Below are positions 1 through 41,240 of a DNA stretch of 41,240 bases, piece by piece. The stretch lies in IMG/VR virus record IMGVR_UViG_3300009332_000005, positions 1 through 41,240 of that record; one strand, written 5' to 3'. Source of the stretch: a virus. Positions within the stretch are counted from its first letter, which is position 1; every line of letters begins with the position of its first letter. The notes under the pieces were generated by a model that did no database searches, was not told where the DNA came from, and worked only from the letters and a program-made list of their open reading frames with translations. A program made the translations under genes and the position numbers.

Positions 1-605
1 CTACAGTATAAATTATAACCACCCCTACCACCAGGCGCACAGAAATTATCCAATCCTGGGCCAGTGATATATGACATACACCCTCGTGGAGCATCACAAC
101 AACCGGTCCAACAACCGCCTCCACCGGCCGCATTACCACCGTCACCCATACAAAGTGAGTAAACATCACCTGCTACAAAATCCTCAGCAATACAACAAAC
201 AGTTTTTCGTGCATATACGCCACCTTGAGAACCGCACGATGCCATATCACACCAACAACCGTGACAACAGTGGCCAGCGCCAGCACCGCCTCCACCCCAG
301 GCTTCAAATGTAATAGATTTTGTGCCATCAGGGACAGTCCAAGTAGTGTCACAACCAATAAAACAATGACAGCCTATATCGTTTTCATTGTAAAAATCTA
401 CAATTTGAACGCCACTTCCGCCACCGCCCATATCTTCAAGATTTGTTACACCTTCGGCGACTGTTTGATTGATGCAAGTTAGTTGTTCATCTTGAACTGT
501 ACAAATATCTTTCAGTGCGGAGAATGTCGCATTGGCAAGATATTCCATAGTTTGGTCAACTTCTTTTGCCATCTGGTTCATCTTACCAAGTGTTAAAATA
601 TCCAT
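1..605 (-). CDS. Gly/Cys-rich tail-fibre-like protein, partial (C-terminus beyond left edge)
   Basis: The reading frame is open from an ATG at 605 to the window edge (201 codons, no stop). The start is supported by GGAG about 10 nt upstream (GGAGATAAAC, the same leader as the next gene) and a late promoter octamer at 641-648. Residues 1-60 look helical and are followed by a GGGGSG hinge. After that comes a glycine-rich domain opening with a TWTVPDGTK...EAWGGGG pattern, which is typical of glycine-rich receptor-binding domains of phage fibres. About 17 of the roughly 125 residues after position 77 are Cys, including the clusters CHCFIGC, CCHGCWC and GCWTGCC. This is very unusual for a protein folded in the cytoplasm and suggests metal binding or disulfides formed after lysis. 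Its place after the other adhesins supports a fibre or adhesin role; the exact function is unknown. Confidence 0.75.
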   Translation of the reverse strand, partial: MDILTLGKMNQMAKEVDQTMEYLANATFSALKDICTVQDEQLTCINQTVAEGVTNLEDMGGGGSGVQIVDFYNENDIGCHCFIGCDTTWTVPDGTKSITFEAWGGGGAGAGHCCHGCWCDMASCGSQGGVYARKTVCCIAEDFVAGDVYSLCMGDGGNAAGGGGCWTGCCDAPRGCMSYITGPGLDNFCAPGGRGGYNLYC

Positions 606-640
606 AGTTGTTTATCTCCAGAAATTCTTTTATTTACTTC

Positions 641-648
641 TATTTATA
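641..648 (-). promoter_or_regulatory. T4-type late promoter (TATAAATA) for the Gly/Cys-rich fibre gene
   Basis: The exact octamer TATAAATA lies on the minus strand in the 51-nt gap between two genes. With T4 spacing (octamer at -13 to -6) transcription would start near 635, giving a leader of about 30 nt that contains GGAG. T4 late promoters are read by host core polymerase with gp55 and gp33; those genes are not in this window. Confidence 0.7.
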
Positions 649-656
649 TTAATTTA

Positions 657-3600
657 TTAAACGTCCCATACATCTTTCAATGTAATAATTCCACGCATAT
701 TTTCATTATTACCATCATATCTACTAGAAGTGTATAGTAGTGAATCTGGCGTTCCTTTTTTCCAAGACTGGCATTTGAATGTCCAATAATCATTTATAGA
801 ATGACCATTTGGATTCTCAAACTGAATCATAATACCATTCTTAAAGTTTGTTCCGGCTGTGTTATTAGCAGAAAATGGGCTATTATCTGTATTTCCTTCT
901 GGCCCATACAGTGCTAAATCAGTATTAACATTATTGATAGAAGCACCAGTATAACTAACTGGTCCTGCAACCACCACTACAGGTTGCTTATAAGCAGTTC
1001 CAGGATTAGTGAATGTGATAGATGAAACATTGCCTGCCGCTCCAAGTTGAACTGTGCCAGTAGCACCGTAACCAGTAGGAATAGGATCTGCATCAACTAC
1101 TATAACTCTTGTTTGTCCATCAATATAATTTTGCCAATCTTCAACGATTGTAGCCGAGCCGATACCATTATTAAGTGTGACTGTTCCAGCGAATCCACCG
1201 CCAATTGTGCTATCTAAAGTAGTACCAATCTTACCTGAAGGATCAGATATAATTATGATAGGCTCATTGTAATTTGAACCTCGATTAGTCAAACTTACAT
1301 CAGAGATTATATTATTAACATCTGGTGTCAATGAACCACCTGCACCAGTTCCAGCAGGATCATTAATAATAAGTTGAATATCATTATAATTAGAGCCGCC
1401 ATCAGCTACAGTAACATCAATTATTTCACCTATAGTGATTTCTGCATTCCAAGTTGCCCCGGCCCCTTCACAATCCGCTTGAACGAGAAATTGCTCATCA
1501 GAACAAACAGCTGGAACGTATTCTGTTGTTAAATTTGGTCTCAAAATAGCTCCAGAACCATATGTTCTTCCTGTTTCTAATCCAGTAGCAGAATCAATGA
1601 TAGGAGTACCAGTAGGATCAAACGCAAGAATTTGAGTATTCTCAGAATAACCAGTTCCCTTATTCACAACAGTAACAGCACCAATAGAGCGATTAGTTTC
1701 TACAGAAGCATATGCTCCTTCTCCTGGGCCAGATACATCAATAATACGAACTGTATCTGTTGCATTATATCCTTTTCCTGGGTTATCAACAGCAATATCA
1801 ATTAAGTTTCCTGATGCATTAATAGTACCAAGACCTCTCAGACCACCACCAGTTGTTGTGTTCATTTCAACAAATACCGTGTTTTCACGAACCCAAAGAG
1901 TAGCAGTAGTTTCAGTATTATTCTCATCAACAATATCATATCTATCTGTTAATTCAGTGTCCTTTGTGACTGTATATGAGAATGTAGCATTTTGTGGAAT
2001 ATCACCAGAATTAAACATTCCATCAGTATGTGTTACTGTATGCGCTTGAATATCAAGATTTGTAAAGTCGATTGTATCTCCAACATTTACAGAAATAACG
2101 GACGGAGTGAAAGTATTGTTTTGAATATCCACCTGAACAGTCTTTGCTGTATTATCAGTATATCCAGTACCTTGATCTGAAACTGCAATACTTGCGATAC
2201 CACCATCAGCAAGATTCATTGATACTTGCGCAGGAGTAGCAGGGGCTCCACCACTAATAGAGACTGTATCTCCTACTCCATAATCAGCACCACCATTAGT
2301 TATAATAACTTCATCTACTGTTCCATCTTCTGCTAATACAACATAACCATCAGCAAGACCACCAGTATTTGTTGTGAATGCTACTGTAATTGTTGGATTA
2401 ACATTATGTGTTGTAATAGTCATTTCGTGGTCGTGACCACCGCCAACTGTTTGTGTTAGAATGAATGAATTGTTAAAATCATTCCAAGCAACAGTAATAT
2501 CGTGTGAGTGACCTGCCTCAACGGTTGCGCCGACTTGAGGATGCCCTGCTTTAATTTGATTAATTATTGCTTGTGAAAATTGTAATGTATGAGTATGACC
2601 ATCACCACCCGGAACTTCAGGAACGATAATTTCATAATATCCGGTATAACCTGCACCAGCATTAGTAATTAAAATCTCATCAACCATACCATTCTTTAAT
2701 GTATGAGTTGCTACTGCTTTTGTTTCAATGGAACCTGTAACATCAACAGCACCTAAATCAAATGCTCTTGCAGATGAGTTTTTAGAATATTTTGTACCTC
2801 TATTAGTGATTGTAACATCTGAAACACCATTATCATAAACAGCATTTAAGATTGCACCAGTATCTTGTTTGCCATTAGCATCAATTGTGTATGCATACGA
2901 ATCAATGAAACCGGAATCATCATTAATGTATACATTATAGATAAGACCATCAGATAAATCAGAATCATAAGATTCACCAGCAATATTAAACTCATAAGAA
3001 CGACTTAAATCATCTAAAAGAGCAACATTAGAATCTTTATACATTTCACATTTTACAGGAGTGTCATATAGGCCGCCAGAAGAATCAATATCAATAGCAT
3101 TCATACTAGCATCCACACCCCATCCAGTTACGGATGATGTTGAATCGTGACAATAGGAAGAATAAGGCTTAAATAAAGTTGTATCATAGTTCTGTGCATA
3201 TTGGCCAACAATACCTTCATTGTAAATAGAACCATCAAGATTTGTGATTGTAATAAAATCACCATCATCAAGACTACCCCACATCATAGCTGAATCAATA
3301 CCTCTTCTCAAGACAAGTTCAGGATTATCAGTATCAGCAATAGACGTATTATTAAGAATAGTTAATTCAACAGCCGGTGTGCCATCTTCTTCGTGTCCAG
3401 TTCCTCTGAATGAATTAACATTAGTAGTGGATACATACTTGTTTATATCATATGCTTTAATCTTAGTAATAGAAGTTGAGCCAGTAGAAGCCTCTTGTTC
3501 AAGTTTAAGATGTTGAACAAATGGACGAGGCTCACCTTCGATTTGCATTGACTCACCAAATGACTGAATACCGCCAGTTGATTTGTTATATGAAATATGA

Positions 3601-4247
3601 TGTGTTCTATTTGGTCCTTCTTCTGCGAATGTGATCTGACCTTCTGCATTGTATTTGTAGTTATCAAATCCAATCTCACGAGTCATCGTAACATCGGCAA
3701 GTAATTCATTGGTTTGATGAATAGAATAACCAGAATCTGCCGCACCAGAAGTATATTGAGCAATATTAGATAATATATCATCAAGGGCCTGCTGGATAAT
3801 AGCATCCTGAGATTCAACGTGAAGAGTGTAGTCACTTTGTAACTGTGATATTGTTCCAGTCACATTAGTTTCAAGAATGTTTGCGTGATTTGAAAGAATA
3901 TTACCAGCATCGTTTGCCCAAGGCACAAATACTGTATTAACGAAACCTTGAACTTCATCATTCATATAGGTTTCAACAGCATTCATAGCAGTGTTGGTTC
4001 TTATAATCACTTCATTCTTGAATGTGTTTTGTTGGTTCTCTAGTGGCGCACTAATATTATCATTCAACCAAGTTTTCATTGAACCAGCCATTGCGTTCAA
4101 CTTAGTTGGAATCATCACCGCAGGAGTGTTAGTATAAATTTCTACTTCTTCGGTGAAAGCCGTGATGTCGATACTATCAAATGTAATATCTGGAATATCG
4201 TTAAACGGATCAACCGCAGTTGTTATGTTTGATAGTGTTACGGACAT
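657..4247 (-). CDS. Large tail adhesin with HxH module, cupredoxin-like domain and GxGY beta repeats
   Basis: 1196 residues. The start is supported by GGAGATAAAC 5 nt upstream of the ATG and two late promoters. Residues 1-190 are mostly helical, as in fibre attachment regions. About 545-625 is a His-rich module with GDGHTHT, GHSHD and GGHDHE. About 705-790 looks like a plastocyanin-type domain (FTPSVISVNVGDTIDF, then AHTVTH), but the later C-x2-H copper loop is missing, so copper binding is doubtful. About 914-935 holds one C...C...G..W mini-module (CSDEQF...ADCEGAGATW). From about 640 on, and especially 800-1120, there are repeats of the type I-x-V-x2-x-G-x-G/N-Y. These GxGY repeats are frequent in marine phage tail proteins. 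There is no enzyme signature. It is probably a baseplate-attached fibre or decoration protein; the host ligand is unknown. Confidence 0.7.
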   Translation of the reverse strand: MSVTLSNITTAVDPFNDIPDITFDSIDITAFTEEVEIYTNTPAVMIPTKLNAMAGSMKTWLNDNISAPLENQQNTFKNEVIIRTNTAMNAVETYMNDEVQGFVNTVFVPWANDAGNILSNHANILETNVTGTISQLQSDYTLHVESQDAIIQQALDDILSNIAQYTSGAADSGYSIHQTNELLADVTMTREIGFDNYKYNAEGQITFAEEGPNRTHHISYNKSTGGIQSFGESMQIEGEPRPFVQHLKLEQEASTGSTSITKIKAYDINKYVSTTNVNSFRGTGHEEDGTPAVELTILNNTSIADTDNPELVLRRGIDSAMMWGSLDDGDFITITNLDGSIYNEGIVGQYAQNYDTTLFKPYSSYCHDSTSSVTGWGVDASMNAIDIDSSGGLYDTPVKCEMYKDSNVALLDDLSRSYEFNIAGESYDSDLSDGLIYNVYINDDSGFIDSYAYTIDANGKQDTGAILNAVYDNGVSDVTITNRGTKYSKNSSARAFDLGAVDVTGSIETKAVATHTLKNGMVDEILITNAGAGYTGYYEIIVPEVPGGDGHTHTLQFSQAIINQIKAGHPQVGATVEAGHSHDITVAWNDFNNSFILTQTVGGGHDHEMTITTHNVNPTITVAFTTNTGGLADGYVVLAEDGTVDEVIITNGGADYGVGDTVSISGGAPATPAQVSMNLADGGIASIAVSDQGTGYTDNTAKTVQVDIQNNTFTPSVISVNVGDTIDFTNLDIQAHTVTHTDGMFNSGDIPQNATFSYTVTKDTELTDRYDIVDENNTETTATLWVRENTVFVEMNTTTGGGLRGLGTINASGNLIDIAVDNPGKGYNATDTVRIIDVSGPGEGAYASVETNRSIGAVTVVNKGTGYSENTQILAFDPTGTPIIDSATGLETGRTYGSGAILRPNLTTEYVPAVCSDEQFLVQADCEGAGATWNAEITIGEIIDVTVADGGSNYNDIQLIINDPAGTGAGGSLTPDVNNIISDVSLTNRGSNYNEPIIIISDPSGKIGTTLDSTIGGGFAGTVTLNNGIGSATIVEDWQNYIDGQTRVIVVDADPIPTGYGATGTVQLGAAGNVSSITFTNPGTAYKQPVVVVAGPVSYTGASINNVNTDLALYGPEGNTDNSPFSANNTAGTNFKNGIMIQFENPNGHSINDYWTFKCQSWKKGTPDSLLYTSSRYDGNNENMRGIITLKDVWDV

Positions 4248-4283
4248 TTTAGTTTATCTCCAAATTAAATCTATTTCTGATTA

Positions 4284-4291
4284 TATTTATA
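4284..4291 (-). promoter_or_regulatory. T4-type late promoter (TATAAATA), proximal
   Basis: Exact minus-strand octamer in the 79-nt gap upstream of the 1196-residue adhesin. The predicted start is near 4278, giving a 30-nt leader with GGAG. A second exact copy lies 19 bp further upstream. Confidence 0.65.
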
Positions 4292-4302
4292 ATAATTAAA
4301 AC

Positions 4303-4310
4303 TATTTATA
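4303..4310 (-). promoter_or_regulatory. T4-type late promoter (TATAAATA), distal, inside a small inverted repeat
   Basis: Second exact octamer in the same gap. It sits within 7-bp arms AAACTAT (4299-4305) and ATAGTTT (4311-4317) around a 5-nt centre. Either the pair acts as tandem promoters or only one is used. Confidence 0.6.
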
Positions 4311-4326
4311 ATAGTTTAGTATCTCT

Positions 4327-7300
4327 TTATGCTATAACTACTGCATCAATTTCAGTGAATGTTGATCCATCAGAATTATCAACTCTCACATCATATGTAC
4401 CAGGATTTACAACATCAGTAAATGAAATATTGTTAGCATCAACAAATGTTACCGTTTGAGGATAATCAGTTGTAGTTGCTTGGTCAATAAGTGTTACTGT
4501 TGTAGTAGATTCAAATGATGCTCCTGTAACTCCATAAGTGCCATCAAGATTATCAGTAACAGTAATGATTCTCAAGTGATCAAGTACAGTGAATGGCACA
4601 TCAAGTATAGCAAAATCACCGTCAATATTTGTAATCTTAAATTCTTGTATTCCTAGTGGAGTATCAGCATTTAATATAAAGTTAACCTTAGTTGGTAGAT
4701 TTATTGGTGAAGATGATTGTTCAACCCCACCAATAGTGATAATATAGTTTGGATCAATACCAGCACCAGTTACTTCGATTGTGTCTCCAGTCATTGCCTC
4801 AACTACAGTAGCATCCCAAACTCCTCTTGGTGATTCACAAGAAGATTGGTCATTGAAAGATAAGTCAGTACAATGAGCTGGATTCTCAGGTGTCCAAACT
4901 CCTCTTGGTGATTCACAAGAAGATTGGTCATTGAAAGATAAGTCAGTACAAACACCAAATGTCCAAGTATTATTATCAGAAGTCCAAACTCCACCAGAAG
5001 TAGTACACTGTGTTTCACTGTTGTTAAACTGTGAATCAGAACACGTTCCCGCATCTTCACAAGATGTAACATCTCCATATATTGGATTAGAACAAGAACC
5101 AGCAGTCCAAGTACCATTAGGCTCAATACAAGACACTTCATCTGGATAGATTGAATCAGAACAGAAGGATACTACTGTATCGAACCAAGTACCGTTAGGT
5201 GTCTCACAATCTACTTGATTATTATATAGATCATTAGAACAAGAAGGATTAATTGCTGTAACCGCTCTTGTACCAAACTCAATATTCATACCGGTCAGAG
5301 ATACAGGTGGATTCAAGATATCATTAGAACGTCTGTTAACATCATAGTAATTTTCAATCACTGATTCGCCAAATGATTCCAGTGTACGCATACCAGAGAT
5401 AGGCTGACCTGTATAGTCTGCATTTTCCATATCAAGATGGACACTCTTCCATCTTTCTTCTCCACCGATAGGTACACCAAACACATTCAAAGAACGTGCA
5501 AGCAATAGATACTCATCAGAAGAAAGATTAGGAATAGTCTTAACAGAAACATTATCCCAATAAGTGAAGCCATTTCCAGTAGTAGAAAGTGTTATGTACG
5601 CAACACCAGTAACTGGTGCAGTGAATATAAAGTCTTTATCTCCATCATTATCATTAGCAGTGATTTCAAAACTACCATACGTGTCTGAATCTGGAGTAGG
5701 ACCAATCTTAACAATAGAATCAGTAGGTCTATCAATATTGAAGCCTACACGATAGTTCATTTCATTAGTGATTTCAAATGAGATATGTGCGATTCCTCTT
5801 GCACCAGTACCAACACCAGAAGTGTAAATCTGTTGTGAAGTTTGGTCAACATATGAATTACCACCTTCTTGAGAAGCGAAAGTCCAATTCTCTTCCACTT
5901 CACGAACTGAAATATTATCAATAGATCCTTCAAAACCAATATTAGTGTAGTAAGGATTATTTTCTTCAGGACGATTATTGTCCACATCAGCAATGAAGTG
6001 AATCTTAGAGTCGTGTGAACCAGCTCTCGTATAGTAAGATTGTTCACCATTAGGAACAACACCAGTAGAGTCATAATCAATTGCTGGTATTTCTTCTTCA
6101 ACTAGCTTAACGGAGTTGATAGAACCTGAACCATTCATCTGTAGCATAAATGTAGATGAAGCCTCTCCAACTAAATCAATGTGATGGATACCAGTTGTAG
6201 AAATAGTATGTTGAGCAACACCATCAACAAACACATCAATTGTAGGATTGTTATTAGTAGTTGACACTAGAGTTAATTCATCGTGACCTTCAGGAATTGT
6301 TTGTGAAACTAACACATAACTCATAATATCTTGAGACCAAGCAATTGTAAAGATGTGTGTATATGTTTCTGCGTGATAACCATCAGTCTGCACAAATGAT
6401 AGCGTATTAACAGATGGATTCTCTTGTAACCAATTACTCTGTGTTTCAGTCATTTGGAATGTATGAGCGTGAGTTCCAGCAGGCCCAGGCCCAACTTGGA
6501 AATTCAAGATATTTTCATTAAACACATCACAATCAATAGTTGCTTCATACTTCTCATTCTTAACAAGAGCATTAGCTAAGGTGTATGTAGCAGTGCCATT
6601 TGTAGAAGAATTGAAAATTAACTTCTCATTAACAATCTGTACATCAGGACCAGAAGTTGTCCAATTAACTAGAACAGGATCAGTGAAATCAAAGTTCCAA
6701 TTTGAAATTAAATTCTCAGGATTAGTACCTAGAGTAACACGTAATCTACCAGACATACCGTTATCATTAGGGTCGAGGTCTGCTAAATTATACTTAACTT
6801 CATATAGTTTACCAGTCTCAATATCAACAGTCTGGTTAACTTCTGTTTTAGAAGAGATAGTGCCGTCAATATATGCTTTACCTCCGACTGAATTCCAGCC
6901 TTCACCCATATACCAAGCATTTTGACCAGTTACACGTTCACGGATTGAAACATTATCAATCTTACCCTTACCTGTGTTATTTAGTCTCAATATATTTGTA
7001 TTAGCAGGAGCAATTACTGTTTCGGAGTAGTGTCCAACTGTAGTATTAGATGTGCCTTCAACAATAGTATCACCAATAAGAACTGCTTGAACTGTTCCAA
7101 CTTCCGCATCAAAGTCATCCTTGAATGATTCTACGATATCGTATTGGATCTCGTATGTTGTGCCTTCAACAATTGAACCAGTAACAATCTGCTCAATATA
7201 TCCTGCAACAGTAGTATTCGTAAATGCAGTACCACCTTGAATCTGCCAAGAACCAGATTCTGTCCATACAACTTCCTTGAATGTTACGTTATCAAGAGAG

Positions 7301-10300
7301 ATATTAGAACGCTTATCTATATCAACACTGATATAAACCTTAGCAAGACCACTTTCATTGTTTGTTACAAGGAATTGCTCAGAACCAATTCCTGGAATCA
7401 TCACAAGTGGATCAATATAAGATGTAGTGCCAAGTTCAATATTCATTGCTTGAATCTTTGGAATTGCACCTTCACCTGTAGCAGTTAACAGATTGCCTTC
7501 ATTAAGTACGTCTGCTTGAGTTCCTTTTACTGGGAATGAATTTACTGGCTCAGGCTGTACCTGGAAGTAGTCAGTAGAAGTGCCGTTATCAACAACAATC
7601 TTATCCTTAATATGTAGAGGAGTGTACATATTGTCCTGACCGTGATGGTAGTAAACAACAATATCTTCACCAGCATTAACAACAGGCAAGTCAATAATAT
7701 TGAATTGTCCCATCATAGAAGCGTGCCAAGCACACTGATAGTAAAGTGTATCAGGAGCGACAGATGGTACAGTGAATTCTAAAATTTCATATTTAGGAAC
7801 GCCTGCCCCATCAAGACCAAAGTTAGAAGAATCAGCGTATGTTTGGTCACCAGCTCCCTCTTCTGCTCTTGAACCATTTACACCAAGTAGATACTCACCA
7901 AAATAAGCACCTGGAGTAAAGTGTGAACCATCATCAGTTGTAATATACATTGGGTGACCAGCCGCATTCACACGGAAGCGATAAGTGCCACCACGATAAA
8001 GGTTGACTGTTCTGTTAGTACCTTCAATCATACCTTCTTTATCAAATTTATATAGACCACCATCAGCTTCTACAGCATAGTATCCATTTACTTCGCCAGG
8101 CGCAACAAATGGACCAAGTCCAGAATTACCATCAGAACCAGTAAGACCGAAATCTTCAGGAATCTTCCAAGTGAATTCTTTAGAGAAGTTACCAATGTAT
8201 TGTGATTCTCTCCATTGCGCTAATCCAACCTCACTTGTTGGATTCAAATCTAAACAAGTCTGTTTATCATCTTCGCCATTGTAGTACCATCCATCAACGT
8301 CTAACTCTTCACACCAACCATTTAACCCCATACAAACCGGGAATGTTTCTGTAGAAGTCCAGTTGCCTGGCTCCTCTTCAAGATTGTTGAATGGATTATG
8401 ATCACCAGCAACGATAGTTAGACCGTGATCTGCTCTCATAGAAACACACTTCTTACCATCATTATGTACCATACCCGCTTCAACTAGATTATCCCACCCT
8501 GCGCCGAGAATAGCTTTAACACCAGCCGCGTGCATATACATTGGAGTAGGGAGTCCAGTGAATGGATCAGGCTGTACGATATGACCTGATGGATTCCAAG
8601 CATTATTAGTGAATTTATATGTACCACCACGATATAAGTCAAAACCACCTGTTGTTCCTTCGTTACCACCAAATGATGCTGCCACTGCTTCATCTACTTG
8701 ATAAGGAGCATATGATGGATCAGAATGATCCCACCAAGTCCAGTACCAAGGTGAGTCTTGTGCGCCTTCAACAGTAGTGGTGTCTGGATCAACAAATGTT
8801 AATGTAGTTTGCGTATCTACAGTGATTTCCATATTGTCAGTCGGGCCATAACCATCACCAAGCGCAACAACAGTATGGTCGTTCATAGCACCAGGTAATT
8901 CAGATGGTGTATATGGTTGTGGTCCAGAAGGTAACTGAACAACATCGCCAACAGAAAGTCCGTGATTGGTTGATTTTACTGTTCTAGGACGTGACCAATG
9001 AATCTCTACGCCTTCAATAAATGGAGAACCAACGTGATTTGTTAAATCTCTTTCTACTTCAAATCTATATGATGCTAAATCCGCAACAACTTCATAAGAT
9101 TCAACAACATCGAATTGTGTTGGAGTTGTGCCAGGAGCATTTTCAAGCGGATAAATAACAGATTCGGTTAATACAAAGTGATCCCAATCGATAACATAGT
9201 CAACAAAGTAGTTAGTATTACCGTGATGAATGCCGTTATAAACATTCTGATAATGAACTTTATCGCCAGCTTTCAAGCCGTGAGCATCACATTCGATACC
9301 TTTATCTTTCTTAACATATCCAATAATATCAATAAATGGAAGATTAATAGATGTGGGATTAGTATCATCTCCACCTAACGCAAAATTATACTGACCAAGT
9401 GTAAACTGTGAAGAACCAGGGTACCAAACTCTATCGAAATCGTGGATATGCTGGTCAATAGCAATGATTAAGTAAGTATCATTGTCTGGATCCAAACACC
9501 CCATCTCAAGAGTATGGAAATGCTGAGGATCAGAAGTACCGTAGTCAGAAGTAAGAATCAGTGTATTGCCTGAAGTAGCACTCCAAGTACCGTCAGTATC
9601 CTGTGTTACATTCTGTAGTGGAGCGGCCTTAAGAGTAGCCTCATCATCAAGAGAAATTAGAATCTCGTGATAGTGACCGAAGTTAGTAAGTTCTACCTTA
9701 GTGCCGCCAGTAATATCATAATAGTTCTGCATTCCGTGAGTGTGTGAACCTGTCATACCAACAAGGTACATACCACCGTCGCCATTATTTAATGCAGGAT
9801 CCCAATCGAAAGTTGCAGAGTGTGAGTGAGGAGAATTCTCTCCAGAACCTTCACCATCAGTAGAAGTCATAATAACTGTAGGTGTGCCATTCTTAATCTG
9901 TTGATATTCAGCAGGAGTTAATTCAGCAGTATGCAAGTGTCCGATAACATTAACATCATCAAAGAATATATCTACACGAGCATCGCCCTTTTGAACAGCA
10001 GTAATAATATATTCTTCCCATTTACGTTCGCCTACTCCAACAGAACCATCACCAGAACCATAACCTGAGCCACCTGATATAAGTGTAATACCAAGAACAG
10101 AACCGTTAATTTCTCCACTAACACTACCTGCTACTGTAGGTGTACCACCTACAAGTGTAATAGTTGGAGGAGAATGGTAACCACTACCATTCTCCGTAAT
10201 GGTAATAGAATCTATTGACCCAGAGGCATTAATTGTTGCTATAGCAGTTGCTGGAGTTGTTGGTATTGTGCCACCAATACCATCAGGAATTGTTGCTACA

Positions 10301-11862
10301 TCTGGAGCAGATATTTGAACAGTAGGAGCAGTTTGGTAACCAGAACCGATATCATCAATACTTATAGATGTTATGTTGCCAGAGAAATTAATTGATGCAG
10401 TAGCACCAGCACCGCCTCCACCCACAATATAAACTGTAGGAATTTCAATATATCCAGAACCACCACTTGTTAGTGATATATCAGAAACAACACCGCCAGT
10501 GACTTGAACACTCGCCAACGCATTAGCAGTATCTGAACCAGTGCCGCCTTGAAAAACTACATCAACAGGAACACCAGCATCAGGATTCGTTTCAACTTCA
10601 CCAGACTGGAAGGAAACAATATTACCAATTGATAAATCGTGATATAGAGACTCAACTACATTTTGGTCGCCCGCACCACCAAGTGAAGTACAAGATTGTG
10701 GTAATGCTAAGTTAATAGCATAAGAATTTGATAATGATGGTAATGCAACATTCGCACCATAATTAATAGGAATCTTAACTGTATCGCCCGGATTCAAACC
10801 GTGGTCGATAGCATAAACGTATCTATGATTAGTTGTGGAAGTTAAACGACCTTCTTCAAGTGGGTGGAATGTACAGTGGAAATACAAGTCGTGATAACCG
10901 TCAACTACCCAAGACCAAGATTCTCCTGGATTTAAGTCTGGTGAAATGAATGCAATATTATCATCAGATACAGCATTGTGAACCAGAATAGATGTAGATG
11001 GATTAGTGAAAATGATTGTGTCGCCTTCCCGAGCATTAATATGATAAGGAATCAGTATGTGATTTTGTGCTTGTGGATCATTAATAGCGCCTTCATCCCA
11101 AACGCCGCCGCCAGATTGACAATCAATAGCCATTTGTTCAATAGAAGTATTCCACTCGATGGCAACGCCATCACAAGTAGGACGAACCAAAGATGCATCT
11201 TCAATTACAGAACAAATGAATGTTTGTGGATCAGGGCCGCCGCCAGTCTCCGAGAATACTGCTTTATCAGAAGATGGTATATCAACCATATTGAAGCCAC
11301 CACTCAGTAAATCCCAATTAACTGGATTTACAGTCAAGTCATAAGAAAACTTGTACTGTGTATTGGGTTTTAATTCAGTCTCGAACCAAGTAAGAGCAGT
11401 CTGTTGTCCATCAGTGAATGCTTGAACAATTTGAGTGCCTTCTGTAAATAATGTATCAAACTTATATGCAATACCATTCGCCCAAGGACGTGCAAGGTCA
11501 ACAGGAACATCAAAACCAGAGTTTTTAATTATTTCAAGTTCAAAAGCATCAGCAGAAAAAGACGAATTGGTGACAAGGTTTGTTGTGTTATATGTTACAT
11601 CAAAACCACCATTAGGAATCATTTCTGTTGGATTAACAAATGTTGCAGAACGATTAGCAACATTAATCAGAAAGTCTTTATACTCTGGTAAATGCTCAAG
11701 ATTCTCCATTACTTCCAGAGACTTCAACATCAGAGATAGATCCTTAACTAACAGATCAGGAGCAGATAATTTAATATTCAGAGAGTTGAGAAAATCACTC
11801 TTCTGTTGTTCTATTGTATTTAATTCAGTTAAAGTGAATTTGTGACCTGTATAGTGTGCCAT
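4327..11862 (-). CDS. Giant multi-domain adhesin (2511 aa) with two cupredoxin domains
   Basis: The ATG is preceded by AGGAAG. Domains by approximate residue: 1-80 helical anchor. 83-200 a jelly-roll/CBM-like domain. 265-345 cupredoxin 1, with H295 and loop C330-T-F-H333-P-L-E336 (Glu where amicyanin has Met). 460-630 GxGY beta repeats. 635-815 HxH module. 1070-1135 a half-cupredoxin without ligands. 1285-1395 cupredoxin 2, starting LYRGGTYRF, with H1303 and loop C1377-A-W-H1380-A-S-M1383, which matches the amicyanin C-x2-H-x2-M pattern. 1530-1790 and 1975-2112 jelly-roll repeats ending in DNVS-type strands. 1794-1868 a second HxH module. 2208-2354 an array of C...C...G.W mini-modules. 2355-2511 two Ig/IPT-like domains. 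No nuclease, depolymerase or lysin signature was seen. Probably a host-contact or decoration protein; electron-transfer or metal-binding function is inference. Confidence 0.75.
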   Translation of the reverse strand: MAHYTGHKFTLTELNTIEQQKSDFLNSLNIKLSAPDLLVKDLSLMLKSLEVMENLEHLPEYKDFLINVANRSATFVNPTEMIPNGGFDVTYNTTNLVTNSSFSADAFELEIIKNSGFDVPVDLARPWANGIAYKFDTLFTEGTQIVQAFTDGQQTALTWFETELKPNTQYKFSYDLTVNPVNWDLLSGGFNMVDIPSSDKAVFSETGGGPDPQTFICSVIEDASLVRPTCDGVAIEWNTSIEQMAIDCQSGGGVWDEGAINDPQAQNHILIPYHINAREGDTIIFTNPSTSILVHNAVSDDNIAFISPDLNPGESWSWVVDGYHDLYFHCTFHPLEEGRLTSTTNHRYVYAIDHGLNPGDTVKIPINYGANVALPSLSNSYAINLALPQSCTSLGGAGDQNVVESLYHDLSIGNIVSFQSGEVETNPDAGVPVDVVFQGGTGSDTANALASVQVTGGVVSDISLTSGGSGYIEIPTVYIVGGGGAGATASINFSGNITSISIDDIGSGYQTAPTVQISAPDVATIPDGIGGTIPTTPATAIATINASGSIDSITITENGSGYHSPPTITLVGGTPTVAGSVSGEINGSVLGITLISGGSGYGSGDGSVGVGERKWEEYIITAVQKGDARVDIFFDDVNVIGHLHTAELTPAEYQQIKNGTPTVIMTSTDGEGSGENSPHSHSATFDWDPALNNGDGGMYLVGMTGSHTHGMQNYYDITGGTKVELTNFGHYHEILISLDDEATLKAAPLQNVTQDTDGTWSATSGNTLILTSDYGTSDPQHFHTLEMGCLDPDNDTYLIIAIDQHIHDFDRVWYPGSSQFTLGQYNFALGGDDTNPTSINLPFIDIIGYVKKDKGIECDAHGLKAGDKVHYQNVYNGIHHGNTNYFVDYVIDWDHFVLTESVIYPLENAPGTTPTQFDVVESYEVVADLASYRFEVERDLTNHVGSPFIEGVEIHWSRPRTVKSTNHGLSVGDVVQLPSGPQPYTPSELPGAMNDHTVVALGDGYGPTDNMEITVDTQTTLTFVDPDTTTVEGAQDSPWYWTWWDHSDPSYAPYQVDEAVAASFGGNEGTTGGFDLYRGGTYKFTNNAWNPSGHIVQPDPFTGLPTPMYMHAAGVKAILGAGWDNLVEAGMVHNDGKKCVSMRADHGLTIVAGDHNPFNNLEEEPGNWTSTETFPVCMGLNGWCEELDVDGWYYNGEDDKQTCLDLNPTSEVGLAQWRESQYIGNFSKEFTWKIPEDFGLTGSDGNSGLGPFVAPGEVNGYYAVEADGGLYKFDKEGMIEGTNRTVNLYRGGTYRFRVNAAGHPMYITTDDGSHFTPGAYFGEYLLGVNGSRAEEGAGDQTYADSSNFGLDGAGVPKYEILEFTVPSVAPDTLYYQCAWHASMMGQFNIIDLPVVNAGEDIVVYYHHGQDNMYTPLHIKDKIVVDNGTSTDYFQVQPEPVNSFPVKGTQADVLNEGNLLTATGEGAIPKIQAMNIELGTTSYIDPLVMIPGIGSEQFLVTNNESGLAKVYISVDIDKRSNISLDNVTFKEVVWTESGSWQIQGGTAFTNTTVAGYIEQIVTGSIVEGTTYEIQYDIVESFKDDFDAEVGTVQAVLIGDTIVEGTSNTTVGHYSETVIAPANTNILRLNNTGKGKIDNVSIRERVTGQNAWYMGEGWNSVGGKAYIDGTISSKTEVNQTVDIETGKLYEVKYNLADLDPNDNGMSGRLRVTLGTNPENLISNWNFDFTDPVLVNWTTSGPDVQIVNEKLIFNSSTNGTATYTLANALVKNEKYEATIDCDVFNENILNFQVGPGPAGTHAHTFQMTETQSNWLQENPSVNTLSFVQTDGYHAETYTHIFTIAWSQDIMSYVLVSQTIPEGHDELTLVSTTNNNPTIDVFVDGVAQHTISTTGIHHIDLVGEASSTFMLQMNGSGSINSVKLVEEEIPAIDYDSTGVVPNGEQSYYTRAGSHDSKIHFIADVDNNRPEENNPYYTNIGFEGSIDNISVREVEENWTFASQEGGNSYVDQTSQQIYTSGVGTGARGIAHISFEITNEMNYRVGFNIDRPTDSIVKIGPTPDSDTYGSFEITANDNDGDKDFIFTAPVTGVAYITLSTTGNGFTYWDNVSVKTIPNLSSDEYLLLARSLNVFGVPIGGEERWKSVHLDMENADYTGQPISGMRTLESFGESVIENYYDVNRRSNDILNPPVSLTGMNIEFGTRAVTAINPSCSNDLYNNQVDCETPNGTWFDTVVSFCSDSIYPDEVSCIEPNGTWTAGSCSNPIYGDVTSCEDAGTCSDSQFNNSETQCTTSGGVWTSDNNTWTFGVCTDLSFNDQSSCESPRGVWTPENPAHCTDLSFNDQSSCESPRGVWDATVVEAMTGDTIEVTGAGIDPNYIITIGGVEQSSSPINLPTKVNFILNADTPLGIQEFKITNIDGDFAILDVPFTVLDHLRIITVTDNLDGTYGVTGASFESTTTVTLIDQATTTDYPQTVTFVDANNISFTDVVNPGTYDVRVDNSDGSTFTEIDAVVIA
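4816..4951 (-). repeat. In-frame 78-bp direct duplication (58 bp identical) of a Cys mini-module
   Basis: Bases 4816-4873 and 4894-4951 are identical over 58 bp, with a 78-bp (26-codon) period. Each copy encodes CTDLSF..QSSCESPRGVW. Perfect identity implies a very recent duplication, or maintenance by recombination, within the C...C...G.W array of the giant adhesin. Confidence 0.95.
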
Positions 11863-11880
11863 TATTATTCTTCCTAAATA

Positions 11881-12072
11881 TTAATCAGTTGTTTCACTTG
11901 CGTAATTTAACTGCATTGAAGTAGTAACATATGGATCACTTACTCCCAGCATCTCAAATTCCTGCATTCTAACGAAATTATTTTGTTGCTGAATCATTTG
12001 ATTTGTACGTTCACGCCAAGTTTTGAAAGTTTCGTCCTTTCTTACGTATGGTATTTCAGTAGTTCCAATCAT
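11881..12072 (-). CDS. Small conserved-looking protein, 63 aa, unknown
   Basis: The ATG at 12072 is preferred because AAGGA stands about 10 nt upstream. A TTG start seven codons earlier (12093) has no comparable site and would overlap the preceding gene. The protein begins MIGTTEIPYVRKDETF and contains KTWRERTNQMI, followed by a Gln/Asn-rich amphipathic stretch. No known family is recognised. It lies between a 69-residue gene and the giant adhesin gene with only short gaps, so it is probably co-transcribed. An exact late promoter octamer at 12142-12149 could serve it and the adhesin. It could be an adaptor or chaperone for the adhesin, or a small virion protein; neither is shown. Confidence 0.6.
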   Translation of the reverse strand: MIGTTEIPYVRKDETFKTWRERTNQMIQQQNNFVRMQEFEMLGVSDPYVTTSMQLNYASETTD

Positions 12073-12076
12073 AGAA

Positions 12077-12286
12077 TTATCCTTGATTTTCAATCAAACC
12101 TTTTAGGAGTTGTTTCAGCCCATTAATTTCATTTCTAAGACTATTTATAACTTTTTTAGAATCTTTCTCTACAGCCTTAGTGATTTTCTGTTTCTCAATT
12201 ACTTTTTTTCTTTGAGCATAAGCATCCACATCATTGAAGATAACAGCACCTGTTTTTCTATCTTTGGTGTAATTTAGTTCTTTCAC
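12077..12286 (-). CDS. Small helical protein, 69 aa, unknown (GTG start)
   Basis: The start is GTG at 12286 with a strong site TAGGAG 7-8 nt upstream; that site overlaps the stop of the preceding gene. The sequence begins MKELNYTKDRKTGAVIFND, and residues 20-69 are charged and heptad-like (KKVIEKQK...INSLRNEI..LKQLLKGLIE), so a coiled coil is likely. The function is not recognised. It sits 9 nt after the DUF4815-type gene and overlaps the ribosome-binding region of the next small gene, so translational coupling is plausible. Small coiled-coil proteins at this place in tail operons may be adaptors, but there is no direct evidence. Confidence 0.6.
   Translation of the reverse strand: MKELNYTKDRKTGAVIFNDVDAYAQRKKVIEKQKITKAVEKDSKKVINSLRNEINGLKQLLKGLIENQG
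12142..12149 (-). promoter_or_regulatory. Possible internal T4-type late promoter (TATAAATA)
   Basis: Exact minus-strand octamer inside the 69-residue gene, about 70 bp upstream of the 63-residue gene. The predicted start is near 12136. It could boost expression of the small gene and the 2511-residue adhesin. It could also be chance in AT-rich coding DNA, so confidence is lower than for the intergenic copies. Confidence 0.4.
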
Positions 12287-12295
12287 TTTATTCTC

Positions 12296-15200
12296 CTATG
12301 TTACTGCCATTACACGTAATTCACGTACAGCAGGAAGATAAACTGGATTAGTTGTGTGAAGTTCAATCTTAACTCTAAAGTGATCAAACTCATCAACAAT
12401 TTTCTTCAATGGAGAGAAAGTATGTTCAACAAACTCCATATCAGTAACAATAGAAGAGTTTGTAATACCTGTACCTGAGTCTTTCATTTCTCTCCAAGTG
12501 ACTGCATCTTCTTCAATAACAGCAAGATTAATACCAAAATCAGGATGCTCTTCTGGAACCTCAGAATCAATTTCAAGAACAGGAACTTCTTCCTTACTCA
12601 TAGAACCATCCGCCATCAGAATTTTACGATAGAACTTTCTATCCAAGTCATTATCCCAAATACCGAACCAAATATCTCCAACTTCATAATTAGAGATATC
12701 AGTACCAATACCAGCACTTGTAACATCAGCAGTTACAGTATCAAGGTCATATCTTGAAATGAAACAAGACTTAACAATACTCTTCATATTAGATATATCA
12801 GCAATATGCATCATAGTTGTATTATCTGGATTATCATCACCATCAACATATGCTGTTGAAACGTGAGTAGAAGCAGGTGTGGATCCAATCACACCAGTCC
12901 AAGACGCAATACCTTGGCCATTATTAGTGATTGTATTCTCAGGACTATTAGTTCCAGCAGGATATACATAAGCATATTCTTCCTCAAAATCATTCACATT
13001 ATAATCACCGTGTGTAATCGTGTTTGTATAGGATTTAGTAGTAATATAACGCGGAATCACTTTACCTGTGTCATAGAACACTTTAATATATGTATTAGGA
13101 ACTGCTTGAATAGACAGCCACATAACTAAATCCATTGCTGGATTTGAGAGTTTAATATCTTTAGAAAGATAAACACCTTTCTGATTCTTTTCCTCAGTTG
13201 CATTATCAAAAACAACATTGTTTTGAATAATAGTGCCCATTCTCTCTGTGTTAATAACGGGAGATATATTTGAGTTTTCAGAAGAAACAGTTGCTATATA
13301 AGAAATTGGGGTATATTGATAACCACCTTCAATTGTATGAGATCCATCAATAGTTTCTTGTTGTTCAAGGAACTCGTTCTCGTTATCAAGAATACCGGTA
13401 ATAGTATTATTCGTATTACCGTTAATAATTCCTTCAAGAGTGAAATCAGTTCCAGTTAGAACCATAGGCTGGAAGTTTGGCGTAAAACTGGTAATCTTTT
13501 TAGTTCCATCAAATCCCTTCATATTCAATTGAATGGTTCCTTCGGAACCAGTATCAAAATCACACCTGTTAATCCGGAACTTAACATCTTTATTTTGTTC
13601 GGCAGTCCAAGTTGTGTTATTCTGTGAAGTGAACATTGAACCAAGATAAGGTTGTGAAGATATATACTCTCCTGTCGCTAAATCTGTTTCTCCTAATTCT
13701 GAAATAAACAAATTGTATTTAAGTGAATCGGAAATAACAACGAAACAATATTCTGTGCCGTTCATTAGATAAATTGGATCAGCAAAGGTGAAACGAGTAT
13801 TAGCAGTACCATTTGAAGCTGTTACAACATCTTCAGGATATAGCATAGAAGAAGCCAATGGGATTTCAGAAGCCGTAGGATATCCATTCTCCATTGTACG
13901 AAGTTCAACACGAACTGGAGTTGATTCGTCATCTTTTGACCAGAAGTAAAGATCAATTGAATCAATAAATACCCCGCCCTCCATATCATTAACAAGGAAT
14001 GATTCTGCTACTGGATCATACCACAACGAAACATTCATCCTTGATGTAGAGGAATTAATTACTCTACTTCTCGAAACAGTTCTGCGTGGTCCAAGGATTG
14101 ATCTATCATCTCTAATAGATTCTGTGACTGTATATGATTCGAGAGTCGAAAGAATATCTTTTTGTCTGGTGTGAAGTGTTCCAGCAGAGGTGAATGGTGC
14201 AATTGCTTGAGTCGTCATATCAGACTCATATGAATCTTTCATATCAAGTATTTTTGTGCCAGTTCTAAATCTAACGCCATCGGAACCTTCGGAAGGAAGA
14301 GTGAATATAGTATTTCTTAATCGTCCCATAGAATCCGTAGAAACAGCATCACCCATTGAACCGCCTTCAGGAGTCATATAAGCATCAACATCGACACCGT
14401 CAAATTTAAAATGTATTACAGTATTAGGTCGTAATTTATCTGCTTCCACTGTGATAGGTATTGATCTCATCCAAGGAATAGCAGAAGTATCAACTAAACG
14501 GTCACCAACTTCTGTTCTGATATCATTGGTTTCCATCCAACTTCTTTCACCTGTACGAACTTGAGAACTTTGCTGTTGCTGAGCCTGTTGCCATCTTTCT
14601 CTATTAACAATAGTTCTCCAAACACTAACCTGTCTTGAGATACCGCCTGATTGACGACCAAGTCTTCCTTGGGTTCCATTGAAAACTCTTCTTGCTGTAC
14701 CAGCACCACCCCAACCGCCGAATGTTTGTTCTGCACCACTGGTTACTCCAAATCTTCCGCCAGTATCTCTCCAACCAGACCAAGTTGTCTGCCAATTACC
14801 CCAGCGAGTTTGAGTGCCATAAGTCTCTACTTGTTGTAGAACTGCATTATTATTTTCATTTTGAATAATAACATCAGGCATATATTCTTCTTCAAACCAA
14901 GTATCAGTTGAAGGAGTAAGTGTTACGAATCCAACCCAAGATTTTCTTGCGTAAGGATTTAGATTGATAACTTGTGAACCATATGGTTGAGAAATCCAAC
15001 TCTCGATAATATCAAAATCAAGTGTATATGTAATGTTATTCTTTCTCATTCCAGAGACAACACCACCCTCAAAATCAAGACCACTCATTTCAAATGGAGT
15101 TGTGCAAATACCTGCTTCTGGATAAATCGAAACATAGTATTCTTCATCATTGATATCACCAATGCCGTGGTCTACGAATGGATCCACTAGCATACCATTC

Positions 15201-17704
15201 TTATAACGCATTAAACCATTCTCATCAATAACCTGCATCGCCGCAGTTTCTTGTTCTAGTAGATTTAGTGCGGTGTAATATTCTAATTTATCAAGTCTAT
15301 TCTCAATGCCTCGAATATCCTGCATTGTGTATCGTTTGTTTTTAACGTGAGTGACATTAACATTTTTATGTTCAAATGTATAAGCAGGAACAAACATTGT
15401 ATATAGTGTCATTTCATTTGGTTCTTCTGTAGGAAGAATCGGATCATCAGAAGGGAATCCCTCTTTGATTGAAATAATACCATCATCATCAATTACAAGT
15501 CTATCCTTTCTAGGAAGATAGTAGTCATATGAAACAGAAATATTAGATGAAGGAAGTGGTAAATATGTACCCACAGCATAATCATCCTCCGATGTTCTGA
15601 AATCAAGTGTATCTGCTAGTGAAAAAATTTCCTGATTAACATTTCCTCTATATGCAGGAATAATCTCATATGATAAACCAGCATCAGTATATGAGTTTAC
15701 AGCGAAATAGTTTGCTGTTGTGATGTTGCCGAAGTTATATACTTCATATGTAACTGTATATGTGCCCGGTTGAGAGGCGTTTACTGTATCTGTCCAAGTG
15801 AGTGTGGCATTGCCATATGTGGTGTCAGTCTCACCATAAAGGAAAGTGAAAGAGTTAGTAACATTTGTTGTATCAGGAGCAATTACAGAAACAATTTTAG
15901 TTACACCGTGTGGAAGAGTCAACACTTCATCGGAAAGAATGAAGTCACCAGATGCGGCAGCATCTTGACCAATTGACCTCCACTGGGCATTACTCATATA
16001 CATATCAGCCATAATGCTAATATGGTGTCCACTTAAATTAGTGCTAACATTACCATCCTGGTCAACTATATTAATAATAGCGTTTGTGTTTCCTGATAAG
16101 TCAGCAGTCCACATATCACCAGAAGCGACCGTGCCAGATTTAGGAATAATACTTCCTGTAGTATCATCGAAAATGTATAAAACACGTTCCCAATGCATAT
16201 CATTAAATACAGCAGGAACAGAAGCAGTATCAGAGGTTAATGTTGCACTGAAATTCTTTTGTGTTGAGAATGTTACCTGTCCAAGAGTAACAGACGAAAC
16301 AATATCCGTCATTTTATATATCCAAGGATAATTAACCCCATTGCGGGTTGCTACTCCCGTTGGACGATATAGTTTAGCATATACATCAGGATCACTTTCT
16401 GAAACAATATAACGTGCTGGTGAAATAGCATCTAAACCATCATCATTTTCAACATAGATTCTAAAAGAGGTATCCTCTTTAGTAACGTGGGTAATTCTTT
16501 GTTTCTGACCTACAGTTGTTGGATTCGCAATAGCAGAAGTATAATTTTCATCAGTTACAAAATTAACATATTCCTTATTAACTACATTAAATACACCGTG
16601 TAAATCATTAACACTTTCAATCTCAAAATATGGACCAAATTCAGGAGTGATGTGGTCATTTGCCACGTGCCTTGATGTTCTTGCTCTATTAGATTCAAGT
16701 TCAGTAGGAACTAATAATTCGTGAGAATGGCCATTAATATATGCTTTTGATGGTTCTACTTTAATTATAAATTTACTAGAATCAGCACTCTCTTTCATCT
16801 CTAATGGGAATGGATTTAGTGTATAGTTACCACTCTCATCATATGTACGCTGTGCCAATTCATTTGCTAGAAGGGAATATGTAGTTGATTCAAATGTAGT
16901 TGTGATTTTACCTTCAGAAATGTCCATCAACCAAATCCATTTATTAGATTCAGCAGAATCCTCTTCTTTTACTAAGGTTAAAGCAATTTGATATCTGTCT
17001 GCACCAGGAGCATTCTGATTATAGAATCCTGAAGCAGGATCAAGAAGTCTCGGATCAGTTGTAGATTCAATGATATTCTCTCCAATATCAAAACCAACTT
17101 TTGTTGTTGGTGTTGGAGAGGTTGGAGAAAGAAAAATTGTTTGTTCTAATACTGGAGTGAAAAATCCATCCAACCAGTATATTCCATTCCCAACTTTAGC
17201 TTCAAGACCTTGACCCTTTGCTGTAATAACACCCGCTTTGTATGCTTGAGTAGCATCATACCAAGAGTTGTCCGCGCAATTACCAGATTCATCGAAACCA
17301 CCATCACAAACCGTATCATATGTATGTAGATTTTCAGTATCAGCAAAATTTCCTGAAAGAACTCTATAATAATAAATTGGCTGAGTTTCATCATCGTGTA
17401 GTTGCTCAATTATCGCAACCGCGTTTGATGTTTCTCCATAAACAACACGATTCAACCAGGTCGAATCAACATCAGCTAATTGTAACCATTCTCTTGTATT
17501 AATTGATACTTCACCACCAATTACTGGAGTACCGTTCTTCCAAATATGGTTGGCGCCTGACTGCAATTGATTCTGTAGAATGGATTGAATTTGCGTTAAT
17601 TCTCTTGCCTGGACAGCACGACCTGGATTGAATAGAATCCTTAGAAATCTATCATCTGCATTAAAATCGTCATAGTATGGTGAAGTGTTAAAATTATACG
17701 CCAT
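12296..17704 (-). CDS. DUF4815-type baseplate/tail-fibre structural protein (1802 aa)
   Basis: The ATG is preceded by TAGGAT 8 nt upstream. The N-terminus has the pattern typical of DUF4815 phage proteins: SPYYDDF...FLRILFNPGR, then AVQARELTQIQSILQNQL. Such large structural proteins stand downstream of gp6/gp8 in marine T4-like phages, where they are sometimes called VrlC-like. About 131-146 holds a short C...C..W mini-module. About 800-850 is helical (RLDKLEYYTALNLLEQE). About 970-1045 is rich in Trp, Gly and Arg. About 1050-1260 contains the segment around VHFKFDGVDVDAY and the FTSAGTLHTRQ motif, which as I recall recurs in cyanophage homologues. The C-terminal part is beta-rich. It occupies the place of T4 gp9-gp12 and probably joins fibres to the baseplate; T4 gp10 homology is not evident by eye. 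Confidence 0.75.
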   Translation of the reverse strand: MAYNFNTSPYYDDFNADDRFLRILFNPGRAVQARELTQIQSILQNQLQSGANHIWKNGTPVIGGEVSINTREWLQLADVDSTWLNRVVYGETSNAVAIIEQLHDDETQPIYYYRVLSGNFADTENLHTYDTVCDGGFDESGNCADNSWYDATQAYKAGVITAKGQGLEAKVGNGIYWLDGFFTPVLEQTIFLSPTSPTPTTKVGFDIGENIIESTTDPRLLDPASGFYNQNAPGADRYQIALTLVKEEDSAESNKWIWLMDISEGKITTTFESTTYSLLANELAQRTYDESGNYTLNPFPLEMKESADSSKFIIKVEPSKAYINGHSHELLVPTELESNRARTSRHVANDHITPEFGPYFEIESVNDLHGVFNVVNKEYVNFVTDENYTSAIANPTTVGQKQRITHVTKEDTSFRIYVENDDGLDAISPARYIVSESDPDVYAKLYRPTGVATRNGVNYPWIYKMTDIVSSVTLGQVTFSTQKNFSATLTSDTASVPAVFNDMHWERVLYIFDDTTGSIIPKSGTVASGDMWTADLSGNTNAIINIVDQDGNVSTNLSGHHISIMADMYMSNAQWRSIGQDAAASGDFILSDEVLTLPHGVTKIVSVIAPDTTNVTNSFTFLYGETDTTYGNATLTWTDTVNASQPGTYTVTYEVYNFGNITTANYFAVNSYTDAGLSYEIIPAYRGNVNQEIFSLADTLDFRTSEDDYAVGTYLPLPSSNISVSYDYYLPRKDRLVIDDDGIISIKEGFPSDDPILPTEEPNEMTLYTMFVPAYTFEHKNVNVTHVKNKRYTMQDIRGIENRLDKLEYYTALNLLEQETAAMQVIDENGLMRYKNGMLVDPFVDHGIGDINDEEYYVSIYPEAGICTTPFEMSGLDFEGGVVSGMRKNNITYTLDFDIIESWISQPYGSQVINLNPYARKSWVGFVTLTPSTDTWFEEEYMPDVIIQNENNNAVLQQVETYGTQTRWGNWQTTWSGWRDTGGRFGVTSGAEQTFGGWGGAGTARRVFNGTQGRLGRQSGGISRQVSVWRTIVNRERWQQAQQQQSSQVRTGERSWMETNDIRTEVGDRLVDTSAIPWMRSIPITVEADKLRPNTVIHFKFDGVDVDAYMTPEGGSMGDAVSTDSMGRLRNTIFTLPSEGSDGVRFRTGTKILDMKDSYESDMTTQAIAPFTSAGTLHTRQKDILSTLESYTVTESIRDDRSILGPRRTVSRSRVINSSTSRMNVSLWYDPVAESFLVNDMEGGVFIDSIDLYFWSKDDESTPVRVELRTMENGYPTASEIPLASSMLYPEDVVTASNGTANTRFTFADPIYLMNGTEYCFVVISDSLKYNLFISELGETDLATGEYISSQPYLGSMFTSQNNTTWTAEQNKDVKFRINRCDFDTGSEGTIQLNMKGFDGTKKITSFTPNFQPMVLTGTDFTLEGIINGNTNNTITGILDNENEFLEQQETIDGSHTIEGGYQYTPISYIATVSSENSNISPVINTERMGTIIQNNVVFDNATEEKNQKGVYLSKDIKLSNPAMDLVMWLSIQAVPNTYIKVFYDTGKVIPRYITTKSYTNTITHGDYNVNDFEEEYAYVYPAGTNSPENTITNNGQGIASWTGVIGSTPASTHVSTAYVDGDDNPDNTTMMHIADISNMKSIVKSCFISRYDLDTVTADVTSAGIGTDISNYEVGDIWFGIWDNDLDRKFYRKILMADGSMSKEEVPVLEIDSEVPEEHPDFGINLAVIEEDAVTWREMKDSGTGITNSSIVTDMEFVEHTFSPLKKIVDEFDHFRVKIELHTTNPVYLPAVRELRVMAVT

Positions 17705-17733
17705 TATCTTATCCTACAGTTTGTTCTTATGAA

Positions 17734-17777
17734 ATATCCCTATTCGTATATTTATCTTATATACAGAATAGGGATAT
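17734..17777. repeat. Long intergenic hairpin between gp8 and the DUF4815-type gene
   Basis: Arms ATATCCCTATTC (17734-17745) and GAATAGGGATAT (17766-17777) pair perfectly over 12 bp. They continue with GTATAT/ATATAC after a one-base bulge, leaving a 7-nt loop (TTATCTT). Together this is an 18-bp stem starting about 20 nt after the gp8 stop. There is no long T-run on either strand, so a classical intrinsic terminator is uncertain; an RNA processing site is an alternative. The minus strand of the centre (17749-17756) reads GATAAATA, one base from the late promoter octamer. Confidence 0.75.
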
Positions 17778-17797
17778 TCAGTATAGCTTTTACAGAT

Positions 17798-18808
17798 TTA
17801 GAATTCAACTACAAGTTTCAAATCTTCAATCTGATCAGAAGCACGAGTAATCGCACGGCGATTCTCAAGATAAATTAACTGTCCTGAATCTTGTTCAAGT
17901 GATGTAACAGCATCAGCATATACCGCAGATTGTGCCTTTGTTCCACCGCCCGCCAATTCAGGATTACGTAACAGACCAATTTGACGGAAGTCATCATTTT
18001 CTGGGAATCCATCAGAAGTTTCTAGTCGAACGTGAATCAAACCGTGATGACATTTTGCCGTAAAGATAGCATCAACATCACCAAAGTTTGATTGCTCAGA
18101 ACCAGAAAGAACACCAGTACCAGAAATAACAGGCATCCAGTCATTTGTAGTTGAGTTAATAATATCATTCAATTCTAGCTTATAAAGGAAAGTCCACACA
18201 TAACCATCAGCAGTAGTAATTGCTTGTGAAGTTAGTCCTGCCGCATCACCTGTAAATCCAGTTGGTTCCTCAGAAGCACCAGTAGGTAGCCATAATCCAC
18301 CAGTAGTGTTCTCACAAGTTGTACGTGAAGTAGCAGTACCACCATCAAATACACCACCAATATAACACTTACCACCAGTAGGTTCACCAGTACACATATA
18401 AACACGATACTCTGAATTCATTATAACTGAATGATATCCAGTCTTTGAAACGAAAGAACGACCGGGCTCAGCGATACCTACAATACCATTAGTAGTATCA
18501 CCATCGAATGCTAAAGTATCACCGCCTTCCCAGTCAACACGTGGAAGTACAGGTGATATATCATCATTCTGAATACGCTTTGCGCCAACAATGTCAGCCC
18601 AATATTGTCCTTCATCTTCATCAAGTGGATCAGGTAATGTGAAGTTACCTGAAGATTCGTCATTTCCTTGAGCATCATCAGCCCACGCTTGTGAACGTCC
18701 GAAGCCTAGATACAGGAAGTTATCATCAACAGAACCAGTAGTTTTGAACTGGTCAATAAATACCATCAAGTTCTGTGTTCTAAATTTACTGGTTACAATT
18801 GCACCCAT
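17798..18808 (-). CDS. 8: Baseplate wedge protein gp8
   Basis: 336 residues, close to T4 gp8 (334). The N-terminus reads GAIVTSKFRTQN, matching the AIVTSKFRT start region of T4 gp8, followed by the FLYLGFGRSQAW segment (T4: FITFGRSEPW). Further matches are PRVDW, the GYVWTFLYKLE motif in the middle, and a C-terminus with RQIGLLRNP and GQLIYLENRRAI. In T4, gp8 is a dimer in the baseplate wedge that binds gp7 and gp10. Residues C148 to W173 form a C...C...GG.W.P segment. As I recall, T4 gp8 has the same pattern here, and related segments occur in several neighbouring proteins. The gene has a strong AAGGAG site and its own late promoter at 18859-18866. The position next to gp6 and the gp7-type gene fits T4 order. 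Confidence 0.93.
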   Translation of the reverse strand: MGAIVTSKFRTQNLMVFIDQFKTTGSVDDNFLYLGFGRSQAWADDAQGNDESSGNFTLPDPLDEDEGQYWADIVGAKRIQNDDISPVLPRVDWEGGDTLAFDGDTTNGIVGIAEPGRSFVSKTGYHSVIMNSEYRVYMCTGEPTGGKCYIGGVFDGGTATSRTTCENTTGGLWLPTGASEEPTGFTGDAAGLTSQAITTADGYVWTFLYKLELNDIINSTTNDWMPVISGTGVLSGSEQSNFGDVDAIFTAKCHHGLIHVRLETSDGFPENDDFRQIGLLRNPELAGGGTKAQSAVYADAVTSLEQDSGQLIYLENRRAITRASDQIEDLKLVVEF

Positions 18809-18858
18809 TTTGAATACTCCTTAAAGTTTTTTAATATATTTGATTAAATAATCAGAAC

Positions 18859-18866
18859 TATTTATA
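18859..18866 (-). promoter_or_regulatory. T4-type late promoter (TATAAATA) for gp8
   Basis: Exact minus-strand octamer in the 82-nt gap upstream of gp8. The predicted start near 18853 gives a leader of about 45 nt with AAGGAG. Confidence 0.7.
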
Positions 18867-18890
18867 CATCTAAAAATAATTATCGTTACA

Positions 18891-21800
18891 TTATACTGGG
18901 ACAGGCCACACATTTGAATCATCAATGATTGTAGTATGTATATGGTCGCCTGCACCGCCGCCTTCAAAGTTTTGTGTCCATTCTCCACCTAATGCAACAC
19001 TACCTAAATATGTCAACAAATTGTGATTGTCATAGTCGCTAGTTTGTGATACAATGTTATATTGTCCAGTCGTATGTGAAACTGTCAATTCGTGTGTATA
19101 TTGAGTTGCGTGAATCATATCTCTCTGAGGAGTTATAACGAGATTTCCAGAAAGAAGAGAAGTGTATTCAGAAACGCTCATCCAATAATCGTGATCGTGA
19201 TAACCACCAGACAACTTGAATTTATGTACAGTCTCACCAGTACCAGGAATTCTATCAAACTGAGTGATTCCTGTTACAACAAACTCACCATCTGGCCCAA
19301 TATTAGGATTAAACTTAATTGTATATCCGTGATAATGAGCGTCAGCCCCATTAGGCGAATCGAAGAAAATGAATCCGTAATTAATATCCTGAGCATTGAT
19401 TAATTCATTTGCTTGTGAAAGTGTAATTGGTTCACAGATTCTGCCTGCATATTGACCTTCTGAGTCAAGTGTACAGCCATCATATAATAAGTGGTCGTGT
19501 GAACCTTCTCCATCAATAAATGATGGCTGAATCCAAATAACAGGCGGGTTATTCGCCTGAAGAATTCCATTAACGAATGTCTTTCTTTCTGTCAAATCTT
19601 CTACTGTTTCTGTTGTTGTAGTAGGCGTAGAAACATTTGAAATTACTGGTTCACCAACTACAACTTGATTTGCTCCATCAGAATAATATGTTGTAGTGGT
19701 TGTAGTGGTAGTGATTGTTACTGTTTCTGTTGTTGTAGTAGTTATCAAATCAGAATAAGTCGTGATAACAGTCGTATCACCAGCTTCTGGAGTGTCATTG
19801 TATGTTGTAGTTTCAGGACTTAATTCTGTTGATGATGATTGTACTGTAATCTGTGGATCAGAAGTTAATACTTCATCAACGCTTGTTGTTCTTGTTACAA
19901 AGATTGAACCACCAGTCTGTTGAGGAACTGGAGCGGTATTAGGATTCCAGTCAACAGTCAAGTTATGCCAATGAAGTCCTTCGGACTCATTCATTACAAC
20001 AGATGTATAATATTTCGAAGTGTCTTGTGTATTATCTTCAATACCACCACGAATCCAAGTAGTGGATTCTGAACAATAGAATTTATTTGTCACATCGTTC
20101 CATTTGATTGTATAATCGTGGAAGTGGGCACCCTCAATTGAATCATACACTAATACTGATTCTTCAATACCATCAATCAGATTCATTGCTTCTGTGGTTG
20201 ATAAACCATCAGCGTGTTCAATCTCATTATTCCAAGCAAATGGTCCAACAACTGTATTATTGAAGAAGTGTGGATGCGAACCACCAGGATACGGATAACC
20301 AGGCGCACCGAACGTTGGAAGAATTGATAATGATTCATTGAATCCAGGTCGTGAAATAACATTAGAAACACTTGTTGCGTGAGCGTGTGACCTTGGCGTA
20401 GTGTTGAAGAACTGAGCACCATCTGTAGATTCCCATTTCTCCACATCCTGGGCAATGAATGACAATGAATCACTATCATAGGTTACACGAATGCCGTGAT
20501 AATGGTCGCCGTTTGCGATAGAAGAATATATCATAATTTCTGCTGAATCGCCATTAATCAAGTCAGTTGCTTGTTCATCTGTTATAGGAAGAGATTGTCT
20601 TCCTGCATTAACACCAATTGTATCAAGTGTTGTATTATTAAATGAATGAAGATGATCAATTTCAGACCCTTCAAGATTGTCCCAATCGTGGGCATTTGCA
20701 AGAGTTACATCAGGAGCAGAATGAAGTGGAGTACCATTCCATCCTAAGTGAGTAGTTAATCCATCTACTGTCAATGTATGCTCGTGAGTTCTTGTGTCCT
20801 CTGTTACCATAGTGTATTCACCAGTGTTATATTCATCCCAGAATTCACCGATTTCATTTGCAATGAATTGTTGAGTGGATAAATTCCAAAGAATCTTATA
20901 CTTATGATAATGTAATCTATTGCCAGAGTTAATGATAGATGAGTAAATAATTACTTCATTCACAACACCATTTGCTAATTCTTGTGCTTGGATACGTGTG
21001 AGTGGTGTAGCGAGTCTATCTGAATTTGCACCAAGTGTGTCAAGTTGTGAACTATCAAAATAGTGGATGTGAGTGTTTTCTCCATACTCATTTGCACCAA
21101 GAATGTTTACAATAGGAGCATTTTCAATATAGAATGTAGTTGGTCCATCATCAGTCTCAGGTGTCCAAGGTGTATCTGCACCAGTGTCATATGGTTCCCA
21201 AATATCATTCTCTTCGTTATAATACCATCCAGCAGAGGAACCAATAATGGTATCTTTATCAGTAACACCAGTCCAAGATGTGATAACAGGATGAATATGG
21301 GAAGCTGGATCATTTAATGACCAGATAGGCCAGAATTCATCCCAATCTTGCATTTCGATATCTGAAATCTCTTCGACTTGGAACATATTCTCATTATCAT
21401 ACGTCACTTTGTATCCGTGAACGTGAGCCACTTCCGTAGCTGGTATCTGAGCTGGTGCATTAGGAATATCAACAGAACTGTAAGTTTCTGTTAACTTATA
21501 AATGTTTGTATTATTTGGGCCAGTTCCTTGAGCAGTGTCAATACCACCACGGGTGGAGAAGTATAATTCTCCATCTGTATCTTCGCCGATAGTTAATAAT
21601 GATTCGTCATATGTGGTAAGGGTGACAACTTCGGTCACAGGATCCCAAAATGAAAGAGGTTTTCTTATATATGCAAAATCATCTGACCACTTATCAAACT
21701 CTAATATGTCGTGTCCTTCAGGATTTGTCTGACCAACAAGATGGAATTGATTATCTGCTGTACTCCATATCATTGTAAATGTATGAACATAGAATTCAGA

Positions 21801-24800
21801 ATGAACAGAATCCGTCTGAGTCACCACAACAGGTGATCCTGGATTTGCTTGTAAGAATTGAACGTGTGCCGCAGTTAATGTTAGTGTATGACTATGGGTA
21901 GAGCCATTTGTTGGATTCGGCAGAACAATAAAATGAGCAGATAGTCCCTCATTATTCTCTTCTAATGTATATAAATGACCAGATGTACCTTCCCACGTAG
22001 TAGACCAATCACCAAAGATATACTTACCTACCAGTTCAGGCATAGCAGTACCACGATACACAAAACCACCACACACTGAAATACCAGTGCCGTGAGAATA
22101 TTCGTGAATAGGTTGCTTTAAGTCATTCAAGTATTCGTTTGTAGTAGTATATCCTAAATCAATAGCAATTTGGTCAATAATTGGTTGTTGTTCTTCATAG
22201 TAATGATATGCTTCCATTACTCTCCAACCGTAGTTGCCGCCCGATTCTACAATATTAATCTCTTCAAATTTATCTTGACCAACATCAGCACACCAAAGTC
22301 TTCCAGTGTTATCAAAAGAGAATCTCCAAGGATTTCTGAATCCGAATGCGAAGATTTCAGGCCTATATGCTACTGAATCTGGGCCGTAAATTGAAGCAGT
22401 AAATGGATTATCCACAGGAATAGTATACGGTAGATTGTTTACTGTATCCTCTGTAGGATCGATTCTAAGAATACATCCAAGTAGATTAGTAGGATTTTGA
22501 GCATTACCATAGTTGCCGTGTCCACCGTGGCCTGTAAGCGGAGAAGTGTCACCAGCAGAACCACCATCACCAAGACCAATATACAGCATATCATCTGGTC
22601 CGAATGCTAGTTCACCACCATTGTGATTGAAATCAGGCTGTGGAATAGTCATTAGGACTCTTTCTGTTGAAATGTCTACAGAATGAGTAGCAGGATCAGC
22701 AGAAGTGAATTCTGATATAACAGTAGATGAAAGAGGATACCCCCAAGCACCAGTTGTGCCGCCCTGTTCTGTCATATAGTAAACATATAACTTACCATTA
22801 TTAACATAGTCAGGATGAAACGCTATACCAAGCAATCCTCGTTCATCATAGTTTGCGAACGGGCCGAGACCAATAGTTAGATTCAATGAAGTCAAGTCCA
22901 TAAAACCATCAGTTGCGCCAGTTATAGTGTCTAATAGATAAATCAATCCAGCTTGGTCACAAATAACAACTTTATTACTATCCATTGGATATGCTTCAAT
23001 AGTGGCGATATCAGTTACTTGATCTGTCAACATAGTAGCACTTACTAGGTCTCCAGTATCACCAGTGCCGGCAATTTGAGCAATATGATTAGATGAGTAA
23101 ATTTCTACCCAATCAACATTTGGATTTAGCTGTTCACTCCATACTTGATTGTGTTGTAGTGTAACATCAGGATTGTTTAAGAAACCAGCAACATATTCGT
23201 CCGAAACTTCCATAAAGACGTTCTGAGGCCATTGATTGCCCATAAAGTCCATTCCACCCATAGAATCAGGATCAACAATCTTGTCTGGCTGATAGTTGAA
23301 ACATAGCCAAGTAGTTACAGGAGTGTATATAAATCCGTGAGTTAATGGATTATTCTGCCAGTCAGTTTTGTTTTCCCAATCAGCATCATATGTCACTTCA
23401 TATTCGTGATAATGGGCAGAAGTAATTTCTCCGTGGATATTCGTGATTGTGCCACCTTGAGTCACATCGTATTCATCAACAATAGGATGACCATTATCAA
23501 GTTTACCGATATTGTCATATAGTGTAACAGAAGTGATATCACCATCAATTAATTGTCGTGCTTGTATTCTTGAAAGAGGATCAGCAGTACGCCCTCTTTG
23601 TCTATCAACAACTTCACCAGGTTCAAAATATGAGGCGTGTCCTTTCAGTGGAGATAATGATTCAAGTGTGAAATAGCCCCAAGATTGTGAATTAGTATGA
23701 CAAGTCGCTTCGTCTGGAGATGTTTGATCGGAACACATTGGATTCATCCAGAACATTGGGTCACCAAAGAACGCCACACAATCAGCTTCGTTTGTGTATT
23801 GTGAATTGAAACATTCTCCGATACCATTATAACGTGGATCAGTTTCAGAAGCAACCCAATCACCCCAAAGAGGAGGTGTCATAATTCCACCACAAACGAG
23901 ATTAGCACCATAGAATGTTGGAATCTCGAATGCGTTTCTATTAATCAAATCTCTTGCTTCTTGGTGTGATAATCCTCTTGCAGTTGCTTCTTTGCCGTGT
24001 ACAATAAGATTCTTGATTTGCTCACCATTAAAATCGTGAACGTGGAATGCCGAAGCCCCAACATTCATTTCAGGCAATTCAAGTCCTTTTGTGATAACAG
24101 TCTCCACAAGAGGAGCAAATCCATTCTTTTCTCCGTGAGAATGGATTTCGTGTTCACTTTCAAATGCCTGAATCTCAACAGTATCAATTACATCATTGGT
24201 TACGCCATAAATATTGTGAATTCTATTTGATTCTCTATTAGCCTCAAAATACTTGTATGATTTCTCAGGCGCATAGTCTGCCTCTGGCATAAATGAATCA
24301 ACCCATTCAACAAGTTTTTGAAGTGCTTTATATACAGACATTTCCCAAATTTCAGCAGAAATCATTCTACCATCTGTGGAACTATACAAATCATCAACAA
24401 TTTCCAATTCTTGTGTTGCAGACGGGAATTCATCAATAGGTAGAACCTTCAATTGTTTTGTGAATTCAAGAGCAGTTGTTTCTGGCCAAGCAAGAATTGA
24501 GTTTCTTACATCTTCATTCATCCAAGAAATTGTATATAGTTTCTCTTTAACTATAGTGCCAATTCTACCAGCATCAATCTCAAAGTTTACAGATAGATGG
24601 TCTGTTGGATTATCCCAAGATTCAGCAGAAATTAATGCGGATCTATTGTCCATCATATTCATAATTTCTACAACATATTCATCAAATCCATCTTCAAGAT
24701 AAACACCAAATCCAGTATGCGCTCTTCCAACTGTACCGTGTTGTTCTGACTCTTGGTCCCAAATATCAATAGCAACATCAAGATATGAGAAGATGTATGT

Positions 24801-26339
24801 AATCAATTTAACATAATTCGATGGCATTTCAACCTTAAGGTCTACGGTAGACTGGAATGAGAATTCAGCAAATAGTTTTAGACCAACTGGATGAACCAGC
24901 TTCTTTAATACTTCACGGTATGTCTGTACAGGAACATCAGATTTAATTACATAAGAGAAGTCCTGATAATAACTATTATCTTGGAGTTTTCTATCAGATG
25001 ATAAGAATCCGCCAGAATCTAACCAATAACCATTTGTCTTCCAAACAGCAGTTTTAACTTTTGAATGAGAACCATCAAGAAGATTATTACACTGTTCACG
25101 AGTAACTGGCCGTGCTGTGCCTTCTGTGAGAATGTTATTTTCTACGCTTTGTATAGTTGAAGTAACTTCGGCTAATGGGAACCAGTGTAGAAATGCTGGT
25201 TCACCGAAGAAAGGTGATTCATTAATATGTCCTTCTGGATGCAGTGCATTTACACAATCAATTTCATTATCAAATGTGAATAGCGGATAATCATTACTTG
25301 AGGAACAGAACGAAGATGTTGGATTTTCCCAATATATTGAACCAGCAGTATTGAAAATATTCTCACCAACAACAAACTCACCATCAATATTTTTTAGGTC
25401 AAATCGTGTCCAGTCTGTATTAAATCCTTCAATAATCGCTGTTGCATTTGATGTAGTACCTTTAATCGCGCCAGCGCCTTCTGATATGATATACTTAACT
25501 TCATTCGGATGGGTTGTGATATGCATCCAACGATCTGCCCAAGAGTTACCGTTGATTATACATTCACCTTCAGTTTCGATGCCTTCCGAGATAATAACAG
25601 CAACGTATGGTATCTGACCAGATGTACCAACATCTTCCCAGATTGGCTCGCCCTTGATGAACTCTCCTGAAACTTCTGTTAAAAGTAACTTCTCATAATC
25701 AGAAGTTGCTGAACTTTCATCCATATCAATGAAAGCAGTAGCCCCAGATATTTGACCAATAACTTTCTTATTATATACTGTCCTTACAGTTTCAGCAGTA
25801 TGAACATTTTCAATCTCATTATAGTATTCAGATTCAGGATTAGTGGTCTCTTTATCTGTTAGAACTGTAATCCATTTTGGCTCATACCAAATTGAACCAG
25901 ACGATTTCATCAACCACTGTTTCGGATAAATAACATTTACATCGGTATTAAAATCTCTTCTGAATAGAAAATTAAGTGCAGATGTTGTACCTTTTTGTCG
26001 ATAAACATCTTGAATATTTTTAGCAAGGAATGCCTTATCTGTAGTAGGTACAGTGGGATCGATTGCAGTGTGTGGAGTTGTTGTTAGATATTGTTTCTCG
26101 AACTCTGGTATAAATTGATCCAAAGCGTGGTCAATATCAACATTCTGAATTAAATCTGTAATCTGAGAATATTCACCAAGTTCACCATTGACGTCCGTTT
26201 CCCTTTCCAGATATTCAAAATACTTCCGTAAGAAAGTAATGAACATAGGATGATCTTCCCGAACATAATCAGGAACCATTCTCTCTACAAAGATTGAAAG
26301 AAACTTTGCTGGAGTTTTGGAAAAATTATCGTTGGCCAT
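18891..26339 (-). CDS. gp7-type baseplate wedge protein with giant extension carrying a PQQ-dehydrogenase-like propeller (2482 aa)
   Basis: It lies between gp6 and gp8, the T4 gene 7 position. Residues 1-500 resemble the C-terminal part of T4 gp7: FLRKYFEYLERE, then QKGTTSALNFLFRRDF (T4 has TKGIEASYKFLFKVLY), two small SGATAFID / SNATAIIEG domains, and KKLVHPVGLKLF (T4 RFVHPVGFGFI). About 740-1090 and 1640-2460 are repeats of 130-150 residues with paired HxH motifs. About 1100-1616 is a glucose/sorbosone dehydrogenase-type propeller: ERGLLGIAFHP, FNHNGGELAFGP (H1239), GLGDGG, FGFRNPWRF (R1335, N1336), GGNYGWRVME, GEDTDGELYF. It is interrupted at about 1475-1575 by an HxH module. Cys mini-modules lie near 345-385 and 842-890. 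A Thr-rich tract is at 2148-2257. The start has only a weak site (TAGGTA). The wedge role is likely; enzyme activity is unproven. Confidence 0.8.
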   Translation of the reverse strand: MANDNFSKTPAKFLSIFVERMVPDYVREDHPMFITFLRKYFEYLERETDVNGELGEYSQITDLIQNVDIDHALDQFIPEFEKQYLTTTPHTAIDPTVPTTDKAFLAKNIQDVYRQKGTTSALNFLFRRDFNTDVNVIYPKQWLMKSSGSIWYEPKWITVLTDKETTNPESEYYNEIENVHTAETVRTVYNKKVIGQISGATAFIDMDESSATSDYEKLLLTEVSGEFIKGEPIWEDVGTSGQIPYVAVIISEGIETEGECIINGNSWADRWMHITTHPNEVKYIISEGAGAIKGTTSNATAIIEGFNTDWTRFDLKNIDGEFVVGENIFNTAGSIYWENPTSSFCSSSNDYPLFTFDNEIDCVNALHPEGHINESPFFGEPAFLHWFPLAEVTSTIQSVENNILTEGTARPVTREQCNNLLDGSHSKVKTAVWKTNGYWLDSGGFLSSDRKLQDNSYYQDFSYVIKSDVPVQTYREVLKKLVHPVGLKLFAEFSFQSTVDLKVEMPSNYVKLITYIFSYLDVAIDIWDQESEQHGTVGRAHTGFGVYLEDGFDEYVVEIMNMMDNRSALISAESWDNPTDHLSVNFEIDAGRIGTIVKEKLYTISWMNEDVRNSILAWPETTALEFTKQLKVLPIDEFPSATQELEIVDDLYSSTDGRMISAEIWEMSVYKALQKLVEWVDSFMPEADYAPEKSYKYFEANRESNRIHNIYGVTNDVIDTVEIQAFESEHEIHSHGEKNGFAPLVETVITKGLELPEMNVGASAFHVHDFNGEQIKNLIVHGKEATARGLSHQEARDLINRNAFEIPTFYGANLVCGGIMTPPLWGDWVASETDPRYNGIGECFNSQYTNEADCVAFFGDPMFWMNPMCSDQTSPDEATCHTNSQSWGYFTLESLSPLKGHASYFEPGEVVDRQRGRTADPLSRIQARQLIDGDITSVTLYDNIGKLDNGHPIVDEYDVTQGGTITNIHGEITSAHYHEYEVTYDADWENKTDWQNNPLTHGFIYTPVTTWLCFNYQPDKIVDPDSMGGMDFMGNQWPQNVFMEVSDEYVAGFLNNPDVTLQHNQVWSEQLNPNVDWVEIYSSNHIAQIAGTGDTGDLVSATMLTDQVTDIATIEAYPMDSNKVVICDQAGLIYLLDTITGATDGFMDLTSLNLTIGLGPFANYDERGLLGIAFHPDYVNNGKLYVYYMTEQGGTTGAWGYPLSSTVISEFTSADPATHSVDISTERVLMTIPQPDFNHNGGELAFGPDDMLYIGLGDGGSAGDTSPLTGHGGHGNYGNAQNPTNLLGCILRIDPTEDTVNNLPYTIPVDNPFTASIYGPDSVAYRPEIFAFGFRNPWRFSFDNTGRLWCADVGQDKFEEINIVESGGNYGWRVMEAYHYYEEQQPIIDQIAIDLGYTTTNEYLNDLKQPIHEYSHGTGISVCGGFVYRGTAMPELVGKYIFGDWSTTWEGTSGHLYTLEENNEGLSAHFIVLPNPTNGSTHSHTLTLTAAHVQFLQANPGSPVVVTQTDSVHSEFYVHTFTMIWSTADNQFHLVGQTNPEGHDILEFDKWSDDFAYIRKPLSFWDPVTEVVTLTTYDESLLTIGEDTDGELYFSTRGGIDTAQGTGPNNTNIYKLTETYSSVDIPNAPAQIPATEVAHVHGYKVTYDNENMFQVEEISDIEMQDWDEFWPIWSLNDPASHIHPVITSWTGVTDKDTIIGSSAGWYYNEENDIWEPYDTGADTPWTPETDDGPTTFYIENAPIVNILGANEYGENTHIHYFDSSQLDTLGANSDRLATPLTRIQAQELANGVVNEVIIYSSIINSGNRLHYHKYKILWNLSTQQFIANEIGEFWDEYNTGEYTMVTEDTRTHEHTLTVDGLTTHLGWNGTPLHSAPDVTLANAHDWDNLEGSEIDHLHSFNNTTLDTIGVNAGRQSLPITDEQATDLINGDSAEIMIYSSIANGDHYHGIRVTYDSDSLSFIAQDVEKWESTDGAQFFNTTPRSHAHATSVSNVISRPGFNESLSILPTFGAPGYPYPGGSHPHFFNNTVVGPFAWNNEIEHADGLSTTEAMNLIDGIEESVLVYDSIEGAHFHDYTIKWNDVTNKFYCSESTTWIRGGIEDNTQDTSKYYTSVVMNESEGLHWHNLTVDWNPNTAPVPQQTGGSIFVTRTTSVDEVLTSDPQITVQSSSTELSPETTTYNDTPEAGDTTVITTYSDLITTTTTETVTITTTTTTTTYYSDGANQVVVGEPVISNVSTPTTTTETVEDLTERKTFVNGILQANNPPVIWIQPSFIDGEGSHDHLLYDGCTLDSEGQYAGRICEPITLSQANELINAQDINYGFIFFDSPNGADAHYHGYTIKFNPNIGPDGEFVVTGITQFDRIPGTGETVHKFKLSGGYHDHDYWMSVSEYTSLLSGNLVITPQRDMIHATQYTHELTVSHTTGQYNIVSQTSDYDNHNLLTYLGSVALGGEWTQNFEGGGAGDHIHTTIIDDSNVWPVPV

Positions 26340-26359
26340 TTGTACCTACACTTATCAAA

Positions 26360-28123
26360 TTATTCTGCGATTGATTGCATTGTAACACTACTATTATTTA
26401 GTACAAGCAAGTTACTTCTTATTGCAGAAATATCATTTGATTGTGGTGTAGCATATAAACTAATAACTGAATTTGTGTCAAGTACAGGTCTAAATCCGAT
26501 TAGCTCAATAACTCCAGTATCATAGTCTACTGTTCCCTGTTCTGTATTCACGAATACCTCAGAAACAATATCATAAAGAAGTATATTTCCTTGACCATCA
26601 TCTAGTAATGCATATTGAGTAGATGCCTCAGTATTACCAAATACAGAAGAAACAGCAGTACCTGGTTTAATTGCATTATCATATTTGAATATATAGTTAC
26701 CAGTTGTATTGGATGCTTGAATATAGAATTTCTTATAAATCTTAATATCAGTCAAGTTATTACTAATTGATGAATCCGTATTATCAATCGTATTGGTTAA
26801 TTTAGAATATCGTAAGGTGACTTTGAATTGACTGATTTCGTCTTTGAAGAATCGTTCAATACTATTAATAATATTACTCTGAATTTCACCAGCAGATAAT
26901 GATGTCTCTAATGGATTATATTTCACTGTGGTATCAACATCAATATATGTGTATTCAGGAGCAGTAATTATTGGATTAATTGCCAACATATTATACTTTG
27001 AAAGAATATCTTTCGTCAATTTTTGTTTAGTTAATGGTGATAATTCGAGTCCGTGTTTAGGTTTAATACAGATGAATACCGCACCATATTGCGGAGGATC
27101 ATTATCTTCGCCACCCCATACAGAAATAGAATCGATGTTTGGATATTTCTCAATCAGAATAGTTTTATAATCTTCTGCTGTTACAGCACGATTTTGACGT
27201 TCATACGCCCTCGGCGCAGTCATTTTGATATTTTCTGTTGATTCGATATTTGAACCCAGAGAAGAAATATCAACAGTTTCCACACTAACTTTACTTGAAT
27301 CATATACACCATCAATGGTTGTTTCAAGTGCAAACACTTGTTCATTAATTGTTGATGAATAGTTGCCGGCTTCACCAGTTGTTGAAAGATATGTAACACT
27401 GATTACAGAATTATGATATGGCACTTTTCCGAATATATCATTACCGAAATAAATCTCAGTTACTCCATCCAGACCTTCTTGAAGAAAGTAAATATTTGAG
27501 GAGGGATTCGTTTCAGAAAGAAATTGATCATTGGACCAAGGAATATCATTAACAGTTAATTTAATTGTACTTCTATCGCAAGTAGGATCCTTAATGATAA
27601 AGTTTTGTATTTCAGAAAGTCCTTCATCATATGTCCATTCAAGACCTTTTAGAGAGCCTTGATGAAGTTTGATTTCACCTGAGAATTCATTTCCTTCATC
27701 CTCAAAAATATTCACGGTATCAACATTTGTGAATGGCATAGAAACACCATTAATACTAGAAACAAATTGTGTTCCTCTTTCAACTATGATATAATTTGGA
27801 TCATATCCATCAGTATTGAATGAAAGTTTAACAATAGCCTCGGCAGCAGTAGCGGATTTAGGAGTATATCCAATAGTCTTTGCGTGAGATACTACAGAAT
27901 TTCGTAGTGTTGCAGTATCAAGAAAGGATTCATTGATTGCCATATTAGTATGGAAACCCATATAATGAGTTGTGTATGCCATTACATCAAGCATAACGCT
28001 CATACCAGAACCTTCAAAATCATAGTCCACGAATTCATCTTGATTAATCAAGAATTCTTTGATATTCTTCTTAATTCCATCAAATTCAAGATTTGAAATA
28101 TTTAATTGTCTTTGTTCTGCCAT
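26360..28123 (-). CDS. 6: Baseplate wedge protein gp6
   Basis: 587 residues (T4 gp6 has 660). The N-terminus has the family pattern of gp6/J-like wedge proteins: LEFDGIKKNIKEFL, then FEGSGMSVMLDVMAYTTHYM and NESFLDTATLRNSVVSHAKT..GYTP. A central APRAYERQNRAVTAEDYKTI segment, typical of gp6/gpJ, is followed by SVWGGEDN..P and a mixed alpha/beta C-terminal part. In T4, gp6 forms the inner ring of the baseplate and links the wedges. The gene starts 4 nt after the gp25 stop, and its ribosome-binding site AAGGTAG overlaps the end of gp25, so the two are probably translationally coupled. Confidence 0.93.
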   Translation of the reverse strand: MAEQRQLNISNLEFDGIKKNIKEFLINQDEFVDYDFEGSGMSVMLDVMAYTTHYMGFHTNMAINESFLDTATLRNSVVSHAKTIGYTPKSATAAEAIVKLSFNTDGYDPNYIIVERGTQFVSSINGVSMPFTNVDTVNIFEDEGNEFSGEIKLHQGSLKGLEWTYDEGLSEIQNFIIKDPTCDRSTIKLTVNDIPWSNDQFLSETNPSSNIYFLQEGLDGVTEIYFGNDIFGKVPYHNSVISVTYLSTTGEAGNYSSTINEQVFALETTIDGVYDSSKVSVETVDISSLGSNIESTENIKMTAPRAYERQNRAVTAEDYKTILIEKYPNIDSISVWGGEDNDPPQYGAVFICIKPKHGLELSPLTKQKLTKDILSKYNMLAINPIITAPEYTYIDVDTTVKYNPLETSLSAGEIQSNIINSIERFFKDEISQFKVTLRYSKLTNTIDNTDSSISNNLTDIKIYKKFYIQASNTTGNYIFKYDNAIKPGTAVSSVFGNTEASTQYALLDDGQGNILLYDIVSEVFVNTEQGTVDYDTGVIELIGFRPVLDTNSVISLYATPQSNDISAIRSNLLVLNNSSVTMQSIAE

Positions 28124-28127
28124 AATA

Positions 28128-28535
28128 CTACCTTAATCTTTTTAAGAAGAAATCCAAATTAATCAAACCAGAATCATTATTTGGTGTATAAAAAATGGAA
28201 ACTGTATAGCCATTTTTATCTGGATCAGCATTTACAATAATTCTTTGTAATGATATTCTCGGTTCGTGAAGTCTTATAGCGGCTTCAATTTGTGCTTCTA
28301 GTGTAACTCTTGTTTCAATACTCATCGGTTCAAATAATGAACTATATATTGTACTACCAAAATCTGGTTGAAAAACACGCTCCCCCTTTTGTGTTTTAAT
28401 TATATTAATAATCGAACCATTAATAGCCTCAACATCATTTCTTCCAACAATATCATTTGTTAGAGGATGTACAATCATATCTAGGTCAATATCCCTATAT
28501 CGTCTTGTAATTTCAGTTTTAATCGGCTGTGGCAT
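28128..28535 (-). CDS. 25: Baseplate wedge protein gp25
   Basis: 135 residues, the usual gp25 length (T4 132). Family marks: RYRDIDLDMIVHPLTNDI near the start, the AINGSIINIIKTQKGERVFQ stretch, PDFGSTIYSSLFEP, and EPRISLQRI near the C-terminus. gp25 binds gp6 and gp53 and helps trigger sheath contraction; it is related to the conserved gp25/GPW family of contractile tails. It has its own late promoter (28563-28570) with AAGGAT upstream of the ATG and is followed closely by gp6. Confidence 0.95.
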   Translation of the reverse strand: MPQPIKTEITRRYRDIDLDMIVHPLTNDIVGRNDVEAINGSIINIIKTQKGERVFQPDFGSTIYSSLFEPMSIETRVTLEAQIEAAIRLHEPRISLQRIIVNADPDKNGYTVSIFYTPNNDSGLINLDFFLKRLR

Positions 28536-28562
28536 CAGAATAAATCCTTATATTATCTTCTA

Positions 28563-28570
28563 TATTTATA
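28563..28570 (-). promoter_or_regulatory. T4-type late promoter (TATAAATA) for gp25-gp6-gp7-type genes
   Basis: Exact minus-strand octamer in the 35-nt gap after the PAAR gene. The predicted start near 28557 gives a 22-nt leader containing AAGGAT. No other octamer was seen before the gp8 promoter, so gp25, gp6 and the gp7-type gene probably share it. Confidence 0.7.
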
Positions 28571-28861
28571 CTATCCATTTGCAATCACATCTTGAGAACC
28601 TGTTTGATTTGAACTACCACAGTCAACTGAATCTCCAATTCTAGCTAGAGGCTTCCCATTCACAAACACATTAGGACTACCATTTGCTTGTGAAGCACCG
28701 TGGGGAGGACAAACAGCGCATCCGTGACTATCCCAAGCATCTCCCACTCTATGTGCGCCTCTACTATTAATGAAAACATTTGCAGAAGCGGACACATTTG
28801 TTCTCGATGGATAACAACCGTGACCTGTACAAGCATCAGCTAATCTTACAGCACCTGGCAT
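28571..28861 (-). CDS. 5.4: PAAR-repeat spike tip protein (gp5.4-like)
   Basis: 96 residues, the usual size of single-domain PAAR proteins. It begins MPGAVRLADACTGHGC and contains NVFINSRGAHRVGDAW, then SPNVFVNGKPLARIGD, which are the repeated PAAR elements. His and Cys residues (HGC twice, a CP..HG segment and a late DCG) can supply the metal site found at the tip of such cones. It caps the gp5 spike and makes the sharp point that pierces the outer membrane. It has a strong AAGGAG site. Its place next to gp5 and gp25 fits the role. Confidence 0.93.
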   Translation of the reverse strand: MPGAVRLADACTGHGCYPSRTNVSASANVFINSRGAHRVGDAWDSHGCAVCPPHGASQANGSPNVFVNGKPLARIGDSVDCGSSNQTGSQDVIANG

Positions 28862-28873
28862 ATTACTTCTCCT

Positions 28874-31348
28874 TTAAGTTTTTAAAATTCCATCAATACT
28901 GGGAAGTTTCTTCGTATCAAACGCTGGGGTAGAAGGCAGTCTGGATTTAGGACTAACATTTTTTCTATTAGTAAACAAGCCAAAGGATTCAACTGATTTC
29001 ATTGGATTTCCTGATTGTTTTGTTCCTTTCTTACATACCCACTGACCATTAACATTTTCACACACTGTTTTTGATCGGGCATTTGTAATATCATATGTAG
29101 AACTTCCACCAGATGTACCAGATGTATCACTTGAGCCTATCCAAGTGCCGCCCCACTTCTCACAGGTAGCACTCCCCTTGTCATAATTTTTGATATATAG
29201 TGTTCCATATTTACGGAGTACTGTTTCCGATACATCTTGATATAACTCATCATTGACTACAAAATATTCTTTAGGGTATCGTTTTTCTTTCTCCTTCATC
29301 TGTTCCAGTTGTGATACTGACATTTTATGAAGATTAATCCATTTTCTTTCATCACTATTGGTATAATCACAATCACCAGTTCCCTTTTCTGCTTTCTTAC
29401 CTGGTTTAGGTTTACAAGAACAAGTTTCAACATTAGACCAATCGCCCGTTTCCATTGCAGTATCTACAGCTTCCATTGATTGATGATATTCAGAAATATC
29501 TCCACCAATGTTAGATTTCATCATTTGAACACTATCTTGAAAACTTGCACCGGTTGTTTCTTGTTGATAACCAGGTTTATCAAATTCACCAGAAAAAATA
29601 TTATCAACTGTGAATGGTGGTGGATCTTTTTGTTCTGGATCAGCACTTTCTTTTTGAGGTGATGCCTGAGAAGGCGATACAACAGCCACAGGTTTCATAC
29701 CAGTTAATGCTTCTAATCCAGGTAATTCTGTTCTTGATTTGGTCACAACTGTCGGAGGTCTTTTGGTAGGCTCTGAGGCAACTGACGGTTGCGTTGGTGC
29801 TGATTCTGCAATCTTTTTGAATGTATCTACTAAAGATGGTGAGAATGCTCCCATTAATGAAGATGTCAATGCACCTTGTTGCTTGACCTCAGCATCAGTC
29901 ATTTCTCTTTCGTGCCAAGTCGCTTTTGGATCTGCCGCGCATTCTTCCTCTGTCCTATTAGTCATTGGATCAAAATTCCCGCCCGAACACCAACCAACCT
30001 TATGGACTTTTGCTACTGCTGTTTTATCTTCTGTGGCCGCGATATGTTCCACTTCTTTCGCATTTTCTGTAAACATCTCTTTTGAGTTATTAAACGGAGT
30101 AGAACCACTCAAAATATTTTGTGTTAGTGGAGATTTCTGTTTTACTACATCAGGTATAATATCCCAAGTATTTGTATCAGGATTATATTCAGTTGGTTTA
30201 ATAACTTCTGTTACTGAAATTGTAGTTCCTGTTTCTCCTACTACAGAACATCGCCATTCTCCTCCGTGCGCTACACAATCTGCTTCATTTCCATCAAATG
30301 CATCACCGCCGTGACATACACAACTTTTTCCACCCGACGGCAGATTTGAAGAGAAAGCATCAAAACTCAATAATCCACCACCGGCACCTTGAGTTAGTTT
30401 AGGTATTTGTGGTTTTTTGTTGGAGTCGTCTATACCTAATATATCACCTAAATCTATGATTGGATCATCTGCACTGGCGTTTGAATTTGTTGCCTTATTA
30501 TATAATGTTACGATATCATCCATCACTGGTTCAGTGATATGAGAAAGCATCTTATTATTGTTTACTAGGGCACAGGGATCACTTGTTGCAATTTTAGCAA
30601 ATGCTGCCCATTGAGCGAGTTTGTTAATGGCCGCGTTCATTGCCGCGATATCTTTTTCTGCCAAGTCTTTTAGAGACTTGGTCATAGCATCACACATTCC
30701 CTGGAAATCACCAAGTAAACCTTGAACTGCTTGAGTGTTTATCAGCATATTAGATAATTTTGATGGATCAGTAGCATCACGAATGATTGATTGGACACGA
30801 GATTGGATTTGTGGTAAATCTCCCAGCCCCATAGCATCATCCATAACACCAGCAGAATCAAATAATGTAGCAAAACCTGCCACACAATCAATCATATCGT
30901 CAGCTTTACCTAAAGATTTAGATAACTCACGACCCGCTTGCTGAATACCAGTATTTTTGATATAATCTTTGGTCGCTCCTTCAAGAGCATCCTGAGCGAG
31001 TTGACCACAAGAATTTAACGAGTCCGAAAAGTCTTGAACCTCCTGCATTGTCTCCCACATTGCAGTACCATCCGCGCCAAAACCTTGTTCAAGAGTATAT
31101 TGATCAAGATTGTCTGTAACATTTAATGATTCACCAGCGGCCTTCATTGAATCAACTTTTGAGAATGCAGGAGATTTTAATTCTTTACCTAGATTGTTGA
31201 GTGCATCATCTACCCCATTAAAATATGATGTCCCAGAGGCCGATTGAACAAGTTCGCCTGGTGTGGCACTACTGTTAGTGGATGTAGCATCCACTGTATC
31301 ACCTATTGCATTTGTGACTGTATCAATCGTTGAATCGAGAATACCCAT
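28874..31348 (-). CDS. 824-aa protein of unknown function between gp5 and PAAR, helical N-half and Cys/Trp modules
   Basis: The ATG is preceded by AGGAG. The family is not recognised. About 1-300 is mainly helical (DYIKNTGIQQAGRELSKSLG, QSRVQSIIRD, MNAAINKLAQWAAFAKIA). About 330-370 has CVCHGG...ADCVAHGGEWRC. About 456-480 has CSGGNF...EECAADPKATW. About 520-590 is a Pro-rich linker. About 643-665 has CSCKPK...GDCDYTN. About 729-775 has CEKWGGTW and CENVNGQWVC. These C...C...G.W pieces are of the type seen in gp8 and the adhesins. The gene sits inside the spike cluster (gp27, gp5, this, PAAR, gp25), so it may be a hub or spike component, or a protein carried for delivery. It has no T4 counterpart that I can see; no lysozyme or peptidase motif was found. 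Confidence 0.65.
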   Translation of the reverse strand: MGILDSTIDTVTNAIGDTVDATSTNSSATPGELVQSASGTSYFNGVDDALNNLGKELKSPAFSKVDSMKAAGESLNVTDNLDQYTLEQGFGADGTAMWETMQEVQDFSDSLNSCGQLAQDALEGATKDYIKNTGIQQAGRELSKSLGKADDMIDCVAGFATLFDSAGVMDDAMGLGDLPQIQSRVQSIIRDATDPSKLSNMLINTQAVQGLLGDFQGMCDAMTKSLKDLAEKDIAAMNAAINKLAQWAAFAKIATSDPCALVNNNKMLSHITEPVMDDIVTLYNKATNSNASADDPIIDLGDILGIDDSNKKPQIPKLTQGAGGGLLSFDAFSSNLPSGGKSCVCHGGDAFDGNEADCVAHGGEWRCSVVGETGTTISVTEVIKPTEYNPDTNTWDIIPDVVKQKSPLTQNILSGSTPFNNSKEMFTENAKEVEHIAATEDKTAVAKVHKVGWCSGGNFDPMTNRTEEECAADPKATWHEREMTDAEVKQQGALTSSLMGAFSPSLVDTFKKIAESAPTQPSVASEPTKRPPTVVTKSRTELPGLEALTGMKPVAVVSPSQASPQKESADPEQKDPPPFTVDNIFSGEFDKPGYQQETTGASFQDSVQMMKSNIGGDISEYHQSMEAVDTAMETGDWSNVETCSCKPKPGKKAEKGTGDCDYTNSDERKWINLHKMSVSQLEQMKEKEKRYPKEYFVVNDELYQDVSETVLRKYGTLYIKNYDKGSATCEKWGGTWIGSSDTSGTSGGSSTYDITNARSKTVCENVNGQWVCKKGTKQSGNPMKSVESFGLFTNRKNVSPKSRLPSTPAFDTKKLPSIDGILKT

Positions 31349-31357
31349 TATTTGCTC

Positions 31358-32350
31358 CTATGGATTTAAGTGTATAACAGCACCCTTAATAGTATGAATA
31401 CCAGCAGACTCATCATCCTTTGTGCCTACTGTAGATATATTTGTATTTCCTAATATATCAACATTCCAATTACCCATCACTTCAATATTATAATTACCTC
31501 CCACCTGAACATTATAATTTCCGTCAATCTTTAAATGTGCATTCCCATCAACAGTTACATAACAATTACCACCATTCCCCTCGGCATCTGGTGTAATATG
31601 AATATAATCATCACCCATCGTAATATGATAGTTGTCTTTGACAACCTTTGTCACTTTTGTTCCATCAGCACGAATTTCCTCAAATGTTCCTGCTTTATGC
31701 CAACGCATTAATCTTTCATTATCAAGTGTATCGTCCCACTCTTCTACGTGACCAGATTCACTAGCTCGAACGTGATTGAATGGATATACTGCCGCAAATG
31801 GATTAGGAGGCTCTGACCAAGTGGAGGCACTCAATGCCACTGTTACATCTTCATCTTCTATTCTCCCACCCTTCGTATCGAGGTCGGTCGGTTTAGAGTC
31901 TATAGGAGCATTTTCAATTGGTTCTTCAAACTCAATTACAGCACGTCTATGTGTATCTGGTTCTATTAAATGGGTTGCTTTCGGATACACCATATTAGGA
32001 TCATTGAAACCAGAAACCCCAGGAGTCTCCATAGGGAATCCACCTAATGTTCCCATCACGATAGGTTCTTGACAATTCTTTCCATCTCTGAAAAATCCAA
32101 CTACCCAAGTTCCTTCAACAACACCGATAGGACTTTCGCCGATCCCATTCATTGCCGCAGAAGTGATTGGTTGCATTGGATAGGCCCACGGTAAATCAGC
32201 AGTTGGTATACCCTTATCGATGCCTTGTGTTTTATTTTCTGTGTGGAGTCCAGCAATACGAACCTTTACGCGGCCGAGTTTCATCGGATCGTTTCTTTCT
32301 TCAACAACACCAGTAAACCAAATAAATCCATCAAATCCCATAAACTGCAT
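31358..32350 (-). CDS. 5: Baseplate spike protein gp5 without lysozyme domain
   Basis: 330 residues (T4 gp5 has 575). About 1-115 is the OB-fold: FIWFTGVVEERNDPMKLGRV, RIAGLH, DLPWAYPMQPIT, GTWVVGFFRDG, EPIVMGTLGGFP. About 195-245 has the VgrG/gp5-type linker: ASESGHVEEWDDT, ERLMRWHKAG, DGTKV. About 260-325 is the start of a triple beta-helix with short repeats (NAHLKIDGNYNVQVGGNYNI, GNWNVDILGN). The gp5 lysozyme domain, found in T4 between OB and helix, is absent; the intervening 80 residues are too short for it. The protein probably forms the trimeric spike on gp27, capped by PAAR. AGAGG overlaps the end of gp27. Murein cleavage must come from elsewhere or not be needed. Confidence 0.9.
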   Translation of the reverse strand: MQFMGFDGFIWFTGVVEERNDPMKLGRVKVRIAGLHTENKTQGIDKGIPTADLPWAYPMQPITSAAMNGIGESPIGVVEGTWVVGFFRDGKNCQEPIVMGTLGGFPMETPGVSGFNDPNMVYPKATHLIEPDTHRRAVIEFEEPIENAPIDSKPTDLDTKGGRIEDEDVTVALSASTWSEPPNPFAAVYPFNHVRASESGHVEEWDDTLDNERLMRWHKAGTFEEIRADGTKVTKVVKDNYHITMGDDYIHITPDAEGNGGNCYVTVDGNAHLKIDGNYNVQVGGNYNIEVMGNWNVDILGNTNISTVGTKDDESAGIHTIKGAVIHLNP

Positions 32351-32354
32351 ATTA

Positions 32355-33638
32355 TTAACCTCTCGCTGATATTGTCACTTTTGGATCAGAATAGAAACCA
32401 TCTTTCATACATTCAAGTGTCATAATATATTCCGTATTATTAATTTTATGATGGATTGCTGATACGAACCATTCTCCAGTCATATATTGATCCTCTGCTT
32501 CCTCTCCTTGATGAATATTAGTAGGAATGTGAAGAGTCAGAACATCACCCGCATAAATGTTTGAATCGCCTGCTATATCAAACGAAATAATATTATTTCG
32601 TAATTCCGCTTTTTTCATATCATATACACCATAATGATTTTTATCTCCCTTATCGTGAATATCATATAGATAGTTACTACTCATAAATCCAGAATGTGCC
32701 TCTGAATTTGATGTAAATAAATCACCAGCATTTAATCCAACTTCACCGAGAGTTGTGTCCATCATACCATCGTAAATAACTTCGTATTTGTCAAGTTTCT
32801 TCGTAATTAAATTATGAGTCAATAATGAATTACTATATAATCCATTCATTGTTCCCTCGGATAAATCAAATCTCTGTATTTCATTATAATCCTTCATAGT
32901 AGATCCATCAATGACACCTCGTCCAGATGTAGTAGTATGAAAGTCTGTAATGTGATTATTTTTCAAAAACAATTCTCTCATTGGCTCTTTATTTTTTAGG
33001 GTGTCAATTGTTACAAACTGAAACCCCTCATTATTTTCAAAAAACATATAATTAGAATAATTGTCCAGAGATACACTATTTTTAGCAAGAAAATTCATCA
33101 ATTGGAATGGATTCCAATTAGGAACAACAATATTTTTAGTGTGTTTTGTTGCCTCAATCTCCTTCATCTGTTCCCATTCATAATCAACGCCAAACTCCAT
33201 TATATCGGCAGCAACATACTCTACAATTTCAGAGGAAGTCATTCCAGAAAAAGACCTACTGATAATAGTATTATTATTCTTTATAAGTGTTGGAGAAACT
33301 ACACCCACATCATAGATAATATATCCATTTTCTTTTTGACCATTGGTAATACTATTAATAACGAATTGCTTTTCAAAATTTGCTGTTGTGTCCACTGAAA
33401 GGGAGGGAGTAATGATTTCAATTTTAATCATCTCCTTTCCTGAACCAATAATACCATTCGCCTCAACAAAACCAGTACCATCTTTGACTTTGATGTTACC
33501 AATAATACAGTTATTGTAGATACTTTCAAAAATAGAAACTTGTTCCACAATTCCTGACATTTCTGATTCATCACCAAACTGATTGACAAATATAATGTCC
33601 CATTCAGATAATCCGGCGGCATTTAGATTTAGAGCCAT
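32355..33638 (-). CDS. 27: Baseplate hub protein gp27
   Basis: 427 residues (T4 gp27 has 391). The start region has FGDESEMSGIVEQVSIFESI followed by YNNCIIGNIKVKDG and GSGKEMIKIEI, a tail-tube-like beta pattern comparable to the first domain of T4 gp27. Near the end, AGDVLTLHIP, GEWFVSAIHHKIN and YIMTLECMKDG match the second tube-like domain (T4 FYVDEVIHEL region). gp27 forms the trimeric ring that connects the gp5 spike to the tail tube. Its ATG directly follows the gp53 stop (TAAATG), with AGGAAG inside gp53, so the genes are coupled. The order gp53-gp27-gp5 supports the call more strongly than sequence similarity alone. Confidence 0.85.
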   Translation of the reverse strand: MALNLNAAGLSEWDIIFVNQFGDESEMSGIVEQVSIFESIYNNCIIGNIKVKDGTGFVEANGIIGSGKEMIKIEIITPSLSVDTTANFEKQFVINSITNGQKENGYIIYDVGVVSPTLIKNNNTIISRSFSGMTSSEIVEYVAADIMEFGVDYEWEQMKEIEATKHTKNIVVPNWNPFQLMNFLAKNSVSLDNYSNYMFFENNEGFQFVTIDTLKNKEPMRELFLKNNHITDFHTTTSGRGVIDGSTMKDYNEIQRFDLSEGTMNGLYSNSLLTHNLITKKLDKYEVIYDGMMDTTLGEVGLNAGDLFTSNSEAHSGFMSSNYLYDIHDKGDKNHYGVYDMKKAELRNNIISFDIAGDSNIYAGDVLTLHIPTNIHQGEEAEDQYMTGEWFVSAIHHKINNTEYIMTLECMKDGFYSDPKVTISARG

Positions 33639-34145
33639 TTATTCTTCCTGTTTCTGTTTTGGTATTTTCTTCATATGCATTTTAAATTCTTTCTCTATTT
33701 TACTAATATATTCCATTTTGACTATACGTACACTCCGTTTTAATTCATTTTTATGGATTTCCCATTCGATATTGGTAATAGGAACTCTATCATTTTCAGG
33801 ACTATCTTCATCAAATTGATTGTATTCATTATCTTCCCAATGATGAATATCATTGATATTATCATAAAGTTTTTCAGCATATGCATAAACTTCAGTTTCA
33901 AGCATAATCCAATCATAAAATGGATCAATGATGTTATTGATTGCACAAATAATCCACCAATAATCTTGATTATTATATAAAGCCAATGACAATTTCTCAG
34001 GTGTCATTTCATTTTCGATTTTTTGTTTATAGAACATAAAACTATATTCTGAAACATAGTCTAATAATGCAATTCTATGTGTTATATCTTTTATAGATGC
34101 ACCATTATATTCTAATTCGGGTAACATTGATGAATACTTAGCCAT
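33639..34145 (-). CDS. 53: Baseplate wedge protein gp53
   Basis: 168 residues (T4 gp53 has 196). Family pattern: KDITHRIALLDYVSEYSFMF, then MTPEKLSLALYNNQDYWWII and INNIIDPFYDW. The D-Y-WW motif is characteristic of gp53 wedge proteins. The C-terminal third is charged and ends in KKIPKQKQEE. In T4, gp53 joins the wedges around the hub together with gp6 and gp25. It starts 2 nt after the gp48 stop with AAGGAT overlapping the end of gp48, and abuts gp27 without a gap. Confidence 0.93.
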   Translation of the reverse strand: MAKYSSMLPELEYNGASIKDITHRIALLDYVSEYSFMFYKQKIENEMTPEKLSLALYNNQDYWWIICAINNIIDPFYDWIMLETEVYAYAEKLYDNINDIHHWEDNEYNQFDEDSPENDRVPITNIEWEIHKNELKRSVRIVKMEYISKIEKEFKMHMKKIPKQKQEE

Positions 34146-34147
34146 AA

Positions 34148-35170
34148 TTAATATCCTTTTTTCATATCATCAAACGTAAGAACACTAATTTCTTTACAAG
34201 TGATAGTTAATTGCGTTTCTATAGGTGCACCATTATCATAAGCAGTCCAATTTCCTGCTGGTGTATAATTAACATCAACATTAGTAATAAATGAATCCTT
34301 CACTTCAAATAAGTGCCTGTTAATCTTATCCCCATCCCAGAATTGAATTGAAATTGTCGGAGGTATTGATAATCTACCAATTCCGACATAATTTTTTAAC
34401 CATTTTTCTGCATCTCCCACGGCTGGCATTGGCAATTGTGCATCGGCTTCTCTCAGCTTATTCATTTCCTCAATTTGTTTCGCAACCTCACCATCATCAA
34501 CATTACCAAAAGCACTTGCTGTTTTCGGAGAGGAAGCAATCTTGAACCAATTAACAATAGATTCAATAGCGGCTTGTTCTTCTGTGTTTCTGGGAGTCAT
34601 TCTCCAACTGAAGGTGTGTCCTCTGAGGGTGGGACCTTCATATATCATTCCCATTTTATTATTGAGAATAGAGCCTTTTGACATTTTTGAAGAATTGTTA
34701 GGCGAAATTACAGCTTCAACCATACTTGCAATTTCCATTCCAACACCTTTAGAAGATTTATCTATTGATGATGCTATTCCAGTTCCTGATTCTCCTCTAT
34801 TATTCATCATTCCTTCTGCATCGCTGAAAGATTGATTGTATTGAGTTCCTAATGTCAATGGCATAGGCAACATTACTTTTCCGATAAAATCCTTTGCTAT
34901 AAAATTATTTTGGCTCTTCACTTTATCAGCTGGTGATTCAATTGGAACCCAGGAATTAAAAGTTATCATAGTCCAAAAGTTTCCTGCTGATTCCCCTTCT
35001 AAAGGAAATTTCAGTGTTTTGGGAGTGTGATTCTTCCATACATTACCCATTCCAATAACATCATCAAGCACGCCCATAGAATCAAGTGCGTACATTAAGC
35101 TAACGCTTACACCTACGCCTACACCTGCCCCTACACCTGCCCCAATAATTGTTTTGGTTATTTTACCCAT
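34148..35170 (-). CDS. 48: Baseplate tail-tube cap protein gp48 (gp48/gp54 family)
   Basis: 340 residues from the ATG at 35170, chosen because GGAG stands 8 nt upstream; a TTG two codons earlier has no better site. The middle segment around YEGPTLRGHTFSWRMTPRNT and IESIVNWFKIASSP is the conserved tube-cap pattern. The C-terminal part (WTAYDNGAPIETQLTITCKE) looks like the tube fold. T4 gp48 (364 residues) binds the hub and, with gp54, starts tube growth. Residues 7-30 are an odd hydrophobic Gly/Val-rich stretch (GAGVGAGVGVGVSVSLMYAL), encoded by short repeats at about 35112-35145. It is first in the minus-strand operon, starting from the divergent palindrome promoter. gp54 remains an alternative name. 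Confidence 0.82.
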   Translation of the reverse strand: MGKITKTIIGAGVGAGVGVGVSVSLMYALDSMGVLDDVIGMGNVWKNHTPKTLKFPLEGESAGNFWTMITFNSWVPIESPADKVKSQNNFIAKDFIGKVMLPMPLTLGTQYNQSFSDAEGMMNNRGESGTGIASSIDKSSKGVGMEIASMVEAVISPNNSSKMSKGSILNNKMGMIYEGPTLRGHTFSWRMTPRNTEEQAAIESIVNWFKIASSPKTASAFGNVDDGEVAKQIEEMNKLREADAQLPMPAVGDAEKWLKNYVGIGRLSIPPTISIQFWDGDKINRHLFEVKDSFITNVDVNYTPAGNWTAYDNGAPIETQLTITCKEISVLTFDDMKKGY

Positions 35171-35199
35171 AATCAATGCTCCAAAATATGTTTCTCAAG

Positions 35200-35207
35200 T
35201 ATTTATA
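35200..35207 (-). promoter_or_regulatory. T4-type late promoter (TATAAATA) for the gp48-gp53-gp27-gp5 operon
   Basis: Exact minus-strand octamer in the left half of the palindrome. The predicted start near 35194 gives a 24-nt leader that contains GGAG before the gp48 ATG. Confidence 0.75.
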
Positions 35208-35213
35208 TAAATA
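35206..35213 (+). promoter_or_regulatory. T4-type late promoter (TATAAATA) for the gp4 operon; leaderless start predicted
   Basis: Exact plus-strand octamer in the right half of the palindrome, sharing two bases with the opposite promoter. With T4 spacing the start falls at about 35219, one base before the gp4 ATG, so the message would have no ribosome-binding site. Confidence 0.75.
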
Positions 35214-35219
35214 CTTGAG

Positions 35220-35660
35220 ATGGCACATAAAGGTAAGTATAAAGTTACGAATCGTGAGAAATACGTTGGTGATGTGGATAACGTAGTATATCGCTCATCT
35301 TGGGAAAGACGATTTATGGTGTATGCTGATTCTAATCCCAATGTAGTTGAGTGGAATAGTGAAGAATTAGTAATTCCTTATGTGAGTCCTGTTGATGGTC
35401 GTGTACATAGATATTTCACTGACTTCTGGATTAAAGTGAAAGACACGGAAGGAAATGTGAAGAATATTGTGATTGAGGTTAAACCTAAAACACAAACAGC
35501 GCCACCGAAGATGGGAAAGACCGCAAAGAGTAAGTATAGATATTTGAAAGAATTAAAGACTTGGAAAGTAAATGAAGCAAAATGGGAAGCCGCTCAAGAA
35601 TTCTGTGACGATAGAATGTGGCAATTCAAGATACTAACTGAGGATCATTTGGTAAGATAA
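35220..35660 (+). CDS. 4: Head completion protein gp4 (nuclease-like)
   Basis: 146 residues (T4 gp4 has 150). Collinear with T4 gp4: MAHKGKYKV..REKYVGD (T4 MAYSGKW...SKYRGD), YRSSWERRF, EELVIPY, HRYFTDFWIK, IVIEVKPK, and the C-terminal FKILTED. Candidate active-site residues of the restriction-endonuclease/TnsA-like fold are E29, D68 and E86-x-K88. gp4 acts after DNA packaging to make filled heads ready for tail joining. The homologous N-terminus fixes the start at 35220. No Shine-Dalgarno site can be placed before it within the predicted transcript, so translation is probably leaderless. It is the first gene of the plus operon, 2 nt before the gp2-like gene. Confidence 0.93.
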   Translation: MAHKGKYKVTNREKYVGDVDNVVYRSSWERRFMVYADSNPNVVEWNSEELVIPYVSPVDGRVHRYFTDFWIKVKDTEGNVKNIVIEVKPKTQTAPPKMGKTAKSKYRYLKELKTWKVNEAKWEAAQEFCDDRMWQFKILTEDHLVR

Positions 35661-35662
35661 CG

Positions 35663-36334
35663 ATGACAAAGGTAGCGATAGAACGAGGTACAGAAGCAAA
35701 GGCGAGTGATGGTAATCGCTATCGTTGGCTTGGTGCTCAATGGGGAATGATTGCCAAATCAGGCAAGACTTCTCGTATGGCGAAACGTGTTATTGGTCAA
35801 GAATTGACTCAGAAAGCACTGTCATCAAGGACTCTTTCAAAAAGAACAAAGGCTAAGAAGTCTGCCGCCTGGTTCAAGAAGAAAGTTGGCGAGTCTGCAA
35901 AAGGATTTAGAATTAAGACAAAACTAATGCCAGGAAAGATGTATACATTTGGATATGATGCCAAGCATAAGAAAACACTTCCTTACTGGGATAGATTTCC
36001 ATTAATTATTGTTATAGATGTATATAAAGATGGATTCTTAGGATTAAATTTTCATTATCTGTCACCTATTGAACGTGAAAAGTTCTTGACAAAAGTAATG
36101 AAGTATGCTACACAAAAAGGGGATCCTGAAACATTCACTAGAAAAGCGAGATTCAATATCACTTGGAATGCAATACGAAATATACGGGGAGCAGACAAGA
36201 TGATACATAAATATTTATATCCTCACGTAAGAACTACATTACTGGAGGCTCCACCTAGCGAGTGGGAAAATGTAATTTATCTGCCTTATCAAAAATTCGT
36301 TGGAGAATCTGCTAAAGCAGTTTGGAGAAAGTAA
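35663..36334 (+). CDS. 2: gp2-like DNA end protector protein (probable)
   Basis: 223 residues. The N-terminal 90 residues are very basic (SGKTSRMAKRVIG, SKRTKAKKSAAWFKKKV). Next comes LMPGKMYTFGYDAKHKKTLPYWDRFPL, written here in part as MPGKMYTFGYDAKHK and LPYWDRFPL, then DGFLGLNFHYLSP. The C-terminus has HVRTTLLEAPPSEWENV and LPYQKFVG. I associate this pattern with proteins annotated as gp2 in T4-like phages. T4 gp2 binds the ends of packaged DNA and shields them from host RecBCD on entry. Genes 2 and 4 are neighbours in T4, which agrees. The start is 2 nt after gp4 with only a weak GGTAAG site, so coupling to gp4 is likely. The identification is by memory and context. Confidence 0.6.
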   Translation: MTKVAIERGTEAKASDGNRYRWLGAQWGMIAKSGKTSRMAKRVIGQELTQKALSSRTLSKRTKAKKSAAWFKKKVGESAKGFRIKTKLMPGKMYTFGYDAKHKKTLPYWDRFPLIIVIDVYKDGFLGLNFHYLSPIEREKFLTKVMKYATQKGDPETFTRKARFNITWNAIRNIRGADKMIHKYLYPHVRTTLLEAPPSEWENVIYLPYQKFVGESAKAVWRK

Positions 36335-36335
36335 A

Positions 36336-37049
36336 ATGAATGTAAGTCAATTCGGTGCTATTATTAGAAAAGGAGATTTAGCAAGAACTAATCTATTTAG
36401 AGCGGTCGTAACGAAGCCACCAAAACTTGTTGATTATAAGTGGTATAATGGTGGAAATACAGTTTTAGAACCAGAATTGTCTTTTATGATCAAAAATATA
36501 CAGATTCCACAGAAAGCATTAGGAACAATTGATGTTAAACGCTATGGAGCAATATTCAAAGTAGCTAATGATGTTATCAGTGATCAGGTAACTTGTACCA
36601 TTATGTGTAGTCAAGATTATAGTGAACATAAATTTTTTGAAGGGTGGATGTCTGCAATATACAATAAGCACGGTACTGTAGGGTGGGATCAATGGGGAAG
36701 AGGAAATGGTACAAGTACAACTAATCACTATTCAATGATGTATTATGATGATTATATTTCTTCAATATACATAAACACTCTTGATAGGCAAGGCGCAGAA
36801 ACTTCAAAAATTACTTTAAAAGAAGCATATCCAACAAATATTGGTGCGATAGATATGCAATGGGGTGACGGGGATATCGCTCAATTTACTGTCACATTTA
36901 CATTTAGAGATTGGGAACATCAACAACCAGAACCACAGGAATTCTGGGCGGCCAAGGGGGTTCAAGGTGGAGGCAGCGACGGTAAAGTTACTGACACAAT
37001 GGATCCTTGGAACGATGGTGACCACAAACCAAATAGATTTAATCATTAA
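36336..37049 (+). CDS. Tail-tube-fold protein (gp19/gp54 type)
   Basis: 237 residues from the ATG at 36336, chosen for GGAG about 10 nt upstream; an upstream TTG (36300) would overlap the previous gene. The N-terminus NVSQFGAIIRKGDLARTNLF resembles gp19 (FESGDFARPNLF). Near the end, the stretch KITLKEAYPTNIGAIDMQW followed by FTVTFTFRDWEHQQ matches gp19 (EIKGLWPTNVGELQLDW...EVTLALDYWE). T4 gp19 (163 residues) forms the tube; T4 gp54 (320) has the same fold and starts tube assembly. The intermediate length and the location beside gp26 and the tape-measure-like gene, not beside a sheath gene, favour an initiator such as gp54. The sequence motif favours gp19. It acts in the tail tube in either case. 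Confidence 0.8.
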   Translation: MNVSQFGAIIRKGDLARTNLFRAVVTKPPKLVDYKWYNGGNTVLEPELSFMIKNIQIPQKALGTIDVKRYGAIFKVANDVISDQVTCTIMCSQDYSEHKFFEGWMSAIYNKHGTVGWDQWGRGNGTSTTNHYSMMYYDDYISSIYINTLDRQGAETSKITLKEAYPTNIGAIDMQWGDGDIAQFTVTFTFRDWEHQQPEPQEFWAAKGVQGGGSDGKVTDTMDPWNDGDHKPNRFNH

Positions 37050-37069
37050 CAATATAGGATGAAAATATT

Positions 37070-37816
37070 ATGTTACCAAAAATTGAAACACCTGTTTATA
37101 AAATTGAAGTTCCATCAACTAAAGAGATTGTAGAATATAGACCATTTTTAGTTAAAGAGGAGAAGATACTTTTAACAGCAATGGAAGGAGCGAAAGATAA
37201 AGAGGAAAATGAATTTGAGGGAATTGTACGGGATACTATTATCAAGATTATTGGTAACTGTACAGAAGGAAAAGTGGATGGAAATAAGTTACCAACATTT
37301 GATGTTGACTATCTATTTTTGAATATTAGAACAAAGAGCCGAGGGGAAGTTTTAAAACCTTCATTCAACTGTCAAAATGTTGTTGACGGAGAAACGTGTG
37401 GTGAATCAAATGAGGTTATAATTAATTTGAATGATGTTAAAATTAAGTTTCCAAAGGAAGATAAATCAAAGATTATGATTAATGATTCTGTTGGAATTCA
37501 GATGAAATACATCAGCACCGAAGAATTAAAATATCACGACAAAGAGAATGATGATGTTGAAAAAATGTTTAAGATTATAGTTGATTCAATTGATTATATT
37601 TTCGATAATGACCAAATATATAAATCATCAGAAACGCCAAAAGCAGAAATGATGAAGTTTGTTGAGACATTAACAGAAGAAGTATTTGATAAAATTAAAG
37701 AGTTCTTTGCTTCTGTACCAAGATTAGAACACACCTTTGAATATAAGTGTTCTAAATGTGGATATAAGGAAGATGTTACTTTAGCAGGATTAGATGCTTT
37801 TTTCGGCTTAGCATAA
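37070..37816 (+). CDS. 26: gp26-like baseplate hub/tail assembly protein with zinc-type Cys pairs (zero-frame product)
   Basis: 248 residues (T4 gp26 has 208). Pattern of the T4 baseplate gp26 family: an N-terminal IEVPSTKEIVEYRPFLVKEE, RDTIIKIIGNC, then DVDYLFLNIRTKSRGE, KPSFNC (C101) with C110, and a C-terminal YKCSKCGYKED (C227-x2-C230). The two Cys pairs could bind one zinc. The C-terminal helix ends at TAA 37814. Codons F244-F245 lie on a slippery sequence followed by a stem-loop, so part of the product should be extended in the -1 frame. Such paired products act as tail assembly chaperones in lambda (G and GT). It sits just before the tape-measure-like gene, as in lambda. AGGATG lies about 13 nt before the ATG. 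Confidence 0.82.
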   Translation: MLPKIETPVYKIEVPSTKEIVEYRPFLVKEEKILLTAMEGAKDKEENEFEGIVRDTIIKIIGNCTEGKVDGNKLPTFDVDYLFLNIRTKSRGEVLKPSFNCQNVVDGETCGESNEVIINLNDVKIKFPKEDKSKIMINDSVGIQMKYISTEELKYHDKENDDVEKMFKIIVDSIDYIFDNDQIYKSSETPKAEMMKFVETLTEEVFDKIKEFFASVPRLEHTFEYKCSKCGYKEDVTLAGLDAFFGLA

Positions 37817-37864
37817 GTTATGATAATCTTGTAAATCATTACAAGACTAATTTTCAACTTATGC
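37798..37864 (+). promoter_or_regulatory. Predicted -1 ribosomal frameshift signal
   Basis: Slippery heptamer T TTT TTC at 37798-37804, in phase with zero-frame codons GCT TTT TTC. A 6-nt spacer (37805-37810) follows, then a stem-loop. Its outer stem is GCATAAGTT (37811-37819) with AACTTATGC (37856-37864), 9 bp perfect. Its inner stem is CTTGTAA (37828-37834) with TTACAAG (37839-37845), 7 bp perfect, loop ATCA. The zero-frame stop (37814-37816) lies inside the outer stem. Confidence 0.8.
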
Positions 37865-37986
37865 AACATCATAATTATAGTTTGTCCGACCTTGAAAATA
37901 TGATTCCTTATGAAAGAGAAATATATGTTGATTTATTGAGGCAACACCTCGAAGAAGAACGAGATAGACAGCAATCTATGAAATAG
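37804..37986 (+). CDS. -1 frame extension of gp26 (60 codons, GT-like)
   Basis: After a -1 slip at 37804 the frame is open for 60 codons to TAG 37984-37986, giving a 305-residue fusion. The added part begins RLSISYDNLVNHYKTNFQLM. The part from the internal Met reads MQHHNYSLSDLENMIPYERE, then IYVDLL and a charged helix rich in Glu and Arg. The only ATG in this frame (37861, 41 codons) has no ribosome-binding site, which argues against independent translation. The order SLSDLENMIPYEREIY is a coherent amphipathic motif, not random sequence. The tape-measure-like gene starts 10 nt later. By analogy with lambda GT, the extension could bind the tape measure protein or tube subunits. Confidence 0.78.
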   Translation, partial: RLSISYDNLVNHYKTNFQLMQHHNYSLSDLENMIPYEREIYVDLLRQHLEEERDRQQSMK

Positions 37987-37995
37987 GATAAAACT

Positions 37996-40900
37996 ATGCA
38001 GACACCTGAGACAATAGCGAAATTAACAGCGGCAACAGCTGGAGCCTCTACTGGTCTAGAGGCTTTGATAAAAACCTTTAGTGTAACTGAACGGGCAAAA
38101 AAACAAAAAGAAAAACAAGAGTCCAAGAAAGAAAAGGACGAAGCAAGAAAATATCTTAAAGAAAATAAAGATATGTTGAGAAAACTTGTTAATACGGTCT
38201 CTGTATCTACTCAAGAAGAAAAAAGGGACAAAGAAACACATAAAAACACGGCTTCTGTTGCTGATACTTCGGAAAAGATGTTGACACAACAGGAACAACA
38301 ACACGAAGATGCTCAAAAAGCCAGAATATTAAGTAATAAACAAGACGCTAAAAACGCATTAGCGAATATTGCTAGTTTAGGCTCCTTAATAGGATCGAAC
38401 GTGGAACAAATGCGATCTCTGACAGCGGGAAATCAGATGATGCAGGGGATGCTTCATATGTCATCCCAAAACTATGTTGCGATTAACGCTGTATCTACTG
38501 AAATTGTTAGGCTCCATTCGTTTTTGAAGGGCGATTCTATTGCACAACAGAAAGAAAGAATTTCACGATTAGGAAGAGAAAGAAACTTTGGTCTACAAAG
38601 AGAAGCCGCAATTCAAGCTGATTTTGATGCTAGAATATCACTAGCAGAAAAGAACAATAAGAAGTTTGCTGATGAAAAGATCACTTCACAACACCAATTT
38701 CAAACAGAAATGTATAAAAACATTCTGAATGGAGGAAAGAATAGTGAGTTAGGGAAAACATTCAGTCAAATAGAAACGGAATTAAGAAATGTAGGACGTA
38801 TCACAAAGAATAATCTTGGGCAAGATGGATATGCAGTACTTGATCCTAATGAGTCCTCTCCAACATCTCAATTTCTTGATTATAATAATTCTGGTGGATT
38901 GTTTGGCCAATGTTGTGAAATATTAGAAGATTTATATGACCTTGAAAAGAAGGGAGATGAAAGAGATAGGAGGCGCTGGAGATTAGAGCAAGAGGCTAGA
39001 AGAGATGCTATGAGCGGAAAACGAACTGATCCGTCAGCGGCACTCCAAAAATTAGCAAAAGATAGAAGTAAAAATGGAATGTTTGACCTCTTTCCTCCTG
39101 ATTTTCTTAAAGATTTACCTATTCTTGAAGGTGCATTAGGATGGGGCGCATATAAAGCGGGCAAAACATATTGGAAAAAACATCAGAACACAAAATCAAC
39201 TGCTTCTCCAAAACCAACTTCTCCAAAACCAACTGCTTCTCCAAAACCAACTGCTTCTCCTTGGCAAGAGGGACTTACACCCAAAGGCGGTATTAAAGGA
39301 ACTGGCCCATATAATTCTCAACTTAGAGTTCCTAAGGGGGCATCACCATTCACATATACTAACTCTGCTGGAATAACAAAGACCTTTAAGCCTGGTCAGC
39401 TTCTTCCAATGGAAATAAATGAAGGCAAATTATTAGAGTTGATTAAGAATGGCCGTACGTCAGGTGGGCCTGCATTATCACGTTCACATTTAAACGCATT
39501 AGAAAGAGGACAAATTCCTAAGGATCTAGCCAAAAAGTTGAAGTTGAATTTAACACCTAAAGAGATTCAGCAGTTGGGAGAAGGAAAAGTTCCTAAACGA
39601 TTTAAAACAGTGGGTCCAGGCGGATTTAAGGCTGGAGCATACAAAACACTTGATGTTGCTAATAAGGCGGCCAAAGTGTTGATGGTTGCTGATTATATGG
39701 CTTCAATCAGACAAGGTCAAGGATACGGTGAGGCTGCCCTTAATACACTTCACGATGGTTTAAAAGGACTTCTATGGTTAGGTGATGCTATTACACCTGA
39801 TACTCCAGGCACAAGTGATTTTGAAGTTGCGCTTGATGAGTATATGGACAGCCAATCAGATATATTTGATAACAGTAATCAATGGGAAACAGGAATAATT
39901 GCTACGGGGCTTGGTGCTGGCCCCAAGAAGAGGGAATATAAAACTGATCTTCTCAATAAAGCTGGTCCAAAATATGGAAGACAATTACACGATGAAGCAG
40001 AAAACATATATGGCGCTGTAGATGTTGGTTGGGGTGTTGGTGATATTGAAAATTTACAAGCACTTTCAAAATTATCTCCAGAACATTTAGATGCACTGTT
40101 ACAACATCAGTCTTGGGACAAAGGTGACAGAGAAACAATCACCAATCTTCTTGATGCTAAAATGAATGGTGTGGGAATTAAGTATGAATCTGGATTTATG
40201 GGATTCGGTGAGTCTATAAAATATCAAACCAATAAAGGCGAATGGTTAACATCAGAAGAATTTGATGCATTAACTCCTGATATTAAATTACAAGATGATT
40301 TTGCGAAAGCTGGTTTAGAAAGAGGTTCTATCTTCACACACGATATTCATCTTGAGAAAACATTAGGCAAAATATTCACATTTATGACTGGTTCTGGTAG
40401 TGCAGAGGCGGGAGTAACTGATAAATTCTTGTTGAAGATGTTAAAGAAACTTAGTGATGATGTTGCTGGTGCAACTGGTAAAAGTTCTAAAGCGCAAAAA
40501 GAATATTCTGATTATAGAAGGTTATTGGGCGAAGATAGAAAAAATGTTAGATGGTATGAGAGAAAGAGTGAATTTGAACGTGAACAGTATTTTAGAGATA
40601 ATCCTGGAACAAGAGAGTCAATGCAATCCTCACTTGATAGAGTTAAGGAGGGCGGTGGACTAAAAGCTGATATCGATGCTCATCCTGAACTTATAAAACT
40701 TCAAAATAAGGCAACTGATTTAGGTAAAAAAGCGTTAGAAGCCGCGCAGAAAAAACATCAATTCATAACTCAAAATAAGAAAGGAATGAATGCGGCCGCT
40801 GTTGCTCCTGCAATGAGTGATTATGGTGGCATTGAATCATCTTCTTGGGATGATCCAATCTGGTCTGGTATAAGCGCATTCTTTAGAAAGCATATTTGGC

Positions 40901-41240
40901 CTGGTGATAATGGTAAACCGCCAAGTATCATCAAAGATTATGCTCCAATGGACGAACAATTGTTGAGAGATTATTTAACTGGAAGAAAAGGAGATACGGC
41001 ATTTGGTGAAGCGAAAGGGGCTTCAATGACTAAAGTTGGTTGGGGTACCTTTGACCAACTTCCGAAAGTGGCTCCTGATTTCTTAGATAAAATTGCTGCC
41101 ATCGGACAAATTCCATGGGCGGCATTCCTAACACTTCCATACCATCTTCGAGATAAAGAAGGTCCTATGAAGGGACTTGGTGATTTCTGGGAGCAGAATA
41201 GCGCATATGCGAAAATTCGTTGGAATAGAGAAACAATTAA
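37996..41240 (+). CDS. Tape-measure-like tail protein, partial (C-terminus beyond right edge)
   Basis: The frame is open from the ATG at 37996 to the window end (1081 codons, no stop). AGGAT stands about 7 nt before the ATG. About 30-110 is a strongly charged coiled coil (ERAKKQKEKQESKKEKDEAR). About 110-330 is helical. About 402-422 is a Pro-rich hinge of repeated TASPKP. The rest is mixed helical, with no transmembrane run clear by eye. The assignment rests on position directly after the gp26 frameshift pair, large size and helical character, as for lambda H and other tape measures. T4 gp29 (590 residues) is the functional counterpart, but similarity is not visible by eye. No lysozyme or peptidase motif was seen in the visible part. 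The tape measure sets tail length and may leave the tail during DNA injection. Confidence 0.6.
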   Translation, partial: MQTPETIAKLTAATAGASTGLEALIKTFSVTERAKKQKEKQESKKEKDEARKYLKENKDMLRKLVNTVSVSTQEEKRDKETHKNTASVADTSEKMLTQQEQQHEDAQKARILSNKQDAKNALANIASLGSLIGSNVEQMRSLTAGNQMMQGMLHMSSQNYVAINAVSTEIVRLHSFLKGDSIAQQKERISRLGRERNFGLQREAAIQADFDARISLAEKNNKKFADEKITSQHQFQTEMYKNILNGGKNSELGKTFSQIETELRNVGRITKNNLGQDGYAVLDPNESSPTSQFLDYNNSGGLFGQCCEILEDLYDLEKKGDERDRRRWRLEQEARRDAMSGKRTDPSAALQKLAKDRSKNGMFDLFPPDFLKDLPILEGALGWGAYKAGKTYWKKHQNTKSTASPKPTSPKPTASPKPTASPWQEGLTPKGGIKGTGPYNSQLRVPKGASPFTYTNSAGITKTFKPGQLLPMEINEGKLLELIKNGRTSGGPALSRSHLNALERGQIPKDLAKKLKLNLTPKEIQQLGEGKVPKRFKTVGPGGFKAGAYKTLDVANKAAKVLMVADYMASIRQGQGYGEAALNTLHDGLKGLLWLGDAITPDTPGTSDFEVALDEYMDSQSDIFDNSNQWETGIIATGLGAGPKKREYKTDLLNKAGPKYGRQLHDEAENIYGAVDVGWGVGDIENLQALSKLSPEHLDALLQHQSWDKGDRETITNLLDAKMNGVGIKYESGFMGFGESIKYQTNKGEWLTSEEFDALTPDIKLQDDFAKAGLERGSIFTHDIHLEKTLGKIFTFMTGSGSAEAGVTDKFLLKMLKKLSDDVAGATGKSSKAQKEYSDYRRLLGEDRKNVRWYERKSEFEREQYFRDNPGTRESMQSSLDRVKEGGGLKADIDAHPELIKLQNKATDLGKKALEAAQKKHQFITQNKKGMNAAAVAPAMSDYGGIESSSWDDPIWSGISAFFRKHIWPGDNGKPPSIIKDYAPMDEQLLRDYLTGRKGDTAFGEAKGASMTKVGWGTFDQLPKVAPDFLDKIAAIGQIPWAAFLTLPYHLRDKEGPMKGLGDFWEQNSAYAKIRWNRETI
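39199..39260 (+). repeat. Short tandem repeat encoding TASPKP units
   Basis: An 18-bp unit (ACTGCTTCTCCAAAACCA) is repeated about three and a half times, one copy lacking 6 bp. It encodes a Thr/Ala/Ser/Pro/Lys hinge in the tape-measure-like protein. Such repeats change length easily by slippage. Confidence 0.9.

What the first reader, a model, noticed from the sequence alone, without database searches (positions are those of the whole stretch)
21490..23040. PQQ glucose/sorbosone dehydrogenase-like propeller built into a baseplate gp7-type protein
Residues about 1100-1616 of the wedge protein read like a complete GSDH-family propeller (GLLGIAFHP, HNGGELAFGP, GLGDGG, FGFRNPWRF, GGNYGWRVME, GEDTDGELYF). 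H1239 fits the catalytic His144 of Acinetobacter soluble glucose dehydrogenase, and R1335-N1336 fit its Arg228-Asn229. The PQQ-binding Lys377 counterpart is not apparent, so activity could be lost and the fold used as a sugar-binding surface. A PQQ-enzyme fold as part of a phage baseplate is, to my knowledge, not described.
Basis: partly seen in the sequence, partly recalled or inferred. Interest (0 to 1): 0.85.

Follow-up and report, generated by a model that had tools for sequence, protein, structure and literature searches.

The report
Sugar-dehydrogenase propeller in phage baseplate protein
A group of uncultured T4-like phages carries, inside a structural protein of the tail's baseplate, a six-bladed domain of the sugar-oxidising (PQQ glucose/sorbosone dehydrogenase) kind with its pocket residues kept, which suggests a sugar-binding or sugar-oxidising tool on the particle itself.

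Summary
Residues ~1096-1625 of the 2482-aa ORF at 18891-26339(-) are a glucose/sorbosone dehydrogenase (PF07995) propeller: Pfam E 4.6e-35; AlphaFold model closest to HHIP (Z 37.3) and PQQ sugar dehydrogenases (Z 27-32). The ORF lies between gp6 and gp8 genes and begins as a gp7-type baseplate wedge protein. The domain occurs in 33 further IMG/VR contigs, several near-identical; in 21 of the first 28 gp7 start and propeller share one ORF. No cultured phage was found with it. A His-rich module of ~100 aa interrupts it.

Correction: the missing Lys377 is not a phage loss. Related bacterial proteins mostly lack it too (Lys in 2 of 80), and fungal AA12 enzymes without it use PQQ. Glu1166, His1239, Arg1335-Asn1336 and Gly1354-Gln1355 are identical in 18 of 18 phage and 80 of 80 bacterial rows; non-enzymatic HHIP has lost Arg-Asn.

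One lineage has a short gp7 (709-712 aa) with relics of the arm, so the wedge can do without it. Best reading: an accessory host-contact arm with a working sugar pocket; catalysis and PQQ use are untested.

The parts
18891..26339 (-). gp7-type baseplate wedge protein with long C-terminal arm, 2482 aa (P0001)
   Evidence: PHROG 17744 'baseplate wedge subunit' E 1.4e-48 on residues 1-750; PF23786 Baseplate_wedge 36.2 bits, cut-off 27; lies between gp6 and gp8 genes
24081..26339 (-). gp7 core, residues 1 to about 753
   Evidence: the short gp7 of L184 aligns to this part, without about 77 residues at 605-681
23055..24080 (-). variable part of the arm before the propeller, residues ~754-1095, with HxH and Cys repeats
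   Evidence: in 21 relatives with a gp7 start the domain block (residue 1060 here) starts at ORF position 921-1660, counted from the stop before the ORF
21465..23054 (-). GSDH (PF07995) six-bladed propeller, residues ~1096-1625
22842..22844 (-). Glu1166 (position of YliI Gln82; of sGDH Gln76 by the start of the phmmer match)
   Evidence: E in 18 of 18 phage and 80 of 80 bacterial rows
22623..22625 (-). His1239, counterpart of the catalytic His (His144 of sGDH)
   Evidence: H in 18 of 18 and 80 of 80 rows; aligned to YliI His147
22332..22337 (-). Arg1335-Asn1336, counterpart of sGDH Arg228-Asn229
22275..22280 (-). Gly1354-Gln1355, at the place of the Ca2+ ligands Gly247-Pro248
   Evidence: PQQ-bound 3das also has Gly-Gln there
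21600..21917 (-). His-rich module inserted in the propeller, residues ~1475-1580
   Evidence: absent in the 5 bacterial rows shown and YliI; H1482, H1484, H1513, H1519, H1543, D1544 identical in 19 of 19 rows, 18 distinct
18894..21464 (-). C-terminal arm, residues 1626-2482, with HxH modules and Thr-rich linker
   Evidence: 821-827 aa after the domain block in 21 of 23 relatives examined; HxH pairs invariant in 16 rows
17798..18808 (-). gp8-type baseplate wedge gene
   Evidence: PF09215 E 5.8e-34
26360..28123 (-). gp6-type baseplate wedge gene
   Evidence: PF21379, PF21387, PF21871, PF04865; PHROG 219
28128..28535 (-). gp25-type wedge gene
   Evidence: PF04965
31358..32350 (-). gp5-type hub gene
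   Evidence: PF06714

Best explanation
It is an accessory host-contact arm on the gp7-type wedge protein of a T4-like phage. The arm carries a bacterial-type GSDH propeller, taken up once (among the sequences sampled) from the HHIP-like 'ADVGQ/NYGW' subclass of bacterial sugar-dehydrogenase-like proteins, set among His-rich modules that probably bind metal. The propeller keeps its central pocket and most likely engages a sugar of the host surface at adsorption, with or without oxidising it. Shown: family, fold relation, fusion in one ORF, conservation, one phage clade, and a natural arm-less version. Inferred: presence in the virion, projection from the baseplate, sugar as ligand, metal in the modules.
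For: gp7 start and propeller in one ORF in 21 of 28 loci (the other 7 ORFs are cut at the contig end); the gp7-core scan found the same contigs and 4 more (25 of 57 loci). Order of assigned genes gp5-gp25-gp6-[this]-gp8, with two unassigned ORFs between gp5 and gp25. Residues 1096-1475 of the propeller are the most conserved part: mean pairwise identity 0.693, against 0.660 for residues 1-520 and 0.591 for the C-terminal arm (66 pairs of 12 proteins). Of 71 positions that are 95% conserved in 80 bacterial relatives, 57 are fixed to the same residue in the phages; outside the stretch used to fetch the bacteria 35 of 47, against 89 of 311 other positions invariant (Fisher p 2.8e-9). Pocket residues identical in 18 of 18 phage rows (17 distinct) and 80 of 80 bacterial rows, while HHIP has His-Asp at Arg-Asn. 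Phage rows one clade, support 1.0; branch joining them to Pedobacter/Daejeonella-type sequences 0.908. Three contigs of one lineage have a gp7 of 709-712 aa without the arm, with relics of it, so the wedge can do without it.
Against: No virion proteomics, host or cultured member. Model of middling confidence (pLDDT 64.5); I could not measure the pocket. The bacterial set was chosen by similarity in a 66-aa stretch that contains Arg-Asn and Gly-Gln, so conservation there is partly by selection. The last 47 residues of the propeller are no better conserved than the arm (0.593), and 14 of the 71 bacterial-conserved positions are not fixed in the phages, Asp1343 among them (Asp in 80 of 80 bacteria, Ala in 9 of 18 phage rows). 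Conserved pocket residues could serve fold stability. Cations that anchor PQQ in sGDH have no clear counterpart; where 20 of 80 bacteria have Arg (YliI Arg341 column, badly aligned beside the insert) the phages have Asn in 16 of 18 rows. Twenty-seven of 57 gp7-core loci are cut by the contig end and say nothing on whether the arm is general.
Confidence: 0.55

Rival explanations
1. Active quinoprotein: the propeller takes PQQ and Ca2+ from the surroundings and oxidises an aldose or reducing end on the host surface, passing electrons to an acceptor, perhaps the cupredoxin-like domains of the neighbouring structural proteins.
For: His, Arg-Asn and Gly-Gln kept; PQQ-bound 3das has Gly-Gln at the Ca2+ loop; AA12 enzymes use PQQ without Lys377, through a longer loop (PMC6881789, passages); the phage loop at that place is also longer than in YliI; a stretch with His and Cys-x-x-His-x-x-Met of type-1 copper kind, by eye, at 7702-7959.
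Against: No counterpart to Lys377 and none clear for Arg406/Arg408; I met no member of this subclass with tested PQQ activity in the papers listed or read; electron acceptor and PQQ supply unknown; the cupredoxin link is proximity only.
Confidence: 0.25
2. Pseudo-enzyme: the fold is kept only as a binding platform, as in HHIP, with ligand contact on loops rather than in the pocket.
For: Closest solved structure is HHIP, solved with heparin (7pgm); PQQ-anchoring cations absent.
Against: HHIP has lost Arg-Asn, the phages have not; bacterial-conserved positions are kept far above the rest.
Confidence: 0.3
3. Structural spacer: the propeller is only a rigid bead in the arm with no ligand.
For: It lies in a long repeat-rich arm; PHROGs has no match for the 822 residues behind it.
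Against: Its larger part is the best-conserved stretch of the protein and pocket residues are fixed.
Confidence: 0.1
4. Assembly chimera, or a bacterial gene in a mis-called viral contig.
For: Metagenomic contigs only; the phage collection gave no convincing phage record with the domain.
Against: Same fusion in 21 loci, 61-74% identity of the non-identical contigs to the window, T4-type genes around it; gp23 strong in 5 of 12 records, weak in 4, none in 3 including the window.
Confidence: 0.01

Closest known systems
Bacterial GSDH proteins of the 'ADVGQ...NYGW' subclass (e.g. Pedobacter L054, Daejeonella L050)
   Same: 35.5-46.5% identity in the 70 matches listed; same pocket residues, Lys377 mostly absent
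   Different: ORFs of 384-720 aa in the rows listed (secretion presumed, not tested); have a Cys pair (72 and 73 of 80 rows) that the phages lack, and no His-rich insert in the 5 rows shown
Hedgehog-interacting protein (HHIP), 7pgm/2wfx
   Same: Best structural match, Z 37.3, and best PDB sequence match
   Different: HHIP has His-Asp at the Arg-Asn site; animal signalling protein
Soluble quinoprotein glucose dehydrogenase (1c9u/1qbi) and aldose sugar dehydrogenases (2g8s, 3a9g, 3das)
   Same: Fold, catalytic His, Arg-Asn, Ca2+ loop position
   Different: Lys377 and the Arg406/Arg408 region not conserved; fused to a baseplate protein
AA12 fungal PQQ pyranose dehydrogenase (6jt5, 6h7t)
   Same: Six blades, no Lys377, longer loop there (PMC6881789, passages read)
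   Different: Z only 22.0-23.7, 12-16% identity, level with Drp35-type lactonases
T4-type gp7 and relatives; short gp7 of L184-L186
   Same: N-terminal core and gene order
   Different: No arm of about 1.7 thousand residues and no propeller
HxH iron-binding tail fibres (T4 gp37, Alteromonas phage R22Y)
   Same: Recurring His-x-His pairs in a tail protein (PMC11705849, passages read)
   Different: Here HxH pairs come in threes along one chain of a modelled alpha/beta module, not in trimeric fibres; metal not tested
GSDH proteins of giant viruses (Pithovirus LCPAC104/202, Marseillevirus LCMAC102)
   Same: Same fold family in a virus
   Different: Proteins of 371-584 aa; no tail; context not looked at

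Membership tests
GSDH (PF07995) domain | Profile match above the curated cut-off | tested here: met
   121.9 bits against 25, E 4.6e-35; also in 12 of 12 records searched
GSDH (PF07995) domain | Six-bladed PQQ-dehydrogenase fold | tested here: met
   Z 27-37 to the HHIP, aldose dehydrogenase and sGDH chains listed; model pLDDT 64.5
Active six-bladed PQQ sugar dehydrogenase | Catalytic His (sGDH His144) | tested here: met
   His1239, 18 of 18 phage rows, aligned to YliI His147
Active six-bladed PQQ sugar dehydrogenase | Arg228-Asn229 at the quinone | tested here: met
   Arg1335-Asn1336
Active six-bladed PQQ sugar dehydrogenase | Ca2+ loop carbonyls (Gly247, Pro248) | tested here: inconclusive
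   Gly1354-Gln1355 aligned; main-chain ligation cannot be seen in sequence
Active six-bladed PQQ sugar dehydrogenase | Lys377 and Arg406/Arg408 anchoring PQQ carboxylates (sGDH type; Arg406/408 role and their match to YliI Arg341/343 recalled) | tested here: not met
   Lys column Ser/Gly in 18 of 18 phage rows, Lys in 2 of 80 bacteria; YliI Arg343 column Leu in 16 of 18; Arg341 column Asn in 16 of 18 but poorly aligned. Hence not filed as an sGDH-type enzyme
Active six-bladed PQQ sugar dehydrogenase | PQQ-dependent sugar oxidation | not testable with these tools
   needs protein
AA12 | AA12 PQQ set (Arg273, His539, His560, Trp563-Asn564, Arg621; PMC6881789) | not tested
   no AA12 sequence or residue-level alignment at hand; Z 22.0-23.7 only
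T4-type gp7 baseplate wedge | Profile match of the N-terminal part | tested here: met
   PHROG 17744 E 1.4e-48, PF23786 above cut-off
T4-type gp7 baseplate wedge | Gene between gp6 and gp8 | tested here: met
   26360-28123 gp6, 17798-18808 gp8
T4-type gp7 baseplate wedge | Match to a solved gp7 chain | tested here: inconclusive
   no PDB sequence match worth the name

The most novel reading that the evidence does not exclude
The phage particle carries a working redox enzyme at its baseplate: a PQQ (or other-cofactor) sugar dehydrogenase that oxidises the host's surface glycan on contact and hands the electrons to metal sites (His-rich modules, cupredoxin-like domains) in the same tail, so that adsorption is coupled to a redox reaction.
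Probability: 0.12. Interest if true: 0.92.

Novelty: new variant of a known kind. Interest (0 to 1): 0.66.

Why it matters
Enzymes known in phage tails (recalled) mostly cut glycans or peptidoglycan; an oxidoreductase fold with its pocket kept would be a new way of dealing with the host surface, and the isolated domain can be assayed for PQQ, Ca2+ and sugars. It also warns viromics: 'l-sorbosone dehydrogenase (AA12)' has been listed among viral auxiliary carbohydrate genes (PMC6460857, passage read), and hits of this kind can be tail domains rather than metabolic genes. Natural gp7 versions with and without the arm give a ready comparison.

Tried and rejected
Cultured phages: tblastn of the domain at E 1e-5 found 5 records. 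All four 'Acinetobacter phage MD-2021a' records have a yliI gene under the match; the one I opened (H1) sits among bacterial housekeeping genes; H2, H4 and H5 were not opened. MT837751 has, by eye, an actinobacterial-looking gene set. I reject these as phage examples. The search with the whole protein matched 101 records, 40 listed, mostly in the gp7 core. Chimera: rejected by recurrence.

The 80 are therefore biased to similarity in that stretch.

Structure of the HxH modules (A5 model, pLDDT 76.8, pTM 0.49): best PDB match Z 4.3, no conclusion; no PDB sequence match. gp7 core: no useful PDB sequence match. In the viral structure library, phage proteins appear only as weaker, general propeller matches. 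No tRNA in the window or in five pieces of the 99-kb record G006, so host unknown. dN/dS was not computed; near-identical pairs were only listed. AA12 residue set not tested. Pocket geometry not measured.

Rows: A1 has 19 rows of which L003 and L027 are identical (18 distinct); L030-L033 and L160, found later, are not in it. The phage/bacteria alignment used 18 phage rows (L018 dropped because it starts late; L003 and L027 both in, so 17 distinct); L027 was dropped from the tree.

Literature: 10 searches, some with longer hit lists than shown (76: 10 of 20; 100: 10 of 321; 101: 15 of 88). I opened 8 papers, each by term passages only: PMC6460857, PMC9004378, PMC4133262, PMC6881789, PMC6881810, PMC11705849, PMC13384848, PMC7029224. 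Listed papers with the search words that I did not open include PMC7326052, PMC11990801 and PMC3974807. Only open-licence PMC papers were searched.
Full report
What is there. The ORF at 18891-26339 on the minus strand codes for 2482 aa. Its first 750 residues match baseplate wedge subunits (PHROG 17744, E 1.4e-48; Pfam PF23786 above cut-off). It lies between a gp6-type gene (26360-28123) and a gp8-type gene (17798-18808). Upstream are genes of gp25, gp5, gp53 and tail-cap type, with two unassigned ORFs between gp25 and gp5. This is the place of gene 7 in T4 (recalled). No useful sequence match to a solved chain was found for the core.

The domain. Residues 1164-1443 match PF07995 GSDH (E 4.6e-35 for the excised stretch). 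An AlphaFold model of residues 1060-1660 (pLDDT 64.5, pTM 0.65; 10-residue blocks from 26 to 92) aligns over residues 37-561 to HHIP (Z 37.3), to aldose sugar dehydrogenases (Z 29.8-31.7) and to Acinetobacter sGDH (Z 27.5-28.4); AA12 enzymes (22.0-23.7) and Drp35-type lactonases (about 22) come next. Foldseek gives HHIP E 5.6e-22 with TM 0.50/0.66 and rmsd 8.0, so the relation is sure but the model is not precise. By sequence the closest solved chains are HHIP and then sGDH.

Pocket. Against E. coli YliI and sGDH: His1239 is the catalytic histidine, Arg1335-Asn1336 are Arg228-Asn229, and Gly1354-Gln1355 lie on the Ca2+ loop Gly247-Pro248. Gln at that place also occurs in the PQQ-bound Streptomyces enzyme 3das. 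Glu1166 stands at YliI Gln82 and Trp1338 at sGDH Gln231. Lys377 is replaced by Ser (15) or Gly (3 of 18 rows). The bacterial subclass shares this: the E, H, R, N, W, G and Q are identical in 18 of 18 phage rows (17 distinct) and 80 of 80 bacterial rows, and the lysine column holds Lys in only 2 of 80 bacteria. So the missing lysine is old and says nothing about decay in the phage. Not all basic residues behave so: a column a little further on is Arg or Lys in 35 of 80 bacteria and His in 16 of 18 phage rows, and the YliI Arg341 column, badly aligned beside the phage insert, is Arg in 20 of 80 bacteria and Asn in 16 of 18 phage rows. In AA12 enzymes the lysine is also absent and a longer loop binds the carboxylate (PMC6881789); CcSDH was shown to be PQQ-dependent although several binding residues are missing, as they are in HHIP (PMC4133262); in AA12 the histidine itself is not strictly conserved (PMC6881810; all three read as passages). 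HHIP, a binding protein, has His-Asp at Arg-Asn; the phages keep Arg-Asn.

Conservation. Among 12 full-length relatives residues 1096-1475 of the propeller have the highest mean identity of the parts compared (0.693); its last 47 residues (0.593) and the insert (0.593) are at the level of the arm (0.591). Of 71 positions conserved at 95% in the bacteria, 57 are fixed to the same residue in the phages and 14 are not (Asp1343 is Asp in 80 of 80 bacteria but Ala in 9 of 18 phage rows). Leaving out the stretch by which the bacteria were fetched, it is 35 of 47 against 89 of 311 other positions invariant. The phages have also lost a Cys pair (Cys in 72 and 73 of 80 bacteria, not among the leading phage residues), as expected for a protein assembled in the cytoplasm (inference).

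Distribution. Scans of IMG/VR found 28, then 32, then 33 contigs besides the window (L160 is the 33rd and was seen only as a match). Several are near-identical copies. In 21 of the first 28 the gp7 start is in the same ORF; in the other 7 the ORF is cut by the contig end. Of 12 records searched, gp23 is strong in 5, weak in 4 and absent in 3, the window among these. The capsid protein of the 124-kb record is 54% identical to that of Pelagibacter phage HTVC008M and 52% to that of Melnitz-type phages. The host is unknown. In the phage collection the 5 matching records look bacterial where opened (2 of 5), and in the viral structure library the close matches are proteins of giant viruses. In a FastTree of 17 phage rows, 80 bacterial rows and YliI, the phages are one clade (support 1.0) next to Pedobacter/Daejeonella/Sphingobacterium/Bacteroidetes sequences and one Phycisphaerae sequence (0.908; some deeper branches are weak), which points to one uptake among the sequences sampled.

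The arm. After the domain block the protein ends 821-827 residues later in 21 of 23 relatives examined; L008 and L025 are interrupted, while L026, identical to L025 in the domain, is not. Before it the length varies (block start 921-1660). The window protein holds 19 HxH motifs, all from residue 733 on, against a shuffled mean of 2.9 and maximum of 10. In the C-terminal part they fall, by my reading, in groups of three pairs, invariant in 16 rows, and a model of two groups shows a repeated small alpha/beta module without a convincing PDB match. One such module sits inside the propeller, with five His and one Asp identical in 19 of 19 rows. HxH pairs bind iron in T4 gp37 and are proposed to do so in marine phages (PMC11705849, passages read); for these modules metal binding is inference.

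Natural arm-less version. A scan with the gp7 core gave 57 loci: 25 ORFs that reach a stop codon and hold the propeller (the 21 above and 4 more; two of them, L008 and L025, stop early), 1 cut inside it, 4 that reach a stop without it, and 27 cut by the contig end without it. Three of the four (L184, L185, L186; 98-99.7% identical over 650 residues, so one lineage) have gp7 of 709-712 aa between the same gp6 and gp8 genes. L184 matches the window at 4-604, then from 682 to about 753, and its last residues match 1696-1718. Behind the stop codon, in another frame, lie codons like those of the C-terminus of extended relatives (GETDVWPKDPS in L186, GETDVWPKGPS in L184 and L185; DETDVWPKDPS in L009). 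The simplest reading is loss of an arm that was there before, and that the wedge does without it. The fourth, L218, is only 36% identical.

How it most likely works. The arm is an accessory part of the baseplate rim (inference from the position of gp7 in T4, recalled). The propeller keeps a pocket that in the known enzymes of the fold holds a quinone and a sugar. I think it meets a sugar of the host surface at adsorption. Whether it only binds or also oxidises is open: His, Arg-Asn and the Ca2+ loop speak for chemistry; the missing PQQ anchors, the HHIP kinship and the lack of any tested member of the subclass in what I read speak for caution.

Novelty. Each part is known (GSDH propeller, gp7, HxH pairs). 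The combination in a baseplate did not appear in the listings of ten literature searches, of which most papers were not opened. I file it as a new variant of a known kind.

Noticed in passing
window 7702-8007 (minus), residues 1286-1387 of the 2511-aa ORF 4327-11862: Cupredoxin-like stretch with GHPMYI and YYQCAWHASMMGQF, a full His/Cys/His/Met set of type-1 copper kind by eye; no Pfam match was reported for the protein.
   Followed up: no
window 10849-11058 (minus), residues 269-338 of the same ORF: A second cupredoxin-like stretch by eye (YFHCTFHPLEEG) without the Met.
   Followed up: no
window 1911-2156 (minus), ORF 657-4247: Cupredoxin_1 match at residues 698-779, E 1.8e-4, below the curated cut-off; no Cys-His-Met ending.
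   Followed up: partly
ORFs 4327-11862, 657-4247 and 18891-26339: Short Cys repeats of the type CxDxxFxxxxxCxxxxGxW in varying number (0 to 6 in 12 gp7 relatives), two of them near-exact copies at residues 2305 and 2331 of the 2511-aa ORF; may explain length variation.
   Followed up: partly
window 32355-33638 (minus): Gene beside gp5 with a weak match to glycosyl hydrolase family 134 at residues 301-393, E 4.2e-4, below cut-off.
   Followed up: no
L022 5024-14290: gp7 core of this relative carries an extra stretch of about 390 aa after residue 159.
   Followed up: no
L028/L029 about 9640-10050; L012/L013 about 10250-10650: Lineage-specific insertions of roughly 115-135 aa inside the propeller block.
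   Followed up: no
L184-L186, between about residue 607 and 612 of the short gp7: About 77 residues of the window's gp7 core (605-681) are also missing in L184.
   Followed up: no
phages collection, CAKLQH020000008.1 (L047) and MT837751.1 (L046): Records labelled as phage look like bacterial contigs.
   Followed up: partly
PMC6460857: Viral l-sorbosone dehydrogenase (AA12) listed among auxiliary carbohydrate genes; the present case shows such hits can be tail domains.
   Followed up: partly
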